DNA of 47,608 nucleotides from a virus. The translations under genes and the position numbers were made by a program. Numbering within the stretch: the first letter of the stretch is position 1; every line of letters starts with the position of its first letter. Below are positions 1 to 47,608 of this stretch, in pieces. The notes under the pieces are model-generated. The model ran no database searches, was not told where the DNA came from, and saw only the letters and a list, made by a program, of their open reading frames with translations. The DNA lies in IMG/VR virus record IMGVR_UViG_3300043570_000747, positions 1 to 47,608 of that record; one strand, written 5' to 3'.

Positions 1-1478
1 CCTTGCTTAATTGAAATTGTATATTCAATTGTAGTAAATGATGAAATTGCTACTGTATCAACAGTTGTTGCGGTATTAGCAGAAATTATAGAAGAATTTC
101 CACCCTTAATAGATCCATCTGGAGTAATAGAAACCATTGCTGTTCCGCTTGAATTCTGCCATTCTTGAATACTTGCAGTTTGTGAGGGATGTGCACGAAG
201 CAACAATCTCATTTCTGCAGCGCCGCCACTAACATTATGCATTGTTGCGTTTAAATAATTTCCATTTCCTACATAAACTTGATTTGCATAAACTGTTTTA
301 TCTAAAAAGACAGCATTTCCATTATTATCTACTCTGGAAAGCACAGTACCAGCACTATCTTGCCATTCAGTTAAGTTGGCGGTCTGAGAGGCAACACCTT
401 TTATGACTAAACCAATAACTGATGTTGCTCCAGTTCCTACTGTAAGAGAACCAAGCAGTGAGGTCTCTCTAATAACTACCTGACCATAGGTTGAATCAAT
501 TTTTGTATACGAACCACCTCCAACAAAAAGTGAACCATCTGCAAGTATTTTTGATTTTACAACACTAGAAGCATTTTGCCACTCTTGAAGATTTGCAGTT
601 TGGGAGGCAATTCCTTTAATAATAAGATTTTGTTTAGTTGTTGAATTGGTATTGATAATAAGTGGATCTGATGAAGTAAATGAGCCTGTTGATTGTACCC
701 AGTTAAATGTTTTATCTGTATCACCTTTTATTGTAATTCCCGCTCCATCGGCGGTGGTATCAGTAGGTGTAGCAACATCAGCAATAATTATATTTTTATC
801 TTCTATAACAAGATTAGTAGAATTAAGATTTGTAGTGGTTCCGTTTACAGTTAAATTGCCAGAAAGTGTTAGGTCTACGGCTGTTATTGAGCCAGATGCA
901 TCAACTTTAGCAAGCGTGTTAGCACTTGAATCTACCCACCTAGTTAAATCTCCTGTTTGAGAGGCAAAACCTTGAACAACAAAAGGAATATGATTTGCTG
1001 CCCATCCCTTAACTCCTAAATAATTAACTCCAACGATATTGCCGCTAGCGGTTCCAAAAAAACCTCCAGCAATGCCACGTAGGGCAAAATCTGCCCCAAT
1101 ACTTACTGCAAGGTTCCCGCTTTGATCTCGCCATTCTTGTAAATTTCCAGATTGTCCAGTTGCTGCTCTTACTATAAGGTTTGCTACAGATTGATTTGTT
1201 TGACCAAATACTGTTAATGCGGTTTGTCCAGAATTACCTGGATACATGGCCATACTTCCACCATTAAAGCTAATATTAGAGTTTACAGTTAATGCCCCAT
1301 CATTGCCTATGGCAAATCTTACTGTTCCGTCTGGTCTTTTAACTTCAAGTAAGTTTGAGCCTGTAGCAAGGGTGTTAGCTAGAATTGTTAATGGAACGGT
1401 AGAGGTAGTTGGCTGCGTAATTGTAACTGCGCCATTGGCATCTAGACCATTTTTTACTTTAAAATTTTTATCGCTCAT
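1..1478 (-). CDS. tail-fibre-like repeat protein, 3' end off window
   Basis: Partial: the reading frame starts at ATG 1478 (MSDKNFKVKNGLDANG) and runs off position 1 with no stop. It carries five copies of the same EWQ-type repeat found in the next gene upstream (for example SQTANLQEWQNASS). It also has the module LTVNGTTTNLNSTNLVIEDKN, known from phage structural proteins. The last visible residues (ISANTATTVDTV) match the C-terminal domain of the 1903-residue neighbour, so the stop is probably about 60-80 codons beyond the window. Inferred role: tail fibre or side appendage that contacts the host. It is a paralogue of 1513-7224, from which it is separated by 34 bp. Confidence 0.75.
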   Translation of the reverse strand, partial: MSDKNFKVKNGLDANGAVTITQPTTSTVPLTILANTLATGSNLLEVKRPDGTVRFAIGNDGALTVNSNISFNGGSMAMYPGNSGQTALTVFGQTNQSVANLIVRAATGQSGNLQEWRDQSGNLAVSIGADFALRGIAGGFFGTASGNIVGVNYLGVKGWAANHIPFVVQGFASQTGDLTRWVDSSANTLAKVDASGSITAVDLTLSGNLTVNGTTTNLNSTNLVIEDKNIIIADVATPTDTTADGAGITIKGDTDKTFNWVQSTGSFTSSDPLIINTNSTTKQNLIIKGIASQTANLQEWQNASSVVKSKILADGSLFVGGGSYTKIDSTYGQVVIRETSLLGSLTVGTGATSVIGLVIKGVASQTANLTEWQDSAGTVLSRVDNNGNAVFLDKTVYANQVYVGNGNYLNATMHNVSGGAAEMRLLLRAHPSQTASIQEWQNSSGTAMVSITPDGSIKGGNSSIISANTATTVDTVAISSFTTIEYTISIKQ

Positions 1479-1512
1479 ATTGGTTCACATTTCCCCATAA
1501 TAGATAACTTAA

Positions 1513-4500
1513 TTATAACATTGTTTTAATTAGTTTAACTGTGGCATTTGTAGTAGCCGCATCTGTAATTGTTACTTGAAGTATGCTATTTGTGCTAGAT
1601 ACTGATGCTGTTACTAGGATTCCTGTGATTCCTCCCCCCATTTCCATAATTCCGTATTCTGTAGAGTCTATTGAAGTTCCGTCGGTGTGGACAAGAACCT
1701 TTGAGCTTCTAACCTTTGAACCTTGCTTAATTGAAATTGTATATTCAATTGTAGTAAATGATGAAAGTGCAACTGTGTCAACAGTTGTGGCAGTATTAGC
1801 AGAAATTGTAGAAGATTCATTTCCTGATCTTGCTATTGTTGTAATTGCTCCACCAGCTCCACGATAAACTAGGGAGCCAGAGCTTACATAAAGAATACCA
1901 CCACCTGTTGGGTTTGAACTTGGCACAGTTGTCGCATTAGAAATACCAAGTACCTTTGAGCCACCGCCTAGGCTGTCGGTTGCAGAAAATAATTGAATAT
2001 TTCCAGAGCCTGGAAAATTCATTGTGTAATTTCCGTCTGAAACCCCTTGGAATCTATACACAGACAAGTTATCTCCAGCAATTCTAATACTACTATTTGT
2101 GTTTATAAATCCATCATAACGAACATATGCTTGAGCATTACCAGCAGAATCTTTCCATTCGGTTAGATTTGCTGTTTGTGAGGTTACGCCTTTAACTGTA
2201 AGAGGAACAACTGCTGCTCCGCCTGCAGTTGCTTGCATTAAATATGAAGAATAAATTCCTGGTGCATAAAAACTTCCACCGCTATCAATTGCAGTGCCAG
2301 CATATCCAGCTGAGTTTTGCCACTCTTGAAGATTGGCAGTTTGTGAAACGGCACCTTTAATTATTGATACAGTATTCCCTGCACCATTTGATGTTACTTG
2401 AAATACTGAAGTTGGAGATGGTGTTTGAACGCCAACATAATTCCCATTAATAGTTAATGCCTCGCTAGGGGCGTTTGGTGCAGTAAAACTAAATCTCGGA
2501 GTACCGTTGCTATCTGAACGAAATGCAAAGTTTCCTGGTGTCCATGTGGACGCTCTGTCTGTTACGGAAATAATTGCAGTGTTTAGGTTACCTGAAAAAC
2601 CAACTGGTCTAATAGTTACAGTTCCTGTTGCAGATATTTGTGCAACTGAAACTGCATCAGAGTTCTGCCATTCCTGTAGGTTGGCGGTTTGGGAGGTGAA
2701 GCCTTTGACGGTTACACCTACAGATGTAGCGGAACCTAGATTAACAATAAGTCTACCGCTTGAATTTTGAAGTGCGCTTGAAGCAGAACCCCAAACAAAG
2801 GTTCCGTCTGCTTGAACTCTAGAAAGTACGCTACCATTAGAGTCTTGCCATTGTTGAAGATTAGCAGTTTGGGATGCTGCTCCCCTTATAGTCAATCCTT
2901 TATTTGCTGCACCAGCAGTATTTATTAAAAGCCCGCCAGTGTCTGAATTTGTATTTAGTGTTGCACTTCCAATTACTGTGCTTCCTACTTGAGAGGCATA
3001 AACATATGTTGAAACAAATGCTGAAGATTGAATTGGTTCTGATGATGTAAATCTTCCAGTTGATTGTACCCAGTTAAATGTTTTATCAGTAGCACCTTTT
3101 ATTGTAATTCCCGCTCCGTCTGCGGTAGTGTCAGTAGGTGTTGCAACATCTGCAATAATTATATTTTTGTCTTCTATTACAAGATTAACAGAGTTAAGAT
3201 TTGTTGTTGTTCCATTAACTGTTAAATTGCCAGAAAGTGTAAGGTCTGCTGCAGTTATATTTCCATCTTTATCAACTTTAGAAAGCACAGCACCGCTTGA
3301 ATCTTGCCATTCTTGTAGATTGGCAGTTTGTCCAGATGCACCTTTGACGATTAAGCCCTGAGAATTTGCGCCAGTGCCAGTTGAAATTATTTCTACAACA
3401 GGTGTGATAGTAAAGTTTGAATTTGAAAAGGATGCTTTATAGGTGCTATTTAGTCGCCCAAAAGCACTAATACTAGCCAGCACAATTCCACTACTATTCT
3501 GCCACTCTTGAAGGTTGGCTGTTTGGGAGGCTGCGCCTTTAAGAATTGCAATAGGCGCACCAGCCGTAAAAGAAGTTACATTAAATGTTCCAGTATAGGA
3601 ACTGTCGTTAATGCCAACTCTTGCTGATGCTAACAAACGACCACTAGAGCCAACACTCAGCAACACAGTACCAGCACTGTCCTGCCATTCCTGCAGGTTG
3701 GCAGTTTGTGAGGCAATAGCTTTTACAATTAATCCTACTTTAGATATAGAATTATTTGTTAATATGCCAGAAGTTGCATATAAATCTTTCCATCTTTGTC
3801 CAGATGAACCTAAGTCTGAGGTTGCATCATTTGCTGGTCTCCATCTTCCTGCAGAATTTGCTGGAGCAAATAGCCCATCAAAGTAGGGGGAGAAAGATAA
3901 ATCGTTCCCGTTAGAAATTATTCTATTAAATCCTGATGTTGATGTTCCAGATATTAATACAGAATTTGAATTTGCTATAAAATTAAGTGAGCCATCTGAC
4001 TTTATATAAGATAGAGCAGTTCCTGAACTATCTTGCCATTCAGTTAAATTAGATGTTTGTGACGCTGTAGCTTTTGCATAAAATGTTGGATTAGTAGAGC
4101 CAGTTCCTGAAACTCCCAGCGCTGATCGTGATGCTGTTCCCGACCACATAAATGCTTGTGTATCTATTGGAGGTTCTTGATTTATTCTAATTCCAAAGTT
4201 ACCACGTAATGTTGCATCTTTATCAACATACATATAAATATTATTATCAGCTCTGCGTAAATACAAAAGATCATCTGTATTTCCCGTTTTTCCTTGAGCA
4301 TAAATTCTTCCATTTGGCCCTATGCCTGCAAGAGCTGTGCCTGCAGAATCTTGCCACTGTTGCAGGTCAGCGATTTGGCTTGCTGCGCCTTTGATTACAA
4401 TTCCAATACGACTTGCAACTGCTGGATATACTTCAAATTGTGCAAGAGCATTCCAGGTAGCACTACCTACGCTAGCGGTTGAGCCAACATTCAAGCCACC

Positions 4501-7224
4501 GCTTCCAAAAACCATTCTACGGGAGCCCGAGCCTTGGTTAATGTCGAGAGCATTTCCGCTTGCACCTGCAGTATTTTCATACACATAAAGTTGTCCGTTG
4601 GCGCTTAGTGACCCCAATACAGTTCCACTACTATTCTGCCATTCTTGCAAGTTTGCGGTTTGAGTAGAGTTTCCCTTAATGGTTAAGCCAATTATATTTT
4701 GGTTATTAACAATGTCCATAGTGTTAGATCCACCATAGTTACCCTGAACTCTTAAGCCACCTTGAGCCCAGGTACTTCCAGCAAGCGTTGCTCCACCAGT
4801 TGATATAATTTTTGCCAATACAGTTCCAGAACTATTCTGCCATTGTTGTAAATCTGCGGTTTGTGATGCTGCACCTCTTACGACTATTGGAGTTACTGAT
4901 GCACTAAATGTAGTCGCATTAAAATATCCAAGAGTTCCAGTATTCATAAGTCCGCCTGAATATAATGTTGAAACAACTGCCCTAGATGCAGTCATTCCAC
5001 CTACTGAATCCCACCAAGTTGTTGGTTGACCTAATGAATTTTGAATTTCCATTACAGACGATGTTTGTCCTGAAACTGCTTTAATAATTAAACCTGTATG
5101 TGCTTTATTTTGAGTTGAAATACTTATTGAAGCGGAAGGAAAAAAGTAACCTGTACCAACTGTTACAGTATCATTTGTTGTATTTGCAACAGTAAAGGAA
5201 TAAGAAGATCCAGCAGTAACAGTATCAATTGCTGTAACTTGATATGTACCATTATATCCTGATGGTGTTATTCCAAAAACTGTGACATATTCGCCAATCG
5301 AGATAGTTTGTTCAGTAGCAGAAAATGTATAGGTTGCGGTAGTTGAGGTAAATGAAACAGATGTAATTGCTTGAGAAACAGCAGATGCGGTAATAGGTGT
5401 TGTAGATCTAATAAATAATTGACCAATAGGGTTACTTCCGCTAAGTACTGCGCCAGTGCTGCTTTGCAACTCAGTTAAATTCTTAGTCTGTCCAGATACC
5501 GCTTTAACTACTATACCTTTAAGGTCTGATTCATTTAAAATATTTAAATTAGCGCCTAAATCTTGGTTGCCTCTAAATATTCTTCCTCCAGTTATATAAA
5601 AATCTCCAAATTGATTAACTCTTGCTAACGTTGTTCCGCTATTATTTTGCCACTCTTGAAGAGATGTATTTTGAGAGGCAGCGCCTCTTATTGCAAGTCC
5701 AACTAAGGATGGATCTAAATTAGATATACTTGCAGAATATAGGCCATCTAACGTTGAGCCAACTCTGATATATGGAAATCTTCCTACACCAGTCGCATCA
5801 ACCTTAGCCAACACAGTTCCAGAACTGTTTTGCCACTCCTGTAGATTGGCAGTTTGAGAGGCAAAGCCTCTTAACACTAAACCAATTGTTGAAGCGTTTG
5901 CGGTAATTGCACTTAATTGTCCCAGATATCCAAGTGCTTGAGTATTTGCAGATATTTTACCATAGTAAGCGTTTATATTGTTTGTTACACCTAAATTTGA
6001 AAAAGTCGCAAGACCAGCGTTGCTTATAGAAGATACTACACCACCAGCACTGTTTTGCCATTCTTGAAGATTAGCGGTTTGTGAGGCTACACCTTTGACA
6101 GTGAGAGTCACATTTGTTGTGACATTTGTTGTAAACCGTGGGCCCGTAGACAACATATTTAACTGTGCGTTGTTGAAAGAAGTAATAGCATAGATATTTG
6201 AAATTCTAAAATCACCAGTAGATGTTAGGCTTGCGTTAATTGCACCAGTACTGTCTTGCCATTCTTGAAGGCTAGCAGTCTGAGATACTGCACCTTTAAC
6301 AAGTATTCCAATTTGAGCAGCAGTTGTATATGCATTTATTGCTGCAGTTGTAGAGCCAGAACCAGAACGAATTCCATTGAATACGGCATTTCCACCTGAA
6401 CCAACAAGCGCTTTTACGGTACCAGTGTTGTCTTGCCATTCTTGTAAATTTGCGGTTTGTGAAGTTGAGCCTTTAATAACAAGCGGAACTGTAGAGCTAG
6501 TAGACTGTAGTGTATTAGTATTTTTCCACGTAGATGTAGATGAATCATACGCAAGGATGTTTCCATTTAGTAGTGAAGATATTTCTACATTGTGTAACTC
6601 TTGTAATTCAAATCCATTTTGAATCTTTACATACATTGATCCTGTATTTGCTTGTCCGCCTCTAATTACTATACCTAAAAATACTAAATGTGCTGGAGCG
6701 GAAGGTTTATTTAACAAGCCATATATTTTTGCTCCGTTTACGCCTAACCATACTGGATCTCCGTCTACCGCTCCAGTTGTATCAATTCCTTCAAGTATTC
6801 CTTCAGAGATTACCTGCCCGTTGCTATTATTAGAAATAGCAGATGTTGTAAGCCCCATTGTTTTTGAAGAAGTGGATTCTGATGCGTTTGAAGCAGCAGA
6901 TATAAGCATCTTTCCAGATGAGCCTTCTGATCCACTAACATAAACAGGAGTGGCTTTTACAAAATTAGAACCTGATTGATTTCTTACATCTTGATAAATA
7001 GATTTTGCTCCTGAAACTGCAGAGGTTACAAGAGATTCAAGTTGAGCAATTTTATAATCATGAGATGTTGTAATTGCAGAATTGTTTGCACCAACTTTAG
7101 CTTCAAGCGCTTCAATTGCATCGTTAGCATTTGAATGTTGGTCTGCGTGAGAAGGACTATTTATTGGGCTAGCAGAAGTAGGGTTTGTAAAGTTATCTAA
7201 AGAGCCAGGATAATTAATTGCCAT
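1513..7224 (-). CDS. giant repeat-containing tail fibre/appendage protein (1903 aa)
   Basis: A long Ser/Thr/Gly/Asn-rich protein, typical of trimeric phage fibres. I count 18 copies of a module with consensus (K/R)G-x-x-SQTANLQEWQ(N/D)SSGTVLAKV followed by a short G-F/L turn, spaced irregularly from about residue 245 to 1730. The N-terminus (MAINYPGSLDNF..., residues 1-210) lacks repeats and is a likely attachment domain. A SGNLTVNGTTTNLNSVNLVI module near residue 1390 is shared with the paralogue and resembles one in the 7475-8674 product. The C-terminal 100 residues are also shared with the paralogue. The start overlaps the upstream stop as TAATG. Function as a fibre is inferred from composition, repeats and position. 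Confidence 0.8.
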   Translation of the reverse strand: MAINYPGSLDNFTNPTSASPINSPSHADQHSNANDAIEALEAKVGANNSAITTSHDYKIAQLESLVTSAVSGAKSIYQDVRNQSGSNFVKATPVYVSGSEGSSGKMLISAASNASESTSSKTMGLTTSAISNNSNGQVISEGILEGIDTTGAVDGDPVWLGVNGAKIYGLLNKPSAPAHLVFLGIVIRGGQANTGSMYVKIQNGFELQELHNVEISSLLNGNILAYDSSTSTWKNTNTLQSTSSTVPLVIKGSTSQTANLQEWQDNTGTVKALVGSGGNAVFNGIRSGSGSTTAAINAYTTAAQIGILVKGAVSQTASLQEWQDSTGAINASLTSTGDFRISNIYAITSFNNAQLNMLSTGPRFTTNVTTNVTLTVKGVASQTANLQEWQNSAGGVVSSISNAGLATFSNLGVTNNINAYYGKISANTQALGYLGQLSAITANASTIGLVLRGFASQTANLQEWQNSSGTVLAKVDATGVGRFPYIRVGSTLDGLYSASISNLDPSLVGLAIRGAASQNTSLQEWQNNSGTTLARVNQFGDFYITGGRIFRGNQDLGANLNILNESDLKGIVVKAVSGQTKNLTELQSSTGAVLSGSNPIGQLFIRSTTPITASAVSQAITSVSFTSTTATYTFSATEQTISIGEYVTVFGITPSGYNGTYQVTAIDTVTAGSSYSFTVANTTNDTVTVGTGYFFPSASISISTQNKAHTGLIIKAVSGQTSSVMEIQNSLGQPTTWWDSVGGMTASRAVVSTLYSGGLMNTGTLGYFNATTFSASVTPIVVRGAASQTADLQQWQNSSGTVLAKIISTGGATLAGSTWAQGGLRVQGNYGGSNTMDIVNNQNIIGLTIKGNSTQTANLQEWQNSSGTVLGSLSANGQLYVYENTAGASGNALDINQGSGSRRMVFGSGGLNVGSTASVGSATWNALAQFEVYPAVASRIGIVIKGAASQIADLQQWQDSAGTALAGIGPNGRIYAQGKTGNTDDLLYLRRADNNIYMYVDKDATLRGNFGIRINQEPPIDTQAFMWSGTASRSALGVSGTGSTNPTFYAKATASQTSNLTEWQDSSGTALSYIKSDGSLNFIANSNSVLISGTSTSGFNRIISNGNDLSFSPYFDGLFAPANSAGRWRPANDATSDLGSSGQRWKDLYATSGILTNNSISKVGLIVKAIASQTANLQEWQDSAGTVLLSVGSSGRLLASARVGINDSSYTGTFNVTSFTAGAPIAILKGAASQTANLQEWQNSSGIVLASISAFGRLNSTYKASFSNSNFTITPVVEIISTGTGANSQGLIVKGASGQTANLQEWQDSSGAVLSKVDKDGNITAADLTLSGNLTVNGTTTNLNSVNLVIEDKNIIIADVATPTDTTADGAGITIKGATDKTFNWVQSTGRFTSSEPIQSSAFVSTYVYASQVGSTVIGSATLNTNSDTGGLLINTAGAANKGLTIRGAASQTANLQQWQDSNGSVLSRVQADGTFVWGSASSALQNSSGRLIVNLGSATSVGVTVKGFTSQTANLQEWQNSDAVSVAQISATGTVTIRPVGFSGNLNTAIISVTDRASTWTPGNFAFRSDSNGTPRFSFTAPNAPSEALTINGNYVGVQTPSPTSVFQVTSNGAGNTVSIIKGAVSQTANLQEWQNSAGYAGTAIDSGGSFYAPGIYSSYLMQATAGGAAVVPLTVKGVTSQTANLTEWKDSAGNAQAYVRYDGFINTNSSIRIAGDNLSVYRFQGVSDGNYTMNFPGSGNIQLFSATDSLGGGSKVLGISNATTVPSSNPTGGGILYVSSGSLVYRGAGGAITTIARSGNESSTISANTATTVDTVALSSFTTIEYTISIKQGSKVRSSKVLVHTDGTSIDSTEYGIMEMGGGITGILVTASVSSTNSILQVTITDAATTNATVKLIKTML

Positions 7225-7463
7225 TACGGAGTACCTCCATCAATGACAGGATCCATAGGGTATGTTATATTTCCTACAGAATAAATTGCTCCATCATATG
7301 TATGAAGGTGATCTGCTAATCCTGATATAGGAGTCCAAGATAAGCCATCATATACTCTAAGTTCATCTACCGCAGTATTATAATAAATATCTCCACGACG
7401 TGCATTTGCTGGGTCCGTAGATAATTCTACTGCATTAAGAGGGACTAATCTTTTTACAGACAT
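7224..7463 (-). CDS. small virion-associated protein
   Basis: 79 residues, ending in TAATG overlap with the giant fibre gene, so translation is probably coupled. Contains GDIYYNTAVDELRVYDGLSWTP, a short motif that recurs in the 399-residue and 154-residue neighbours (GQIYYNTANNTMFYNNG and GDFYYDKATTRFYG). It is typical of tail-fibre attachment or tip modules in phages. No enzymatic motif. Probably a structural or adaptor component of the same appendage. Confidence 0.6.
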   Translation of the reverse strand: MSVKRLVPLNAVELSTDPANARRGDIYYNTAVDELRVYDGLSWTPISGLADHLHTYDGAIYSVGNITYPMDPVIDGGTP

Positions 7464-7474
7464 TTACTGCCCCC

Positions 7475-8674
7475 TTATCCTACAATTACTACCGTGTATG
7501 CTCCAGCTGCTGGTGCGACTGTGAATCCTAATGTTACAACAGAAGTTGAAGTTCTTACGACATCACATTCTACTGTATCAAAAGTTGAAGTATCATAAAC
7601 TTGAACTGAAACATCCCGTGCACCTAAATTGTGCGTAACAGGGACTTGGGTTAAAGTTCCATTTCCTATTGTTGCTGAATATTTTCTTGTTACTGCGTGA
7701 TAATTAGTTCCATCATTTGTTGCTGTCCATTGATCTGTAGACTCATTCCATAGTAGGGAAACGTTAGCAGATGTTCCACGCTCTACTTCAAGTCCTGCAT
7801 TTTGAGATGGTGCGCCAACTTCATTATTATTTAAAACAATAATGTTGTCGTTTAATGTTGTTGTTTCTGTATTTACAGCAGTTACTGTTCCGTTAACTGT
7901 TAAGTTTCCACCAACAGTCAAACTATTTGTAATAGTTACATCATCTGGTAATCCAATTGTAACTGTTGTTCCCTCTCCAGAAGTTGGACTTACAGTTACT
8001 TCGTTTGTAGTTCCTTGAATATTTGCTACATAGTCGCCTGTTGTCTGAGTACCAAGGTCTACGTTTTTAATAGATACTGCGCCAGAGGCTACGTTAAAAT
8101 CTGCAGTTGCAAAGGATGAAACACCTTTAGTTGTTGTTGTAGCATCTTTTGCAGAAATAGTAATTGTATTATTTGTTACAGCTGTATCAATTACTAAATC
8201 TCCCGTTACAGTTAATGTATCTGTAAGTAAGTTTACTGTATCTGTGCCAGTTTCTCCTGCAATTGAAAGGGCTGTCGCAAGTGCTACTGTGCCAGCTGCG
8301 GTTAAGCGACCTTGTGCATCAACTGTAAAAGTTGGAATTGCTGTTGATGATCCGTATGAGCCAGCTGTTACCGCTGTATCATTTAATTTAATTGATAAAG
8401 TTCCTGCTGGATCATTATATGTTGCTGTTAAACCTGTTCCGCCAGAAATTAATGCGCCTACTATGTCTTGAACAGCTTCTGTAGAAGAATTCATTGCTAC
8501 CCATGGACCGTCTGGTGAAGTTAATCCATTGTTGTAGAACATTGTGTTGTTCGCTGTGTTGTAATAAATTTGACCAGTTACTGCTCCAGATGGTGCTGAA
8601 GGTAGTCCTTGGATTCTAGCGTTCTGAAGCTCATTCTTGTTAAGATTGATATCAGTTACAAATAATCTTGCCAT
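7475..8674 (-). CDS. tail appendage protein
   Basis: 399 residues. N-terminal ARLFVTDINLNKNELQNARIQGLP and GQIYYNTANNTMFYNNGLT are phage fibre-attachment-like. The middle is beta-rich Thr/Val repeats. Around residue 255 is a SLTVGGNLTVNGTVTAVN module, also found in the two large fibre genes. The last 70 residues (QVPVTHNLGARDVSVQVYD...) resemble a small beta domain common at the C-terminus of phage tail proteins. A ribosome site AAAGGAGAATAG precedes the ATG. Structural role is inferred. Confidence 0.65.
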   Translation of the reverse strand: MARLFVTDINLNKNELQNARIQGLPSAPSGAVTGQIYYNTANNTMFYNNGLTSPDGPWVAMNSSTEAVQDIVGALISGGTGLTATYNDPAGTLSIKLNDTAVTAGSYGSSTAIPTFTVDAQGRLTAAGTVALATALSIAGETGTDTVNLLTDTLTVTGDLVIDTAVTNNTITISAKDATTTTKGVSSFATADFNVASGAVSIKNVDLGTQTTGDYVANIQGTTNEVTVSPTSGEGTTVTIGLPDDVTITNSLTVGGNLTVNGTVTAVNTETTTLNDNIIVLNNNEVGAPSQNAGLEVERGTSANVSLLWNESTDQWTATNDGTNYHAVTRKYSATIGNGTLTQVPVTHNLGARDVSVQVYDTSTFDTVECDVVRTSTSVVTLGFTVAPAAGAYTVVIVG

Positions 8675-8687
8675 TTTCTATTCTCCT

Positions 8688-9152
8688 TTAGGATAGGTAA
8701 GCTATCCCACCAAATGGTTGAGCCATTGTTAGTGTTATTTTATTAATACTATTATAGTCTATGCCTGTCTCTACGATATCTCCTGCGCTGTTTTTAATAG
8801 TTACATTTGGGTAATATCCCATATTATGAACTATTTCAAGAGACCAATATGATACCTGGTCAATAACCTGCCCGATTGAGAATGAATATGTAAAAGTGCT
8901 TGTAGTTAAAAGAAAACTTGTTGATCCAACCCATGTCGAATCTGTTGGTTTTGGACCATAGAATCTTGTTGTTGCTTTGTCGTAATAAAAATCTCCTTCA
9001 AGTCCTAAATTTTCTGAAGGGACCCCATTGCCATTTAATATTGATTTTCCTCTAGGTCCTTGAGGGCCAGGGGAAAGAATATTTACATTATTTACAGTTT
9101 CTTGAACTATTACAGAATTTACTTCTTCATTGACTACTATTATTTCGGACAT
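8688..9152 (-). CDS. tail fibre-like protein with collagen-like stretch
   Basis: 154 residues with a short collagen-type GPQGPRG stretch near residue 32, then the GDFYYDKATTRFYGP module shared with its neighbours. The C-terminal domain (VNPIVHNMGY-like: LEIVHNMGYYPNVTIKNSAGDIV) is like the C-terminal domain of the 399-residue protein. Start codon overlaps the stop of 9152-9499. Probable trimeric appendage subunit. Confidence 0.55.
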   Translation of the reverse strand: MSEIIVVNEEVNSVIVQETVNNVNILSPGPQGPRGKSILNGNGVPSENLGLEGDFYYDKATTRFYGPKPTDSTWVGSTSFLLTTSTFTYSFSIGQVIDQVSYWSLEIVHNMGYYPNVTIKNSAGDIVETGIDYNSINKITLTMAQPFGGIAYLS

Positions 9153-9499
9153 TAAATAGTCACACTCCTACTAAGCGTCATATATCCCTCTAGTAATTTT
9201 ATCTTATTGGCATTTGAGTCAGTGACCATAATGTCATAAGACGATTTGGGATAGAAAAGCTTGCTTGTTTGTGTGGGAGTCATCTTTATAGTAAGCTTGC
9301 CATTAGTAGGGTCAATTACAATTCCACCGCTTGGTGATGTCAAAGAGAATGCTAATTTGGTTCCGCCTTTTTGATCACGGACTTGCATTTTAGCTGTTGC
9401 TCCTGTTAAGTCAATAGGTAATCCATTACTGTCTTTATATTCAACAATAAATGAAAAAGTGGCATTTTGATCCACTTCGAAATTCTTTTGTCCTGCCAT
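9152..9499 (-). CDS. small beta-sandwich structural protein
   Basis: 115 residues: FEVDQNATFSFIVEYKDSNGLPIDLTGATAKMQVRD... This pattern (a polar N-terminus, then D-L-T-G-A-T-A-K-M-Q-V-R) resembles the N-terminal beta-sandwich domains of phage baseplate upper proteins. First gene of the fibre operon, just after the terminator of the preceding gene. Function is inferred only from resemblance and neighbours. Confidence 0.5.
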   Translation of the reverse strand: MAGQKNFEVDQNATFSFIVEYKDSNGLPIDLTGATAKMQVRDQKGGTKLAFSLTSPSGGIVIDPTNGKLTIKMTPTQTSKLFYPKSSYDIMVTDSNANKIKLLEGYMTLSRSVTI

Positions 9500-9520
9500 T
9501 TGCTAGTACTCCTAAATAGG

Positions 9521-9550
9521 AAAACTCCTATGCTTATTTTAGCACAGGAG
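9521..9550 (-). terminator. intrinsic terminator after the 79-aa membrane gene
   Basis: On the minus strand CTCCTGTGCT pairs with AGCATAGGAG (10 bp, one G-U) around a 6-nt loop, followed directly by TTTT. It lies 24 bp beyond the stop at 9574. Confidence 0.75.
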
Positions 9551-9573
9551 CATCCCTAATTCGTTATTAAATT

Positions 9574-9813
9574 TTACTTAGGTGCCTTGAAACCAAACTC
9601 TTGGTTACTTGGGCTTAGAGCCTTTAGGATTACTGGTGCTACTGCTGCCACTCCACCTAGAAGAAGGTCTCTTGGATTTGTATTGCCAGTCATATATAGA
9701 GCAATTGCTGCTGAAAGAAATGCACGTGCATATGTTCCAAGCGCTGCTAAAATTTGTTCTGTCATTGTTACCTTTCCGTCTTTGTTTAAATCCGCTTTAT
9801 CGAATTTAGCCAT
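9574..9813 (-). CDS. small membrane protein with EF-hand-like loop, holin-like
   Basis: 79 residues. Residues 7-19 (DLNKDGKVTMTEQ) match a half EF-hand/dockerin-type calcium loop. They are followed by an Ala-rich hydrophobic segment (RAFLSAAIALYMTG) and a second one (LLLGGVAAVAPVILKAL). The same combination in reverse order is seen in the 96-residue protein at 38995-39285. Could be a holin or other membrane structural protein; no lysis enzyme is adjacent here. GGAG lies 5-8 nt before ATG. Confidence 0.5.
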   Translation of the reverse strand: MAKFDKADLNKDGKVTMTEQILAALGTYARAFLSAAIALYMTGNTNPRDLLLGGVAAVAPVILKALSPSNQEFGFKAPK

Positions 9814-9884
9814 TTTATCATCTCCATTTTGGGCGGTGTGCCCAGAATTTTGGGGAATTCCCCCAATACTATAATTCTACCATA
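9814..9884 (-). other. nrdJ 3' region / leader of the 79-aa gene
   Basis: On the minus strand a hairpin TTGGGG-GAATT-CCCCAA follows the ribonucleotide reductase stop, then a smaller GGGC-ACACC-GCCC hairpin just before the GGAG ribosome site of the next gene. The first could be a terminator without a U-tract; the second could affect translation. A -10-like TAGAAT/TATAGT lies between. Confidence 0.35.
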
Positions 9885-11819
9885 CTAGGCAGATATGTCT
9901 ACAATCTCACAATTGCCATCTGAAGTACAGGCTAGGGTAGCATTTGTTGAGGTTCCATCTTCTGTCTCATAGAATGATAAGTCTTCCCAACGAATATCCT
10001 TTGGCATCTTTGCAACAAGGGCATCATATTCAGCCTTATCAACTTCTTGATATGGAGCCTGCTTGTATGTATGATCTGAATGAGGTAGGAATGAAATTCC
10101 AGATACTTCATCAAAATGCTTATATACCCATGCTCCGACCTCCATCCACTCTTCTTCTTTTACAGAAACAGTAATTGATGGCTTGTGTTCACACCATGCA
10201 CGTTGATAAACCAACCATGTATTTAAATGATCCAGTGCGGTTAAGTCATTTCTAACAATTGCACCATCTGGTGCTTTAACTGGAAATGAAAATACGTATG
10301 TATCGTTTGGCTTCATAACATCATCTTCTACTGGAATTCCAACTTCCTTTAAGAATGTAGAAATTGGATCTCCCTTTGAGCCACGAACTGTACGAATGTA
10401 ATATGGTGAATGCCAAGGATGCATTCCTGAAGATACCCCGACCAATTGAGATACTGTGCCAGAAGGCTTTACACATGTAATAGCTGCAGACTCAGGAATC
10501 CCAATTTTCCCAGCCTCTTCTTTATTTGTTTCTCTTGCATATTCACGAAGACCAGATAAGGTTGTTTCTAACTTATCTAAACCCTGCTTTCCAGAAAAGA
10601 ACTTATGCCCAAATTGTCCAGTTAAAGATACACCAAGCAAACGTTCTTCTTCTGTGTTGTCTTTCCAGATTTTACGTAAATACTTAAAATCTGTTAGCGT
10701 TGATTGCCATGTCCCCAAAATTGTAGCAAGGCGAACTTTGTTTGCAACATCTTCAACTGTATCCTTTTCACGAAGTACGACTTCTGAAAGATTACAAAAC
10801 TGGTAAGGACGTAAAATAATCTCTGAGCATGGGTTAGTTCCGTAGTGAATATCTGGATCTCTTCTTCCATACTTGGCTGCTTGGGCCTGAGCTGCGGCCA
10901 CATTGTATATACCTCGTTCTCCTGATTTTGAATCATAAAGGTTTTTCCATTCTGCTATAAATTGTTCCATCTCTGGCTTGCGTGAATAAGCAACAGAGTT
11001 ATTTGAAAGTGCACGTTGCGTATTGTTTTCCCACCAGTTGCCTGACTTTGCTGCAGCCATCTCAATGTCATTAATATTAGAAAGAGAAATCATTGCTGAT
11101 CTACGTACACCGCCAACGACAACAACCTCTCCAATCTTACACATAATGTCATGCGCCTCAATAGGCTTAAGTTGACGACCTGCTGCATTTTTAAACTTTG
11201 CAATGGTAAAATCAAAAAGATTTACAAGTGGTTGTGGTCCTGATGAGCGTCCACCCATTGTCTTAAGACGTGCACCTGCGGGACGTACTTTAGAAACGTC
11301 AATTGCTGGAATGTGTCCAGTCCAGAGCAACGCTAGCAGCTCACGATATGCTTTTGCCCAACCCTGCTTTGAATCTTCTACAACAATTACTGTATCTGAC
11401 TTTTCAAACGAATCTGGGACGGCAGGAAGTTTATTAACGTACTTGTATTCAACAGAGAATCCTACACCTGTTCCGCACATAAGAATGTACATTGTTTCAT
11501 CAAATGAACGAGGTGAATCTACTGGAACAAATGAACAGTTATATCCTGCCACATTGTCTCTTTCCAATGCCGATCCTGATGTCATGACAGAACGCATTGA
11601 GGGCATAACATTTCTTTCAAACACACCACTTTTTAATTCCGCAACAAGCTTTTCATCTGGAATATAATTATGATTTGTTTTTAAATGATTTAGCATAAAG
11701 GAAAAATATCTATCTACAGTCTCACCCCACGTTTCACGACGGTTCTCTTCTGGAATCCATCTAGCATAACGTGATAAAGCAATAAAATTTTCGTATGGGT
11801 TTGCAATAGTTTTAGACAT
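9885..11819 (-). CDS. nrdJ: adenosylcobalamin-dependent (class II) ribonucleoside-triphosphate reductase
   Basis: 644 residues, monomeric RTPR-type. It reduces ribonucleotides to deoxyribonucleotides using a B12-generated thiyl radical, so it supplies DNA precursors in the cytoplasm. Visible motifs: CGTGVGFSVEY (first redox Cys); NPCSEIILRPYQFCNL, with the thiyl-radical Cys in NPCSEI and the redox partner in FCNL; CVKPSGTVSQL (substrate-phosphate region); HPWHSPYYIRTVR; and a C-terminal Cys pair ACTSDGNC that acts as reducing relay in the family. Somewhat shorter than the Lactobacillus enzyme (739). No intein or frameshift seen. The thioredoxin at 34445-34747 is a possible reductant. Independence from oxygen fits B12-producing or B12-scavenging hosts. 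Confidence 0.93.
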   Translation of the reverse strand: MSKTIANPYENFIALSRYARWIPEENRRETWGETVDRYFSFMLNHLKTNHNYIPDEKLVAELKSGVFERNVMPSMRSVMTSGSALERDNVAGYNCSFVPVDSPRSFDETMYILMCGTGVGFSVEYKYVNKLPAVPDSFEKSDTVIVVEDSKQGWAKAYRELLALLWTGHIPAIDVSKVRPAGARLKTMGGRSSGPQPLVNLFDFTIAKFKNAAGRQLKPIEAHDIMCKIGEVVVVGGVRRSAMISLSNINDIEMAAAKSGNWWENNTQRALSNNSVAYSRKPEMEQFIAEWKNLYDSKSGERGIYNVAAAQAQAAKYGRRDPDIHYGTNPCSEIILRPYQFCNLSEVVLREKDTVEDVANKVRLATILGTWQSTLTDFKYLRKIWKDNTEEERLLGVSLTGQFGHKFFSGKQGLDKLETTLSGLREYARETNKEEAGKIGIPESAAITCVKPSGTVSQLVGVSSGMHPWHSPYYIRTVRGSKGDPISTFLKEVGIPVEDDVMKPNDTYVFSFPVKAPDGAIVRNDLTALDHLNTWLVYQRAWCEHKPSITVSVKEEEWMEVGAWVYKHFDEVSGISFLPHSDHTYKQAPYQEVDKAEYDALVAKMPKDIRWEDLSFYETEDGTSTNATLACTSDGNCEIVDISA

Positions 11820-11876
11820 TTTATAATACCTATTTTCTCCGCCTGGCGGTTAATTTAAATTTAGTGTGAAGATCCT

Positions 11877-11885
11877 ATTCTACCA
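11877..11885 (-). promoter_or_regulatory. extended -10 promoter for nrdJ
   Basis: Minus strand TGG-TAGAAT about 58 bp before the start codon, between the glycosyltransferase stop and nrdJ. The leader then contains a tight ACCGCC-A-GGCGG hairpin just upstream of the ribosome-binding region. No good -35; the call rests on the extended -10. Confidence 0.4.
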
Positions 11886-11908
11886 AACAATGATTAAAAG
11901 AGGAAGAC

Positions 11909-12913
11909 CTAAGAAAATTTTTCTACTAAATGCTGAAATGCTTTCTTGGTCAACTGATCCCAATTATAATCTTCATGTATTTTAGTTGACTGAGCAAAAT
12001 AGTACCCAGAGTAGGCATCGTAATTACTTGAAACTTCTTTCATTAACTCTTCTAAATGTTTTGCATCTGGCTTAAACATTTTTCCTATATGACCATCTGA
12101 TATAAAGTTTGGCATAGTCTCACTTGTAAGTTTAGAGTTTAATTTAAGAGGCCCCATATAGTCCATATAGTGAGACCAATCATATGTTGATATAACTGGC
12201 ATTCCTGTTGCTAAACCTTGTAAAGGAATAAATCCAAATCCCTCTCCCCATGTAGGATAAATCAAAACATGGTGATCATGGTATAAATTTATAAGATCTT
12301 CTTCGCTAAATTCTTCTGTAATCAAATCAATATTACTATAAAGTTCGTGGGGAAGACCTATAATACTATCTTCTTGATCATACACTCTAACCGTACTAAA
12401 CTTATGCGCTTTAATTGTTAAATGATAATTAGGATTATTGCCAAAAAGTTTTATAAAAGTATTTACAACTAACTGTCCGTCTTTTCTAGGGGAAGGCTCT
12501 CCAACATGCAAAAATTTTAATGGAGTTCCCTTTTTAACAAATCTTTTCTTTGGAACCCAGTTACTTTCAATGCCATGTGGATAAACATATATTGGTTTAG
12601 TTATTCCATTATCTTTAAATACTTGTGCACACCAATCAGACGTTGTCCATACTTCATCGCAAGCATTAAATCGCTCAACCCATTCAGGTTTCATTTCTGT
12701 AGATTCCCACGGTGTATATGAAATTTGATATTGGTTTCTGTGTAATTTAAAATGTTGAGGCTGTGTAAAACTTAATTGAACATCAGCTTTAGGATCAGCA
12801 AAAGATACATGATGTCCTAGTTTATTTAAAGATTTAACTATATTTTTTCCTGCATAGCCGTAGCCAACTGCGGGATTAAGCCCCGACTGAATAGTATAAT
12901 AAGATATATTCAT
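11909..12913 (-). CDS. GT4-like glycosyltransferase
   Basis: 334 residues, Rossmann-type group 1 glycosyltransferase. N-terminal acceptor domain begins MNISYYTIQSGLNPAVGYGYAGKNIVKSL (glycine-rich loop). The C-terminal nucleotide-sugar domain has FLHVGEPSPRKDG (start of the donor domain) and YPTWGEGFGFIPLQGLATGMPVI. This is the usual E-x7-E region, with Q at the second acidic position, a small deviation. Possible roles: glycosylating virion or host surface polymers or modified DNA bases; the substrate cannot be told. Divergent from the lysozyme-like gene at 12999. Confidence 0.8.
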   Translation of the reverse strand: MNISYYTIQSGLNPAVGYGYAGKNIVKSLNKLGHHVSFADPKADVQLSFTQPQHFKLHRNQYQISYTPWESTEMKPEWVERFNACDEVWTTSDWCAQVFKDNGITKPIYVYPHGIESNWVPKKRFVKKGTPLKFLHVGEPSPRKDGQLVVNTFIKLFGNNPNYHLTIKAHKFSTVRVYDQEDSIIGLPHELYSNIDLITEEFSEEDLINLYHDHHVLIYPTWGEGFGFIPLQGLATGMPVISTYDWSHYMDYMGPLKLNSKLTSETMPNFISDGHIGKMFKPDAKHLEELMKEVSSNYDAYSGYYFAQSTKIHEDYNWDQLTKKAFQHLVEKFS

Positions 12914-12935
12914 GTTTTCTTTCTGGTTGACTGGC

Positions 12936-12965
12936 TTGACAGGCTTATCCCATCAATGTTATGAT
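12936..12965 (+). promoter_or_regulatory. sigma70-type promoter of the 13-kb plus-strand operon
   Basis: TTGACA (12936-12941), 18-bp spacer, TATGAT (12960-12965). A strong ribosome site GAGGAGG lies at 12984-12990. Lacks the TGTCAG motif of the 16.6-27 kb promoters. Confidence 0.75.
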
Positions 12966-12998
12966 TGTAGTTCGTTATCTCTAGAGGAGGAAATGCCA

Positions 12999-13550
12999 AT
13001 GGAGAAAATAAAACAACAGGTGAGTGATCTGGCTCATAACATAGTTACAATAGTAATGATAACATTATTCTTGTTTCCTGTACAGCCAGTGAATGCCCTA
13101 AACGTACAACCTTTAGTGAAAACTGAAGCCCAACTAAAGCAAGAAGTCTTAGATAGTTTTAGTAAAGAAATTTACAAGCCATCTGAGATGCTTACAGATC
13201 AAGAGTTAGTTATACTGCTCAAGACTGTAGGATTCGAAGGAGCAGGCCTTAAGAAAGCTTGGTCCATAGCAAAGCGTGAATCTAATGGAAGACCGCTTGC
13301 ATATAACGGGGATAAGAAAACTGGAGATAGTTCCTATGGAATATTCCAGATAAACATGATTGGAGATCTCGGTCCAACAAGACTAGAGAAATTCAACCTA
13401 AAGAGTAACAAAGAGTTATTCGACCCAGTAACTAACGCAGAGATAACGTACTACATGACTGATGGCGGCTCAGATTGGTCAAGCTGGAAGGGTATGACCC
13501 CGAAGGCCAAGGAATGGCTTTTGCAATTCCCAACTGATGCAAAGAAGTAG
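12999..13550 (+). CDS. membrane-anchored lysozyme-like/transglycosylase protein
   Basis: 183 residues from ATG 12999, chosen because GAGGAGG ends 8 nt before it; an ATG at 12993 is only 2 nt away. Residues 15-35 (IVTIVMITLFLFPVQPVNA) form a signal peptide or membrane anchor. The C-terminal domain has an SLT/lysozyme-like fold signature: AWSIAKRESNGRP with the catalytic Glu in RES, then SYGIFQINMIGDLG, then a W-rich end. It probably cuts peptidoglycan at the cell envelope. It could assist lysis, DNA entry or superinfection control. It heads a plus-strand operon and is far from the CHAP endolysin. Confidence 0.75.
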   Translation: MEKIKQQVSDLAHNIVTIVMITLFLFPVQPVNALNVQPLVKTEAQLKQEVLDSFSKEIYKPSEMLTDQELVILLKTVGFEGAGLKKAWSIAKRESNGRPLAYNGDKKTGDSSYGIFQINMIGDLGPTRLEKFNLKSNKELFDPVTNAEITYYMTDGGSDWSSWKGMTPKAKEWLLQFPTDAKK

Positions 13551-13556
13551 GAAGTA

Positions 13557-13766
13557 ATGCAGATACAATACGTATCTAAGTACATAGCCTTATCAAGAGA
13601 GGGCCTTTTTCCACGGCTTAACTGCCCAATGGATGAAGGTCCTCTTTTTCCTAATTTGGATAATGAGGATAGGGCATTTTTATATTGCCTATCTTGTGAA
13701 TATAAGAAAGTCCTTGGTACAAAAGATTACGAGGATATTGTGAAAGCGGTGAACAATGCTGGATAA
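13557..13766 (+). CDS. small zinc-ribbon-like protein
   Basis: 69 residues; Cys residues at LNCPMDEG and YCLSCEYKK could form a C...CxxC zinc site. Six bases after the lysozyme-like gene and overlapping the next ORF by 11 bp, so co-transcribed. No family recognised. Confidence 0.55.
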   Translation: MQIQYVSKYIALSREGLFPRLNCPMDEGPLFPNLDNEDRAFLYCLSCEYKKVLGTKDYEDIVKAVNNAG

Positions 13767-13959
13767 ATGTAAGAATGGGCAATGCGCCTGCGAGCAAGAA
13801 GAAAACTTCTTTCATGTAAAAGTGATTCCGCAAAATAGTGCAAAATTAAGTGCGGCGGGAGAAGAGACCTTTTCTTCATATGAGTTTGAAGCAAATACCT
13901 TATTAGAGAAAGACTCTATGGGTAGAGAAATATTTTGGAATGATATGGGGAGGCCATAA
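13756..13959 (+). CDS. hypothetical protein
   Basis: 67 residues, starts inside the previous gene's end and shares its last base with the next start (ATAATGG). N-terminus CKNGQCAC is Cys-rich; the remainder is acidic and without a recognised motif. Kept because of tight coupling on both sides. Confidence 0.5.
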   Translation: MLDKCKNGQCACEQEENFFHVKVIPQNSAKLSAAGEETFSSYEFEANTLLEKDSMGREIFWNDMGRP

Positions 13960-14162
13960 TGGAAGATAAAGAACCTAAATCTATAGAAGAAAATCTAGAT
14001 ATGGTTAACTACATAATGCTTCATCGTATCTATGATATGCTAACAATAATGGCAAATAAAGCAGATCCTGAAAAGACTGCAAAGATGATTGAATACCATG
14101 AGCAAGGATTTCTTCTTGGGCCTGGACCATCTTTTACGCCAGCGGAGGATAACAATGGTTAA
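13959..14162 (+). CDS. hypothetical protein
   Basis: 67 residues, mostly helical (VNYIMLHRIYDMLTIMANKADPEK), ending in an acidic tail. Start is coupled by TAATG to the previous gene; its 3' end overlaps the next gene by 8 bp. No family recognised. Confidence 0.5.
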   Translation: MEDKEPKSIEENLDMVNYIMLHRIYDMLTIMANKADPEKTAKMIEYHEQGFLLGPGPSFTPAEDNNG

Positions 14163-14349
14163 ACCTTGGGATTTGCTAGACCCTGATGCACCTAGAGCAT
14201 CTGAAGAACTACAAAAAGAAAGAATGTCAATCTGTGGTCCTTGTGAACATATAATTATGCAAGTTACTAAACAATGTAATCTATGCGGGTGTTTTATGGA
14301 AATGAAAACAAGACTGCTAGATGCAAAATGCCCTATCGGAAAATGGTAG
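14155..14349 (+). CDS. DUF6171-like zinc protein
   Basis: 64 residues from ATG 14155, which overlaps the previous stop. Pattern CGPCEHII...CNLCGCFMEMKTRL...AKCPIGKW matches a small phage zinc-binding family (CGCFMxxKTRL, CPxGKW) seen in cyanophages and actinophages. Function unknown. Last gene before a candidate small RNA. Confidence 0.65.
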   Translation: MVKPWDLLDPDAPRASEELQKERMSICGPCEHIIMQVTKQCNLCGCFMEMKTRLLDAKCPIGKW

Positions 14350-14356
14350 GAAATGC

Positions 14357-14385
14357 TTGACATAGAAAATAAGCTATATTACAAT
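14357..14385 (+). promoter_or_regulatory. sigma70-type promoter of candidate small RNA
   Basis: TTGACA (14357-14362), 17-bp spacer, TACAAT (14380-14385). No ORF with a ribosome site follows; an intrinsic terminator comes about 60 bp later. Confidence 0.7.
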
Positions 14386-14391
14386 TAAGGT

Positions 14392-14485
14392 GTGTAGGTG
14401 ACGGCAGCAATGTCTCCCTATATAATGTGTAGTAATACACTAGAAATGCCCAATCGGATCCGCCTCTGATTGGGATTTTTTCTTT
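14392..14485 (+). ncRNA. candidate small non-coding RNA (~90 nt)
   Basis: Bounded by a consensus promoter upstream and a strong terminator at its end. Predicted helices: GGTGAC with GTCTCC (one mismatch) around about 9 nt, and GTGTA-GTAA-TACAC. Contains no plausible ORF. No known RNA family recognised. Could be a regulatory RNA or an attenuated leader, although the genes beyond it are on the opposite strand. Confidence 0.5.
14449..14485 (+). terminator. intrinsic terminator
   Basis: CCCAATC (14449-14455) pairs with GATTGGG (14468-14474), extended inwards by three pairs to about 10 bp, followed by a T-rich tract ATTTTTTCTTTTT. Confidence 0.85.
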
Positions 14486-14764
14486 TTATAGATAGTATAT
14501 AGACAATACGGACATATAGTGTAATTAGTGCGAAAAAAGTGCCTCGGCGAAAGAAGACCCATACTAGCATCTGTAATCATTTTTAGAATATGCCTTAAAC
14601 GCCCTCTACGGGGTTTTTAAGCCCTGACTGGGCCATATTTGGTATCTCCGATACAAGAGGCCTCTAAAAGGGCGGGAAATAAAAAGCTATGGATTTTCTA
14701 TAGAGTTAATATAACCAATGAGTAGTATATAGCCAAGATAGCTAGTGTAGACCAGATGAATGAT
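14486..14764. other. intergenic region between convergent operons
   Basis: No supported gene. Contains a weak CCC-TCTAC-GGGG-TTTTT terminator-like hairpin near 14610 and AT-rich sequence up to the minus-strand stop at 14765. Confidence 0.4.
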
Positions 14765-14908
14765 TTAGAATAGTTCTTCATCAATATCTTCTGTAAGGTC
14801 AAAATCAAAGATTTCTTCCTGTCCCGCCCATTTTAAAAATCTAGACAACATAACTCCTGAAAGGATTGCTGTCGCAATTAAAGTAATTAAAGCCCAGATC
14901 TTCTTCAT
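14765..14908 (-). CDS. small single-pass membrane protein
   Basis: 47 residues from ATG 14908, preferred over an upstream in-frame start because AGGAAA sits just before it. KKIWALITLIATAILSGVML is a membrane helix; the C-terminal tail is strongly acidic (DFDLTEDIDEELF), so probably cytoplasmic. Start overlaps the stop of the next small ORF as ATGA. Confidence 0.55.
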   Translation of the reverse strand: MKKIWALITLIATAILSGVMLSRFLKWAGQEEIFDFDLTEDIDEELF

Positions 14909-14982
14909 ATATTTCCTGTCAGATATGCAATGATTAAAATGATCATTGGTCCAAATATAATTGATGCTTGTATCCAATTCAT
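14905..14982 (-). CDS. 25-residue membrane peptide
   Basis: MNWIQASIIFGPMIILIIAYLTGNI, almost entirely one hydrophobic helix. Chained to both neighbours by overlapping start/stop codons (ATGA at each end). This chain and the membrane composition support it as a real peptide. Function unknown. Confidence 0.45.
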   Translation of the reverse strand: MNWIQASIIFGPMIILIIAYLTGNI

Positions 14983-15110
14983 TTTGATTCTCTTGCTTTC
15001 ATAATGTAAGCATATTCCATGCCATGTGCCATACAGTAACCAATAGATGGATCATCTTTTCTGGTTGCAATTACTGGCAAGCTGCATGTTGGAGAGTAGC
15101 ATTTATTCAT
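14979..15110 (-). CDS. small zinc-finger-like protein, leaderless
   Basis: 43 residues: CYSPTCSLPV...GYCMAHGMEYAY gives a CxxxxC...CxxxH zinc-type spacing. A -10 TATACT lies exactly 6 nt before the ATG (15117-15122), so the transcript probably begins at the start codon. Heads the chain of membrane peptides below it. Confidence 0.5.
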   Translation of the reverse strand: MNKCYSPTCSLPVIATRKDDPSIGYCMAHGMEYAYIMKARESK

Positions 15111-15116
15111 GATATT

Positions 15117-15122
15117 AGTATA
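15117..15122 (-). promoter_or_regulatory. -10 box of a leaderless gene
   Basis: Minus-strand TATACT, 6 nt before ATG 15110. A TTGCAG hexamer 16 nt upstream could serve as -35. Confidence 0.5.
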
Positions 15123-15130
15123 CCATAATC

Positions 15131-15241
15131 TTAGTCAACTGCAATATTATATGCATGTTCATCACAGTAATATATGGTTCTTCCATCTCTGGTTACTTTG
15201 GATGTATATGAGAGCTTATCGCAGTATGTACAGAATTTCAT
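15131..15241 (-). CDS. 36-residue zinc-ribbon protein
   Basis: MKFCTYCDKLSYTSKV...YYCDEHAYNI: CxxC...CxxH zinc-ribbon spacing. The ATG overlaps the HNH nuclease stop (TAATG), so it is translated from the HNH transcript. Too short for routine gene calling. Confidence 0.55.
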   Translation of the reverse strand: MKFCTYCDKLSYTSKVTRDGRTIYYCDEHAYNIAVD

Positions 15242-15525
15242 TATGCTGTCTTCTTTCCGTTTTTTCTCATATGAGTTCTTACTCTATGACAATTTGAACA
15301 AACTATCTCACACTTGGCTATTTCTTCATCCAGACGTTTCTTAGATAACGTATTGATTAGTTCCGCCACATTTGAATGTTTCCGCCCACGAACATGATCA
15401 AAATCCATCATGTAATACGGATAAGATATCTTACAATCCATACATGGGTTCTTCTCTTTTAAATCTTTTAAATATTGCGCCAGATGTTCTTTTTGTTTCT
15501 TAATTGATATCTTCTCTGGAGACAT
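15241..15525 (-). CDS. HNH endonuclease
   Basis: 94 residues. Zinc knuckle CMDC, then the catalytic region MMDFDHVRGRKHSNV (DH pair) and CEIVCSNCHRVRTHMR, which completes an HNH/McrA-like betabeta-alpha-metal fold. A free-standing phage HNH enzyme; it may be a homing nuclease or assist DNA packaging, but it is far from terminase. Expressed from a strong promoter 7 nt upstream, without a leader. Confidence 0.8.
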   Translation of the reverse strand: MSPEKISIKKQKEHLAQYLKDLKEKNPCMDCKISYPYYMMDFDHVRGRKHSNVAELINTLSKKRLDEEIAKCEIVCSNCHRVRTHMRKNGKKTA

Positions 15526-15531
15526 AGCTTA

Positions 15532-15559
15532 ATTATATAACACTCTAATTATCAGTCAA
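15532..15559 (-). promoter_or_regulatory. sigma70-type promoter, leaderless HNH gene
   Basis: Minus strand TTGACT (15554-15559), 16-bp spacer, TATAAT (15532-15537), then exactly 6 nt to ATG 15525. Confidence 0.75.
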
Positions 15560-15872
15560 CTAGGATTTAAGATTTAACCAAATGTTAATAAAATATTTTT
15601 TTAGAATTATAGCTTCTATATTTGCTTTTATCTTTTTAATGATAACTTCCAGAATTTAAGCATACAACCCCTATACCCCTAAATGATTTCTTTAAGGTTC
15701 CCCGAAATTGTCAAGTTATAAATTCGCAATTCATCGGTTAGAGCTGTTGCTATTATCTGAAAGAATGTAACTTCCGTCATCATCGCACTTGGAGTTTAAC
15801 CCCTTGATATTATCTCCGAAAACTGTCCAAGGTGTTTAGTATACCATTTGGGATTTTCGCAAGTCAATAGAT
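15560..15872. other. gene-free stretch between nuclease genes
   Basis: About 310 bp with no supported ORF. AT-rich near 15590-15650, then a less AT-rich part with several short dyads. It may hold the 3' end of the endonuclease VII-like transcript. No clear terminator, tRNA or repeat was seen. Confidence 0.4.
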
Positions 15873-16421
15873 TTAAGAATGTTCCTCTAAATATTTAATC
15901 ATATTCTTTAATACCTGAATATTATCTTTAGCTGCACCCAAGGCTACATTACATTGGAAGCATAGGAGCTTTCTGACGCATTTATCACATGCCTTGGTTT
16001 TTCCACAGCAGTCATGATTATGATCTACGCATAGCCTTTTCTTATTACTACTAGATTCTGATTGACCGCAAATATAACAAAGACCATTCTGAGACTCAAA
16101 CATATCTATATAATCATCTGGCGTTAAGCCAAATCTATTTAAACTTCTATTCATGCCCATTTCCTTATAGCATTCTCTACAATACGTTATTTTCTTCCCG
16201 CCATTTTTTGGAAATTGAGTAAGTGGTTTAATTATTTCACACTTCCTACATTGTTTTGACTTATTATCTTTAAACATTGGCTTCATAGATCTTGGGTATT
16301 TAATTTTATGATACGCAGATCTACATGGCTTGCACCAGTAATCCTTCCCGTCCAAATTAGCTGCGTTAATAGCAAACTCGGATACGGACTTTTCTGTTTC
16401 ACACTTTGAACAAAGTTTCAT
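15873..16421 (-). CDS. recombination endonuclease VII-like nuclease
   Basis: 182 residues. Two N-terminal zinc ribbons (CSKCETEKSVSEF...CKPCRS and CRKCEIIKPLTQF...CRECYK). Then the endonuclease VII core: LCYICGQ...LCVDHNHDCCGK...VRKLLCFQCNVALGAAKDN, with the DHNH metal-binding site and paired CxxC. In the T4 family this enzyme resolves branched DNA; free copies are also common as homing nucleases. Preceded by a -10 box 6 nt before ATG (leaderless). Confidence 0.85.
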   Translation of the reverse strand: MKLCSKCETEKSVSEFAINAANLDGKDYWCKPCRSAYHKIKYPRSMKPMFKDNKSKQCRKCEIIKPLTQFPKNGGKKITYCRECYKEMGMNRSLNRFGLTPDDYIDMFESQNGLCYICGQSESSSNKKRLCVDHNHDCCGKTKACDKCVRKLLCFQCNVALGAAKDNIQVLKNMIKYLEEHS

Positions 16422-16427
16422 ATTAAC

Positions 16428-16456
16428 ATTTTATCATAGATCTGCAAAAATGTTAA
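16428..16456 (-). promoter_or_regulatory. promoter of leaderless endonuclease gene
   Basis: Minus strand TTAACA (16451-16456), 17-bp spacer, TAAAAT (16428-16433), 6 nt to ATG 16421. Confidence 0.6.
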
Positions 16457-16565
16457 GTCATATTTCAACTTTTGTGTAAAATATTTTCTCACGTATGATA
16501 CACATATTTAAGCATGTCCGATTTGTCCGATAGTGCTCCCATAACCCTACGCCCGTGAGCGTGAG

Positions 16566-16581
16566 TGTGTCCTAACTCACA
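16566..16581 (+). promoter_or_regulatory. Crp/GlxR-like operator (9/10)
   Basis: TGTGTCCTAACTCACA: one mismatch from TGTGA-N6-TCACA. Centre is 65 nt upstream of the -10 centre of the promoter at 16620-16641. Confidence 0.5.
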
Positions 16582-16619
16582 AAAATAGTTTGAGAATACT
16601 AGCGAGTAACCCCTCTAAA

Positions 16620-16641
16620 TGTCAGTCCCCCCTGCTATGAT
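16620..16641 (+). promoter_or_regulatory. TGTCAG-type phage promoter 1
   Basis: TGTCAG (16620-16625), 10 nt ending TGC, then TATGAT (16636-16641). Leader of about 40 nt with AGAAAGG before ATG 16689. Confidence 0.75.
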
Positions 16642-16688
16642 TAAAGTATAAAGAAAGTAAGAAACTCTTACTAAGAAAGGTAGTTAAA

Positions 16689-16859
16689 ATGACTACATTG
16701 AATGAAACACTATTCAGCACTATCGTGCATGAATACCATAACGGCGGAGTAAAATCCTCTTATGGATTAGACGCTTATACTAGAAAAGAATTGTTAAGAT
16801 TTTTATTCGCTAGTAAAAATTGCAATTGCATAAATTGCTTAGAGAAAGGGTCTAACTAA
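16689..16859 (+). CDS. hypothetical protein with C-terminal Cys cluster
   Basis: 56 residues, first gene after TGTCAG promoter 1, with AAGAAAGG upstream. Ends in SKNCNCINCLEKGSN, a possible zinc-binding cluster. Coupled to the next ORF by TAATG. No family recognised. Confidence 0.6.
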   Translation: MTTLNETLFSTIVHEYHNGGVKSSYGLDAYTRKELLRFLFASKNCNCINCLEKGSN

Positions 16860-17002
16860 TGACTAACTCTATATTCGGTCAAGGTTTCGCTAGCGTTAGC
16901 GATTACCCTAGAGGTCTAATGAACCTCTGCCCATGCGGTCAGGTAGTCCTAGCACCTGCCCTATACCATGAAGGGTGTGAGGTAAAACACACCAACGCCT
17001 AA
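16859..17002 (+). CDS. hypothetical small zinc-type protein
   Basis: 47 residues: CPCGQVV...YHEGCEVKH gives possible C-C...H-C metal ligands, like a trimmed zinc ribbon. TAATG coupling with the previous gene. Its 3' end contains a Crp/GlxR-like site for the next promoter. Confidence 0.55.
   Translation: MTNSIFGQGFASVSDYPRGLMNLCPCGQVVLAPALYHEGCEVKHTNA
16976..16991 (+). promoter_or_regulatory. Crp/GlxR-like operator (9/10)
   Basis: TGTGAGGTAAAACACA, inside the end of the 47-residue gene; 56 nt centre-to-centre upstream of the -10 at 17037-17042. Codon use may explain it, so confidence is lower. Confidence 0.35.
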
Positions 17003-17020
17003 CGGCGTGTCGCTTGTAAA

Positions 17021-17042
17021 TGTCAGCCCTATCGGCTACAAT
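17021..17042 (+). promoter_or_regulatory. TGTCAG-type phage promoter 2
   Basis: TGTCAG (17021-17026), 10 nt, TACAAT (17037-17042). Followed by an unusually long leader (about 107 nt) holding a direct repeat. Confidence 0.7.
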
Positions 17043-17073
17043 TACAGCATAACAACTAAATAAGAATTAGAGC

Positions 17074-17115
17074 GTGAGCCTAGCAAATAATCCGAAAGGT
17101 GAGCCTAGCAAATAA
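17074..17115 (+). repeat. 17-bp direct repeat in a 5' leader
   Basis: GTGAGCCTAGCAAATAA occurs at 17074-17090 and again at 17099-17115 (25-bp period), within the leader of the 17157 operon. A GTG-started 13-codon ORF spans both copies, so a leader peptide is possible but unsupported otherwise. Confidence 0.6.
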
Positions 17116-17156
17116 CCGCTCAACAACCAACTAACAACTAACGAAAGGTCATAAAA

Positions 17157-17285
17157 ATGACACTAGAAGAATATAAGCAAATGGTAGAGGCTCAACGCCT
17201 TACCTCTTTAGCAATAGCGCTAGACGCTCTACGCAAATCAAATGCGATAATGGAAAACACTTTTAATTTAGAGGAGAATAACTAA
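17157..17285 (+). CDS. hypothetical helical protein
   Basis: 42 residues (MTLEEYKQMVEAQRLTSLAIALDALRKSN...), predicted all-helical. Ribosome site CGAAAGG 10 nt upstream. Coupled by TAATG to the next gene. No family recognised. Confidence 0.55.
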   Translation: MTLEEYKQMVEAQRLTSLAIALDALRKSNAIMENTFNLEENN

Positions 17286-17455
17286 TGATGACTAAATGGG
17301 ATACTATTCAGGCAGATGTAGCAGATGCTTACACTTACCTAGATGAAGAAGAGATGTATAACAAGGCACTAGAAGAGGGCGCAATAGACCTTGACGCTGA
17401 TGACTTTGATGAAGATGAATTACACAAATCACTTACACTAGATTGGGATAACTAA
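17285..17455 (+). CDS. hypothetical acidic protein
   Basis: 56 residues from ATG 17285 (a second ATG is at 17288). Very acidic C-terminal half (DLDADDFDEDELHKSL). Coupled to both neighbours by TAATG. Acidic mini-proteins of this type can act as DNA mimics or inhibitors in phages, but nothing here shows that. Confidence 0.55.
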   Translation: MMTKWDTIQADVADAYTYLDEEEMYNKALEEGAIDLDADDFDEDELHKSLTLDWDN

Positions 17456-17607
17456 TGATAGAGAACGGATTAGAATTACTACTAAGCGAATACGGATTAG
17501 AGTTAGATAGTTTCTTGGGATCTATCTACATACCTTGGCACACTATCCTAATCACTACCGCCCTACTAATCGCCTATAAGATTTATAAGAGAAAGAAGAA
17601 TAAGTAA
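17455..17607 (+). CDS. small membrane protein
   Basis: 50 residues with one membrane helix (IPWHTILITTALLIAYKIY) and a basic tail KRKKNK, so an inside C-terminus. TAATG coupling on both sides. Function unknown. Confidence 0.55.
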   Translation: MIENGLELLLSEYGLELDSFLGSIYIPWHTILITTALLIAYKIYKRKKNK

Positions 17608-17717
17608 TGACTACTAATCGCCTACTAACTACCGCCGTTCAAATAGGTATCGGAATCCCGACCTTGCTAATGTTGCGTCTTGCTATAAAAGATTTTCTAG
17701 AGAATGGATTAGAATAA
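17607..17717 (+). CDS. 36-residue amphipathic/membrane peptide
   Basis: MTTNRLLTTAVQIGIGIPTLLMLRLAIKDFLENGLE: one hydrophobic segment. Start overlaps the previous stop; the next gene starts immediately after its stop. Function unknown. Confidence 0.45.
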   Translation: MTTNRLLTTAVQIGIGIPTLLMLRLAIKDFLENGLE

Positions 17718-17912
17718 ATGAAATCGCAATTAGAAAAAGATTTAGAAATAAAAGAAAGCTTTATAGATTTACTAAATGATTGCTACCCTACTGTAAAAAT
17801 CGGTTATTCAACTTTTACTCCCGCCGAAATTTTAGAGTGTTGCGATCCTATCGCCTTTTCTATCGGACTAATTGAGCACGAAGATTATTTAGCAGAATTA
17901 GAAGATGAATAA
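17718..17912 (+). CDS. hypothetical acidic protein
   Basis: 64 residues, acidic, with FTPAEILECCDPIAFSIGLIEHEDYLAELEDE. Last gene of the operon begun at 17157; starts 1 nt after the previous stop. Pattern typical of a conserved small actinophage family, function unknown. Confidence 0.6.
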   Translation: MKSQLEKDLEIKESFIDLLNDCYPTVKIGYSTFTPAEILECCDPIAFSIGLIEHEDYLAELEDE

Positions 17913-18114
17913 ATAAAAACGGCGTGTCGACTTGACAAATCGGTGCGGCGCCCACAAGGGTGCGGCGTCGGGCGTGTCGTTATGAACTTGTTATAAAAAA
18001 CCCTGAAATTTACGGCGTGTCGATTTGACAGACAAAACGGACATATCGGTGTGATGTGATTCACACCGCTTGAGCGTCTCAGTATTTGGAATTACTGGCT
18101 AGTAAGTAGAAAAA
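17913..18114 (+). other. intergenic regulatory region with GGCGTGTCG repeats
   Basis: Contains GGCGTGTCG-type motifs at about 17929, 17971 and 18013; the first and third continue into TTGACA. A GC-rich dyad (GCGCCC-ACAA-GGGTGCG) may end upstream transcription. The same GCCCACAAGGGTG and GTCGGGCGTGTCG blocks recur near 19187-19213, and GGCGTGTCGACTTGACA recurs near 20129. Confidence 0.5.
18050..18065 (+). promoter_or_regulatory. Crp/GlxR-like operator (perfect)
   Basis: TGTGATGTGATTCACA, 10/10 match to TGTGA-N6-TCACA; centre 76 nt upstream of the -10 centre at 18131-18136. Confidence 0.65.
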
Positions 18115-18136
18115 TGTCGGTGGGTTCGTGTATAAT
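18115..18136 (+). promoter_or_regulatory. TGTCAG-type phage promoter 3 (TGTCGG variant)
   Basis: TGTCGG (18115-18120), 10 nt, TATAAT (18131-18136). Leader contains AACGAAAGAAGG before ATG 18173. Confidence 0.7.
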
Positions 18137-18172
18137 TCCATACATAACAACAAACGAAAGAAGGTGCCACCA

Positions 18173-18379
18173 ATGGCTACTAAACTATACACAATCGAAA
18201 ACCTACTTGTAGGAAAAACCTATCGCTCAAATACTCGCCACTTTTCAGGTGAGATTATTTCCGCTACGGCTCGCCCTGAAATTTGGTATGGCGAAAAAAC
18301 CGAAGCGTTTTTAATTGAAGTAAATGCTGGCGGTCTGCGAAATAAATTCGCAACTGTTGCGGTTAAGGTAGGTGAATAA
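18173..18379 (+). CDS. hypothetical beta-rich protein
   Basis: 68 residues from ATG 18173; the frame opens upstream at 18128, but that codon overlaps the -10 box, so it cannot be in the mRNA. MATKLYTIENLLVGKTYRSNTRHFSGEIISATARPEIWYGEKTEAFLIEV...; small SH3- or beta-barrel-like pattern. No family recognised. Confidence 0.6.
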   Translation: MATKLYTIENLLVGKTYRSNTRHFSGEIISATARPEIWYGEKTEAFLIEVNAGGLRNKFATVAVKVGE

Positions 18380-18381
18380 TA

Positions 18382-18507
18382 ATGGGATACATTGAAATTT
18401 TTAGAATAGATGAAGAAGGTGCTGGCTGGGTTGATTTAGCCGAAGCAACACCTGATGAATTATTTAATATTGAAATCGGATTACTAAATGAAGGGGCATT
18501 TGAATAA
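18382..18507 (+). CDS. hypothetical acidic protein
   Basis: 41 residues: MGYIEIFRIDEEGAGWVDLAEATPDELFNIEIGLL... Acidic, no Cys. Two bases after the previous stop and TAATG-coupled to the next. No family recognised. Confidence 0.5.
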   Translation: MGYIEIFRIDEEGAGWVDLAEATPDELFNIEIGLLNEGAFE

Positions 18508-18674
18508 TGTCTAAAATGAAACAATACATAGAAATAATCGCAGCAAATTGCGATGAATGCGGTGGTGCTGGATTTGTTTTTTTCGGAGACGAAAATACTT
18601 ATGATGTAGAGCCTTGCTCTTGCATAGATGAAATTTCTGATGAACTAAATGTAGATTGGGTAAATAATGTATAA
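18507..18674 (+). CDS. small zinc-ribbon protein
   Basis: 55 residues: ANCDECGGAGFVFFG...VEPCSCIDE gives CxxCGGxG...CxC, like a DnaJ-type or rubredoxin-type zinc knuckle. Overlaps the next gene by 8 bp. Function unknown. Confidence 0.6.
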   Translation: MSKMKQYIEIIAANCDECGGAGFVFFGDENTYDVEPCSCIDEISDELNVDWVNNV

Positions 18675-18870
18675 ACTAACTTGCGCCTATGATAGCAACG
18701 CTCCCCATTGGTCTGCCGAATACGAAAACGAATTCGGTGCGTGGGAAAACTTTTTCCGCTTTACCGATTGGGGAATGGCTAACGAATACTCAACTGTAAA
18801 TCTATCAACGCCAACTGGCAAAATGTATACTAAATTATTTTATCGTTCAGGAAAGGTCGTAGTAAAATGA
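18667..18870 (+). CDS. hypothetical aromatic-rich protein
   Basis: 67 residues with many aromatic residues (HWSAEYENEFGAWENFFRFTDWGM...). Overlaps both neighbours by a few bases. No family recognised. Confidence 0.55.
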   Translation: MYKLTCAYDSNAPHWSAEYENEFGAWENFFRFTDWGMANEYSTVNLSTPTGKMYTKLFYRSGKVVVK

Positions 18871-19058
18871 TGACTCGTAAAGATTATATTTCTACCGCAG
18901 AAATTCTAAACTATGTTAGCAATAAAACGCACCCTGCTGTTTTTTCTAAAATGGTAAATGATTTTGCAGAAATGTTTGCAAAAGATAATGAGCGATTTGA
19001 TGTAACAAAATTTCATGAGGCAAGTGGGTATCATGTTCCTAACTTCTCTTCAAGATAA
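18867..19058 (+). CDS. hypothetical helical protein
   Basis: 63 residues; MTRKDYISTAEILNYVSNKTHPAVFSKMVNDFAEMFAKDNERFDVTKFHEA is a familiar pattern of small actinophage proteins (two helices with an invariant-looking F...KDN..FD..+F). Starts at overlapping ATGATG; 4-bp overlap with the previous gene. Confidence 0.6.
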   Translation: MMTRKDYISTAEILNYVSNKTHPAVFSKMVNDFAEMFAKDNERFDVTKFHEASGYHVPNFSSR

Positions 19059-19164
19059 AGTAAAACGCATTCAGGAATTGCGTCGCAGTAATGCGGCGCA
19101 ACCTGTTCGCAATAAGAAAAAATATAATCGCAAGATCAAACATAAAAATAAAAATGCAGAGTAG
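19033..19164 (+). CDS. small basic protein
   Basis: 43 residues, 26-bp overlap with the previous gene in another frame. Strongly basic second half (RNKKKYNRKIKHKNKN), so likely binds nucleic acid or ribosomes. No strong ribosome site; retained because the frame is open to the operon end. Confidence 0.4.
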   Translation: MFLTSLQDKVKRIQELRRSNAAQPVRNKKKYNRKIKHKNKNAE

Positions 19165-19220
19165 CGCATAAATATGCAGCTGCGCCCACAAGGGTGGCGG
19201 CGTCGGGCGTGTCGTACGGG

Positions 19221-19236
19221 TGTGATGTAAAACACC
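19221..19236 (+). promoter_or_regulatory. degenerate Crp/GlxR-like site (8/10)
   Basis: TGTGATGTAAAACACC; the flanks make GGGTGT...ACACCC, so it may equally be an RNA hairpin. Centre 54 nt upstream of the -10 centre at 19280-19285. Confidence 0.3.
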
Positions 19237-19263
19237 CTGAAAATTTGCGTGTCGATTAGTAAA

Positions 19264-19285
19264 TGTCAGTCTGTTCTGCTATACT
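19264..19285 (+). promoter_or_regulatory. TGTCAG-type phage promoter 4
   Basis: TGTCAG (19264-19269), 10 nt ending TGC, TATACT (19280-19285), 28 nt before the GP88 start. Confidence 0.75.
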
Positions 19286-19312
19286 TGCCATTCAACCAAC
19301 GATTGGGCTCCA

Positions 19313-20032
19313 ATGAAATTAAAACGTTCTAACGATAGAAAGGTGGCTAACCTTGTCACAAAAAATGGAAAGCAAGCCGCAATTGCGAACACGTTCGGTC
19401 TCCCTGCAGGAAAAAATTATTCATGCCCTGGTGCCACTAGTATTTGTGAGAGTGTTTGCTACGCAGGCAAATTGGAAAAACTCTTCAAGGGAGTAAAAAC
19501 TAATCTGTTACACAATTGGGAATTGTTACGCAATGCAGACAATGACACAATGGTGAGATTGATCGATGAGATGATTGTTGATTTCGTTGCTGATTGTGAT
19601 AAGAAGAGTGCTCCTAAGTTATTCCGTATCCACTGGGACGGAGATTTCTTCAATGATACTTATACCTATGCCTGGAAGACTGTTATTGAAAATCATTCCG
19701 ATATTCAATTTTGGGTTTACACACGTGTAAAGTCTGCAGCGCTTATTCTTAAGGATGTATCTAATCTATCTCTTTACTATTCTACCGATGATGAAAATAA
19801 AGAAATAGGCCATGACTTAAAAGTAAATTCTGGTATCCGCCTTGCTTATCTAGGAAAAACATTCGCCGTAACTGAAAGCACAATGAAAGAGTTAACTGGC
19901 AAGCCTGGCGCTAAGTGTCCAGAGAATATGAAATCAATTCCACTTATTAGCAATGCAGGGTCCGCTTGTGTATCTTGTGGCCTATGTGTTTATGGTAAAG
20001 CAGATATTAGATTTTCTGCGAGTAAAAAATAA
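19313..20032 (+). CDS. GP88-family protein
   Basis: 239 residues. Pattern NTFGLPAGKNYSCPGATSICESVCYAG near the N-terminus and AKCPENMKSIPLI...ACVSCGLCVYG at the C-terminus match the actinophage gene product 88 family (PF17338-type). The eight or so conserved Cys residues suggest an Fe-S cluster or zinc sites; the reaction is unknown. Middle has RIHWDGDFFNDTYTYAW, a conserved acidic motif. Expressed from its own TGTCAG promoter and coupled to a membrane peptide. Confidence 0.8.
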   Translation: MKLKRSNDRKVANLVTKNGKQAAIANTFGLPAGKNYSCPGATSICESVCYAGKLEKLFKGVKTNLLHNWELLRNADNDTMVRLIDEMIVDFVADCDKKSAPKLFRIHWDGDFFNDTYTYAWKTVIENHSDIQFWVYTRVKSAALILKDVSNLSLYYSTDDENKEIGHDLKVNSGIRLAYLGKTFAVTESTMKELTGKPGAKCPENMKSIPLISNAGSACVSCGLCVYGKADIRFSASKK

Positions 20033-20127
20033 TGGCGGAGATTATTGGAACAATTCTTGCGGTTATATTATTAGCAGCTCTTATACTTCCGATTCCTGTT
20101 GCTATATGGGCAGTGTTTAGGTCTTAA
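20032..20127 (+). CDS. 31-residue membrane peptide
   Basis: MAEIIGTILAVILLAALILPIPVAIWAVFRS: a single membrane helix. ATG overlaps the GP88 stop (TAATG), so it is translationally coupled. Function unknown. Confidence 0.45.
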   Translation: MAEIIGTILAVILLAALILPIPVAIWAVFRS

Positions 20128-20174
20128 CGGCGTGTCGACTTGACAAGATCATTTTGGCCCGCAAAGGTGGCGGC

Positions 20175-20204
20175 TTATCCACAGGCTTACGGCAGTTATC
20201 CACA
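20175..20204 (+). promoter_or_regulatory. pair of DnaA-box sequences
   Basis: TTATCCACA at 20175-20183 and again at 20196-20204, each matching the DnaA-box consensus, in the intergenic space upstream of promoter 5. A third copy is at 22125 and two more are in the 28.7-kb region. Confidence 0.5.
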
Positions 20205-20218
20205 ACCCCCCCGAAAAA

Positions 20219-20234
20219 TGTGATGTTTATCACA
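20219..20234 (+). promoter_or_regulatory. Crp/GlxR-like operator (perfect)
   Basis: TGTGATGTTTATCACA, 10/10. Flanks (AAA on both sides) are not complementary, so it is a DNA-operator-like dyad rather than just an RNA hairpin. Centre 60 nt upstream of the -10 centre. Confidence 0.7.
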
Positions 20235-20267
20235 AAAGCTGCGACACACCGATAGTAGATTAGGTAA

Positions 20268-20289
20268 TGTCAGTGCCCTATGCTAAAAT
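20268..20289 (+). promoter_or_regulatory. TGTCAG-type phage promoter 5
   Basis: TGTCAG (20268-20273), 10 nt ending TGC, TAAAAT (20284-20289); leader AACAACGAAAGG. Confidence 0.75.
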
Positions 20290-20318
20290 ACTCTTATTCC
20301 AACAACGAAAGGCAACAA

Positions 20319-20543
20319 ATGACTAATCTAATAAAAGTTCCACACACAGTAGTATTCGAGGCTATTATTGATATTGATAAAGTTCCTGCAAACTTACTAC
20401 CTGCGTTAATTGCTTGTACCGAAACTCAATTACTAGAAATGTGCAAAGGCGCAACACTACACGCTCTTGCAGAGTCTAATGTATTGCAAACTGCAAATGA
20501 AAATAACACTTGGGCTGAAGTAACTATCAAGGAAGGCAACTAA
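20319..20543 (+). CDS. hypothetical protein
   Basis: 74 residues from ATG 20319; an upstream in-frame ATG at 20280 lies in the promoter itself, so it is not used. MTNLIKVPHTVVFEAIIDIDKVPANLLPALIACTETQLLEMC...; mixed alpha/beta. No family recognised. Confidence 0.6.
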   Translation: MTNLIKVPHTVVFEAIIDIDKVPANLLPALIACTETQLLEMCKGATLHALAESNVLQTANENNTWAEVTIKEGN

Positions 20544-20545
20544 TA

Positions 20546-20818
20546 ATGGGAAGCAATTTTGCAAATGATTTATCAGTAATGGATTTAGATTTAGAGGTAG
20601 CAATTGGCTATCACTTACAGGGTAATCATTACCCACCCGTTCCACTTTCTATGGTTCAACCTTGCATAGATGCTATTGACGCATACTATGAGGAAGACTA
20701 TAATAAACTAATTGAAATGCCTGAAGGCGTATTCTATCGTGGAGATAAGTTCGCTCCCGCCTCCGCTATTATTGAACAACACCACCTAGACGCTTGGCTA
20801 CCTGAAAACGATTACTGA
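20546..20818 (+). CDS. hypothetical protein
   Basis: 90 residues, acidic, beginning MGSNFANDLSVMDLDLEVAIGYHLQGNHYPPVPLSM, a pattern of small actinophage proteins. Two bases after the previous stop. Followed by an exact dyad that is also a Crp/GlxR-type site. Confidence 0.6.
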   Translation: MGSNFANDLSVMDLDLEVAIGYHLQGNHYPPVPLSMVQPCIDAIDAYYEEDYNKLIEMPEGVFYRGDKFAPASAIIEQHHLDAWLPENDY

Positions 20819-20834
20819 GATCAAAAGCTGGGCG

Positions 20835-20850
20835 TGTGAGTTATCTCACA
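20835..20850 (+). promoter_or_regulatory. Crp/GlxR-like operator (perfect)
   Basis: TGTGAGTTATCTCACA, 10/10; it also fits the GlxR form TGTGANNTANNTCACA. Extended complementary flanks (GCG/CGC) mean it could also fold as RNA at the end of the previous transcript. Centre 65 nt upstream of the -10 centre. Confidence 0.65.
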
Positions 20851-20888
20851 CGCTTGGAATCTCATATAATAAGATTGGGCTTGATAAA

Positions 20889-20910
20889 TGTCAGACCCTA
20901 ATGCTACAAT
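20889..20910 (+). promoter_or_regulatory. TGTCAG-type phage promoter 6
   Basis: TGTCAG (20889-20894), 10 nt ending TGC, TACAAT (20905-20910); 26 nt to ATG 20936. Confidence 0.75.
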
Positions 20911-20935
20911 ACTCATCTACAAGAAAGGAAGCAAA

Positions 20936-21109
20936 ATGACAATAGATAACAAAGTCTATCAGGTCGGTGATTTATTCACCACTCTGAAGTCTAAGGAAAC
21001 GGGAGTAATCAAAGAGATTATTTCCAACTCATCTGGCTCGGTGAGAGTTCGTCTGGAAACAGACAACGGAGAACGCTGGACAACAGTTCTAGCAGATAAA
21101 CTAGCCTAA
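20936..21109 (+). CDS. small beta-rich protein
   Basis: 57 residues from ATG 20936, preceded by AAGAAAGGAAG. VYQVGDLFTTLKSKETGVIKEIISNSSGSVRVRLETDNGERWTTV reads as a small SH3/KOW-like beta barrel, a shape often used to bind RNA or DNA. Function unknown. Confidence 0.55.
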   Translation: MTIDNKVYQVGDLFTTLKSKETGVIKEIISNSSGSVRVRLETDNGERWTTVLADKLA

Positions 21110-21266
21110 TCAACTAGCGAAACAGGGACAGTTTAGAGAGTATCTAGTCCAATGTCGTAAGTAAGAACTCTCTCCCTTCGGGGAAGTCCCAAAAGGCGAA
21201 ATGGGGGGACTATAAAATACCCAAAGTAGCATACCTGAGCAAGTATGGTTAAAAGGCTCAACACAA
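21110..21266 (+). other. structured 3' region / intergenic
   Basis: No gene on the plus strand. Several self-complementary parts: AGAGAGT with ACTCTCT, and the pseudoknot element at 21230-21261. A minus-strand frame (21133-21381) overlaps the next real gene and is not supported. Confidence 0.4.
21230..21261 (+). promoter_or_regulatory. CTGAG-loop pseudoknot element, copy 1
   Basis: CATAC-CTGAGCAA-GTATG forms a 5-bp stem with an 8-nt loop. Loop TGAGC (21236-21240) can pair with GCTCA (21256-21260) after an A-rich linker, giving an H-type pseudoknot. Same architecture as 21747-21775 and 42183-42211, but this copy precedes a promoter, not a start codon. Confidence 0.5.
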
Positions 21267-21288
21267 TGTCAGACCCCTCTGATATACT
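21267..21288 (+). promoter_or_regulatory. TGTCAG-type phage promoter 7
   Basis: TGTCAG (21267-21272), 10 nt ending TGA, TATACT (21283-21288). The only promoter of the set in an intergenic position without a Crp/GlxR-like site upstream. Confidence 0.75.
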
Positions 21289-21319
21289 AATCAACCAACC
21301 AACCAACGAAAGGTAATAT

Positions 21320-21736
21320 ATGTCAAGACAAATCACAGTAAAGGTAGCAACAACCAAAGTAATCAAGGCACTAGAAGGCACACTCGCTAAACTAGAGAAA
21401 GATTACACATCACAATCAGCAAATGAAGCAAAGTATAACAAGGCGGTAGAAGCGTGGCGCAAGGAAATTGGTAAGTGGGCTATTGCTAACTTCTCAAAGG
21501 CTGAAAACCTACGCACAAACTATCGCAACTGGAACAACACTCTCAATGTTGATTTTGACATCATCACAAAAGAAGGTGGGTTTCCTACTGAACCTGAAAA
21601 GGATTTTGAGGTTATCCATCAGCACACTTATCGTGAGATGAAAGAGGACATCACAAATGCCCTAACAATTCTCAAGATGACAGATGAGGAAACAGTAAAT
21701 GCTTCCACAATGAAGCAGATTGCTAAGTATCTCTAA
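21320..21736 (+). CDS. hypothetical helical protein
   Basis: 138 residues, Lys/Glu-rich and mostly helical (TTKVIKALEGTLAKLEKDYTSQSANEAKYNKAVEAWRKEIGKWAIANF). A coiled-coil segment is likely at residues 15-60. Ribosome site CGAAAGG. Recurrent in actinophages by pattern, but no function known to me. Confidence 0.65.
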   Translation: MSRQITVKVATTKVIKALEGTLAKLEKDYTSQSANEAKYNKAVEAWRKEIGKWAIANFSKAENLRTNYRNWNNTLNVDFDIITKEGGFPTEPEKDFEVIHQHTYREMKEDITNALTILKMTDEETVNASTMKQIAKYL

Positions 21737-21746
21737 ATAAATACAA

Positions 21747-21787
21747 CGACCTGAGTATGTCGCCAAACTGCTCACACCTTCGGGTGT
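21747..21787 (+). promoter_or_regulatory. CTGAG-loop pseudoknot element, copy 2, in a 5' leader
   Basis: CGAC-CTGAGTAT-GTCG hairpin (21747-21762). Loop TGAG (21752-21755) is complementary to CTCA (21771-21774). A UUCG-capped hairpin ACACC-TTCG-GGTGT follows (21774-21787, sharing one base). Lies 23-63 nt before ATG 21810, so it could act on translation of that gene. Confidence 0.6.
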
Positions 21788-21809
21788 TCCTACTAACAAA
21801 GGTAATACA

Positions 21810-22037
21810 ATGGCAAATCGTTTTAGAATAGAAATCTATGACGCAAACAAAGCAAATGATGTAACTATTTATTCAGATCAAGGTGTTGATAGAGAATACC
21901 TAAATGAATTAGTTTTTTCTAATTTGCGTAAGTTTCACGGAAGAGTAAATGCTTACGTGTATGACAATGTAAAAAAGAAAAAGGTTACAGCAATGTTCCT
22001 TGATGAAAGTATAACTAATCAGTTTCAGTTAAGATAG
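21810..22037 (+). CDS. hypothetical protein, possible target of RNA element
   Basis: 75 residues: MANRFRIEIYDANKANDVTIYSDQGVDREYLNELVFSNLRKFHGRVNAYVYD...; alpha/beta, basic. The leader holds the pseudoknot element and AACAAAGG. No family recognised; it might bind its own leader, but that is only a hypothesis. Confidence 0.6.
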   Translation: MANRFRIEIYDANKANDVTIYSDQGVDREYLNELVFSNLRKFHGRVNAYVYDNVKKKKVTAMFLDESITNQFQLR

Positions 22038-22041
22038 TCTT

Positions 22042-22080
22042 GGGGCGGAACGTCCATTAATAATTGGTTAATGCCGCCCC
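22042..22080 (+). terminator. strong hairpin after the 75-aa gene
   Basis: GGGGCGG (22042-22048) pairs with CCGCCCC (22074-22080); inner stem CATTAA/TTAATG. No U-tract follows, so it may be a transcript-end stabiliser instead of an intrinsic terminator. Confidence 0.45.
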
Positions 22081-22124
22081 ATCTTAGCTTTACTAGATAC
22101 CAAAACGCCCCCAAAGCTGCGGGG

Positions 22125-22133
22125 TTATCCACA
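22125..22133 (+). promoter_or_regulatory. DnaA-box sequence
   Basis: TTATCCACA, part of a larger dyad with CTGTGGA about 13 nt on; intergenic, upstream of promoter 8. Confidence 0.4.
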
Positions 22134-22168
22134 GCCTTACGGCTGCCTGTGGAAAACGCCCGAAAAAT

Positions 22169-22184
22169 TGTGATGATGATCACA
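22169..22184 (+). promoter_or_regulatory. Crp/GlxR-like operator (perfect)
   Basis: TGTGATGATGATCACA, 10/10 with non-complementary immediate flanks; centre 65 nt upstream of the -10 centre at 22239-22244. Confidence 0.7.
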
Positions 22185-22222
22185 CGGATCAATTCGGACA
22201 TATTGTAACTAATCCTAGACAA

Positions 22223-22244
22223 TGTCAGTGCCACCTGTTATAAT
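22223..22244 (+). promoter_or_regulatory. TGTCAG-type phage promoter 8
   Basis: TGTCAG (22223-22228), 10 nt ending TGT, TATAAT (22239-22244); leader ACCGAAAGG before ATG 22276. Confidence 0.8.
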
Positions 22245-22275
22245 AAACTAATCAACCAACCGAAAGGAAATAAAT

Positions 22276-23283
22276 ATGGCTCATAATCTAGAAATGGAAA
22301 ACGGCGAAGTTGCTTTTGCTCTTCGTGGTGCTCCTGCTTGGCATAATCTTGCCAACCGCATCTTTACAAAAGATGAGGAAGTTACAACTAGTCTAATGCT
22401 TGAAGAGGCAAAATTGGCTAATTGGAATGTTCGCTTGTCTCCACTAACTGAACACATTTCAGAATCTTGGAATGATGTATCAGATGCATCTCTTGTCATT
22501 CGTGACAACCCATTCAACAAGGGCATAGATGTTCTTGCAACTGTTGGAAAGCGTTACAAGCCTGTGCAGAATGAAGAGTTATTTGCATTTGCTGATGCTA
22601 TTCACGATGCCAATGCTGATTGCCGTTGGGAATCCGCTGGCTCATTGAAGAAGGGTAAAGTTGTATTTGGAACTGTAGATATTCCACGCACAATGGTTCT
22701 TGACCCACAAGGTGCTAACGATGAGACAAAACTTTATCTTATCGTATGGACATCACACGATGGTTCTGTTGCTGTTCAAGCAGCCGTTACACCTGTTCGT
22801 GTTGTTTGCCAAAACACATTGAATCTTGCAATGCGTAATGCAAAGCAATCTTTCAAGATTCGTCACACACAATCTGTTGAAGGTCGTATTCAGGTTGCTC
22901 GTGAGACTCTTGGTCTTGCTCTTGGTTATTTCGATGAGTTTGAAATTGAAGCAAAAGCGCTTTACTCTCAAGCAATCACCGATGCTGAATTTTCAAAGTT
23001 GATTCAGACTATTTATCCAAAGCCAGATAAAGATGCAGCAAAAGTTGCTCTAACTAAGTGGGAGAATAAGGTTGTATTGCTTGATGACCTTTATCATAAC
23101 TCACCAACTAACGCTACAATCAAGGGAACAAAGTGGGGTGCGTTCAATGCACTAACTGAGCGCCTTGATTATTTCCGTTCAGGTCGTGGCAATTCTGAAA
23201 CACTAATGGCTGGTGCATCAGGCTTTGACCCAATTCTTACCGCCGAGAAAAATAAAATTCTCAAGTTGGTAAAATCATTCTAA
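22276..23283 (+). CDS. DUF932 / TIGR03299-like phage-plasmid protein
   Basis: 335 residues. PAWHNLANRIFTKDEEVTTSLMLEEAKLANWNVRLSPL near the N-terminus, YKPVQNEELFAFADAI in the middle, then PVRVVCQNTLNLAMRNAKQSFKIRHTQSVEGRI. These follow the phage/plasmid-like TIGR03299 family (DUF932). Function unknown; common in actinophages and plasmids. It is the largest gene of the plus-strand early region, with its own promoter and a strong terminator. Confidence 0.8.
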   Translation: MAHNLEMENGEVAFALRGAPAWHNLANRIFTKDEEVTTSLMLEEAKLANWNVRLSPLTEHISESWNDVSDASLVIRDNPFNKGIDVLATVGKRYKPVQNEELFAFADAIHDANADCRWESAGSLKKGKVVFGTVDIPRTMVLDPQGANDETKLYLIVWTSHDGSVAVQAAVTPVRVVCQNTLNLAMRNAKQSFKIRHTQSVEGRIQVARETLGLALGYFDEFEIEAKALYSQAITDAEFSKLIQTIYPKPDKDAAKVALTKWENKVVLLDDLYHNSPTNATIKGTKWGAFNALTERLDYFRSGRGNSETLMAGASGFDPILTAEKNKILKLVKSF

Positions 23284-23297
23284 CAAAATGATTTGCG

Positions 23298-23327
23298 ACG
23301 GGGGAGAATAAAATCTCCCCCGTTTTC
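23298..23327 (+). terminator. intrinsic terminator
   Basis: ACGGGGGAGA (23298-23307) pairs perfectly with TCTCCCCCGT (23314-23323), loop of 6, then TTTTC. Confidence 0.85.
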
Positions 23328-23331
23328 ATTT

Positions 23332-23408
23332 GATCCATTAGCTCAGTTGGTTAGAGCGCTACCCTGTCACGGTAGAGGCCGTCGGTTCAAGTCCGATATG
23401 GGTCGCCA
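23332..23408 (+). tRNA. tRNA-Asp (GTC)
   Basis: 77 nt with encoded CCA. Acceptor GATCCAT/ATGGGTC, D-arm AGCTCAGTTGGTTAGAGC, anticodon stem-loop CTACC-CTGTCAC-GGTAG (anticodon GTC), T-arm with GTTCAAG. The only tRNA on the plus strand; the other six are on the minus strand and lack the encoded CCA. Confidence 0.95.
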
Positions 23409-23443
23409 AATAGATTTGTCGACAATGCCCGCAACCTTGCGGG

Positions 23444-23459
23444 TGTGATTTTAATCATA
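23444..23459 (+). promoter_or_regulatory. Crp/GlxR-like operator (9/10)
   Basis: TGTGATTTTAATCATA, one mismatch; centre 64 nt upstream of the -10 centre at 23513-23518. Confidence 0.5.
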
Positions 23460-23496
23460 CGGGGATCATAAAAAATCCCCTAGAAAAGATGGCAAA

Positions 23497-23518
23497 TGTC
23501 AGTGGCACCTGGTACAAT
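23497..23518 (+). promoter_or_regulatory. TGTCAG-type phage promoter 9 (leaderless)
   Basis: TGTCAG (23497-23502), 10 nt ending TGG, TACAAT (23513-23518), then 6 nt to ATG 23525, so the transcript likely starts at the start codon. Confidence 0.7.
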
Positions 23519-23524
23519 TCTCGC

Positions 23525-24145
23525 ATGAAGCAAAACTGGTTTAAATATACATACGTGTGCTCTATTTGTGATGCTCTTATTGAGATTACTAATAAAACAA
23601 ATGTATATTCACCATACATCTGCTGTAACATTGAAGCCATATGGTTGTCAGTGGTAGATGCTACAATACATCCAACCCAAACGAAAGAGGAAACAATGGA
23701 AGAGACAACAACACCTGCAGTCCCCGATACATATAACGCTAATCTACTGGTAACCTATAAGGTTATTCATGGTTACTCTGACCCTGAATATGCAACTGTC
23801 AAGGTAGCATCTCTTGAATGGGATTTGCACAATGCCCGTCAAACACAAAAGTCTAACGGCGTATTGCATTCCAAGATTGATTCAGTTAAAGATATTATTA
23901 CTGAAGCATATGCAGATTCAGATGACCAAGATACACTTCGTGCAATTGCTGAAGCGCTTGGTATTGAACTAACACGAGAAGTTGAATGGTCTGCAACAAT
24001 TGAAGTTAGCGGAACTATTTCAGTTGACTTGCTTGAAGGCGATGCAGATGTTGAGCAAGAAATCTACGACAATCTTTATGTTGATTCACAAAATGGTCAG
24101 ATTGAAATTGTCGATACTGAAGTAACGAATGTTCGTGAGAACTAA
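23525..24145 (+). CDS. fusion-like protein with nested promoter: N-terminal zinc ribbon plus acidic domain
   Basis: 206 residues from leaderless ATG 23525; a second start at 23696 (MEETTTPAVPD..., 149 residues) has its own promoter and CGAAAGAGG ribosome site. Residues 1-40 hold a zinc-ribbon-like YVCSICDALIEI...PYICC. Residues 58-206 are acidic, beta-rich and of unknown function (LLVTYKVIHGYSDPEYATVKV..., WSATIEVSGTISVDL). Both starts are in one frame with no stop between, so two nested proteins are expected. It is unclear whether the long form is made or whether a stop was lost between two former genes. Confidence 0.6.
   Translation: MKQNWFKYTYVCSICDALIEITNKTNVYSPYICCNIEAIWLSVVDATIHPTQTKEETMEETTTPAVPDTYNANLLVTYKVIHGYSDPEYATVKVASLEWDLHNARQTQKSNGVLHSKIDSVKDIITEAYADSDDQDTLRAIAEALGIELTREVEWSATIEVSGTISVDLLEGDADVEQEIYDNLYVDSQNGQIEIVDTEVTNVREN
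23646..23667 (+). promoter_or_regulatory. TGTCAG-type phage promoter 10, inside a coding frame
   Basis: TGTCAG (23646-23651), 10 nt ending TGC, TACAAT (23662-23667), 29 nt before ATG 23696. The promoter bases are also read as LSVVDATI in the long ORF. Confidence 0.7.
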
Positions 24146-24357
24146 TGTACTTTGAGTTGACTGCTCCTGATAGGCTCTCTATGGAGAGGGCCTATTGGGA
24201 TGCACAAGTAATTGGGCTAGACCCAACTGCATTATCACCGTTGACATTCAACATTGGAACTGGTAGTATTGAGAAGGTAAGCAAGATACGTGATAAGTAT
24301 AATCTAATTGAAAGTTATACTGCAGACTATGAGCCAACAGGATACACGAGGAGATAA
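24145..24357 (+). CDS. hypothetical protein
   Basis: 70 residues: MYFELTAPDRLSMERAYWDAQVIGLDPTALSPLTFNIGTGSIEKVSKIRDKYNLIESYTADYEPTGYTRR. Overlaps the previous stop by one base. Small alpha/beta protein; no family recognised. Confidence 0.6.
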   Translation: MYFELTAPDRLSMERAYWDAQVIGLDPTALSPLTFNIGTGSIEKVSKIRDKYNLIESYTADYEPTGYTRR

Positions 24358-24358
24358 A

Positions 24359-24505
24359 ATGTCAGACTATAAGGATGGATTCGATGATGGCTACAAGTTT
24401 GCCCGTGAAGAAATAATGGAAAAGCTTGCAGAGATTGATATCATGGATATCGATTCTTGGGTTCTCGATAGAATATCAGAGATGATAGAAGGCGGTAAAC
24501 TCTAA
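24359..24505 (+). CDS. hypothetical acidic helical protein
   Basis: 48 residues from ATG 24359, which follows GAGGAG; begins MSDYKDGFDDGYKFAREEIMEKLAEIDIMDIDSWVLDRISEMI. DGYxxGF/FDDGYKFARE patterns are common in phage mini-proteins. Coupled to the next gene by TAATG. Confidence 0.55.
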   Translation: MSDYKDGFDDGYKFAREEIMEKLAEIDIMDIDSWVLDRISEMIEGGKL

Positions 24506-24708
24506 TGGAAGAATTAAACAAATGGATCGGCTGCGACCAATGCAGTACTGCTCAAGCAATGTATCTAATTAAACTTATGGATGGGGAGCTAGCTTTCTGC
24601 GGGCACCATTTTAATAAGAACAAAGAGGCCCTAGACAAGGTCTCATACGAAGTGATAGAATTAAACAAGGTAGAAGAAGAAGTACCTCAACTAGAAACGG
24701 CGGAATAA
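24505..24708 (+). CDS. DUF7455-like zinc protein
   Basis: 67 residues. CDQCSTAQAMYLIKLMDGELAFCGHHFNKNKEAL follows the actinobacterial/actinophage pattern CDxCxxxA...G-x-L-x-FCGHH...L (DUF7455). CxxC plus C-G-H-H bind zinc. Function unknown, but a marker of actinobacterial origin. Confidence 0.75.
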   Translation: MEELNKWIGCDQCSTAQAMYLIKLMDGELAFCGHHFNKNKEALDKVSYEVIELNKVEEEVPQLETAE

Positions 24709-24709
24709 A

Positions 24710-25075
24710 ATGGGCGACAGAGCAAACTTTGGATTTAAAGATTCCAAGGGCGATACTATATTCCTATATGGGCACTGGGCTGGTCATGGCATGTTGGAGC
24801 GCTTAGCCAATGCTGTGTCTGCAGCAGAGCCACGGTGGACGGATGAAGCATATGCAACACGTATATGCATATCAAGAATGATTGCAGAAGACTGGAACCA
24901 AGAAACTGGATGGGGGCTCAGTGTTAATAGAATTCTAGACAATGAGCACAAGATTCCCGTTATTGACTGGTCCGCTCAAACGTTTACTTTATTTGAAGAG
25001 GACCTGACTACAGAAGTATTCAGTTTATCTTTAGATAAATTCTGTACAAAATACAGTCAACCAGTTATGGTATAA
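24710..25075 (+). CDS. conserved actinophage protein (GDRANFGF type)
   Basis: 121 residues beginning MGDRANFGFKDSKGDTIFLYGHWAGHGMLERLANAV, a recognisable start of a small conserved phage family of unknown function. The 3' end contains the promoter for the candidate RNA at 25083. Confidence 0.7.
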   Translation: MGDRANFGFKDSKGDTIFLYGHWAGHGMLERLANAVSAAEPRWTDEAYATRICISRMIAEDWNQETGWGLSVNRILDNEHKIPVIDWSAQTFTLFEEDLTTEVFSLSLDKFCTKYSQPVMV

Positions 25076-25076
25076 T
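25055..25076 (+). promoter_or_regulatory. promoter of candidate structured RNA
   Basis: TATAAT (25071-25076) with extended TGG. AGTCAA sits at the position of TGTCAG (10 nt before the -10), so it is a variant of the phage promoter (GTCA core kept). Confidence 0.6.
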
Positions 25077-25082
25077 TGAGGT

Positions 25083-25227
25083 AGGTCCAGGGACCTTCTT
25101 CATGAGTACAGGTGCGGCTACCAGGGGATCCCCCAAGTCGCTAAGCAATGCAGGGCTTTTTACTTTCGTTGGTAGATCCTAGCGGCCTTTACTTTTTAAA
25201 CCTCAGCGCAAGCTGGGGTATTTTTTT
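25083..25227 (+). ncRNA. candidate structured non-coding RNA (~145 nt)
   Basis: Begins about 7 nt after a promoter and ends in a canonical terminator. Predicted helices: GGTC-CAGG-GACC; self-complementary GGGGATCCCC; CTACCA (about 25109-25114) with TGGTAG about 60 nt on; GCNA-capped terminator stem. No ORF with a ribosome site inside. Not a tRNA or tmRNA by inspection; family unknown. Confidence 0.5.
25201..25227 (+). terminator. intrinsic terminator with GCAA tetraloop
   Basis: CCTCAGC-GCAA-GCTGGGG (7 bp with one G-U, GNRA tetraloop) followed by TATTTTTTT. Confidence 0.9.
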
Positions 25228-25291
25228 GCCCACAAAAGAATGAGGGTAACATAATCTTCTTACGAGATCAAATTAAAATGCCCTGGAATTT

Positions 25292-25307
25292 TGTGATCTT
25301 GACCACA
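25292..25307 (+). promoter_or_regulatory. Crp/GlxR-like operator (9/10)
   Basis: TGTGATCTTGACCACA, one mismatch; centre 73 nt upstream of the -10 centre at 25370-25375. A second, weaker dyad GGTGTGGAACACACC follows at 25323-25337. Confidence 0.5.
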
Positions 25308-25353
25308 ATGTGTACAAAATGTGGTGTGGAACACACCCAAAAGGTATTCCAAT

Positions 25354-25375
25354 TGTCAGTGGCAGATGTTACAAT
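25354..25375 (+). promoter_or_regulatory. TGTCAG-type phage promoter 11
   Basis: TGTCAG (25354-25359), 10 nt ending TGT, TACAAT (25370-25375); leader ATCAACGAAAGG before ATG 25403. Confidence 0.75.
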
Positions 25376-25402
25376 TAAGCCATATCAACGAAAGGATATA
25401 AA

Positions 25403-26179
25403 ATGCCAAATTGGTGTTACAACACATTAACTATCCAAGGACCTAAGTCTGAGGTAGATATGATTAAAGATAGATTGAATAAGCCATTTACATTAGCCCA
25501 AGAAACATTTGGTATGGGTGATATTTCTACTATGGGATTTCCTACTAAGATTGAACAGGTATCTTATTCTAATCCCGTTTTTTCTTTCCACAATATCCAC
25601 TCATATAAAGATGAAGGTATTACTGATGAAGAGTATGCTTGCCAGCCTTCTCGTGGCAACTATGATATTCAGAATGACCCTGATTGGTTCCGCAAGTCTG
25701 TTGAGTTTGCTAAGACTCAGAAGGATTGGTATTCTTGGAATACATCTAATTGGGGAACTAAATGGGATGTAGCCGTCCGTGACGGTGATGAATATCCAAA
25801 TACAGAATTGCTTGAAGAGAAATCAGAAGGTGATGACAACTGGGTTGTATATAAGTATGAGACTGCTTGGTCACCTGCTGTAACTATCTTAACTAAACTA
25901 TCTAATCTTGTTCCTAACTGCTTGCTTACATTAGAGTTTGAGGAAGAAACAGGTTGGGGTGGGGAATATGAGATTGTCCGTGGAGAAGTAAAAGAATTGG
26001 CTGAATGGGAGAACCGTTGCTATGCTTGCCAGTCTTTTGACACATTATCTTATTGTGAAGATGACTGCGGTGAATTCTGCTCAGAATGTAATCAAGGCTC
26101 TTGGCAGGATGAAGAGGCTATGGCTAAATGTCAGACCCATAGTGTATTATTAGAGCCTAAAGAAAAGGTGGAGGCATAA
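25403..26179 (+). CDS. Api92-like/DUF1281 protein with zinc-ribbon tail
   Basis: 258 residues. MPNWCYNTLTIQGPKSEVDMI is the signature start of the phage Api92-like family (DUF1281). WNTSNWGTKWDV and YETAWSPAVTILTKLSNLVP are also typical: substrate-like W/N motifs in a ferredoxin-like fold. The C-terminus adds a Cys-rich ribbon: CYACQSFDTLSYCEDDCGEFCSEC. Function of the family is unknown. First gene of the last early operon. Confidence 0.8.
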   Translation: MPNWCYNTLTIQGPKSEVDMIKDRLNKPFTLAQETFGMGDISTMGFPTKIEQVSYSNPVFSFHNIHSYKDEGITDEEYACQPSRGNYDIQNDPDWFRKSVEFAKTQKDWYSWNTSNWGTKWDVAVRDGDEYPNTELLEEKSEGDDNWVVYKYETAWSPAVTILTKLSNLVPNCLLTLEFEEETGWGGEYEIVRGEVKELAEWENRCYACQSFDTLSYCEDDCGEFCSECNQGSWQDEEAMAKCQTHSVLLEPKEKVEA

Positions 26180-26397
26180 TGGCAAGTTTCTTAGAAGATG
26201 TAAATCAAATGGTAATTGACGCTGTCTACCAAGATATAGCAGAACAATTACTAGAGGACTGGATTAATAATAATCTAGATGAAGGGCAGTACTATGCAGA
26301 TAAACAATTTGCAGAAATGTCAGGAGATAAATTCATACAAGATGAGTTTAATAAGTTCTATGAACTTAAAGAGGGAGATGAGGGATACATATGTTAG
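26179..26397 (+). CDS. hypothetical acidic protein
   Basis: 72 residues, acidic and helical (LEDVNQMVIDAVYQDIAEQLLEDWINNNLDEGQYYADKQF). Coupled by TAATG to the Api92-like gene; 7-bp overlap with the next gene. No family recognised. Confidence 0.6.
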   Translation: MASFLEDVNQMVIDAVYQDIAEQLLEDWINNNLDEGQYYADKQFAEMSGDKFIQDEFNKFYELKEGDEGYIC

Positions 26398-26564
26398 GCT
26401 ATACTGAATCCGATCTAAACAAAATGATTAATGCTATTCATGACGCAAAGCTTTTCTATCTTAGAACTCCTTCCGATTTAATGGATAAGACAGAACTAAG
26501 GAATGATTTAGAAATGGCTGTCAGTTTTATGCAGGGGCTATGGGCAGAAGGATACTTTGACTAA
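26391..26564 (+). CDS. hypothetical helical protein
   Basis: 57 residues: MLGYTESDLNKMINAIHDAKLFYLRTPSDLMDKTELRNDLEMAVSFMQGLWAEGYFD. Two amphipathic helices. Overlaps both neighbours. No family recognised. Confidence 0.55.
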   Translation: MLGYTESDLNKMINAIHDAKLFYLRTPSDLMDKTELRNDLEMAVSFMQGLWAEGYFD

Positions 26565-26680
26565 TGCTAATAATTAAATGCAGTGTCTGTAAATATGATG
26601 TAGATATAGACGATACAGTTGAAAGCAGGTGCAAGGTGCACTATGAAGGATATTATGGGGCAGAGGAACTTTATGTCTAA
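26564..26680 (+). CDS. 38-residue zinc-type protein
   Basis: MLIIKCSVCKYDVDIDDTVESRCKVHYEGYYGAEELYV: CxxC...CxxH spacing of a minimal zinc finger. TAATG coupling upstream and 8-bp overlap downstream. Confidence 0.5.
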   Translation: MLIIKCSVCKYDVDIDDTVESRCKVHYEGYYGAEELYV

Positions 26681-26855
26681 ATCATCAAGATTTATTGAAT
26701 ATATGAAGATACATCTAATTAGTCTTAACCAGGACTTTGACGGTAAATATAATACTGAAACTAAGATTCATATACAAGGACAAATTGACGCAACCAGGCA
26801 TTTGTTGTCAGTGGCTACTGATATAATGAACAACTCTAACGAAAGGTATGAATAA
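26673..26855 (+). CDS. hypothetical helical protein containing a promoter
   Basis: 60 residues from ATG 26673, chosen over an upstream in-frame ATG because it overlaps the previous stop in the usual style. MSKSSRFIEYMKIHLISLNQDFDGKYNTETKIHIQGQIDATRHLLSVATDIMNN...; its residues LSVATDIM are encoded by TGTCAG promoter 12. Confidence 0.55.
   Translation: MSKSSRFIEYMKIHLISLNQDFDGKYNTETKIHIQGQIDATRHLLSVATDIMNNSNERYE
26806..26827 (+). promoter_or_regulatory. TGTCAG-type phage promoter 12, inside a gene
   Basis: TGTCAG (26806-26811), 10 nt ending TGA, TATAAT (26822-26827); CTAACGAAAGG and ATG 26855 follow. Confidence 0.7.
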
Positions 26856-27136
26856 TGATGAATGCAGAAGACATTGGGCTCCCGCCCCACTTGCAACGAA
26901 TGGTCAATGCAGGTGTTAGTGGATTAGATATAATGCACGGCGAACTAAAGAATCTAATGTTGATTGCCGAAGAACAATTATCTTGGGCCATAGACGTTGA
27001 GAAAGAAACGGAAGAAGCAATGGATTCAATGGACCGCACAAGATGTGAAGGTGTCCTTGATACATTAACAGATATATATAAACTAACATATGATTTGTCA
27101 TTTGCTATAGGAGAAAGAGAAGGGCAAAAAGTATGA
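26855..27136 (+). CDS. hypothetical helical protein
   Basis: 93 residues, start at 26855 or 26858. Largely helical and acidic (LKNLMLIAEEQLSWAIDVEKETEEAMDSMDRTRCEGVLDTLTDIYKLTYDLSFAI), possibly a helical bundle. Has its own promoter and ribosome site. No family recognised. Confidence 0.6.
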   Translation: MMNAEDIGLPPHLQRMVNAGVSGLDIMHGELKNLMLIAEEQLSWAIDVEKETEEAMDSMDRTRCEGVLDTLTDIYKLTYDLSFAIGEREGQKV

Positions 27137-27360
27137 CATACGAGCCAAGCTTGGAAATCGTGGAAGTTGAATACTCATGTTCACCTGGAGGAGTTGATCT
27201 ATTTGAAGTCTATGATAAATCTGATATACCTTTAGATGTTCCAATATATGAGACAGAAAATTTGACCGAAGCGGTCCAATTCTGTTACAATTTAGGAAAA
27301 GACTTTACTGTCAGAACATTAGCGGAATGGAATGAAAGGGAGTTATCATATGTCAGTTAA
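27133..27360 (+). CDS. hypothetical protein
   Basis: 75 residues: MTYEPSLEIVEVEYSCSPGGVDLFEVYDKSDIPLDVPIYETENLTEAVQFCYNLGKDFTVRTLAEW... Acidic, alpha/beta. ATGA overlap with the previous stop, 11-bp overlap with the next gene. Confidence 0.55.
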   Translation: MTYEPSLEIVEVEYSCSPGGVDLFEVYDKSDIPLDVPIYETENLTEAVQFCYNLGKDFTVRTLAEWNERELSYVS

Positions 27361-27721
27361 GATAGATTCATTAGATGTTTTAAAGGCTGAACAAGACATT
27401 CAAGATAGAACTAGAATGCTTGATACTATGGGCCAACTTAATCATATAATTACTTTATTTGATGAGATGTCTGTAGGACTAGCAATGGTATGGCTATGGA
27501 CTTGGGATACTATTAAGAATTACTATAATGATGTAGATCTAGTAATAAAGGATGAAGAGACTGTCTTTACCGCCCTATGGCATGCCGTCAGAAATGGTAA
27601 CGGCTTCTCTCTAGAGTATGGTGCAGAACATCATGAAGAAGAGGTCCGTGACTGGCTATTCAGCAATGACCTAATGAAGTCCGTGGATGACCCATGGGAG
27701 GACGAAGATGAAGATGAGTGA
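27350..27721 (+). CDS. hypothetical acidic protein
   Basis: 123 residues from ATG 27350, preceded by GGGAG at a good distance; an earlier in-frame ATG at 27332 lacks this. Mostly helical with a very acidic tail (DDPWEDEDEDE). Tail is rich in D/E as in DNA-mimic or chaperone-like phage proteins, but no specific function can be assigned. Confidence 0.6.
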   Translation: MSVKIDSLDVLKAEQDIQDRTRMLDTMGQLNHIITLFDEMSVGLAMVWLWTWDTIKNYYNDVDLVIKDEETVFTALWHAVRNGNGFSLEYGAEHHEEEVRDWLFSNDLMKSVDDPWEDEDEDE

Positions 27722-27854
27722 TCAGTACGTAGACACAATCCTCGCAGAGGCCCAACGGCTTCTGTGGGGAGGATCTGAAACAGAAAACATCGAAGCTCAC
27801 AACCTAATCTCTAAACTAATTAAAGATAGGTTGGAGTTAAAAAATTTAAGCTAA
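27708..27854 (+). CDS. hypothetical helical protein
   Basis: 48 residues from ATG 27708 (GGGAGG ends 6 nt before); an alternative is ATG 27714. KMSDQYVDTILAEAQRLLWGGSETENIEAHNLISKLIKDRLELKNLS, helical. Overlaps the acidic tail of the previous gene by 14 bp. Last gene of the operon. Confidence 0.5.
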   Translation: MKMSDQYVDTILAEAQRLLWGGSETENIEAHNLISKLIKDRLELKNLS

Positions 27855-27882
27855 GGGCAAATTGTCCGATTTACGACAGGTC

Positions 27883-27911
27883 TTTACAATCCCGTGAAAA
27901 TCTGATACAAT
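27883..27911 (+). promoter_or_regulatory. sigma70-type promoter for the Lsr2-like gene
   Basis: TTTACA (27883-27888), 17-bp spacer, TACAAT (27906-27911) with TGA before it. Lacks TGTCAG. The block 27855-27903 resembles the direct repeats near 28747 and 28905. Confidence 0.65.
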
Positions 27912-27946
27912 TAACAAAATAACTTATCTCGAAAGGATAAAACCAA

Positions 27947-28099
27947 ATGCAAACAAAGCGTGAATATCTTAAGGCTCAAGGAATTACAGTGGGTGTACGT
28001 GGTCGCTTCTCAGGAGCTGCTAAGGTAGCTATCCAGGAAGCTATCAGCAAGGGCGTTACCTTTACAGATCCACAGCCAGTTACAAAAAAGGCCAAGTAA
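27947..28099 (+). CDS. Lsr2 C-terminal-domain-like DNA-binding mini-protein
   Basis: 50 residues: MQTKREYLKAQGITVGVRGRFSGAAKVAIQEAISKG... matches the Lsr2 DNA-binding half (W/Y-A/L-x-x-x-G-x-x-V-x-x-RGR-I/F...A-x-x-A). That includes the RGR that enters the AT-rich minor groove. The Lsr2 N-terminal oligomerisation domain is absent. A lone DNA-binding domain might compete with the host xenogeneic silencer or mark phage DNA. It has its own promoter, CGAAAGG ribosome site and terminator, suggesting high and independent expression. Assignment is from motif similarity only. Confidence 0.65.
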   Translation: MQTKREYLKAQGITVGVRGRFSGAAKVAIQEAISKGVTFTDPQPVTKKAK

Positions 28100-28106
28100 A
28101 TAGAAC

Positions 28107-28146
28107 GAGGGGTGGTTGACGAGAGTTGCCACCCCTCCCTAATTTT
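28107..28146 (+). terminator. hairpin terminator of the Lsr2-like gene
   Basis: GAGGGGTGG (28107-28115) pairs with CCACCCCTC (28129-28137), 13-nt loop, then CCTAATTTTG. Its 3' arm overlaps the -35 of the next promoter. Confidence 0.7.
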
Positions 28147-28154
28147 GATATAAT
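28126..28154 (+). promoter_or_regulatory. promoter of the 28185 gene
   Basis: TTGCCA (28126-28131), 17-bp spacer ending TGA, TATAAT (28149-28154); about 30 nt before ATG 28185. Confidence 0.7.
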
Positions 28155-28184
28155 GAGTAGTTCCCAAGGCGGAAGGCGGACAGT

Positions 28185-28607
28185 ATGAGTAAGACCAAAG
28201 AAATAAAAGTAGCAGAAGACCTAGTCAACTTAACAGAAGACCATTGGTTCAATGCTGCCATATTAGCAAGATATCTAACAGACCAACCATTTTATACAGT
28301 TGACCGCATTATGGAGTTAGTTGCTCAAATTATCAGGTGGCAGGCTAACAGACATAAAGATGAATTAACTACAGAATCAGGTATATACAATTCAGGAATG
28401 ACATCCGAAGGATTGTTCTTAGCAAATGAGTTAAATGAAACTCTTACCAAACTAATTAAGACTTATAAGTGGGAGAATCTAAAACTTCCAGCGGACCCAG
28501 ATAAATTCATAAAGAGTTTACCAAAGGCGGAGGAACAAAGCTACAGATACTCCTGGTTACATGAAGATAAGAAAGATCCAGTACTAGTAAGTCATCCATT
28601 TATTTAA
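28185..28607 (+). CDS. hypothetical protein
   Basis: 140 residues: EDLVNLTEDHWFNAAILARYLTDQPFYTVDRIMELVAQIIRWQANRHKDE...; helical N-terminal half, no recognised family. Lone gene with its own promoter; the last plus-strand gene before the candidate origin region and its terminator at 28713-28734. Confidence 0.65.
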   Translation: MSKTKEIKVAEDLVNLTEDHWFNAAILARYLTDQPFYTVDRIMELVAQIIRWQANRHKDELTTESGIYNSGMTSEGLFLANELNETLTKLIKTYKWENLKLPADPDKFIKSLPKAEEQSYRYSWLHEDKKDPVLVSHPFI

Positions 28608-28712
28608 TATAGGCAACATATACTTAGTTGGTTAGTATATAAATATCTGAACGAAATAGATTGAAATAGATCTAAAGTATTACTCAGATATAGCCCAAAT
28701 TATCCACAGGTT

Positions 28713-28734
28713 ATCCACAGCCTGTGGATTTTTT
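28713..28734 (+). terminator. intrinsic terminator overlapping DnaA-like boxes
   Basis: ATCCACA-GCC-TGTGGAT followed by TTTTT; 105 bp after the stop of the 140-residue gene. Confidence 0.7.
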
Positions 28735-28746
28735 GTGTGTGGATAT

Positions 28747-28957
28747 GTGGGCAAAATTTCTCCTTTACGACTGCATATTAAAAATCCCTGAAAATGTCGA
28801 CAAATCTATATAGAATCATATAGATCTATATATAAACATATACTAAATCTAGCATAATATACCCAGAATTTGTCAGAATTTTCTATATAAAAATGCTTGA
28901 CAATGTGGGCAAAATATGCCATTTACGACAGCTATTGACAAATCCCTGAAAATATGC
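28747..28957 (+). repeat. pair of 53-bp imperfect direct repeats
   Basis: 28747-28799 and 28905-28957 both start GTGGGCAAAAT, share TTTACGAC in the middle and AAATCCCTGAAAAT near the end, 158 bp apart. A more diverged third relative is at 27855-27903. Iterons or transcription control are both possible. Confidence 0.6.
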
Positions 28958-29166
28958 AGATGTGTATATAGATCCAAATGGAAAATTTGACATTACGGCG
29001 CATCATATGAAAGCGTTTTATTACACATATATATATTTGTCGATAAATCAATAACTAATCTAATAGTATCTATAGTATAAATTCTCCACTATGCTCCACT
29101 TTGCTCCATAGAATTAGCCTTCTAAGGGGGTTTTAAGACACTTTAATGGGCGGGGGGATATAAGGG

Positions 29167-29439
29167 TTAGGGGGTAATTTGCCCATATCCAGAGGAATTG
29201 CCATATCTGTCTGGATCAGCCAGTATCTCTTGAAGCAAGTCTTTTGGCATATTATGACCAGCTTTGGCATGTAACTCCAGATGATCTCTTAATTGCTCAT
29301 CATTGGTTATCTTTACTGATGCTATATATAATGAATATTCTAACTCATCTTCATTTAGCCAACAGGCTGCACATTCTATATGTCCATCTATATGAGGATA
29401 TATGTATATATCGCTATCATAGAATCTAGCGTATGCCAT
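29167..29439 (-). CDS. hypothetical protein
   Basis: 90 residues: MAYARFYDSDIYIYPHIDGHIECAACWLNEDELEYSLYIASVKITNDEQLRDHLELHAKAGHNMPKDLLQEILADPDRYG. C-A-A-C plus two His (LELHAKAGH) could bind zinc; CAACWL...HLxxHxxAGH is a pattern seen in actinophage proteins. Ribosome site GGCGGGG. Overlaps the upstream small ORF by 14 bp. Confidence 0.6.
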   Translation of the reverse strand: MAYARFYDSDIYIYPHIDGHIECAACWLNEDELEYSLYIASVKITNDEQLRDHLELHAKAGHNMPKDLLQEILADPDRYGNSSGYGQITP

Positions 29440-29602
29440 TGGTTCCCCGCCTTTTATTGTATATCTTTTTAGCTATTCTGGCTATGACTACTATGGATAT
29501 TGTGATACCGAAGAGTAACAACCATCTATCTGAATAGTCATAATTCCAGCAGTCCCCGCCTGTAAAGCATTTGGGATCTCTTCCGATTATCTTATCTATC
29601 AT
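29426..29602 (-). CDS. small single-pass membrane protein
   Basis: 58 residues with CFTGGDCWNYDYSD, then a membrane helix (WLLLFGITISIVVIARIA) and a basic tail KKIYNKRRG. The orientation by the positive-inside rule puts the Cys pair outside. TAATG coupling with the upstream 170-residue gene. Confidence 0.5.
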   Translation of the reverse strand: MIDKIIGRDPKCFTGGDCWNYDYSDRWLLLFGITISIVVIARIAKKIYNKRRGTNGIR

Positions 29603-30114
29603 TAATTAGGCATTGCCTTTAACTTATCATAAGGTACTACCCACGTAGTATTATTATACTTAGATAGATATATGTCTTGCATACACTCGTGTCCATACAT
29701 CCAGCCTATAGCTTTATATGGGGTGCTTCTTCTATCTTCGTTCTTACCCGTCCTATTCTTGATGGCCATGCCATCTATCATTAGGACATATCTTAGATCA
29801 GGGTTATCCCTCTTGGTGAATCGTAGTCCACCAGTTGGATTAAATGAGTATCTAATTTCTCCAACCCCAGGGACATCTAATTCAGTCTTCCATTTGTTGA
29901 AGTGTGGTACAAACTCTGTTTTGCCAAGCATTCTGGCAAATGCCAATTCTGATCCTGCACATATAACATGCTGCCACATCTCCCAGAGATCACCTTCAGC
30001 ATAGTTGATATTCTTACTTGGATCACCGAAATAAGGCTTTTGTCTCTGATATCCTACCTCTACACATATGGCTTCTTCTTTGGCAGATAGGCTATATTCC
30101 CATGTCCTTGCCAC
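29602..30114 (-). CDS. conserved phage protein, possible nuclease-like fold
   Basis: 170 residues. ...ICAGSELAFARMLGKT...WKTELDVPGVGEIRYSFNPTGGLRFTKRDNPDLRYVLMIDGMA... The D-V-P-G-V-G-E-I-R then R-x-x-D-x-P-D-L-R-Y-V-L pattern occurs in a widespread phage family. It is faintly reminiscent of PD-(D/E)xK-type cores (E near N-term, D-x9-E/R), but I cannot confirm catalytic residues. Operon with two or three small genes. Confidence 0.55.
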   Translation of the reverse strand: MARTWEYSLSAKEEAICVEVGYQRQKPYFGDPSKNINYAEGDLWEMWQHVICAGSELAFARMLGKTEFVPHFNKWKTELDVPGVGEIRYSFNPTGGLRFTKRDNPDLRYVLMIDGMAIKNRTGKNEDRRSTPYKAIGWMYGHECMQDIYLSKYNNTTWVVPYDKLKAMPN

Positions 30115-30324
30115 CTAGTATCCACCCATACATTCATTACGAGTATGATATAGTCTGATCTTAGTCAATATCTTCTTATTCGGAGCATAAAGCTCTTCCC
30201 CACAACATGCAGCTTTTAGGCGCCATTCTTTGCCAAAGAAGTCATATGTCATGCCCTTAAAGTTGGCATATTTGTGCGCCACAAAAGTAGCAAATGGATC
30301 AGGGATTTCCATATTATCGATCAT
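30115..30324 (-). CDS. hypothetical protein, leaderless
   Basis: 69 residues: MIDNMEIPDPFATFVAHKYANFKGMTYDFFGKEWRLKAACCGEELYAPNKKILTKIRLYHTRNECMGGY. Lone start at a consensus promoter with the -10 box exactly 6 nt before ATG. Directly followed (0 nt) by the 170-residue gene. No family recognised. Confidence 0.6.
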   Translation of the reverse strand: MIDNMEIPDPFATFVAHKYANFKGMTYDFFGKEWRLKAACCGEELYAPNKKILTKIRLYHTRNECMGGY

Positions 30325-30330
30325 ATAGAT

Positions 30331-30359
30331 ATTATAGTATATCTGACGGGTACCGTCAA
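30331..30359 (-). promoter_or_regulatory. sigma70 promoter with inverted repeat
   Basis: Minus strand TTGACG (30354-30359), 17-bp spacer, TATAAT (30331-30336), 6 nt to ATG 30324. TGACGG-TAC-CCGTCA (30344-30358) overlaps the -35 and looks like an operator. Confidence 0.75.
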
Positions 30360-30416
30360 TAGGTCTCTCTACCGCCGCACTTTTTGCTTCACTAATTGCG
30401 GTCTATATAAAATATA

Positions 30417-31175
30417 TTATTTATTCTTAGGAATAAGGGTTTGAGGGCCTTCTGTACCGAATAGAGACTTCTTGATAGGAACACAGTTAGGAACTCTTCT
30501 GCCATTCTTATCCTTCATGCCTACCTGCTTATATCCAGCCCAGCAAGCTTTTTCCATGTTATCCCAGTTGTCTTCTTCTTCGTTATCTGACTCATAAGAC
30601 TTTGAAACCTCTTCATCAGAAAGCTCTTCTGCTTTGTACATATTATCATGGCCTTGGCACATCTTTTCAGTGCATCCACCTTTTGATTTACACTCCATGC
30701 AACCGTTACATTTGCATCCTTCAGTGTCTTCCATATCGTCTTCTTCGTCTTCAATTTCAATCTCAATTGCTTTGGTAATAGGATTAACTACATCATCAAA
30801 CATGTCTTTAATCTCTTCTACGATCTCGTTTAATTCTAAATTCTTTTTCATTGTTTTCTCCCTTTGAGTTATCTTGCGTGACCATGAAAATCCTGCGTCT
30901 CCGCCCCATGCTAACCACATAATCTTACCATTTGATGGGTTCTCTGCGTTATCCCAATCTTTACCTTGCTTGTCTACTTCGTGACGTGAGAAAAAAGAAT
31001 ACATTCTCTTTACAGTAGATAGGCTTAATGTTTCACCTCTTGCTAATTGTCCAGCTCTTGTCCAGCCTACAGCAGTTCCTGCGCCCTTTGCTTTACCCTG
31101 CTCTTTAAGTTTAATTGCTCTACGTGCAGCAGACTGCATTCCTGAAGTTGGCTTGTATCCTGTTTTTTCGCTCAT
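30417..31175 (-). CDS. conserved phage protein with C-terminal zinc cluster
   Basis: 252 residues. N-terminal 100: GYKPTSGMQSAARRAIKLKEQGKAKGAGTAVGWTRAGQLARGETLSLSTVKRMYSFFSRHEVDKQGKDW..., ending in GKIMWLAWGGDAGFSWSR, a conserved phage block of unknown function. Middle acidic. Then Cys-rich CKCNGCMECKSKGGC. The C-terminal block EKACWAGYKQVGMKDKNGRRVPNCVPI is widespread near phage head genes. Role perhaps in head assembly or packaging; unproven. Leaderless start with TGG-extended -10. Confidence 0.6.
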   Translation of the reverse strand: MSEKTGYKPTSGMQSAARRAIKLKEQGKAKGAGTAVGWTRAGQLARGETLSLSTVKRMYSFFSRHEVDKQGKDWDNAENPSNGKIMWLAWGGDAGFSWSRKITQREKTMKKNLELNEIVEEIKDMFDDVVNPITKAIEIEIEDEEDDMEDTEGCKCNGCMECKSKGGCTEKMCQGHDNMYKAEELSDEEVSKSYESDNEEEDNWDNMEKACWAGYKQVGMKDKNGRRVPNCVPIKKSLFGTEGPQTLIPKNK

Positions 31176-31181
31176 GTCTTA

Positions 31182-31187
31182 ATTATA
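31182..31187 (-). promoter_or_regulatory. -10 box of a leaderless gene
   Basis: Minus strand TGG-TATAAT (31182-31187 for the hexamer), 6 nt to ATG 31175; no convincing -35. Confidence 0.55.
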
Positions 31188-31191
31188 CCAT

Positions 31192-31347
31192 TTACCTATT
31201 AGGGCCTAGAAATGGAGTAATCTTAAAATCATCATCTTCCGACCATTTGCCAGTAGAATAACCAATTTCTTTTTTTTCACAAAATTCTGCGTTTCTCACA
31301 CATCTTGGAAATAATGGAGACTCTTCGCATGTGCATACGCTACTCAT
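31192..31347 (-). CDS. small Cys-rich protein
   Basis: 51 residues: MSSVCTCEESPLFPRCVRNAEFCEKKEIGYSTGKWSEDDDFKITPFLGPNR; four Cys in CxC...C...C may bind metal. 8-bp overlap with 31340-31525; 3' end touches the promoter of the 31175 gene. Confidence 0.5.
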   Translation of the reverse strand: MSSVCTCEESPLFPRCVRNAEFCEKKEIGYSTGKWSEDDDFKITPFLGPNR

Positions 31348-31525
31348 GTAAACTATCGCTCATCCAAAGTTCTCCTAATATTATTGTATATCTTAATTTC
31401 AGTTGAGTAGAACTACATTTTAAACATTTAGGTTTGTAGTCTAATTCTTTAGATAACTCCATATATGTTTCAGCTTTACATTTGCATATAAAGCTATAAG
31501 TATAATCTCCTGCTACATTATTCAA
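31340..31525 (-). CDS. small zinc-ribbon protein
   Basis: 61 residues with FICKCKAETYMEL...PKCLKCSSTQLKL, i.e. CxC...CxxC zinc ribbon. Overlaps the genes on both sides by 8 bp, so one operon. Function unknown. Confidence 0.55.
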   Translation of the reverse strand: MNNVAGDYTYSFICKCKAETYMELSKELDYKPKCLKCSSTQLKLRYTIILGELWMSDSLHE

Positions 31526-31823
31526 AGTCTATTTGATTTTCAAACATATCTAATTGATTAGTATCTGCTTCTCTGAGCCATTGATCTTCCCATAAGCCCA
31601 TCAATGATTTGTTGCCAATATCGTCAAAGTAATATCGTTTCTTACCTTTATTGTATGTCCATCCATACCAAGTATCGCCTTCTGACCATGTTAGATTAGT
31701 TGGTTCCTCATGTTCATATTCCCACAATGATCTATCTACAGATTGATATAGCCTTACTTCATCAAATATAGCTTTTCTTAGTGGATCCCACCGAAATATT
31801 CTATTAACTAACCAATCAATCAT
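31518..31823 (-). CDS. hypothetical Trp-rich protein
   Basis: 101 residues from ATG 31823 (MIDWLVNRIFRWD...), which overlaps the stop of the small upstream ORF. A longer frame to 31856 exists, but it would run through that ORF. Rich in Trp (LWEYEHEEPTNLTWSEGDTWYGWTYNKGKKRYYF). No family recognised. Confidence 0.55.
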   Translation of the reverse strand: MIDWLVNRIFRWDPLRKAIFDEVRLYQSVDRSLWEYEHEEPTNLTWSEGDTWYGWTYNKGKKRYYFDDIGNKSLMGLWEDQWLREADTNQLDMFENQIDFE

Positions 31824-31920
31824 TTTCAGGATCCTTTTCCCATGTAAGTTTTCCATCTTTATATACAGGCCAATAGCCTAATGAACGCCAATCCATTTTC
31901 ATAATTTTAGGTTCTTTCAT
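31816..31920 (-). CDS. 34-residue protein, leaderless
   Basis: MKEPKIMKMDWRSLGYWPVYKDGKLTWEKDPEND. ATG is 6 nt after a TATAAT. Its stop overlaps the next start (ATGATTGA). Kept because of exact promoter placement and coupling. Confidence 0.5.
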   Translation of the reverse strand: MKEPKIMKMDWRSLGYWPVYKDGKLTWEKDPEND

Positions 31921-31926
31921 TATTTA

Positions 31927-31955
31927 ATTATATAATATTTATATGGGAGAGTCAA
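31927..31955 (-). promoter_or_regulatory. sigma70 promoter, leaderless operon
   Basis: Minus strand TTGACT (31950-31955), 17-bp spacer, TATAAT (31927-31932), 6 nt to ATG 31920. The -35 lies inside the 3' end of the 28-residue ORF. Confidence 0.75.
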
Positions 31956-32025
31956 GGACTTGATCAACTGCATCATCTATAGTTCTTGAATGTTCTTTTG
32001 AACAGTTCCCGCATTCTTTGCACAT
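31939..32025 (-). CDS. 28-residue zinc-knuckle peptide
   Basis: MCKECGNCSKEHSRTIDDAVDQVLDSPI: CxxC-x-x-C-x-x-x-H at the very N-terminus. Preceded by AAGGATAATA. Very short, so only moderate support. Confidence 0.4.
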   Translation of the reverse strand: MCKECGNCSKEHSRTIDDAVDQVLDSPI

Positions 32026-32078
32026 TATTATCCTTAAATAAATATAGCCCCAGTTACGGGGCCATATCTAATATGTAA

Positions 32079-32291
32079 TTAGACCTTCTTTGGTCTTGTT
32101 TTCTTAGGCTTTGGGTCTAAGGATGTTTCTCTACGTATTCCGTGGCTATTAGTATCTATCTTCATTCTTGGCTTAATGCCTTGTTTTGGATACTTTCTTG
32201 TAGCTTCACGACTTGTTACCGCTCCAGAAGCAGATCCTGCTGCTGGTGGTGGAGTCATTCCAGTTCCATCATCTTTTGTAAAATTACTCAT
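32079..32291 (-). CDS. disordered basic protein
   Basis: 70 residues, low complexity: PPPAAGSASGAVTSREATRKYPKQGIKPRMKIDTNSHGIRRETSLDPKPKKTRPKKV. Basic tail suggests nucleic-acid or capsid contact. 8-bp overlap with the upstream gene. Confidence 0.5.
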   Translation of the reverse strand: MSNFTKDDGTGMTPPPAAGSASGAVTSREATRKYPKQGIKPRMKIDTNSHGIRRETSLDPKPKKTRPKKV

Positions 32292-32433
32292 TAATAAATT
32301 GTCTTGTCTGCTCTGGTGTTGAAGTCATGCTAAGGGTTACGCCTGATTCACCATCTCTTGAAACATCAATAACAGTTACTGGAATTATTCCAGATTCGCT
32401 ACCTAATGCTTCACATCCACATTCAATACACAT
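32284..32433 (-). CDS. hypothetical protein with CxxCxC N-terminus
   Basis: 49 residues: MCIECGCEALGSESGIIPVTVIDVSRDGESGVTLSMTSTPEQTRQFINE. A CIECGCEA start with a following beta segment is seen in phage and actinobacterial mini-proteins. Two nt after the upstream gene stop; overlaps the downstream gene. Confidence 0.5.
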   Translation of the reverse strand: MCIECGCEALGSESGIIPVTVIDVSRDGESGVTLSMTSTPEQTRQFINE

Positions 32434-32435
32434 AA

Positions 32436-32594
32436 TTACTTACCGCCGTTGCCTAGACCAGAACCGTCTTGTGTTGACTTATCTGTTGCTGATACAGCTG
32501 ATGCTGGTGCCTGTCCTGTTGGATTTAGATCCAAGTTGTTTGTTCCTGCTGGCTTTACTTCTGAAAATCCTGTTAAATCATTTCCGTTTGTCAT
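32436..32594 (-). CDS. disordered small protein
   Basis: 52 residues, Gly/Ser/Thr/Asn-rich (MTNGNDLTGFSEVKPAGTNNLDLNPTGQAPASAVSATDKS...), predicted disordered. Ribosome site AGGAGT 8 nt before ATG. Its leader carries a 9-codon leaderless uORF. Confidence 0.5.
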   Translation of the reverse strand: MTNGNDLTGFSEVKPAGTNNLDLNPTGQAPASAVSATDKSTQDGSGLGNGGK

Positions 32595-32615
32595 TGTATT
32601 ACTCCTATAGGTTAT

Positions 32616-32645
32616 TTATTTAAGCGGGACTAGTATTCCGCTCAT
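32616..32645 (-). CDS. 9-residue leaderless leader peptide MSGILVPLK
   Basis: ATG 32645 is exactly 6 nt after TATAAT (minus strand, 32652-32657, with TGC before it). Nine codons then TAA, within a hairpin-forming leader (AGCGG...CCGCT). The following gene starts 21 nt after the uORF stop. Could control translation or transcription of 32436-32594. Placement matches the leaderless pattern seen elsewhere in the window; peptide function is hypothetical. Confidence 0.4.
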   Translation of the reverse strand: MSGILVPLK

Positions 32646-32651
32646 CCCTCT

Positions 32652-32660
32652 ATTATAGCA
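32652..32660 (-). promoter_or_regulatory. extended -10 promoter
   Basis: Minus strand TGC-TATAAT. Drives the uORF and the 52-residue gene. Confidence 0.55.
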
Positions 32661-32669
32661 TTTAGTTGA

Positions 32670-32795
32670 TTAGGATCTGTAGTTTTCATGCCAGCATTCA
32701 TCACAGATATCTATGATCCCGCCTTCTGGCTTGGCAGCTATTCTTGTAGCCTTGTTATTACAGTCTTTTAGCCATTCGCATTTATCGGTAAACAT
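32670..32795 (-). CDS. small zinc-type protein
   Basis: 41 residues: MFTDKCEWLKDCNNKATRIAAKPEGGIIDICDECWHENYRS, with C-x5-C...CxxC. The same layout as the 43- and 36-residue proteins near 15 kb and the DUF7455-like protein. TAATG coupling with the upstream gene. Confidence 0.5.
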   Translation of the reverse strand: MFTDKCEWLKDCNNKATRIAAKPEGGIIDICDECWHENYRS

Positions 32796-32938
32796 TATTT
32801 TGCTGTATTGACCTTAATGCCTCTATATCCAGTTTTCTTTTTATTCATAGACCCTGGCTTTTTAAATGCTGACCCACTTGGTGTTGACGCAATTCTTTGT
32901 TCTAATGCCTTTTTAATTTTATCGTGGTGTTTACCCAT
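32795..32938 (-). CDS. small basic protein
   Basis: 47 residues, Lys-rich (MGKHHDKIKKALEQRIASTPSGSAFKKPGSMNKKKTGYRGIKVNTAK). Overlaps its neighbours by 8 and 1 bases. Possibly nucleic-acid binding; unknown. Confidence 0.5.
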   Translation of the reverse strand: MGKHHDKIKKALEQRIASTPSGSAFKKPGSMNKKKTGYRGIKVNTAK

Positions 32939-33074
32939 TGTTTTTTTCTATTATCCTGACTATGTATCTTATTACTTCGCTTGGTCTCCACTCTGGAGGC
33001 AATTCTAAATACCTTATTTCATCCGCAATTTTTTTTCTGTGGTTTTCATCTAAATACTTTATTAGGTCATCCAT
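32931..33074 (-). CDS. hypothetical helical protein, leaderless
   Basis: 47 residues: MDDLIKYLDENHRKKIADEIRYLELPPEWRPSEVIRYIVRIIEKNNG. A -10 TAGAAT lies 6 nt before ATG. First gene of the operon that runs to 32436 or beyond. Confidence 0.5.
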   Translation of the reverse strand: MDDLIKYLDENHRKKIADEIRYLELPPEWRPSEVIRYIVRIIEKNNG

Positions 33075-33080
33075 ACGGCT

Positions 33081-33109
33081 ATTCTAGCATTTATAGTTCA
33101 ATGGGGCAA
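33081..33109 (-). promoter_or_regulatory. promoter, leaderless operon
   Basis: Minus strand TTGCCC (33104-33109), 17-bp spacer ending TGC, TAGAAT (33081-33086), 6 nt to ATG 33074. The -35 lies in a GC-rich dyad. Confidence 0.6.
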
Positions 33110-33125
33110 GGCTTCCCCTGCCCCA
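33102..33125 (-). terminator. hairpin after secreted protein gene
   Basis: TGGGGCA (33102-33108) with TGCCCCA (33119-33125), 10-nt loop, 16 bp beyond the stop at 33141. No clear U-tract. Confidence 0.45.
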
Positions 33126-33140
33126 CGAACAATATATGGA

Positions 33141-34151
33141 TTACTTAATCCAGTTTATTTTTAGCTTAGGGAACTTAGCATTCCATTTCTTAGCCAAAGC
33201 ATTAAACTTTGTCTTTAGGTCTGCAATAGTCTTCTTTAAGACTTCATTCTCTGCCTTCAAGGTTGCTGTTGCTGAATCTGATGCTGCTTTATCTGCTGCA
33301 CGACCAGCTTTTTCTGCTGCAAGTGCTGAGTTAGCTGCTGCCAATTCTGCATTCTTTGCTGCTAATTCTGATAAAACGTCACGGACTACAATTGTAGCGC
33401 TTACAGAACCGACTGGTGTTGCCAAGCCTGTTACGGCTGTTGCTACTGTTGCATATGCAACAACTGTTACTGATCCTGTAGCAGGCATTGTAATTGTCTG
33501 CTCTTTAGTTCCAACTGTTGCTGTTGCTGTATCTGTAGTTAGTACAGTTGCTATTGCTGCTCCTGAGCTTGAAACCAAAGTATTAATTGTGGCTCCACCC
33601 TTTAAGTTACCAAATACATCGTATCCAGATACCTTAAGTACCTGTGATGTTCCCGCTGCTGATGATGCAGGCGCAGACAATGTAATTGAGTTCAGTGCAC
33701 CTGCGGTACCTTGAACATAATAAACTGTTGTAGTTCCAGCACGAGTAATCGATACTGATCCTACTGCTGTACTTTTAGTATATACATAAAAGTCTGCTGC
33801 TGTTCCAGTTCCTGTTGCAATCGAAAGTGTTGAAGTTCCGTTTGAAGCTGTTACTGGTGCTGTTGGTGTTGCAAGCGCAGGTACAATAGTTGCATTTACT
33901 GCAACTGCTGTTACTACGGTTCCAGTGTCTACTGAGGCAACTGCGATTTTTAGCGCATCTGCCGAATCCACACTGTTATCTGCTGGTACTGGTAGCGATA
34001 CAGGAGTTGTTACTACTGTTCCACCTGTTGCTGCAGATCCCGCCACCGTTAGGGTGACAGTTCCAGCATTAGCGTTAGCTGCTGGCGATACAAGCATTGT
34101 GCTAGTCAGGGCTGCAGCGATGATTAGCGATACTTTCTTGAATGATTTCAT
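33141..34151 (-). CDS. secreted surface protein (Ig-like plus coiled coil)
   Basis: 336 residues. Signal peptide MKSFKKVSLIIAAALTSTMLVSPAANANA with AxA cleavage sites near residue 29. Residues 30-250 are Thr/Val/Ala-rich beta strands with a bacterial Ig-like segment (LNSITLSAPASSAAGTSQVLKVSGYDVFGN). Residues 260-320 are a coiled coil (AAKNAELAAANSALAAEKAGRAADKAASD...). A short basic tail follows (KWNAKFPKLKINWIK). Resembles actinobacterial cell-surface proteins more than virion proteins. It may coat the infected cell, for example to block superinfection, or it may be host-derived. AAGGAG ribosome site. Confidence 0.7.
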   Translation of the reverse strand: MKSFKKVSLIIAAALTSTMLVSPAANANAGTVTLTVAGSAATGGTVVTTPVSLPVPADNSVDSADALKIAVASVDTGTVVTAVAVNATIVPALATPTAPVTASNGTSTLSIATGTGTAADFYVYTKSTAVGSVSITRAGTTTVYYVQGTAGALNSITLSAPASSAAGTSQVLKVSGYDVFGNLKGGATINTLVSSSGAAIATVLTTDTATATVGTKEQTITMPATGSVTVVAYATVATAVTGLATPVGSVSATIVVRDVLSELAAKNAELAAANSALAAEKAGRAADKAASDSATATLKAENEVLKKTIADLKTKFNALAKKWNAKFPKLKINWIK

Positions 34152-34253
34152 TCTATTTATTTCTCCTTATGTTAATCTGCCTCTTAACGAGCACAGAAAG
34201 TTTGTGACATGTTCACACTATGTAAGACGTTTTTCTCTATCAAATGTCGCTAT

Positions 34254-34454
34254 CTAATGTAATTCATGTATTTTTACGTGAAAAGAACAAGGGTCTCCGC
34301 CCTCATCCCATTCTTCCATTTCTTCATCTGACATTGGTGGGCCATCATGTGTATCGCAAAATACATCTGATATCCATCCTCGATCATAACCATTCTTAAG
34401 CCATATTTCAAACTCTAAATGATTAGCATCTTCTGAATCAAATTCTAAAACCAT
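34254..34454 (-). CDS. hypothetical acidic protein
   Basis: 66 residues, acidic: ...VFCDTHDGPPMSDEEMEEWDEGGDPCSFHVKIHEL. Pattern C...H...PM-S-x-EE...E-x-G-x-D-PC is found in small actinophage proteins. 10-bp overlap with thioredoxin gene. Confidence 0.6.
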   Translation of the reverse strand: MVLEFDSEDANHLEFEIWLKNGYDRGWISDVFCDTHDGPPMSDEEMEEWDEGGDPCSFHVKIHELH

Positions 34455-34747
34455 TCTGACAACTCCTCAAGCATTTTATGCTTTGGCTTTGCCCCGATGA
34501 TTGTCTTAACGACAACACCATCTTCAAATAATACCATAGTTGGTATAGAAGATACTGAGTATTCAACAGGTTTTAGAGGATTCTCATCAATATTTAACTT
34601 ACCAACGAGTATTCCGTGTTCTTTTGATATCTCATCTAAGATTGGAGATACCTTTTTACAAGGCCCACACCACTCTGCCCAAAAATCTATTAGTACTAAG
34701 CGGTTAGATTTAACGACTTCTTCAAAACTTTCATCAGTTACTATCAT
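34445..34747 (-). CDS. trxA: thioredoxin
   Basis: 100 residues, complete thioredoxin fold. Active site W26-C-G-P-C30 after LVLIDFWAEW, cis-proline in SSIPTMVLFEDG, and Gly in IIGAKP. A soluble dithiol reductant. It may feed the class II ribonucleotide reductase (nrdJ), whose C-terminal Cys pair needs reduction, or help folding of secreted proteins. Embedded in an operon with the subtilisin-like protease; 14-bp overlap upstream. Confidence 0.93.
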   Translation of the reverse strand: MIVTDESFEEVVKSNRLVLIDFWAEWCGPCKKVSPILDEISKEHGILVGKLNIDENPLKPVEYSVSSIPTMVLFEDGVVVKTIIGAKPKHKMLEELSEWF

Positions 34748-34952
34748 TAGGCTTTAGCTCCTCCGCTGCAGCATTAAATTTATTCATAAATGTTTGAATA
34801 ACCCATACAGTAGTTTCTCCTGCGTTTGTTGCCATAGCCTTTGAAGACTCTTCAGTTCTATCTTCAATTGCCAGTCCGTTATACCATTTCTGATATAACT
34901 CTTCGCCTATCTCTTTAATTATTTCTTCTAAAACAGTCATCTTGTTATCCAT
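34734..34952 (-). CDS. hypothetical helical protein
   Basis: 72 residues, acidic and helical (TVLEEIIKEIGEELYQKWYNGLAIEDRTEESSKAMATNAGETTVWVIQTFMNKF). Lies between the protease and thioredoxin genes, overlapping both. Unknown. Confidence 0.6.
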   Translation of the reverse strand: MDNKMTVLEEIIKEIGEELYQKWYNGLAIEDRTEESSKAMATNAGETTVWVIQTFMNKFNAAAEELKPNDSN

Positions 34953-35886
34953 TTATTGCTCCTTTTAAGTTAATCAATCTAACATGCTTTGAACCATTTT
35001 TTACCTTTGTTGCAGTTTTATAAAACAAATCGTATATTTCTTTTGAAGTATAAGTTGGATTATACATTTTTAAATCTAGCCATTTTGCTGCTGCTACTTG
35101 TGTTGAAACTGATGTGCCAATAATATTTTTTTGTATACCTCCAGGCATAGTTGCAGTCATTGATCCTTCAGTATAAAAATCTAACCTATTTGAATCTGAA
35201 TTTGTATAATAAGATAATCCGTATTTATTTGCAGCGCCAACTGAAATTGATTCTTTTATACACGCAGGCCAATCTATTCTAGACTTATCGCTATCGTTAC
35301 CTGCTGGGAAAAAAGATGGAATATTGTATTCAAGCAATAATTTTACTACTACCTCAACACCAGTCTCTTCATTACAATAATTTGGACTATGTGTTTTAAA
35401 ATTATGGTCGCCTTGAGACATTGAAATAGCTTGAATATTATATTTATCTTTATTGTCAAAAACCCAGAAAAGAGCATCTATTATTGTTTTTTGTGAAGAA
35501 TACTGTCTTGATCCGTTTAAGTCTTGCCCAGCAATTCTAATAAAAACTATGTTTATGTCTGGGTTTGTTGCTATCACGATAGAAGCCATTGCAGTTCCAT
35601 GAGAGAACTCTTTACTTGAAACCATGGATTCTGTAAATGAAGCAGATCCTGGACCCTCCATAAATGAAGTTCCGTTTGGACAAGTGTTCCACTCAAGAAT
35701 GCATGCCTGTTGAACAATTTTATCTTTAAATATAGGCAAAGAATCATCAATAGATGAATCTAAAATCGCAAGTGTTGGCCTAGGCAAATCTTTATTCTTT
35801 ATTTTTTTAACAGAGGAAGATGCTTCCGATACAGATGAAAAACAAACTAATGATATAGATAATAGCACAACAGTTATTTTACGCAT
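34945..35886 (-). CDS. secreted subtilisin-like serine protease (S8)
   Basis: 313 residues. Signal peptide residues 1-22 (MRKITVVLLSISLVCFSSVSEA). Catalytic triad visible: D43 in LAILDSSID, H96 in FSHGTAMAS, S259 in GTSVSTQVAA; oxyanion Asn in FFPAGND. Compact, no large prodomain. It may degrade host envelope proteins or competing enzymes, or process secreted phage proteins such as the fibre or surface proteins. A secreted subtilase is unusual in a phage. Start codon 7 nt after a -10 TAGAAT, so near-leaderless. Confidence 0.85.
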   Translation of the reverse strand: MRKITVVLLSISLVCFSSVSEASSSVKKIKNKDLPRPTLAILDSSIDDSLPIFKDKIVQQACILEWNTCPNGTSFMEGPGSASFTESMVSSKEFSHGTAMASIVIATNPDINIVFIRIAGQDLNGSRQYSSQKTIIDALFWVFDNKDKYNIQAISMSQGDHNFKTHSPNYCNEETGVEVVVKLLLEYNIPSFFPAGNDSDKSRIDWPACIKESISVGAANKYGLSYYTNSDSNRLDFYTEGSMTATMPGGIQKNIIGTSVSTQVAAAKWLDLKMYNPTYTSKEIYDLFYKTATKVKNGSKHVRLINLKGAING

Positions 35887-35893
35887 ATAACCT

Positions 35894-35921
35894 ATTCTAC
35901 TAAATATTGACAGATTGTCAA
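35894..35921 (-). promoter_or_regulatory. sigma70 promoter with perfect inverted repeat
   Basis: Minus strand TTGACA (35916-35921), 16-bp spacer, TAGAAT (35894-35899). TTGACA-ATC-TGTCAA (35907-35921) is a perfect dyad overlapping the -35; compare TGACGG-TAC-CCGTCA at the 30324 promoter. Confidence 0.75.
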
Positions 35922-35925
35922 TAGG

Positions 35926-36105
35926 CTATTCGTTGTCTAGTGTGTCTAATTTAGCCTTATACCATTTACCAGCGTCAAGATGTGTAGGCGTATGCATTCC
36001 TTGAGATTCTAATAGATTAGTTAAGCTTTGTGAATACAGTTCAACCATCATTTCAAGTCTTACTACCTGCATTTCTAGCAGTCTTAGTCTTTCTGACTTT
36101 CTCAT
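35926..36105 (-). CDS. coiled-coil protein
   Basis: 59 residues: MRKSERLRLLEMQVVRLEMMVELYSQSLTNLLESQGMHTPTHLDAGKWYKAKLDTLDNE. First 35 residues are a heptad-type coiled coil; the end is a short conserved block (DAGKWYKxKL) common in actinophages. ATGA overlap with 36102-36464. Confidence 0.55.
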   Translation of the reverse strand: MRKSERLRLLEMQVVRLEMMVELYSQSLTNLLESQGMHTPTHLDAGKWYKAKLDTLDNE

Positions 36106-36464
36106 TCCATTCCCTCTCTGTCTACGGGGGTAGGTGCTGTTGCAACACTACCACAACTAACACATTCCATATCTAGGAAGTATGTAGCAATTTCAAAATC
36201 TTCAAAAATAACTTTAAGGTTCCATATTTGCGATCCACACGGGCATAAATGAGTTGGTGTACCTCTTAAATCAATAGACTTATCGTAACTTTCTGGACGT
36301 AAATCCAGAATATCATTAGAATGACTTCCTTCTCTTTCAACGTCTTCTTTATCAATAATTGCTATCTCGTAGTTATCTAAAAACAAACTAACATTAGTTT
36401 TTATTTTTAAAACCCAGTAAGTTATAAAGACTGTCAGCAAGCATACAACTATGAGCCACTTCAT
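36102..36464 (-). CDS. membrane-anchored zinc-ribbon protein, leaderless
   Basis: 120 residues. N-terminal membrane helix (WLIVVCLLTVFITYWVL) and a C-terminal zinc ribbon, LCPCGSQIW...MECVSCGSVATAPTPVD. Cys pairs C-x-C-G and C-x-x-C-G. -10 TATAAT 6 nt before ATG. Confidence 0.6.
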   Translation of the reverse strand: MKWLIVVCLLTVFITYWVLKIKTNVSLFLDNYEIAIIDKEDVEREGSHSNDILDLRPESYDKSIDLRGTPTHLCPCGSQIWNLKVIFEDFEIATYFLDMECVSCGSVATAPTPVDREGME

Positions 36465-36470
36465 ATGTCT

Positions 36471-36476
36471 ATTATA
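36471..36476 (-). promoter_or_regulatory. -10 box of a leaderless gene
   Basis: Minus strand TATAAT, 6 nt before ATG 36464. It overlaps the last codons of the Ntn hydrolase gene by no more than the stop region (stop at 36479). Confidence 0.5.
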
Positions 36477-36478
36477 CC

Positions 36479-37036
36479 TTAAACTTGAATGTATGTATAG
36501 GGGGCAGATACGCTCATATTAAACTCACTTGCGGCTTCTAATGCAGCCTTTAAGCGTAAGCGTGGATTCTTTTGATTCTTTGTAGCATATAAAGCACCTA
36601 GGGCTATCATTCCACCGCTTCCTTCTGCCATATAGTTAACAACATTTTCTCCAACATGAAAGTCTTCATCTATTGTAAATATTCTACCCTCAACTCCAAC
36701 TATAAATATTCCACCCGTATCTTCTTCTGATGATGATCCGATAGACCCGTACCCATTATCTTTAAATGCTTGCTTTACAGAATCAATAAACTTAGTTCTC
36801 ATAAATTTATCAAGACCTGAATTTGTTTTAGTTGGAGTATATTTTGGAGGAGTCCAAGAGTACTGAAGAATCTGACCCATTCTAAATGAATCAGTAAATG
36901 CCACACCGTACTGACCTACTTTAAATACCTTTGGTTCTTTTCTGGCAAGGATCCACCCAGTTTTCTCATCTGAAGCGGCATGGTCTGATGCCATATAAAC
37001 GACACCATTTTGGGCAATTGCTACGATACAGGTCAT
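36479..37036 (-). CDS. proteasome/HslV-like Ntn hydrolase
   Basis: 185 residues, starting Met-Thr. After Met removal Thr1 can act as nucleophile: T1-CIVAIAQNGVVYMASD17 has the Asp17 of proteasome beta subunits. A Lys in ARKEPK sits near the place of Lys33. GSGGMIALGALYA matches the GSG block after strand S5. Length fits HslV (about 175). Possible roles: processing of phage proteins or a decoy of the host proteasome, which actinobacteria possess. No regulatory ATPase gene is nearby. Leaderless start at a TATACT. Confidence 0.75.
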   Translation of the reverse strand: MTCIVAIAQNGVVYMASDHAASDEKTGWILARKEPKVFKVGQYGVAFTDSFRMGQILQYSWTPPKYTPTKTNSGLDKFMRTKFIDSVKQAFKDNGYGSIGSSSEEDTGGIFIVGVEGRIFTIDEDFHVGENVVNYMAEGSGGMIALGALYATKNQKNPRLRLKAALEAASEFNMSVSAPYTYIQV

Positions 37037-37042
37037 AATACC

Positions 37043-37048
37043 AGTATA
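37043..37048 (-). promoter_or_regulatory. -10 box of a leaderless gene
   Basis: Minus strand TATACT, exactly 6 nt before ATG 37036. A TAGACC hexamer 17 nt upstream is a weak -35. Confidence 0.5.
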
Positions 37049-37068
37049 CTAAATATAAATTCGAAGGT

Positions 37069-37368
37069 CTAGTCGTGAAGGACGATATGGTTTAATTTAA
37101 TTAGGGTGTCTTCAAGCTCAGCCTTGACTTCAATAAGCTCCTGAACGGCAGCATAGTACTTATCTCGCCATTCAATTAGATCTCTTTCTAATTTATACAG
37201 CTTAATTTCAAGATCTTTTAATTCCATTCTAAGCATATCTTGTTCACGCTCAGCCTGCCTAATTTTTTCTCTTTTAGACTCTTTAATTTCAGCCACTAAC
37301 GCTGTACCCATACCGCTCAATATTGAGGCGGCAATAACAATAATTACAGAGTTAGCGTCCAGGGTCAT
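37069..37368 (-). CDS. membrane-anchored coiled-coil protein
   Basis: 99 residues. N-terminal membrane helix (SVIIVIAASILSGMGTALVA), then a long coiled coil (KREKIRQAEREQDMLRMELKDLEIKLYKLERDLIEWRDKYYAAVQELIEVKAELEDTL). Layout is spanin-like (inner-membrane spanin) or that of a small structural scaffold. TATAAT lies 9 nt before the ATG. Confidence 0.6.
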   Translation of the reverse strand: MTLDANSVIIVIAASILSGMGTALVAEIKESKREKIRQAEREQDMLRMELKDLEIKLYKLERDLIEWRDKYYAAVQELIEVKAELEDTLIKLNHIVLHD

Positions 37369-37408
37369 AATAGTTTAATTATACCCTAAAATGAGTGCTA
37401 ATACTTAA

Positions 37409-37645
37409 CTAAACAAGCAATTCTGATGCTGCAATATCATTGCCACAGTATCGCTTTTTAATAATAAATTCTTTAACTGCATCAGACCCTAGTTGTCTGC
37501 CAGCAAGAATTACTACCCATCTGGGTTCAAATTTAGATGTTATGCATGTCTCACACATTAACAAGTTAATTGGAATTAGAATTGATTTTCTTACATTTAG
37601 TTTATTTTTAGTCTTATTGCAACAATAACATAATATTTTTTCCAT
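37409..37645 (-). CDS. zinc-ribbon/recombination-mediator-like protein
   Basis: 78 residues: ILCYCCNKTKNKLNVRKSILIPINLLMCETCITSKFEPRWVVILAGRQLGSDAVKEFIIKKRYCGNDIAASELLV. CxxC...CxxC zinc site, then an R-x-V-V-I-L-A-G-R-x-x-G...V...I-x-x-x-x-Y-x-G-x-x-I/A-A-x-E-L pattern seen in a conserved actinophage family of unknown function. Coupled to 37645 by TAATG. Confidence 0.6.
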   Translation of the reverse strand: MEKILCYCCNKTKNKLNVRKSILIPINLLMCETCITSKFEPRWVVILAGRQLGSDAVKEFIIKKRYCGNDIAASELLV

Positions 37646-37842
37646 TAATTAGATTCCTCTACGTGTTCAAAAACGATTTCATCCATTATGGTAAATTCAT
37701 CATTTTCTAGCACTTCTTCTATTTCAATACCATCTTTTTGGTATTTAACTTTTGATGCGTATAGGCCCAAGCTTTCTACTGAGCCGTATAGTCTTTCAGC
37801 ATGAATGAATACGATCTTAATTATTTCGTAGTATTCTCGCAC
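37645..37842 (-). CDS. hypothetical acidic protein
   Basis: 65 residues: MREYYEIIKIVFIHAERLYGSVESLGLYASKVKYQKDGIEIEEVLENDEFTIMDEIVFEHVEESN, beta-rich. Overlaps its neighbours in both directions. No family recognised. Confidence 0.6.
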   Translation of the reverse strand: MREYYEIIKIVFIHAERLYGSVESLGLYASKVKYQKDGIEIEEVLENDEFTIMDEIVFEHVEESN

Positions 37843-38146
37843 TTGGTACCCCTTCCAGTTCGCATCTTACTCCGTAAGACTCGATTAGCTTTTTAACTTT
37901 TCCAACGTAATCAATTACCATTTCTTTTTTAATACCTTCGTATTGCAAAAAATTGTCTTCATATAGTCTTATTGTTAAAAAATCTGGATACCTTACTATG
38001 TCCATCTGCAGACCCATATCAGGCTTTTTAATTTCCCTAATTCTTTTTGCCATTTCTGGCGTGTAAAACACAGGCTTATTTGGCTCACCTGTCCACTCAT
38101 TAACACCATACTTAAAATGGTTTTTGTCTTTATTTATGAATTCCAT
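37817..38146 (-). CDS. hypothetical protein
   Basis: 109 residues from ATG 38146 (MEFINKDKNHFKYGV...), which overlaps the WhiB stop by 17 bp; the frame is open to 38206. FKYGVNEWTGEPNKPVFYTPEMAKRIREIKKPDMGLQMDIVRYPDFLTIRLYEDNF. Mixed alpha/beta, found as a conserved small actinophage type. Function unknown. Confidence 0.6.
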   Translation of the reverse strand: MEFINKDKNHFKYGVNEWTGEPNKPVFYTPEMAKRIREIKKPDMGLQMDIVRYPDFLTIRLYEDNFLQYEGIKKEMVIDYVGKVKKLIESYGVRCELEGVPSARILRNN

Positions 38147-38447
38147 TTTTAGCCCTAATCTTTTTCCAAAATTCTGGTGTCTTGTGTAGATTTCTTGTCT
38201 TATCAATGGATCCAGAATTTAAGTAAATTCCTCCCCATACTCCTTGCTCATCATTTTCCACTCCCGCCTGGTAACACATTTTTGAAACTGGACAACTAAA
38301 ACAAGCCTCATCAATACTTTTTGCTATGTTAACATCTGCTTCATACTTATCGTAGAATAAATTAGTATCCATTCCTCTGCATATTCCCAGATGGAACCAA
38401 TCTAGATCATCTTGATCTACACCTAATTCATTTAAAATGTTTGACAT
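38130..38447 (-). CDS. WhiB-family Fe-S transcription factor
   Basis: 105 residues from ATG 38447; an upstream in-frame start at 38489 is inside the previous gene. Four cluster Cys: C23 (GICRGMD), C49 and C52 (EACFSCPV), C58 (MCYQAGV), then the G-V-W-G-G turn at residues 69-73 that identifies Wbl proteins. These act with the principal sigma factor in actinobacteria, some sensing oxygen or NO. A phage WhiB can redirect host transcription or block septation (as in mycobacteriophage TM4). Here it is a candidate factor for the promoters lacking a -35. Confidence 0.9.
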   Translation of the reverse strand: MSNILNELGVDQDDLDWFHLGICRGMDTNLFYDKYEADVNIAKSIDEACFSCPVSKMCYQAGVENDEQGVWGGIYLNSGSIDKTRNLHKTPEFWKKIRAKNGIHK

Positions 38448-38661
38448 ATTTTGTCGGCAACTTCCAGATTCCTTGTTCGTTAACAGCAATTCTTTCTGTA
38501 ACGCCCCACTGATTCTTTCGGAACATTCCCTTTGTATTAGTAAAGCCGCCTGGAGTTTCTTTCCAAATTAATAGATCATAATTATCCCAATACGATTCTT
38601 GGCTTTTGGTTTTAGATCTTTTTATAAAGACTTCTACACCTTTGAGTGTAAGGTTAAGCAT
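38428..38661 (-). CDS. hypothetical Trp-rich protein
   Basis: 77 residues: EVFIKRSKTKSQESYWDNYDLLIWKETPGGFTNTKGMFRKNQWGVTERIAVNEQGIWKLPTKYVKHFK, beta-rich. AGGAAA precedes ATG; overlaps WhiB by 20 bp, so same operon. Similar small proteins accompany wbl genes in some phages. Unknown function. Confidence 0.6.
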   Translation of the reverse strand: MLNLTLKGVEVFIKRSKTKSQESYWDNYDLLIWKETPGGFTNTKGMFRKNQWGVTERIAVNEQGIWKLPTKYVKHFK

Positions 38662-38697
38662 TTATTTCCTATCTAGTAAGTCCGCCTAGATTTTTAG

Positions 38698-38770
38698 CTG
38701 GCCCACTAGGATTCGAACCTAGGACCTAGAAGTTAACAGCTTCCCGCTCTGCCTGCTGAGCTATGGGCCA
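38698..38770 (-). tRNA. tRNA-Asn (GTT)
   Basis: 73 nt without CCA. Acceptor TGGCCCA/TGGGCCA, D-arm AGCTCAGCAGGCAGAGC, anticodon arm GGAAG-CTGTTAA-CTTCT (GTT), T-arm GGTTCGAATCC, discriminator G. Confidence 0.95.
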
Positions 38771-38832
38771 AAGCAGAAACCGTAGCTTCTATGTATTATT
38801 ATACAGCAAAAACTACGGCTCTGTCAATGATA

Positions 38833-38982
38833 TTATTTGTTTTTTTCTGTTATTTTGACTATATTAACCTTTTTAATTTCATCGTCTATATTAAATATAT
38901 CACCAACATAGTCTCTGGCGTCAGTTTCATTAAAGGCTGTTACCTCTAACTCTACGTCCATTTTAACTTTATAGGTGTTCAT
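38833..38982 (-). CDS. hypothetical beta-strand-rich protein, leaderless
   Basis: 49 residues: MNTYKVKMDVELEVTAFNETDARDYVGDIFNIDDEIKKVNIVKITEKNK. MDVELEVxAFNExDARDYVxDIF..DDEIKxVNIxKI is a common small phage protein pattern. TATACT (38989-38994) is 6 nt before the ATG, with TGA ahead. Confidence 0.6.
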   Translation of the reverse strand: MNTYKVKMDVELEVTAFNETDARDYVGDIFNIDDEIKKVNIVKITEKNK

Positions 38983-38988
38983 GTTCTA

Positions 38989-38994
38989 AGTATA
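38989..38994 (-). promoter_or_regulatory. -10 box of a leaderless gene
   Basis: Minus strand TGA-TATACT, 6 nt before ATG 38982; directly overlaps the stop region of the holin-like gene. Confidence 0.5.
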
Positions 38995-39285
38995 TCACTT
39001 AGCAGCTTTTTTATCTACTGCTGAAAATGCTGCATTGATTTCTGCTACAGTCAATTTACCGTCATCCAGGAAACCACGAGCAAGTTTTTCAACCACCGTA
39101 GCAACTCCTAAAGTGCCAGCCAATATAATAGCCTTGTATGTTTCAATACCGACTACTGCTCCTGCTCCAATTACAGATAATCCTGATGCTGCAAATACTG
39201 CAATTATTCGCATAAAAATATTATTAATGCTTGCAATTGCTCCTGATCCTACCTGTGTTGGCTCTTCAATATATGCCTTTGCCAT
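38995..39285 (-). CDS. holin-like membrane protein with EF-hand-like tail
   Basis: 96 residues: two membrane segments (IIAVFAASGLSVIGAGAVV and KAIILAGTLGVATVVEKLA) followed by FLDDGKLTVAEINAAF, a half EF-hand as in the 79-residue protein at 9574-9813. In actinophages a small two-helix protein of this sort near the endolysin is often a holin. Two nt after the partner gene 39287-39469. Confidence 0.55.
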   Translation of the reverse strand: MAKAYIEEPTQVGSGAIASINNIFMRIIAVFAASGLSVIGAGAVVGIETYKAIILAGTLGVATVVEKLARGFLDDGKLTVAEINAAFSAVDKKAAK

Positions 39286-39286
39286 T

Positions 39287-39469
39287 TTATTCCTCGTTTC
39301 TATTTCTGATCGGACTTGTAATTATCCAAAGAGCAGTTGTTGCCATGATTCCATAACCGACAATAGTCTTTGCACTTCCGTCCAAAACTACCCAAGCAAT
39401 AAACATTCCAAGAAGGGTCCATGCTTGGTCTACCATATCCTTCAGGATATTCTTTATTATTCTTACCAT
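39287..39469 (-). CDS. small holin-like membrane protein
   Basis: 60 residues with two hydrophobic segments (AWTLLGMFIAWVVLDGSAK and VGYGIMATTALWIITSPI) and charged ends. 7-bp overlap with the 814-residue gene; next to the other holin-like gene. Possible holin or anti-holin. Confidence 0.5.
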   Translation of the reverse strand: MVRIIKNILKDMVDQAWTLLGMFIAWVVLDGSAKTIVGYGIMATTALWIITSPIRNRNEE

Positions 39470-41907
39470 TTTCTTCTGCCTCCTTGACCTGGTGAATTAG
39501 CTCCTGAGCTTCCACCAGAACTTCCTCCGCCTCCTGTGCCACCTCCAGTGGCTCCTCCTGCGGCAACTCCTGCGGCGTTAATTGCTGCACCTGCTGCTAC
39601 TACTGTTGCTACAACCATATCTGTTGCCTCTTCTCTTTCTTCATCTGACATGTCTGCGCCTATACTTCCAAATGCATCCAATACTGCTGCTGGATTTGTA
39701 AATAACTCTTCTACAAGTGCTGCTGGGTCTTGCAATAATTCTACTTGTGCTGCAACTTCTGCAGTGATAACAACTTCGTTACCATTTTCATCTTGACGAA
39801 CTTCAACAGGTGTATCCGCAGGCAAATCTTTATATTCAATTCCAGCCTCTTGTATTTGTTCTTTAGTTAAAGATTCTCCAGGGGCAATCGATTCTACAAG
39901 AGCATCTGCAACCAATTCTTTTTCTGCATTAGTTAATTTTCCGTCTTCAGATAAAGTATCTGCAAGATTCTGAACTTCTTCTGCAGTTACTTCACCATCA
40001 CTTGCTAATTCATTTAAAATATCTTCTGCTTCTGATTCATCTATTTTACCATCAGACAATGCATCATCAACAGATTCTTCTACTGCTTTTTCTGATCCCG
40101 CCTCTGGTTCTTCTGCAGGTGGTTCTTCTGCAGGTGGTTCTTCTGCAGGTGGTTCTTCTGCAGGTGGTTCTTCTGCAGGTGGTTCTTCTGCAGGTGGTTC
40201 TTCTGCAGGTGGTTCTTCTGCAGGTGGTTCTTCTGCAGGTGGTTCAACTGGTGCAGGTGGCTCAACTGGTGCAGGTGGAGTGGGAGCTGGCGCAGGTGCT
40301 GGTGCAGGTGCTGGTGCAGGAACTGCATCAATTACTGTTTGTGCGGCTGCTACTATTGTAGGTGCGGTGGTTACCTTTTCTACAGCCACTGAAACATTTG
40401 CAATTGCTGTTATTTTATTTGTTAAGTCTGTGCTTGCATTGCTTAATGATGTAATTGTATTTTGTGAAACAGTTGCAATTGGCGCAATGGCTGTATTTGC
40501 ATTTGCTGTATTTGTTGCAACAATAGCTGTAACTGCTGAGTTTAATGTAGCAATTTGTGCATTTGCTGTATCAATTGCTGCTAATACAGTTGCATTGTCT
40601 GGATCAGGTGTAGGCGTAAACGCATCGCCTTGACTTATTGTTCCAGTAAAGCCTGCGGTAGTGCTTGTATTATTAATAGCTGTTACGGGGCCGCCTGTTG
40701 TTTCTCTTACGTTGAATCTAGCTCCATTTGGGATAGGGCCAGTAACACTTACATCGGCTTGCCATGCTCCATTTGATGGATTTACATCTGCGTTAAATCT
40801 AACCTGAGTCATTTGTGTCTCGGCTGTTTGCAAAGGATAAACTCTTAAATCCCAAGCTACGCTGAGAGTGTTTGTGGTTGTTGAATATGTAATTCCAGAT
40901 CCGTTACTCCACGTAGTCCAGTCGTATCCTGCTATAGAAATAGAGGGAGCATTTGGTGTTTCGTAATAATTAGCACCTTCATTTACTCCAAAAGTTATAG
41001 TTGCATTAGATCCAACATAAACATTATTATATGTAACTCCACCCATCTGTAAATTAAATGGGAGATTCATTCTAACTCCAGCATCGTCTGTATTTGGCAA
41101 AACATTTGTTGTGGTGCCAATAGTTGCTACTAGTGCATTGACTGCATCTTGAGCGTTATTAATTGCTATGTTTGCTTGAGTTAATTGTGTTTGAGCCTCT
41201 GTCCGTGCAGGCGCTACTGCTGCCACCGCCGTAGTTGCTGTAGTAACTGTTGCAGTAGCAGTATCTATTGCTGTCTGTGCTGATTGAACTAAAACTGTTG
41301 CTGTTTCTGATTGGGTAACCTCTGTTGCAATTGCTGTAGAAACTTGCCCTACAGTAACAGATGGAACAGGTGATCCTGCTGGAGTTGCTGCCGTAGCAAC
41401 TGCTTCTGTTAATGATGTAGTTGCAGATTCAACAACCGTGGCTGCTGCTGTAACAACTTCCTGTGCTGTAGCAACCTCTGATGTTTGAGTTGTGGCTGTT
41501 ACGGGTATTGAGGCTACGGCTTGTGTAACTGCCGCTACTGTTGAAGTAATTGCTTGAACAACTGCCGTTGCAGTTTCTACAACTGGGGATAAATTTGAAA
41601 CTTCTGCTACAGCAGTAGTTGCTGCAGTCACCGCAGTGTTTGCTTCAGCTACGGCTGTGTTAGATGCTGTTACTGCTTGTACCGCTGTGGCTATTGTTAC
41701 TGTTGCTGTATCTGATGCGGATGCTGCCTGTGCTACTTCTGTTGTTGCTGTTGCAATTGCTGTGTTTACTGCCTGTTGTGCAGGGCTTACTACAACTTGT
41801 TCTGCAGGAGCAGGAGGCTCATCAGCATTAGCAAAATTAGGACTAAAAAGGAAAAGCCAGCCGATTACAAAAAGGCTGGTTAAAAAGTACTTAATCTTTC
41901 TAGTCAA
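39463..41907 (-). CDS. large secreted surface protein (814 aa), TTG start
   Basis: Starts at TTG 41907, with GGAGAG a few nt upstream. Signal peptide ends near NFANA (residue 28). Residues 35-270 are Ala/Thr/Val heptads (coiled-coil-like). Residues 275-425 form a beta domain (GVTYNNVYVGSNATITFGVNEGANYY...). A second coiled part runs to about 540. Then PAPAPA and nine tandem PPAEE units. Residues 600-680 have dockerin/EF-hand-like loops (DGKIDESEAED, DGEVTAEEVQN, DGKLTNAEKE). The end is hydrophobic, Gly-rich and basic (GQGGRRKW), perhaps an anchor. It looks like a host-surface protein; on a phage it could be a spike or a superinfection barrier. Two holin-like genes follow it. Confidence 0.7.
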   Translation of the reverse strand: MTRKIKYFLTSLFVIGWLFLFSPNFANADEPPAPAEQVVVSPAQQAVNTAIATATTEVAQAASASDTATVTIATAVQAVTASNTAVAEANTAVTAATTAVAEVSNLSPVVETATAVVQAITSTVAAVTQAVASIPVTATTQTSEVATAQEVVTAAATVVESATTSLTEAVATAATPAGSPVPSVTVGQVSTAIATEVTQSETATVLVQSAQTAIDTATATVTTATTAVAAVAPARTEAQTQLTQANIAINNAQDAVNALVATIGTTTNVLPNTDDAGVRMNLPFNLQMGGVTYNNVYVGSNATITFGVNEGANYYETPNAPSISIAGYDWTTWSNGSGITYSTTTNTLSVAWDLRVYPLQTAETQMTQVRFNADVNPSNGAWQADVSVTGPIPNGARFNVRETTGGPVTAINNTSTTAGFTGTISQGDAFTPTPDPDNATVLAAIDTANAQIATLNSAVTAIVATNTANANTAIAPIATVSQNTITSLSNASTDLTNKITAIANVSVAVEKVTTAPTIVAAAQTVIDAVPAPAPAPAPAPAPTPPAPVEPPAPVEPPAEEPPAEEPPAEEPPAEEPPAEEPPAEEPPAEEPPAEEPPAEEPEAGSEKAVEESVDDALSDGKIDESEAEDILNELASDGEVTAEEVQNLADTLSEDGKLTNAEKELVADALVESIAPGESLTKEQIQEAGIEYKDLPADTPVEVRQDENGNEVVITAEVAAQVELLQDPAALVEELFTNPAAVLDAFGSIGADMSDEEREEATDMVVATVVAAGAAINAAGVAAGGATGGGTGGGGSSGGSSGANSPGQGGRRKW
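40106..40240 (-). repeat. nine tandem 15-bp units encoding PPAEE
   Basis: Unit GGTTCTTCTGCAGGT (plus strand) repeated nine times without change, inside the 814-residue gene. Exactness at DNA level implies recent slippage. Flanked by related GGTTCAACTGGTGCAGGT-type units. Confidence 0.95.
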
Positions 41908-41974
41908 CTAAGGCTCTCCAAAGTAAAACAATATTTTTGTTTACTTAGTAATTATAGCAGAATGTTAGTTTAAA

Positions 41975-42163
41975 CTACTTAGGATTATCTGTTTTATAAA
42001 ATCCATTACCTTTAAATTGTATACCGAATGGTGTAAATTGTCTTGTCATTTGTGCATTACATTCTTCACAAATGTATCCTGGATCATTTTCAGAAATTGA
42101 TCTTGTTACAGAAAGTGTTGCGTGGGCATCATCTTCTAGGCACTTATATTCATATACTGGCAT
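41975..42163 (-). CDS. FmdB-like zinc-ribbon protein
   Basis: 62 residues: MPVYEYKCLEDDAHATLSVTRSISENDPGYICEECNAQMTRQF. P-x-Y-x-Y-x-C start, then C-x-x-C, matches the FmdB/putative regulatory zinc-ribbon family, with the first Cys pair reduced to one Cys. Its leader carries a highly structured RNA including the CTGAG pseudoknot element. Confidence 0.75.
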   Translation of the reverse strand: MPVYEYKCLEDDAHATLSVTRSISENDPGYICEECNAQMTRQFTPFGIQFKGNGFYKTDNPK

Positions 42164-42262
42164 TACTTGTCCTTTAATGTTGGTGAGCAGTTTGGGGACA
42201 TACTCAGGTCCATCCTGCGGGTAGCAGCCCGCTATCTGCGACTCCCCGATGAAGGGGTGCAG
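42164..42262 (-). promoter_or_regulatory. structured 5' leader, riboswitch-like
   Basis: Minus strand, after TATAAT (42268-42273). Helix ATCTGC/GCAGAT enclosing CCCC-TTCATC-GGGG; then GCGGG-CTGCTA-CCCGC; then pseudoknot GGAC-CTGAGTAT-GTCC (42196-42211) with loop TGAG pairing CTCA (42184-42187). AAAGGA and ATG 42163 follow within 20 nt. Confidence 0.6.
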
Positions 42263-42276
42263 ATTTCTATTATACC

Positions 42277-42699
42277 TTATTTGATTTTAATTGTTTTTGG
42301 TTTCTTTTCTTCTGGAACAATACGTTCCAAAGAAATACGCAACATGCCGTCTTTTACTTCGGCACCAGTAACTTCAATAAATTCTGCTAATGCAAATTCA
42401 CGAGTAAACTTGCGAGCTGCAATTCCTTTATGAATTACTTTTTCTCCAGATACTTCTGTTTTAATTTCTCCTTTAACTACAAGAGTTTGTTCATTTACAG
42501 AAATGTCTAAATCAGTTCTTGAAAATCCTGCCACTGCTATTTCAATGCAAAATGAGTCTTCATCTTCCATTTGAATTACATTATATGGTGGATAGGTTGA
42601 TTGTGCTGAGTGATTTTGGATTCTAGATAGTCTTTCAAAATCTCTATTGAATCCGATAAAAAATGGATCATTAAAAAAATCCAAAGTTGTTGTTACCAT
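42277..42699 (-). CDS. Hsp20 small heat-shock protein
   Basis: 140 residues. Alpha-crystallin domain: YNVIQMEDEDSFCIEIAVAGFSRTDLDISVNEQTLVVKGEIK...RKFTREFALAEFIEVTGAEVKDGMLRISLERIVPEEKKPKTIKI, ending in the family's I-x-I motif (IKIK). ATP-independent holdase in the cytoplasm; Hsp20 genes are known in cyanophages and T4-like phages, where they may help virion assembly. Leader has an AT-rich stem TTAGTA/TACTAA; no ribosome site inside it, so no thermosensor can be claimed. Confidence 0.93.
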   Translation of the reverse strand: MVTTTLDFFNDPFFIGFNRDFERLSRIQNHSAQSTYPPYNVIQMEDEDSFCIEIAVAGFSRTDLDISVNEQTLVVKGEIKTEVSGEKVIHKGIAARKFTREFALAEFIEVTGAEVKDGMLRISLERIVPEEKKPKTIKIK

Positions 42700-42754
42700 T
42701 TTTGCTCCTTTTAAGCGAGTTAGATTAGTACCCCCGTTAGGCGGATACTAATAT

Positions 42755-42763
42755 ATTATACCA
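42755..42763 (-). promoter_or_regulatory. extended -10 promoter of Hsp20
   Basis: Minus strand TGG-TATAAT about 55 nt before ATG 42699; weak -35. The leader then forms TTAGTA-TCC...GG-GGG-TACTAA and AAAAGGAG. Confidence 0.6.
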
Positions 42764-42785
42764 TCTAGGTAACTAGAATTGCAAA

Positions 42786-43193
42786 TTATTTTTTAGATTT
42801 TGTTCTAATTTTAGCAAGCGCTTCAAAATCTTTTACTTTAGTATCTCCTAGGTATCCCCAGGCATATCCATCGGCAATCATTTGTTCATTAATAGAAATC
42901 TTAGATCCATCTAGAAACACCCACCCAAGAATGCGTCCATATTTTTCTGATGAGTCCATTTTTTCTGTTTTAATAATAACTTCTTTAGCGTCTTTAATCT
43001 TAGACTTGACATACTCTTTAGCCTCTAAGCCTAGAACCTTTTCCGCTTTATTTGTTGTTCTACTTTCTGGAGTATCAATTCCAGCCAGTCTGACTCTTGA
43101 GCTAAAGGATATATCAAAGCCTAGATCAATTTCTACGTCTATTGTATCTCCGTCTACTACATTAGTTACTTTCTTAACGTGGTATTCGTACAT
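42786..43193 (-). CDS. thermonuclease (SNase-like)
   Basis: 135 residues from ATG 43193, which overlaps the endolysin stop. Staphylococcal nuclease fold signature: VVDGDTIDVEIDLG, RVRLAGIDTPE (catalytic Arg and Asp), then EKYGRILGWVFLDGSKISINEQMIADGYAW with catalytic Glu and Arg. Calcium-dependent nuclease; no signal peptide is apparent, so it probably works in the cytoplasm on host DNA or recombination substrates. Confidence 0.9.
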   Translation of the reverse strand: MYEYHVKKVTNVVDGDTIDVEIDLGFDISFSSRVRLAGIDTPESRTTNKAEKVLGLEAKEYVKSKIKDAKEVIIKTEKMDSSEKYGRILGWVFLDGSKISINEQMIADGYAWGYLGDTKVKDFEALAKIRTKSKK

Positions 43194-43735
43194 TACTTCT
43201 TCTTTACGGTTGCCTTTACTGTAGCAGCTTTTGGCGCTGGAGCATCCCAATCTGGACGAGCAACTGCCATTACTAAGCTATATGCTCTCTTCTTAAGAAA
43301 TACGCCATCTCCGTTTGCTTGTGATCCCTTTGCATTACCAGAGGTATTGCCTTCAAAACAATGTAAATTCTTTCCGTCATTCTTGTATACAATTCCAACG
43401 TGCTCTGTATCAGTAGGTGTCTTATCAAAATTAAAAAATACTACATCTCCTGGCTGTGCTTGTCCGATTGGAACAATTCTTTTGTTTTTTGCAAACCATT
43501 GTGCTCCTGCGTCACAAGATGCGAAGCCTTTCTTTGTTGAAGCTGCCACTAAATGAACTAGGCCTGCGTCATCAAAACATCCTGAAACAAACATTGCACA
43601 CCAAGGTTGGTGATTCATTCCATATCTTTTTCCAAAAATTGTATCGTTATTTGGTCCTTCTGAATATCCTTCATCAGCATACTTTTTTGCTGCTGCTAAA
43701 ACTTTTACTGCTAGTGGATGTCTATCTTCTGCCAT
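43193..43735 (-). CDS. CHAP-domain endolysin
   Basis: 180 residues. NHQPWCAMFVSGCFDDAG holds the catalytic Cys and TEHVGIVYKNDG the His of a CHAP (NlpC/P60-like) amidase/endopeptidase; QPGDVVFF is also typical. The C-terminus is Ala/Lys-rich (APAPKAATVKATVKKK) and may bind the cell wall by charge. Cuts host peptidoglycan at the end of infection. TAATG coupling to the thermonuclease; promoter at 43769. Confidence 0.85.
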   Translation of the reverse strand: MAEDRHPLAVKVLAAAKKYADEGYSEGPNNDTIFGKRYGMNHQPWCAMFVSGCFDDAGLVHLVAASTKKGFASCDAGAQWFAKNKRIVPIGQAQPGDVVFFNFDKTPTDTEHVGIVYKNDGKNLHCFEGNTSGNAKGSQANGDGVFLKKRAYSLVMAVARPDWDAPAPKAATVKATVKKK

Positions 43736-43768
43736 TTTATTTCTCCTTATTGTAGTTAACTTACATAT

Positions 43769-43777
43769 ATTATATCA
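43769..43777 (-). promoter_or_regulatory. extended -10 promoter of endolysin operon
   Basis: Minus strand TGA-TATAAT, about 33 nt before ATG 43735; leader ends AAGGAG. It lies just after the tRNA cluster. Confidence 0.6.
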
Positions 43778-43786
43778 TTTTCTTAG

Positions 43787-43857
43787 CTTCTCACCATGGA
43801 TTCGAACCACGATTCTTGCCTCCAAAGGGCAATGTCCTGCCGTTGGACGAGTGAGAA
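43787..43857 (-). tRNA. tRNA-Gln (TTG)
   Basis: 71 nt. Acceptor TTCTCAC/GTGAGAA, anticodon arm TTGCC-CTTTGGA-GGCAA (TTG), T-arm GGTTCGAATCC. No encoded CCA. Confidence 0.9.
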
Positions 43858-43861
43858 ATGG

Positions 43862-43932
43862 AGCGGATGATCAGAATCGAACTGACCCCTTCTGCTTGGA
43901 AGGCAGAGGCACTACCAATATGCAACATCCGC
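43862..43932 (-). tRNA. tRNA-Gly (TCC)
   Basis: 71 nt. Acceptor GCGGATG/CATCCGC, anticodon arm TCTGC-CTTCCAA-GCAGA (TCC), T-arm with GTTCGATTC, discriminator T. Confidence 0.92.
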
Positions 43933-43940
43933 ATGCTATG

Positions 43941-44013
43941 TGTCCCTAGTTGGATTCGAACCAACGCTGTATAGATTTTAAGTCTACCGCCTCTACCGCT
44001 GGGCTATAAGGAC
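43941..44013 (-). tRNA. tRNA with anticodon TAA (Leu by anticodon) but class I body
   Basis: 73 nt. Acceptor GTCCTTA/TAGGGAC, anticodon arm GTAGA-CTTAAAA-TCTAT: anticodon TAA, codon UUA. The variable loop has only 5 nt (ACAGC), while leucine tRNAs normally carry a long variable arm. T-arm GTTGG-TTCGAAT-CCAAC, discriminator A. Confidence 0.85.
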
Positions 44014-44018
44014 TTTTG

Positions 44019-44091
44019 TGCCGTCGGCAGGAATCGAACCTGCGGCCAAGACCTTAGAAGAGTCCTGCTCTATCCCCTGAGCTACGAAGGC
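44019..44091 (-). tRNA. tRNA-Arg (TCT)
   Basis: 73 nt. Acceptor GCCTTCG with CGACGGC (one U-C mismatch at position 4-69), D-arm AGCTCAGGGGATAGAGC, anticodon arm GGACT-CTTCTAA-GGTCT (TCT), T-arm GCAGG-TTCGATT-CCTGC. Confidence 0.88.
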
Positions 44092-44097
44092 ATTTAG

Positions 44098-44409
44098 TTA
44101 ATCGTTTGGAATATCTTCTTCATGCATATTAATTTCTATTAATCCTAAATCTTTTGCCATTTCATGTCCTTCTTCAGACATTTCTATTGTTGCTTCAAGA
44201 TTATCATTATATGTAACATTAATTAAGCCAGCCTCATATAACTGGACCAGCGATCTATCAACATGCTCTTGATGCGCTTCCCATAGTTCTGGCGCAATTT
44301 CTTTTGCTTTTTCTGTAATCTGAAAAATAAACTCACCATGTTCATCCATTCCAGTTAACTCAACTGCACCCAATTGTAAGTACATTGATAATTTCTCATC
44401 ATCATCCAT
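44098..44409 (-). CDS. conserved small phage protein
   Basis: 103 residues: MDDDEKLSMYLQLGAVELTGMDEHGEFIFQITEKAKEIAPELWEAHQEHVDRSLVQLYEAGLINVTYNDNLEATIEMSEEGHEMAKDLGLIEI. Reads as a winged-helix-like fold (helix, strand E-F-I-F, helix, helix L-Y-E-A-G-L-I-N-V). Conserved near terminase/tRNA in cyanophage-type genomes; function unknown. Embedded between tRNAs. Confidence 0.65.
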   Translation of the reverse strand: MDDDEKLSMYLQLGAVELTGMDEHGEFIFQITEKAKEIAPELWEAHQEHVDRSLVQLYEAGLINVTYNDNLEATIEMSEEGHEMAKDLGLIEINMHEEDIPND

Positions 44410-44421
44410 GTGTTCTCCTCG

Positions 44422-44495
44422 TGCAACAAGTAGGACTTGAACCTACGATTACCGAATTATGAGTTCGGGGCTTTAACCAACTAAGCTATTGTTGC
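44422..44495 (-). tRNA. tRNA-Met (CAT)
   Basis: 74 nt. Acceptor GCAACAA/TTGTTGC, anticodon arm CCGAA-CTCATAA-TTCGG (CAT). T-arm GTAGG-TTCAAGT-CCTAC. Could be elongator Met or, if C34 is modified to lysidine, an Ile-AUA tRNA; sequence alone cannot decide. Confidence 0.9.
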
Positions 44496-44503
44496 TTAGT
44501 GAT

Positions 44504-44755
44504 CTATTGTATCGTGCCATCTTCATTCTTGTCAATAGTTTCTTCTACTATTTGCTGCACATATTCAGAAAAATGTTTTCTAATATTTCCCATAGGCCTA
44601 TAACCAGCAGCCTTCCAAATTCTTTTATATTCAATTACATTAGTAAATGTAGTTGGACATAAGATTATTCCGTTATACTCTTTTAATACTGTTGGCAGCG
44701 GAACGTGCTTACCACAGCATTTACATTCTTTAGCTTTTTCTTGATACGTACTCAT
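44504..44755 (-). CDS. small zinc-ribbon protein
   Basis: 83 residues with CKCCGKHVPLPTVL...ILCPTTFTNVIEYKRIWKAAGYRPMGNIRKHFSEYV. CxxCG...C ligands; R-P-x-G-N-x-R-K-H-F is a conserved phage pattern of unknown role. Follows terminase with a 4-bp overlap. Confidence 0.6.
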   Translation of the reverse strand: MSTYQEKAKECKCCGKHVPLPTVLKEYNGIILCPTTFTNVIEYKRIWKAAGYRPMGNIRKHFSEYVQQIVEETIDKNEDGTIQ

Positions 44756-46554
44756 ATTATTGTCATCCTGTCCATTGCATCTCTTAAGTTTTCTGGCATT
44801 CTTGGTGCCCTTATCATATTATATGAGTCTGTCTGCCCGTCATTTTTTGTTCCAAAGTCATTATCATAACTCATGGACTCATAGGTATGTATATTTATTT
44901 CTTCATTTGTATCAAATTTACTTCTGCTAATAGCATTGTAAATAGCGCCACAAACTGCATCCGCCAAGTCTTTTGAACCTTTTCGTGGGTGGTCAACCCT
45001 ATCTCTCATTATCTTAAGCTGAAGTAATTCATCTATAAGTAATTGTATGTGTGGCCCAGACAATCTTTCTTCAGCTACTATCATTGCCATGTCGTCATAA
45101 TGTTTTTTAGCGACAGACAGAATCTCTGTATTGATGCCGTATTGTTTTAGTTGTTGCATCATATCGTGAGAATTCCATCTGTCAAAGGTACATACTCGTA
45201 TTTTAAATCCACGAGTTTTTAATGAAAGAATATAATCCTTTACTTCAGTAAAGTCTACAGACTTATCTTTTGTTGGCGTCCAAAATCTTACTGCATCTAT
45301 TTCGACAATTGGTGCTGGTTGAGAATATGTATCAGTAACTTTGATATTAACCCATTTATTTACATGACCCATTGCAACTGCACAATGGTCGTGTTTTTGA
45401 GCTAAGTCTACATGCAAAAAATATTCTTTATCTGGATCTGGAATAAACCAATCTTCAAGCCTACCAAAATTATCTACAGCAAGGTGTCCTTTATTAAAAG
45501 CTTTCTCAACCTTTTCTCTTGACTTAAAGAATGCATCAACAGCATCAGGTGGCATACATGCAAATCTAGACAATGCGTCTAAAGGATTGGTAAAGAAAGC
45601 TACTTTAAAATCATCAATTTTTCTAACGGGGTTTACTTCCCAGGTTGGCCTCTTAAGGGCATATACCCTAGGAATCTTATATGAAAGAATGTGATCCTCT
45701 TCCCATTCAACACTAAATTCGTTGCCCTGTGTGTCATCTGGTAAATCTTCATCCATCTTAAACTTATGATCACGAATAATTGTTTCTTTATCTGCTACTA
45801 CAGCGTTGTATCTTTGCTGGATATAGTCATTTTTGTATCTAGGAAATGACAACAAGATTACCTTGCCAAAGTCTGGAAAACGAGAATCTACAGATGCACG
45901 GTACATATCATATATAGCAGCACCTGTTTTTGCCTGCTCATGTCCTGTTGTATTGTCAATAGCAAATCCTGAAATTTCATCAAGAATAACTACAATTACG
46001 TTATAGCCTTCCCATGCCTCACGCTCTGAGTGACCTGAGTGAACTGTAATGGCTTTATCAAACTTAACCTCTGAAGCCTTATCATTATATTTTCCAGCAA
46101 ACCAAGGTGACTTATCTATTCTTGTTTTAAATCCTTTAAAGAATACGTTGCTTGCTTGTTGAGAGTTAATAGCAATATTAATAATATCAATGCTGTCCCC
46201 TGGAGGTTTTCCATAGTACGTGGCTGGATCTTTAAGGCACAATAGTAAATATACTATATAGGATACCGCAATTGTTGAGCAGTAATCTTTTCCCGACCCT
46301 TTTCCTAGCTGAGCAACTACTTCATTAGCGGTCTGTTTAAATCTTATTCTTCCTTCTTCTTCTCCAAAAAGTTTGATGAGCGTTGACTCTTTATAAATCT
46401 GAGAGCTTTTTTCGATAAGCGTGTATTGATAGTCGGAAAGTTCTGGAAGCCCAAGGTATTCTGGACTTCTGACAAACGTTTTAAGATCGACTGGTTTTTC
46501 ATCGAACTCCTCTCCATCGAGCATGTCGATAATGTCATTAAAATCAAACGACAT
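44752..46554 (-). CDS. terL: terminase large subunit
   Basis: 600 residues. N-terminal ATPase: Walker A QLGKGSGKD (residues 82-90), Walker B VIVVILDEIS (near 190), coupling region LLSFPRYKNDYI. C-terminal RNase H-like nuclease: HVDLAQKHDHCAVAMGH (first Asp), FDRWNSHD, then KGSKDLADAVCGAIYNA (last Asp). Packages phage DNA into the prohead and cuts it. Overlaps the small-subunit gene by 11 bp. This places the packaging genes at the right end of the window. Confidence 0.93.
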   Translation of the reverse strand: MSFDFNDIIDMLDGEEFDEKPVDLKTFVRSPEYLGLPELSDYQYTLIEKSSQIYKESTLIKLFGEEEGRIRFKQTANEVVAQLGKGSGKDYCSTIAVSYIVYLLLCLKDPATYYGKPPGDSIDIINIAINSQQASNVFFKGFKTRIDKSPWFAGKYNDKASEVKFDKAITVHSGHSEREAWEGYNVIVVILDEISGFAIDNTTGHEQAKTGAAIYDMYRASVDSRFPDFGKVILLSFPRYKNDYIQQRYNAVVADKETIIRDHKFKMDEDLPDDTQGNEFSVEWEEDHILSYKIPRVYALKRPTWEVNPVRKIDDFKVAFFTNPLDALSRFACMPPDAVDAFFKSREKVEKAFNKGHLAVDNFGRLEDWFIPDPDKEYFLHVDLAQKHDHCAVAMGHVNKWVNIKVTDTYSQPAPIVEIDAVRFWTPTKDKSVDFTEVKDYILSLKTRGFKIRVCTFDRWNSHDMMQQLKQYGINTEILSVAKKHYDDMAMIVAEERLSGPHIQLLIDELLQLKIMRDRVDHPRKGSKDLADAVCGAIYNAISRSKFDTNEEINIHTYESMSYDNDFGTKNDGQTDSYNMIRAPRMPENLRDAMDRMTII

Positions 46555-47080
46555 CGGCTTCCTCTACTGGGACTGACTCGATTACTCCAGTGATCTGAGA
46601 TAATCTCTTTGCAACATCCATCTTGCACTTAGGACAAGTAGAGGTAACTTCTTTCAAAATTCTAACAAGGACATCCTGCTTACGCTCTGTCTCTGCAATT
46701 TGAGCAGCAATTTCATTGTTCTCTAATACTCCAATAGATTGAAGCATTGCAATTCTTTTAGTTTCAATATCAGCAATAAGCTTTAATGCGCCAGACTTAA
46801 TACCTAGTTGTCCCGATGTGTCTGCATCTTCTACTGTTTTCCACGCTTCTTTGATAAGCATGGCATAGTGTTGATCCGCCCCTGAGATAGCCTCTCTAGC
46901 ACGATCTCTTATGTTACTGTCATTATGGACTACATCTTTCCAGTCGTCAATTAGTTCTATAACTTCTTTGCGCTGTATTCCTGTAATTGTGGCGATTTGA
47001 GTAGCCGTACTTCCCTTAAGAAGTTCTTCAACCACCCTGTTCATTCTATCAAAATGCTGTGATAATTCTATTTCGCTCAT
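46544..47080 (-). CDS. terS: terminase small subunit
   Basis: 178 residues, helical. The N-terminal HTH (LLKGSTATQIATITGIQRKEVIELIDDWK) recognises DNA; a coiled central part (GIKSGALKLIADIETKRIAMLQSIGVLENNEIAAQIAETERKQDVLVRILKEV) gives oligomerisation. Ends with a zinc-like STCPKCKMDVAKRL. Position just before TerL and length fit a TerS. Leaderless start. Confidence 0.8.
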   Translation of the reverse strand: MSEIELSQHFDRMNRVVEELLKGSTATQIATITGIQRKEVIELIDDWKDVVHNDSNIRDRAREAISGADQHYAMLIKEAWKTVEDADTSGQLGIKSGALKLIADIETKRIAMLQSIGVLENNEIAAQIAETERKQDVLVRILKEVTSTCPKCKMDVAKRLSQITGVIESVPVEEADVV

Positions 47081-47086
47081 TAATAT

Positions 47087-47115
47087 ATTATACTTTCAGT
47101 CGACTAAAAAGTCAA
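47087..47115 (-). promoter_or_regulatory. sigma70 promoter, leaderless terminase operon
   Basis: Minus strand TTGACT (47110-47115), 17-bp spacer, TATAAT (47087-47092), exactly 6 nt to ATG 47080. GACT-TTTT-AGTC overlaps the -35. The -35 lies in the end of the upstream gene. Confidence 0.75.
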
Positions 47116-47444
47116 TTAGATTTAGCCTTTGCAATCTTATAAAGCATTAAATACCCTATAAGGTCATCTATATCGTTATCTCCAGCAAATCCTTGGTTAT
47201 TCTTTACTCTATTTAGTTTATCATCTATTCTAACCTTTAATTGTTCTGTTGAATCCGCCGTTGAAAATATTCTGGCTGGCTCCAAGGCTGAGTTACCATA
47301 GGATATATTCTTTTCAATAAGCATGTGAGCAATTTCATGACAGGTTCCCCAAATCTTATTACCTGCTGGTGCACCAACAGATCTTAAATATAGGTCGCTA
47401 CAATTAAATTGCGTAACATCTTCAAATACTGGTTTTAACATCAT
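47112..47444 (-). CDS. DUF1599/Nmad1-like protein
   Basis: 110 residues. ...KNISYGNSALEPARIFSTADSTEQLKVRIDDKLNRVKNNQGFAGDNDIDDLIGYLMLYKIAKA matches the DUF1599 (nucleotide-modification-associated) pattern KNxxYGNSAL-x-P-x-R-I-F-S...R-I-D-D-K-L-x-R and D-x-x-D-L-I-G-Y-L. Proposed link to modified nucleotides or nucleotide pools; unproven. ATGA overlap with the upstream partial gene. Confidence 0.8.
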   Translation of the reverse strand: MMLKPVFEDVTQFNCSDLYLRSVGAPAGNKIWGTCHEIAHMLIEKNISYGNSALEPARIFSTADSTEQLKVRIDDKLNRVKNNQGFAGDNDIDDLIGYLMLYKIAKAKSN

Positions 47445-47608
47445 ACGTCCATTTCTTTATATAGTTGCTTAAGTCCACGTAGTGTACCTATGTCCATATA
47501 TCTGCCGCCTGGTCGAACAGATTGAATATTTGATCCTTCATCTATCCACTCCTGAATTTGTTTTCCTGGGTGATCTAAACTTGGATCTATGTATCTTATC
47601 ATATTTTT
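47441..47608 (-). CDS. nucleotidyltransferase-like protein, C-terminal part
   Basis: Partial: the last 55 residues are in the window, the 5' part lies beyond 47608. IQEWIDEGSNIQSVRPGGRYMDIGTLRGLKQLYKEMDV ends like sugar-nucleotidyltransferase (NDP-sugar pyrophosphorylase) proteins, with the usual F/Y-x-D-I-G-T-x-x-x-L/Y motif. It may work with the GT4-like glycosyltransferase at 11909. An ATG at 47603 could also be the true start, in which case it is a 54-residue gene. Confidence 0.5.
   Translation of the reverse strand, partial: KNMIRYIDPSLDHPGKQIQEWIDEGSNIQSVRPGGRYMDIGTLRGLKQLYKEMDV

Follow-up and report, generated by a model that had tools for sequence, protein, structure and literature searches.

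The DNA analysed here is a 47,608-nucleotide stretch of the virus record IMGVR_UViG_3300043570_000747 (positions 1 to 47,608; henceforth the window), and positions 16620-26827 of it carry an array of sites in which a TGTCRG box is followed, after exactly 10 nt, by a -10-like TAnnnT hexamer. A scan of the window finds 13 such sites on the plus strand; a preliminary description had counted 12 with this strand and spacing, and all 12 lie where it placed them, but a thirteenth, at 26129, had escaped it. The first of these predicted promoters, TGTCAG-N10-TATGAT at 16620..16641, precedes an ORF at 16689 that encodes 56 aa and belongs to a family found in 45 contigs, and the second, TGTCAG-N10-TACAAT at 17021..17042, is separated by a long leader from an ORF at 17157. 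The third, TGTCGG-N10-TATAAT at 18115..18136, lies ahead of an ORF starting at 18164 or 18173 (family in 82 contigs); the variant G of its box falls at a base where the RecA-NDp consensus discussed below accepts A or G. Then come TGTCAG-N10-TATACT at 19264..19285, upstream of a GP88 gene (19313-20032); TGTCAG-N10-TAAAAT at 20268..20289, with an ORF at 20319 (family in 38 contigs); TGTCAG-N10-TACAAT at 20889..20910, with an ORF at 20936 (family in 53 contigs); TGTCAG-N10-TATACT at 21267..21288, with ORF 21320-21736 (family in 43 contigs); and TGTCAG-N10-TATAAT at 22223..22244, before a DUF932 gene (22276-23283). Three sites of the form TGTCAG-N10-TACAAT follow: one at 23497..23518, ahead of an ORF at 23525, another at 23646..23667, within that preceding ORF and with an internal start at 23696, and a third at 25354..25375, before ORF 25403-26179 (DUF1281_C/Api92-like). 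The additional site, TGTCAG-N10-TATTAT at 26129..26150, overlaps the 3' end of this last ORF and lies 28 nt ahead of ORF 26179-26397, whose family is preceded by this promoter in 17 contigs; the array closes with TGTCAG-N10-TATAAT at 26806..26827 and ORF 26855-27136.

The array greatly exceeds chance. The exact pattern TGTCAG-N10-TANNNT has 13 matches on the two strands (12 on the plus strand and an unrelated one on the minus), while 100 dinucleotide shuffles gave a mean of 0.72 and a maximum of 3. When the spacing was varied from 0 to 25 nt on the plus strand, there were 13 matches at 10 nt and 0-2 at each other distance. TGTCAG by itself is not enriched in the window (25 observed against 22.9 expected), so the signal resides in the fixed pairing of the box with the -10. 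Two other copies, at 24360 and 27351, belong to ATGTCAG start codons and not to promoters. The TGn ahead of the -10 that had been reported for 10 of the 12 sites is indeed there (10 of 13 once 26129 is counted), and so are leaders of the expected length: in 10 of the 13 sites the start codon lies 25-36 nt past the -10, and most of these 10 leaders contain a Shine-Dalgarno-like GAAAGG or AAGG. The exceptions are 16620 (47 nt), 17021 (114 nt) and 23497, where the ATG is only 6 nt past the -10 and the ORF is therefore probably leaderless. The window has no LexA-like GAAC-N4-GTTC, and a megablast of the array region against named phages returned no match.

A second element, overlooked in the preliminary description, lies upstream of many boxes: a predicted CRP/GlxR-type palindrome, helically phased with the box. 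In the window these are TGTGTCCTAACTCACA (16566..16581, 1 mismatch), starting 54 nt ahead of box 16620; TGTGAGGTAAAACACA (16976..16991, 1 mismatch), 45 nt ahead of box 17021; TGTGATGTGATTCACA (18050..18065), 65 nt ahead of box 18115; TGTGATGTAAAACACC (19221..19236, 2 mismatches), 43 nt ahead of box 19264; TGTGATGTTTATCACA (20219..20234), 49 nt ahead of box 20268 and off the main phase; TGTGAGTTATCTCACA (20835..20850) and TGTGATGATGATCACA (22169..22184), each 54 nt ahead of its box (20889 and 22223, respectively); TGTGATTTTAATCATA (23444..23459, 1 mismatch), 53 nt ahead of box 23497; and TGTGATCTTGACCACA (25292..25307, 1 mismatch), 62 nt ahead of box 25354, which has in addition a weaker CRP-like palindrome, TGTGGTGTGGAACACA (25320..25335, 2 mismatches), 34 nt ahead of it. 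Among viral contigs, such sites (TGTGA-N6-TCACA) accompany 183 of 396 promoters, or about half, a 17-fold enrichment relative to the same contigs. Their preferred positions, 34, 44, 54, 64 or 75 nt ahead of the box, follow a rhythm of 10-10.5 bp; the Rayleigh z at period 10.0 is 92 for the 396 promoters, 32 for the 55 least similar of them and 35 for a second set. The composite of CRP site and box occurs in at least 120 stretches, against 14 with the box reversed.

The promoter class extends well beyond this record. A motif search in viral contigs, a check proposed beforehand, gave 509 matches at spacing 10 and 4-83 elsewhere, and a second contig set gave 394 against 3-99 at the other spacings; secondary peaks at 5 and 15 are mostly by-products of the same sites. 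We count 1,001 sites in IMG/VR contigs, 84% of them preceding an ORF with a Shine-Dalgarno sequence or a leaderless start, at a median of 31 nt past the -10. The orthologues of the DUF932 and GP88 genes, 80 of each, were collected by protein and not by motif. The promoter is kept in 80/80 and 74/80 of them, respectively, and a reversed-box control in 0/80 and 0/80; all 80 DUF932 orthologues also carry a CRP-type site at 54 nt. In the DUF932 alignment the TGTCAG, the -10 and the TGTGA...TCACA are conserved while the spacers between them vary. This footprint, together with the starts that follow most of the 1,001 sites, bears out the earlier proposal of a genuine promoter class whose box, too near the -10 to be a -35, is likely to be read by an activator beside sigma. 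No array was present in seven isolate actinophages whose DUF932 genes are related (0-3 sites per genome), so the array is not general to the actinophages.

The promoter type itself is already known. Genes of actinobacteria that respond to DNA damage independently of RecA share the consensus tTGTCRgtg-8 nt-TannnT (PMC5656591), and PafBC is the activator of these RecA-NDp promoters (PMC8223512; PMC11804915); it acts as a partner of the housekeeping sigma factor, does not depend on a -35 being contacted, and becomes active in response to ssDNA. In box, spacing and -10 the phage sites coincide with this consensus (TGTCRG-N10-TAnnnT), and the only enriched spacing, 10 nt, equals the 8 nt between TGTCRGTG and TAnnnT. 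As in the recA P1 promoter of mycobacteria, there is a TGTCRG box, a 10-nt gap to TAnnnT and no -35. The agreement is looser in the flanks: the base before the box, published as t, is T in 31% and A in 65% of the sites, and after it, where TG is published, AC or TC is frequent (T 66%, then G 50% or C 41%). Unlike the known RecA-NDp promoters, the phage sites form an array before consecutive small genes, have a stronger and extended -10 and often a phased CRP-type site, and show no LexA box within the window.

We infer that the phages bearing the array probably infect tiny aquatic actinobacteria, with the Ca. Nanopelagicales as candidate hosts. These bacteria carry PafBC genes and use the same promoter at their own recA. 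Of 9 Nanopelagicales genomes, 8 have ORFs with a WYL domain, usually two side by side, and the best PDB matches of the pair in LanE43 are PafB and PafC (7p5x/9fnd/6sj9), with E values of about 1e-35 and 1e-29. The recognition helix of PafB has two outward arginines (PMC6789036); a segment RMFERDK, which we take for this helix, is identical in all PafB copies examined and in the PafB of M. smegmatis. In all seven Nanopelagicales genomes tested, recA is preceded by TGTCAG-N10-TACCTT and then a LexA-like box, and the bases flanking the box vary among these promoters as they do in the phages. No CRP site was found at the candidate-host recA, and the CRP pairing is thus seen only on the phage side. 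In 7 of 9 candidate hosts there is a single cNMP-binding protein, best matched by the CRP of M. tuberculosis (E 1e-79) and with the recognition helix SRETV. A single phage record contains 5-25 matches to the promoter pattern, about as many as an entire candidate-host genome of 1.3-1.5 Mb, where the counts are near the reversed control. The tRNA-Asp of the phage does not discriminate among hosts: 281 of the 297 actinobacterial genomes have a match to it, the best at 86%, and Planktophila came near the top of this ranking but not first, which is not decisive.

On this evidence we consider it likely that the sites are PafBC-dependent promoters of the RecA-NDp type, through which a phage cassette of small genes is run by the DNA-damage machinery of the host. 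In such a scheme, infection would expose ssDNA, either in intermediates of phage replication or in host DNA that has been broken, and this ssDNA would bind the PafBC of the host; the activated PafBC would be placed between the promoter and region 4 of sigma-A, PafB would recognise the TGTCRG box, which occupies roughly -28 to -23, and RNA polymerase would open the -10, which is strong and in many sites extended. About half of the promoters would gain cAMP-dependent activation from a CRP/GlxR-type dimer that sits upstream at a distance of one to several helical turns and on one face of the helix, much as at class I CRP promoters. We infer the binding of PafBC and CRP, the ssDNA trigger, the transcription starts and the role of CRP as an activator and not a repressor. 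Somewhat less assured, though still favoured, is the fuller proposition that a large group of phages controls a conserved accessory cassette by a two-input host switch, with ssDNA-activated PafBC required at the promoter of every small operon, phased CRP at about half of them and no phage-encoded regulator; expression would then track DNA damage or replication together with cAMP, and the phage may thereby read both the DNA-damage alarm and the nutrient state of its host to time its genes. Given the near-consensus -10 and TGn, some of the sites may be active even when PafBC is absent. An upstream TGTGA-N6-TCACA, at positions that recur with each helical turn, is likewise found in class I CRP promoters of the E. 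coli lac type and in the GlxR/CRP sites of actinobacteria. The phage palindromes differ in that a PafBC-type box accompanies them where a -35 would otherwise stand, and their assumed centres, at about -54, -64, -74, -84 and -95, are some 3 bp off the classical -61.5 series of class I promoters.

The most serious competitor, which we nevertheless regard as unlikely, is a phage-encoded activator, either WhiB-like or a still unrecognised early protein, that binds TGTCAG beside sigma in a MotA-like manner, the PafBC likeness being convergent. The box position and dispensable -35 would fit an appropriated sigma, many cassette proteins are of unknown function, and there is a WhiB-like gene in the window (38226-38399, minus strand), outside the array, which had been proposed as the source of the binder. 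The sites, however, match the candidate host's own damage promoter exactly, spacing included, and WhiB was found in no more than 15 of the 45 records with the array, many of which are fragmentary, and was missing from some long, possibly incomplete ones (60,950 and 98,133 bases). No other candidate regulator was recognised among the window ORFs. The activator is probably neither WhiB nor another phage factor, and a search of the 45 phage records for WYL genes, the kind that encodes PafB and PafC, found no match; as no completeness is stated for these records, many of which are fragmentary, a phage factor not yet recognised may still exist. The suggested analogy with T4 middle promoters (MotA/AsiA) holds for the layout, an activator box near the -10 replacing the -35, but the box sequence differs, the presumed activator is the host's and not the phage's, and the RecA-NDp promoter is the closer match; no MotA-like or AsiA-like family was recognised among the window ORFs scanned with Pfam, a scan that may miss divergent proteins as well as genes lying beyond the contig.

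The other readings fare worse. If these were plain extended -10 promoters, with TGTCAG passive and regulation only by the CRP-type site where one is present, the TGn and near-consensus -10 of most sites would be accounted for; in orthologues, however, the box varies no more than the -10 does, whereas the spacers do vary, and the box is also present at promoters that have no CRP site, and we judge this reading very improbable. Even less credit can be given to the idea that the sites are operators for a repressor, aligned with the direction of transcription in the way of the L5 mycobacteriophage stoperators, whose 13-bp consensus is GGTGGMTGTCAAG: the sites share with them asymmetry, a single direction, multiplicity and TGTCA, but that consensus is not enriched (15 matches against 14.9 expected at no more than 3 mismatches), the sequence before the box is A-rich in place of the GGTGG half, the spacing to the -10 is strict, and no integrase or repressor domain was recognised in the window ORFs scanned. 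Equally hard to credit is an array acting mainly as a decoy that titrates PafBC (and CRP) off host genes, as the host-like number of matches in one phage record might suggest, since most of the sites precede ORF starts and are conserved gene by gene, and PafBC showed no binding to promoter DNA when RNA polymerase was absent (PMC11804915).

If the PafBC reading is true, these phages turn the damage response of actinobacteria into a positive cue for timing, one phage cassette surpasses a whole host genome in clearly recognisable PafBC-type sites, and PafBC is predicted to become activated by infection. Among the papers retrieved on PafBC together with phages, none deals with phage promoters in its title or abstract, and we found no account of phage arrays of these promoters or of their pairing with CRP, nor of an architecture that joins CRP to a sigma-adaptor promoter. 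The sites would then offer a library, supplied by nature, of some thousand PafBC-type promoters for defining PafBC recognition, and a sequence mark by which uncultured phages could be linked with PafBC-bearing actinobacterial hosts. One neighbouring element does not belong to this library: the ncRNA promoter at 25055, described earlier as having the same box in an AGTCAA variant, reads AGTC(A/G)AC(T/C)A-N8-TATAAT in its homologues and never TGTCAG, and it is thus a separate conserved promoter.

In the 47.6-kb viral window, a TGTCRG box followed after 10 nt by a TAnnnT hexamer occurs 13 times on the plus strand, and the remaining spacings between 0 and 25 nt give 0-2 matches each. The twelve sites of the preliminary description all lie where it had placed them, and a thirteenth is found at 26129. 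In a comparison with shuffled sequence, of the kind proposed there, the exact TGTCAG form was matched 13 times, counting both strands, versus 0.72 times in the shuffles; TGTCAG by itself is not enriched (25 occurrences versus 22.9 expected). The true sites are confined to 16.6-26.8 kb, all in one orientation, and ten have TGn ahead of the -10. The distance from the -10 to the start codon is 25-36 nt in ten cases and 6 nt at site 23497, which is probably leaderless. The small genes behind these promoters include those for GP88 (19313-20032), DUF932 (22276-23283) and an Api92-like protein (25403-26179).

Judged by its sequence, this element appears to be the promoter already described ahead of LexA/RecA-independent DNA-damage genes, whose consensus is tTGTCRgtg, 8 nt and TannnT (cited in PMC5656591, on mycobacterial PafBC); the window's single TGTCGG is accounted for because at the fifth base that consensus takes G as well as A. 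The activator of such promoters is PafBC (PMC8223512), which is switched on by ssDNA in its WYL domains and becomes inserted between the promoter and domain 4 of sigma-A; PafB reads the -26 motif and PafC contacts sigma (PMC11804915). This insertion explains why the box lies too close for a -35. The phage sites share the main sequence-defined features tested of the RecA-NDp class (box, spacing and -10), agreement at its weakly conserved flanking bases being mixed, and their dependence on PafBC is predicted. The analogy with T4 middle promoters drawn in the preliminary description holds for the layout, but neither a MotA-like nor an AsiA-like gene could be recognised.

Among the matches listed in a scan of IMG/VR with one strict form of the motif, at least 509 sites have a spacing of 10 and other spacings have 4-83, where smaller peaks, at spacings of 5 and 15, mostly reflect the same sites in a shifted register. 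In 44 records there are 5-25 sites each, nearly all on a single strand (reversed pattern, 0-4). Since these loci had been picked by the motif itself, orthologues were also fetched by protein: the promoter lies within 120 nt upstream of the start codon in 80 of 80 DUF932 and 74 of 80 GP88 loci, and a reversed-box control gave 0 among them. The promoter recurs in related phage genomes, where the preliminary description had suggested searching for it. The aligned DUF932 loci agree at the box, the -10 and the palindrome upstream, but vary in the spacers. Across all loci, 837 of 1,001 sites precede an ORF that either has a Shine-Dalgarno-like sequence or starts leaderless, at a median of 31 nt from the -10, and single gene families are found again behind the promoters in up to 82 contigs. 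The array is absent from seven isolate actinophages with related genes.

The start codon lies 7 nt after the -10 in 40 of the 80 GP88 orthologues (L365-L444), so leaderless transcription is likely in these; in the others the distance is 25-28 nt. A 51-kb contig (G006, locus L068) carries a divergent version of the array, its 25 sites mostly lacking TGn and their spacers often starting with TGG.

Upstream of many boxes stands a CRP/GlxR-type operator sequence, TGTGA-N6-TCACA. Eight of the window's nine such sites (at most one mismatch) are 45-65 nt upstream of a box, and 183 of 396 non-redundant promoters have one within 80 nt. Upstream of boxes such sites are 17 times as dense as in the contigs as a whole. 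The distances to the box peak at 34, 44, 54, 64 and 75 nt, with a Rayleigh z of 92 at period 10.0 (32 for the 55 least similar promoters); z is 35 in a composite-scan set, which is restricted to distances of 32-62 and partly overlaps the first. The composite pattern gave at least 120 stretches and its reversed-box control 14, several of these being array-bearing contigs themselves. Such phasing on one face suggests that the bound protein would contact polymerase, as at class I CRP promoters. A limited search of the open-access literature found no description of PafBC promoters in phages, or of their pairing with CRP.

Nine genomes of candidate hosts, the Nanopelagicales, were reached via a 16S signature, among them LanE43, the host of isolated Planktophila phages (PMC10202952). 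WYL ORFs occur in eight of the nine, mostly as adjacent pairs, and the best structure matches of the LanE43 pair are PafB and PafC. RMFERDK, a segment that we take to be the recognition helix of PafB, is the same in M. smegmatis and in every PafB copy looked at. Each of the seven genomes checked carries TGTCAG-N10-TACCTT at recA, with a LexA-like box immediately behind it; the candidate hosts therefore own both the activator and the promoter type. A single cNMP-binding regulator, which most resembles M. tuberculosis CRP and has the helix SRETV, is present in seven of the nine; no CRP-type site was found upstream of the hosts' recA. A search for WYL-domain genes in 45 phage records, the window among them, found none, an absence that is suggestive only, many of these records being fragments. 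From the WhiB-like gene (38226-38399), the low GC and the promoter type, we infer that the window's phage infects Nanopelagicales.

Most likely, then, the phage puts its cassette under host control. Infection would give rise to ssDNA, PafBC would then become activated and polymerase would be recruited to the TGTCRG boxes to start at predicted sites, CRP with cAMP modulating, presumably by activation, roughly half of the promoters. With its TGn, the strong -10 may support a basal level of transcription even where PafBC is absent.

In two Nanopelagicales genomes (loci L187 and L188), TGTCRG-N10-TAGAAT stands 46 nt upstream of a carD-like ORF, possibly a further host target of PafBC. The ORF after the WYL pair in locus L190 is presumably TatC. 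In LanE43 (L191, 52-2597) pafB lies directly behind an ORF resembling the tRNA methyltransferase that elsewhere flanks the Pup-proteasome locus; PafBC seems to have been kept here while the proteasome genes are missing at this place.

The window also has seven tRNA genes and a large ORF (44752-46554) with 65% identity to Streptomyces phage terminases, for example those of Francob, Gilson and Kenrey. At 25051-25220 a distinct promoter, AGTCAACCAGTTATGGTATAAT, precedes a conserved non-coding stretch, possibly a small RNA. Homologues occur in some 20 loci that bear the array, at roughly 68-100% identity, and their consensus is AGTCRACTAGTTATGGTATAAT. Blocks rich in GC, gcgcccacaagggtg-ggcgtcgggcgtgtcg together with cggcgtgtcgacttgaca, are repeated between the array operons (17915-17990, 19170-19215 and 20129-20150) and are perhaps terminators or a further element. 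Near the cassette promoters and after the cassette, clusters of TTATCCACA, which matches the DnaA-box consensus, lie at 20166-20200, 22128-22150 and 28690-28730 and could mark a replication origin or DnaA binding.

Follow-up and report, generated by a model that had tools for sequence, protein, structure and literature searches.

The window analysed here, a 47.6 kb virus record (IMGVR_UViG_3300043570_000747, positions 1-47,608), carries three copies of an RNA element of 28-30 nt that, on comparative sequence evidence, folds into a compact H-type pseudoknot in which both helices covary and the loop bases are fixed. The element belongs to a family that is apparently undescribed so far and is very widespread in phages and other mobile DNA; we did not find it in the literature searched, which covered few subscription titles. 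Because it usually stands behind stop codons and is replaced by hairpins at orthologous sites, we favour, at somewhat less than an even chance, a role as a compact structural barrier, which most likely serves to stabilise the 3' ends of cistrons.

The window contains phage genes, including terminase, ribonucleotide reductase, Hsp20 and seven tRNAs. The original prediction described two 29 nt elements, and both are present, at 21747-21775 on the plus strand (CGACCTGAGTATGTCGCCAAACTGCTCAC, copy A) and at 42211-42183 on the minus strand (GGACCTGAGTATGTCCCCAAACTGCTCAC, copy B), with the outer stem pair, which changes from C-G to G-C, as their sole difference. With up to three mismatches allowed, the pattern of copies A and B had two matches in the window and none in 100 dinucleotide shuffles. 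The third, diverged copy (copy C, CATAC-C-TGAGC-AA-GTATG-GTTAAAAG-GCTCA, 21230-21260) is also real, and is a variant carrying AAAAG rather than AAACT ahead of GCTCA; a strict pattern finds exactly these three. The proposed pairing of the loop TGAG with CTCA holds, but stem 2 has five pairs (TGAGY with GCTCA) rather than four, the fifth being U-G or C-G. Loop 1 of the window copies is a single C. The copies are laid out as follows.

21747..21774, plus strand: copy A, by pattern match and family covariation
21747-21750/21759-21762, plus strand: stem 1 of copy A (CGAC/GTCG)
21752-21756/21770-21774, plus strand: stem 2 of copy A (TGAGT/GCTCA)
21751, 21757-21758 and 21763-21769, plus strand: loops 1 (C), 2 and 3 (CCAAACT) of copy A
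42184..42211, minus strand: copy B, by pattern match
42211-42208/42199-42196, minus strand: stem 1 of copy B (GGAC/GTCC), with loop 1 C at 42207
42206-42202/42188-42184, minus strand: stem 2 of copy B (TGAGT/GCTCA)
21230..21260, plus strand: copy C, by pattern match, with an identical sequence in viral locus L002
21230-21234/21243-21247, plus strand: stem 1 of copy C (CATAC/GTATG), with loop 1 C at 21235
21236-21240/21256-21260, plus strand: stem 2 of copy C

Around these copies, and at one related site, lie the following features.

21320..21736, plus strand: 138 aa ORF with no PHROG match, its stop 10 nt ahead of copy A
21810..22037, plus strand: 75 aa ORF, its start 35 nt past copy A
22276-23283: DUF932 gene, upstream of the next feature
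23297..23324, plus strand: GC-rich hairpin CGGGGGAGA...TCTCCCCCG, between the DUF932 gene and tRNA-Asp
23332: tRNA-Asp, downstream of that hairpin
42277..42699, minus strand: Hsp20 gene (phrog_432), upstream of copy B
42217..42274, minus strand: leader preceding copy B, read from sequence
41975..42163, minus strand: FmdB-like gene (weak family match), its start codon 20 nt downstream of copy B

Two copies had been described as lying before start codons. A start codon in fact follows all three, but copy A also begins 10 nt past a stop codon, and what looks like a promoter separates copy C from its downstream gene. At copy B, on the minus strand, the Hsp20 stop is directly followed by a TATAAT box (42274-42269), then by hairpins at 42263-42235 and 42232-42217, the pseudoknot and the FmdB-like gene. 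This leader (42274-42217 in the window) recurs as a module in relatives (L003, L016, L113, L726): its hairpins, two or three in number, are conserved in sequence (CTGCACCCC...GGGGAGTCGCAG, CGGGTCGCTACCCG), and it lies between Hsp20 and downstream genes that differ between related phages (FmdB-like, nuclease-like). Separately, TGTCAG(A/T)CCC with TATA(A/C)T about 8 nt later recurs behind the pseudoknot at 21250-21290 of the window and in L001, L106 and L443, and this block is possibly a phage promoter.

An exact scan with CTGAGTATNNNNCCAAACTGCTCA found 19 further viral contigs, among which stem 1 varies pairwise (CGAC/GTCG, GGAC/GTCC, CAAC/GTTG, CATC/GATG). A relaxed scan of viral contigs gave at least 120 stretches, with up to five copies per 14 kb, and 84,980 species genomes of bacteria and archaea yielded at least 118, stem 1 having at least three pairs in 110 of the matches listed. 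In 4.5 Mb of fetched viral loci, strict copies (4+5 pairs) number 420, against 3 in the shuffled control, which speaks for specificity and not for prevalence since the loci were chosen for carrying a copy. Nor are the copies independent, because phages share ancestry. Gene calls throughout are simple ORF calls.

The first scans had fixed stem 2, so it was assessed separately. Among scan matches with stem 1 intact, the altered stem 2 TARR/YYTA was paired in 88 and broken in 2, and TGGR/YCCA was paired in 80 and broken in 1. A complete control scan with an A-C mismatch at one stem 2 position gave 52 matches with stem 1 intact, so some mismatch is tolerated there. Another 33 copies were met incidentally, outside every scan pattern, and the second stem is fully paired in 26 of them. 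For the 31 distinct incidental copies, not selected for stem 2, 97.1% of cells are paired, versus 68.4% in shuffles, and the covariation score is 0.799, versus 0.253 in shuffles, a value reached by none of 500; slid registers do not score above 0.18. Pairs changed on both sides occur at four of the four positions of stem 1 and four of the five of stem 2, which is what an H-type pseudoknot should give; the U-A pair of stem 2 is fixed by the search pattern, and the covariation test covers the other pairs. The proposal of a new covarying pseudoknot motif is thus strongly supported, with many covarying copies found elsewhere.

When all geometries were scanned behind stop codons, loops of 1, 2 and 7 nt stood out (233 observed versus 15.5 expected), with C as loop 1 in 212 of these 233 copies. 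The consensus is N3(C/G)-C-UNNN(C/U)-AN-S1'-NN-AAA(CU/AG)-(G/A)NNNA, where S1' is the second strand of stem 1. Over hundreds of copies from many phyla, the C of loop 1, the A of loop 2, the AAA of loop 3 and the U-A closing pair are invariant or nearly so, an invariance that the search patterns partly impose. The pseudoknot is succeeded by a G-poor, U-rich single strand: the 9 nt behind it lack G in 58% of copies versus 13% of control positions, and at least six of them are T in 14% versus 0.7%. Such constant loop bases would suit a recognition site for one conserved partner, whether a protein or a small molecule bound by a riboswitch-like aptamer. We regard this as unlikely, since no consistent pathway lies downstream, hairpins can stand in for the pseudoknot, no Rfam riboswitch or other family matches, and the conserved bases may simply make the tightest small pseudoknot.

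Rfam 15, searched with the whole window and with short stretches at E values up to 10, returned only tRNAs and chance matches, although Infernal models do not score pseudoknots and very short families might escape. STAXI (RF01728) also consists of small pseudoknots, found close to SSB and antirestriction genes of mobile DNA (PMC2864571), and some copies of the present family likewise follow an SSB or a likely ArdA gene. We rejected STAXI as an identity: RF01728 has no match in the window, and STAXI, of which we read an E. coli copy, is built of tandem repeats with UUCG hairpins and has another fold and sequence, whereas the present element is a single copy and was not found in Enterobacterales. 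The STAXI family search had no match in 59 Enterobacterales or in control genomes, an outcome that is uninformative. Pseudoknot PK1 of tmRNA has the same architecture but is part of tmRNA; that of Nautiliaceae fits our search pattern in three matches only (L150, L210, L235), probably by coincidence between similar folds. Covariation of stem 2 led us to drop the reading of CTGCTCA as a boxA-like antitermination signal.

The position of the element is best defined relative to the gene upstream. About three-quarters of viral copies have a stop codon within 40 nt upstream, and for 246 of 453 an ORF of 70 or more codons stops no more than 30 nt away. The spacer from stop to stem 1 is most often 5 nt (60 copies), with 31 copies at 6 nt, three at 4 nt and none shorter; shorter ORFs show the same mode, and many of the remaining copies fit them. 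With short ORFs included and 40 nt allowed, 118 of the 453 (26%) have no such stop, and many of these, copy B included, follow a hairpin or belong to a leader driven by a promoter. The upstream gene is codirectional in 367 of the 395 viral cases in which one was called, and it comes mainly from few families (DUF932 in 17-18 of 120, Hsp20 in 12 of 120, and single SSB, RIIB and major head genes). We rejected a recoding pseudoknot, for read-through or frameshifting: an in-frame extension of at least 20 codons past the stop occurs in 31% of copies versus a background of 38%, and this lack of enrichment argues against read-through. In six loci (L604, L515, L127, L107, L273, L497), pyrimidine-rich long-loop hairpins (TCCTTTCT, TTTCTTCGTCGTT) occur just before the pseudoknot, abutting it or within a few nucleotides.

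Counted from the P site, 5 nt past the stop codon corresponds to about +12, where mRNA enters the ribosome. A stem 1 beginning there might act as a translation insulator, plugging the message just in front of the ribosome at termination and either helping release or recycling or preventing sliding and reinitiation. The chance of this is small in our judgement, because any structure staying folded beside a translated gene would show the same minimum and because no ribosome terminates next to copies that lie in leaders or follow hairpins.

What lies downstream is far more varied. A tRNA, of many isotypes, begins 2-13 nt behind 25 copies and at 14-80 nt behind none; -10-like boxes occur just behind the pseudoknot in 60 versus 22 of 453; and relatives differ in whether the promoter is ahead of the pseudoknot or behind it. 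The element had been likened, as a translational operator, to the pseudoknot before T4 gene 32; on this reading, taken broadly, a phage protein would bind it and so control the gene downstream, at translation or otherwise. The T4/RB69 gene 32 operator is also an H-type pseudoknot of about 28 nt in phage mRNA followed by an unstructured stretch, which in T4 is single-stranded and G-poor (PMC535899) as it is here. Some copies also lie in leaders, a start codon follows every window copy, and the 40 nt that follow the pseudoknot are enriched in AGGAG, which resembles a Shine-Dalgarno sequence, as is expected where genes start there. Against this, the family is usually tied to the upstream stop, with what is, three copies aside, a 5 nt minimum, whereas its spacing to the start codon is only loosely kept. 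The 25 copies before tRNAs have no start codon, others precede promoters or have no codirectional gene behind them, and the downstream genes are diverse and mutually unrelated. Neither is the family specific to SSB, and it has no clear UUAAA repeats (12.5% behind copies versus 9.2%, barely an enrichment). As a general function, an operator therefore appears improbable; for single copies such as that at 42211-42184, it is possible.

A transcription signal, that is, an unusual terminator, a pause or an antitermination element, could account for the T-rich 9 nt behind some copies and for the DUF932 relatives, in which the pseudoknot alternates with hairpins followed by TTTTCATTT. We consider it quite unlikely. 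Most copies lack a U-tract and so lack the stable structure plus U-tract of an intrinsic terminator; the hairpins that replace the pseudoknot at other sites mostly lack one too; and copies occur within operons, 19-40 nt ahead of the next start. Classical terminators are depleted in the 97 nt behind the element (2.5% of copies versus 6.4% of controls).

A comparison of orthologous sites bears most directly on function. At the DUF932, Hsp20 and 138 aa ORF sites, the pseudoknot is present in 93 of 108. A GC-rich hairpin occurs at 10 of the 15 sites without it, but at only 3 of the 93 with it and at 15.6% of control stops; the replacing hairpins mostly have no U-tract, and so most are not terminators. 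Behind the 138 aa ORF, the pseudoknot follows the stop in 22 of 26 orthologues among the fetched loci and a GC-rich hairpin in the remaining 4. The window itself exemplifies the swap, with the hairpin at 23297-23324 in the gap between DUF932 and tRNA-Asp, where most relatives hold the pseudoknot. Among loci fetched by protein alone, DUF932 gives 39 pseudoknots and 3 hairpins, and the test pooling DUF932 and Hsp20 gives p = 0.005, a modest result with few independent events. Of 15 Hsp20 regions scored as lacking the pseudoknot, five have it further down, several proved on reading to hold one with altered loop lengths, and five have another long structured RNA in its place. That RNA, of about 90-140 nt (GTCCCCACA...GGATGGATTAGTTACCC...TGTGGGGC), stands directly behind Hsp20 and behind a TATAAT-like box (L731, L748, L755, L760, L764); the L755 example has no Rfam match.

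Phages and other mobile elements set the pseudoknot at cistron boundaries, typically 5 nt past the stop, the closest position that a terminating ribosome does not cover. Under the barrier model, after termination or downstream cleavage, it would halt 3'-to-5' exoribonucleases and so stabilise the upstream message. Candidates for the cleavage are RNase P at an adjacent tRNA, whose cut, with the tRNA 2-13 nt away, would make the pseudoknot the 3' terminus of the upstream mRNA, and an endonuclease in the G-poor tail. A GC-rich hairpin could substitute for the pseudoknot. Intercistronic 3'-stabilising hairpins of the REP type are likewise stable structures that immediately follow a stop codon inside operons, but there the structure is a long hairpin and here a pseudoknot with conserved loop bases. 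Viral exoribonuclease-resistant RNAs and the engineered 3' pseudoknots tevopreQ1 and mpknot are also small, and block exonucleases; they have no sequence relation to the present element, for which blocking is only predicted. Small pseudoknots at the 3' ends of pegRNAs limit decay by 3' exonuclease (PMC11946880).

Position behind stops and replaceability by hairpins are as a 3' end stabiliser would have them, but about one-quarter of copies (in leaders and behind hairpins, including 42211-42184) are placed otherwise, and the barrier model explains these less well. In leaders, the pseudoknot may similarly shield an RNA end; the model is at its weakest here, and a function at 3' ends does not by itself account for the leaders. 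The stems are short, at 4 and 5 bp, and a generic barrier would not require bases as conserved as those of the loops and stem 2, a hint that some partner recognises them.

The family is spread over phages of Firmicutes, Actinobacteria and Cyanobacteria, crAss-like viruses (one copy with three stem 1 pairs), prophages, and genes of ICEs and plasmids. Isolates with strict copies include Arthrobacter phage Molivia, where the order is SSB, pseudoknot, tRNA-Gly, Mycobacterium phage Labelle and Nostoc phage NMeng1; in Firmicutes prophages, the pseudoknot lies between minor head and scaffold genes. A strict copy was not found in 80alpha, and the Phietavirus records 3MRA and B166 have only a degenerate form with stem 2 broken. 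Copies in bacterial genomes follow genes that we take, from their sequence, to be ArdA-, DUF3768- and DUF2958-like. In genome scans, named for the taxonomy of the genome on which each search centred, the pattern matched in 8 of 248 Lactobacillales, 3 of 148 Clostridia, 1 of 118 Bacteroidota and 1 of 143 Gammaproteobacteria genomes (the last with unpaired stems), and in 0 of 248 Enterobacterales, an absence that is not strict because one loop geometry was scanned; a reversed-pattern control gave 0. RNase J was considered as the target because Enterobacterales lack the element, and was set aside, as placement does not single it out. At 11 loci in bacterial genomes (L144, L152, L157, L158, L167, L170, L199, L203, L205, L234, L259), a tiny conserved ORF with a good ribosome binding site (approximately M-K-R-[FY]-x-[IV]-P-R-x-A-H-C-x-E-G-C-x(2-4)-stop) has a stop that overlaps the pseudoknot, often as UGA within CCTGAG, and an apparent intrinsic terminator often comes next.

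A mini-pseudoknot common to phages, ICEs and plasmids across most bacterial phyla might meet one conserved host machine, such as an exoribonuclease or the ribosome, as a bacterial counterpart of the viral exonuclease-resistant RNAs, having either spread horizontally or been reinvented as an optimal small fold. We hold this broader idea to be less likely than not. If confirmed, the element, at 28 nt, with strong covariation and no Rfam family, would be among the most frequent structured elements in phage messages. Because it keeps a set place after stop codons and is exchanged with hairpins, a mechanism is directly testable. Phage annotation would gain a marker of cistron ends, and a very short RNA would become available to synthetic biology as a candidate stabiliser.

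Follow-up and report, generated by a model that had tools for sequence, protein, structure and literature searches.

The xrRNAs of RNA viruses act against 5'-to-3' enzymes, and pseudoknot 1 of tmRNA, which is similar in size and loop pattern (short L1, A-rich L3) to the element described here, is part of a stable RNA ahead of the resume codon. In T4-type phages, an H-type pseudoknot in the 5' leader of a single gene, gene 32, lies 67 nt upstream of the start codon and is bound by gp32 (PMC3014915). Terminator structures shield the 3' ends of bacterial mRNAs from exonucleases (PMC3997798), and a proposed role of phage hammerheads is to divide long transcripts into mRNAs the length of a gene (PMC3088659). 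The present element, a compact pseudoknot of ~27 nt, shares with the gene 32 structure its H-type fold and its occurrence in phage mRNA, but T4's serves one gene's 5' leader. With the preQ1-I riboswitch it has in common a small H-type pseudoknot near a ribosome-binding site; its sequence differs, it lies downstream of genes, and it has no relevant Rfam match up to E = 10. Like terminator stem-loops and REP-type 3' stabilisers, it stands behind stop codons at gene boundaries within operons, and at one orthologous site a terminator hairpin takes its place. Unlike them, it is no GC hairpin but a pseudoknot whose core is strictly conserved, it usually lacks a U-run, and transcription must pass it where tRNAs come next. 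As a small pseudoknotted viral RNA predicted to stop an exonuclease it resembles the xrRNAs, from which it differs in direction, sequence, and fold.

The window, a stretch of 47,608 nt from a virus (IMG/VR record IMGVR_UViG_3300043570_000747), contains the element between the end of an Hsp20 gene and the start of an FmdB-like gene, in the following arrangement:

42277–42699, minus strand: Hsp20 gene (Pfam HSP20, 1.9e-19), with which the pseudoknot tracks
42279–42277, minus strand: Hsp20 stop codon TAA, read from the sequence
42269–42274, minus strand: TATAAT box, at a constant distance to helix 1 in relatives; clear −35 absent
42234–42264, minus strand: helix 1, ATCTGC-A-CCCC-TTCATC-GGGG-AGTC-GCAGAT, beginning at the expected transcription start behind TATAAT; lineage-limited
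42217–42232, minus strand: helix 2, GCGGG-CTGCTA-CCCGC; lineage-limited, missing in locus L042, with other stems in its place in relatives
42185–42211, minus strand: pseudoknot copy 1, GGAC-CU-GAGUA-U-GUCC-CCAAAC-UGCUC (model R1, 38.6 bits, E 4.8e-10; covariation over 102 rows)
42170–42175, minus strand: AAAGGA, ribosome-site sequence before the FmdB-like ATG
41975–42163, minus strand: FmdB-like zinc-ribbon gene, 62 aa, ATG at 42163 (Zn_ribbon_8, 1.4e-7, slightly below the curated cut-off)

The initial annotation had described helix 1, helix 2, the CTGAG pseudoknot, AAAGGA, and the ATG exactly as they stand, base for base; the TATAAT promoter box that it placed at 42268–42273 is also present, one base away from that position. 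The FmdB-like gene is probably transcribed from this box, which is inserted after the Hsp20 stop and ahead of the pseudoknot. The FmdB-like ATG lies 21 nt past pseudoknot copy 1, which is built of S1 GGAC/GUCC, L1 CU, S2 GAGUA/UGCUC (with one U-G pair), L2 U, and L3 CCAAAC; the SD is outside it. Folding of the leader by RNAfold was unremarkable (z −1.27; 24/200 shuffles fold equally well), although RNAfold cannot model pseudoknots and single-strand folding is thus weak evidence for this one.

Helices 1 and 2 recur together with the TATAAT box in 55 distinct leaders at post-Hsp20 sites of the same phage group, and both are confined to such sites in one phage lineage. Some changes in these related leaders are compensatory: in helix 1, for example, UCCC/GGGA stands for CCCC/GGGG, and in helix 2 UUCGGG/CCCGAA for GCGGG/CCCGC. 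Helix 2 is dispensable, as locus L042 shows. The two helices behind TATAAT may be 5' elements of a transcript starting at that box, and they are the remaining possible candidate for an FmdB leader. Helix 1 (CTGCACCCC..GGGGAGTCGCAG) begins at the expected +1 behind the fixed TATAAT, and its AGTC internal loop is nearly invariant across window positions 42234–42264 and the 55 related leaders; it may be a separate 5'-end element. Different structured RNAs occupy the post-Hsp20 place in other relatives. At loci L532, L533, L549, L556, L561, and L565, another conserved RNA of ~75 nt (GTCCCCACA..GGATGGATTAGTTACCCA..TGTGGGGC), with no Rfam match, directly follows Hsp20 and replaces the pseudoknot; at loci L109, L235, L534, L549, and L556, a recurring GTCGGGGGAGACAGCGACACTAAATAACTGG, likewise with no match in Rfam, lies behind the post-Hsp20 promoter, and in some loci it precedes the pseudoknot.

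The compact pseudoknot element is real. Its consensus is NNNC-CU-GAGYA-N-GNNN-nn-AAAC-URCUC, an H-type fold with an S1 of 4 bp, L1 CU, an S2 of 5 bp, an L2 of 1 nt, and L3 nnAAAC. An exact 16-mer from copy 1 matches 75 viral stretches with unrelated surroundings. The pattern ACCTGAGNANGTNNNNAAACTNCTC has at least 120 matches in viral contigs, and in 84,980 bacterial and archaeal genomes it occurs in 104 stretches, many of them from Lactobacillaceae; others come from Patescibacteria, Chloroflexi, cyanobacteria, alphaproteobacteria, and further groups. The first pattern left both outer S1 pairs free, and position −1/+13 pairs in 154/154 distinct sequences, with all four Watson-Crick types represented. 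The next pair beyond four is depleted (30 observed, 53 expected), and S1 is therefore limited to 4 bp. A scan that also freed the third S1 pair brought the number of copies in 4.1 Mb of fetched loci to 592, a lower bound for viral contigs, with 0 in reversed sequence. These copies amount to 251 non-redundant contexts (ORFs were called by simple rules, and redundancy was removed through shared 13-mers). The S1 pairs form in 345/345, 338/345, and 273/345 cases, as against 177, 169, and 140 expected, and all pair types occur.

When 102 copies are aligned, standard pairs fill 96.4% of the pair cells, a level reached by 0/500 shuffles. Cells changed on both sides number 137 (43.8 in shuffles), and the covariation score is 0.440 against 0.151 in shuffles, again reached by 0/500; sliding the pairing partners by 1–3 columns lowers pairing to 26–40%. 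Because this comparison of paired cells, both-side changes, and compensatory changes shows conservation, the structure of the leader is not due to chance, and the suggestion of a conserved multi-helix RNA with a pseudoknot is borne out. At the fourth S2 position U-G pairs (95) outnumber C-A (17), which fixes the RNA strand. The core CU, AAAC, and GAG was partly imposed by the search patterns and its strictness is accordingly overstated, whereas pairing at the free positions is unaffected. Scanned against the 4227 families of Rfam 15, as had been proposed, neither copy 1 nor its counterpart in Roseobacter phage SIO1 reached a gathering threshold or had a relevant match even with E up to 10, two irrelevant matches aside, in keeping with the earlier failure to recognise a known riboswitch class. 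No prior description of the element was found in the open-access literature by sequence or topic, though it may be listed anonymously in a survey of structured RNAs; one such survey, covering viruses and phages, reportedly appeared in 2023.

A full second copy lies elsewhere in the window, where 0.02 would be expected by chance. It is accompanied by a variant copy and by a terminator-like hairpin at a place where relatives carry the pseudoknot:

21747–21773, plus strand: pseudoknot copy 2 (40.8 bits, E 1e-10), 10 nt past the stop of a 138-aa ORF, 21320–21736
21231–21259, plus strand: pseudoknot copy 3, variant AUAC/GUAU with AAAAGGCUC (14.4 bits); a possible promoter of ORF 21320 comes next
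23298–23326, plus strand: terminator-like hairpin ACGGGGGAGA..TCTCCCCCGT with TTTT, between ORF 22276–23283 and a tRNA, 23332–23405

The AAAAGG variant of copy 3 is also seen in loci L101, L105, and L117 and in DSS3phi2. The model also has a weak match at 5056–5081, within an ORF of 1903 aa on the opposite strand, which is taken as chance. Where relatives have the gene end that corresponds by orthology to that of ORF 22276–23283, the order ORF, pseudoknot, 2–12 nt, tRNA is common among relatives, whereas the window and locus L441 carry a GC-rich hairpin and T-run rather than the pseudoknot.

The initial annotation had read this leader as riboswitch-like, with a ligand or protein controlling access to the ribosome site of the FmdB-like gene; the distribution of the pseudoknot argues against that reading. 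FmdB relatives were compared over 98 distinct upstream contexts: 40/41 of those with Hsp20 upstream have the element, as against 1/57 of those with another gene there; the lone Hsp20-preceded exception, locus L092, has it with a longer loop. An FmdB-specific leader was rejected on its absence from the remaining 56 of those 57 contexts. Conversely, 43 of 51 distinct downstream contexts of phage Hsp20, fetched by Hsp20 homology alone, carry the element, and two more carry variants. Many loci entered the collection through the element itself; least affected by this bias are the sets for Hsp20 and FmdB and the annotated isolates.

The distance from stop codon to S1 peaks at 5–8 nt (39, 24, 14, and 12 cases at 5, 6, 7, and 8 nt; n = 237). 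The element is found most often 5–10 nt past a stop and almost never below 4; roughly half of the contexts have no detected stop within 12 nt. Among gaps of 100 nt or longer, 45/105 copies lie no more than 12 nt from a stop, against 6.2 expected under uniform placement (p ~1e-27), and only 6/105 lie 12–24 nt ahead of a start. The pseudoknot is thus tied in position to the upstream stop codon, not to the ribosome-binding site. Because it tracks Hsp20 upstream, peaks 5–8 nt past stops, and is seldom near starts, we regard it as a gene-end element; the tight packing of phage genomes could account for part of this spacing to stops. Its upstream neighbours include minor head and head-morphogenesis proteins, ribonucleotide reductase, and Hsp20, and the commonest downstream neighbours are head scaffolding proteins. 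Downstream genes are otherwise unrelated, with no conserved gene or pathway of the kind a riboswitch would serve, and the 251 non-redundant contexts, in which unrelated genes, tRNAs, promoters, and ribozymes come next, gave no hint of a ligand.

The 3' side of the element is distinctive. T-runs of at least 5 occur within 15 nt downstream in 35/235 contexts (5 in each control stretch), and runs of at least 4 in 66/235 (17–18 in control stretches). At −20 to −6 upstream, runs of at least 5 occur in 5/235, the same as in the control stretch; a terminator-before-element pattern, suspected in lactobacilli, is therefore not enriched overall. In 7 contexts a same-strand tRNA starts 5–14 nt downstream, the 50 nt upstream hold none, and in phage Amigo a tRNA-Gly begins 2 nt behind the element. 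Seven hammerhead cores lie downstream (six clear, and one in L302 doubtful) and 0 upstream, the expected number being 0.15; hammerhead stem III adjoins the pseudoknot, and the example in L277 scores 50.5 bits for RF00008. In the crAss-like phage cr7_1, the element belongs to the part of a permuted tmRNA that is removed, outside pseudoknot 1, and lies 4 nt ahead of the 5' acceptor strand (an RNase P site). From these U-runs, tRNAs, and ribozymes, we infer that RNA 3' ends often arise on the 3' side of the element; the element lies between a stop codon and this inferred end, as a 3'-end stabiliser should. Additionally, tRNAs 2–12 nt downstream leave no room for a promoter, so that the element need not terminate transcription. 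The permuted tmRNA of cr7_1 is itself phage-encoded (NC_055895 20629–20985, L594; RF04321, 66.4 bits), and at L210:11486–11558 a stretch of 73 nt, ~95 nt behind a pseudoknot copy, scores as tmRNA without the long middle part.

With a little better than even confidence, we suggest that the compact pseudoknot stabilises phage mRNA 3' ends. A long phage transcript would be cut or ended just behind the element, by RNase P at a tRNA or permuted tmRNA, by a hammerhead ribozyme, or at a U-run; alternatively, decay intermediates may form there. The pseudoknot left at the 3' end would stall 3'-to-5' exonucleases, and the upstream ORF would thereby survive up to its stop codon. The element would do the job of a terminator stem-loop without needing to stop transcription. 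Copy 1 of the window would serve the Hsp20 message, and the promoter and helices 1 and 2, located between the Hsp20 stop and the pseudoknot, would belong to transcription of the FmdB-like gene. This reading is favoured because it accounts for the link with the upstream stop, for the side on which tRNA, tmRNA, and hammerhead neighbours lie, for the replacement by a terminator hairpin, and for the independence from host and gene. Against it, some copies lie behind a terminator-like hairpin (L297, L304, L350, L361) and would be reached only through read-through, and promoter-proximal copies (copy 1 of the window, L168, L205) would fall within the 5' UTR of the transcript made there. The strictness of the core (CU, AAAC, and loops of fixed length) points beyond a passive barrier, for example to recognition by a protein. 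More tentatively, and with rather less than even confidence, the element may be one exonuclease-resistant pseudoknot common to DNA phages infecting many bacterial phyla, a counterpart of xrRNAs directed against 3'-to-5' decay, which together with tRNAs, permuted tmRNA, and hammerheads would form a common system for cutting and capping mRNA.

Other explanations account for parts of these data. Recoding pseudoknots touch the ribosome at a spacing of 5–8 nt, and the architecture of the element resembles that of frameshift-type pseudoknots. The sharp peak at this same spacing, with almost nothing below 4 nt, would fit an obstacle that blocks post-termination ribosomes and keeps the next start site, tRNA, or ribozyme free, but the U-runs, tRNAs, and hammerheads adjoining the 3' side would then be unexplained, as would copies far from stops, and we consider such a role unlikely. 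As a frameshift or readthrough signal proper the pseudoknot was rejected: stop spacings of 4–10 fall in all frames, with no reading-frame lock, and neither avoidance of the in-frame UGA within CCUGAG nor a common or slippery sequence ahead of the stop was found. The T-run enrichment, together with the replacement by a terminator hairpin at an orthologous site, is what would be expected if S2 and a U-run released RNA polymerase as a pseudoknot-type terminator or attenuator. Most copies, however, lack the U-run, tRNAs follow too closely to leave room for a promoter, and the copy in the N4-like phage DSS3phi2 lies just downstream of an RNAP2-like gene and is perhaps transcribed by a phage polymerase; we consider termination quite unlikely.

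Among the readings tied to the locus, support is weakest for a riboswitch or protein-controlled leader that would serve the FmdB-like gene. It draws on the structured leader between a promoter-like box and a ribosome site, yet the element follows Hsp20 rather than FmdB, has hundreds of unrelated neighbours, does not include the SD, and belongs to no Rfam class; we judge this reading very improbable. At 27 nt the element would be smaller than any natural self-cleaving class known to us, and a ribozyme would be redundant beside the hammerheads that it adjoins. Though its type of position is that of phage hammerheads (PMC3088659) and its unpaired core is conserved, a self-cleaving ribozyme or endonuclease processing site in long phage transcripts is thus highly doubtful. 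Equally little can be said for an RNA that modifies RNA polymerase in the manner of put-like antitermination: copies are repeated in operons and sometimes stand close behind promoters, but they are tied to stop codons, are directly followed by the promoter of the next unit in L172, L174, L203, and L232, and are present in phages with their own RNA polymerase. A 5' barrier specific to RNase J was not favoured, given the position of hammerheads and RNase P sites, which is 3' of the element, and the occurrence of variants in enterobacterial Chaseviridae, whose hosts are not known to have RNase J.

The element is intergenic in phages of many bacterial phyla, with several copies per genome in some. 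Searches of 50,697 phage records with blastn, followed by checks of the annotated regions, show it in Roseobacter SIO1, Celeribacter P12053L, Silicibacter DSS3phi2, Staphylococcus StB12, Bacillus Page, Arthrobacter Amigo, Lactobacillus phig1e and Lj771, Synechococcus S-EIVl, Cylindrospermopsis CrV, the crAss-like cr7_1, Mycobacterium Labelle, and Chaseviridae. For the most part it lies there in gaps without annotation; in phiEcoM-GJ1 it falls within a hypothetical ORF. The model built from the alignment detects it in 15/15 isolate records, including 7 copies in S-EIVl and 6 in CrV, and in the annotated S-EIVl genome 5/7 copies lie 5–11 nt past annotated stop codons. The same core is found across actinophages, cyanophages, roseophages, crAss-like phages, phages and prophages of Lactobacillus, Staphylococcus, and Bacillus, and Patescibacteria contigs, with variant copies in the enterobacterial Chaseviridae. 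A 27-nt RNA that keeps one core in so many phage groups must act on some universal part of RNA metabolism or translation in bacteria. The element is a short, modular RNA that isolated phages carry (SIO1, phig1e, Page, StB12, Lj771, S-EIVl), so its function is directly testable; it would also provide a portable mRNA-end element, as well as a family missing from Rfam.

Copies also appear in CRISPR arrays. In Ignavibacteria CP054675 (locus L356, 1–6740), four of ~100 spacers each contain a different pseudoknot copy, and several spacers of this array appear to be mRNA-sense (ribosome site and ATG); a Poribacteria array (L370) has one pseudoknot-bearing spacer. Contigs of Weissella muntiaci and W. 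viridescens (L285, L290, L334, L339, L341, L349, L365) hold several similar copies per genome ahead of different genes, sharing the frame ..TATATCAG-pseudoknot-AATTTTTAA..AGGTTAGGTTTAA.. among them. In Streptococcus (L328, L354, L358, L376), a conserved copy has a C-A mismatch in S2 and is followed by TTGTTCTTTGAAAATTGAATA.
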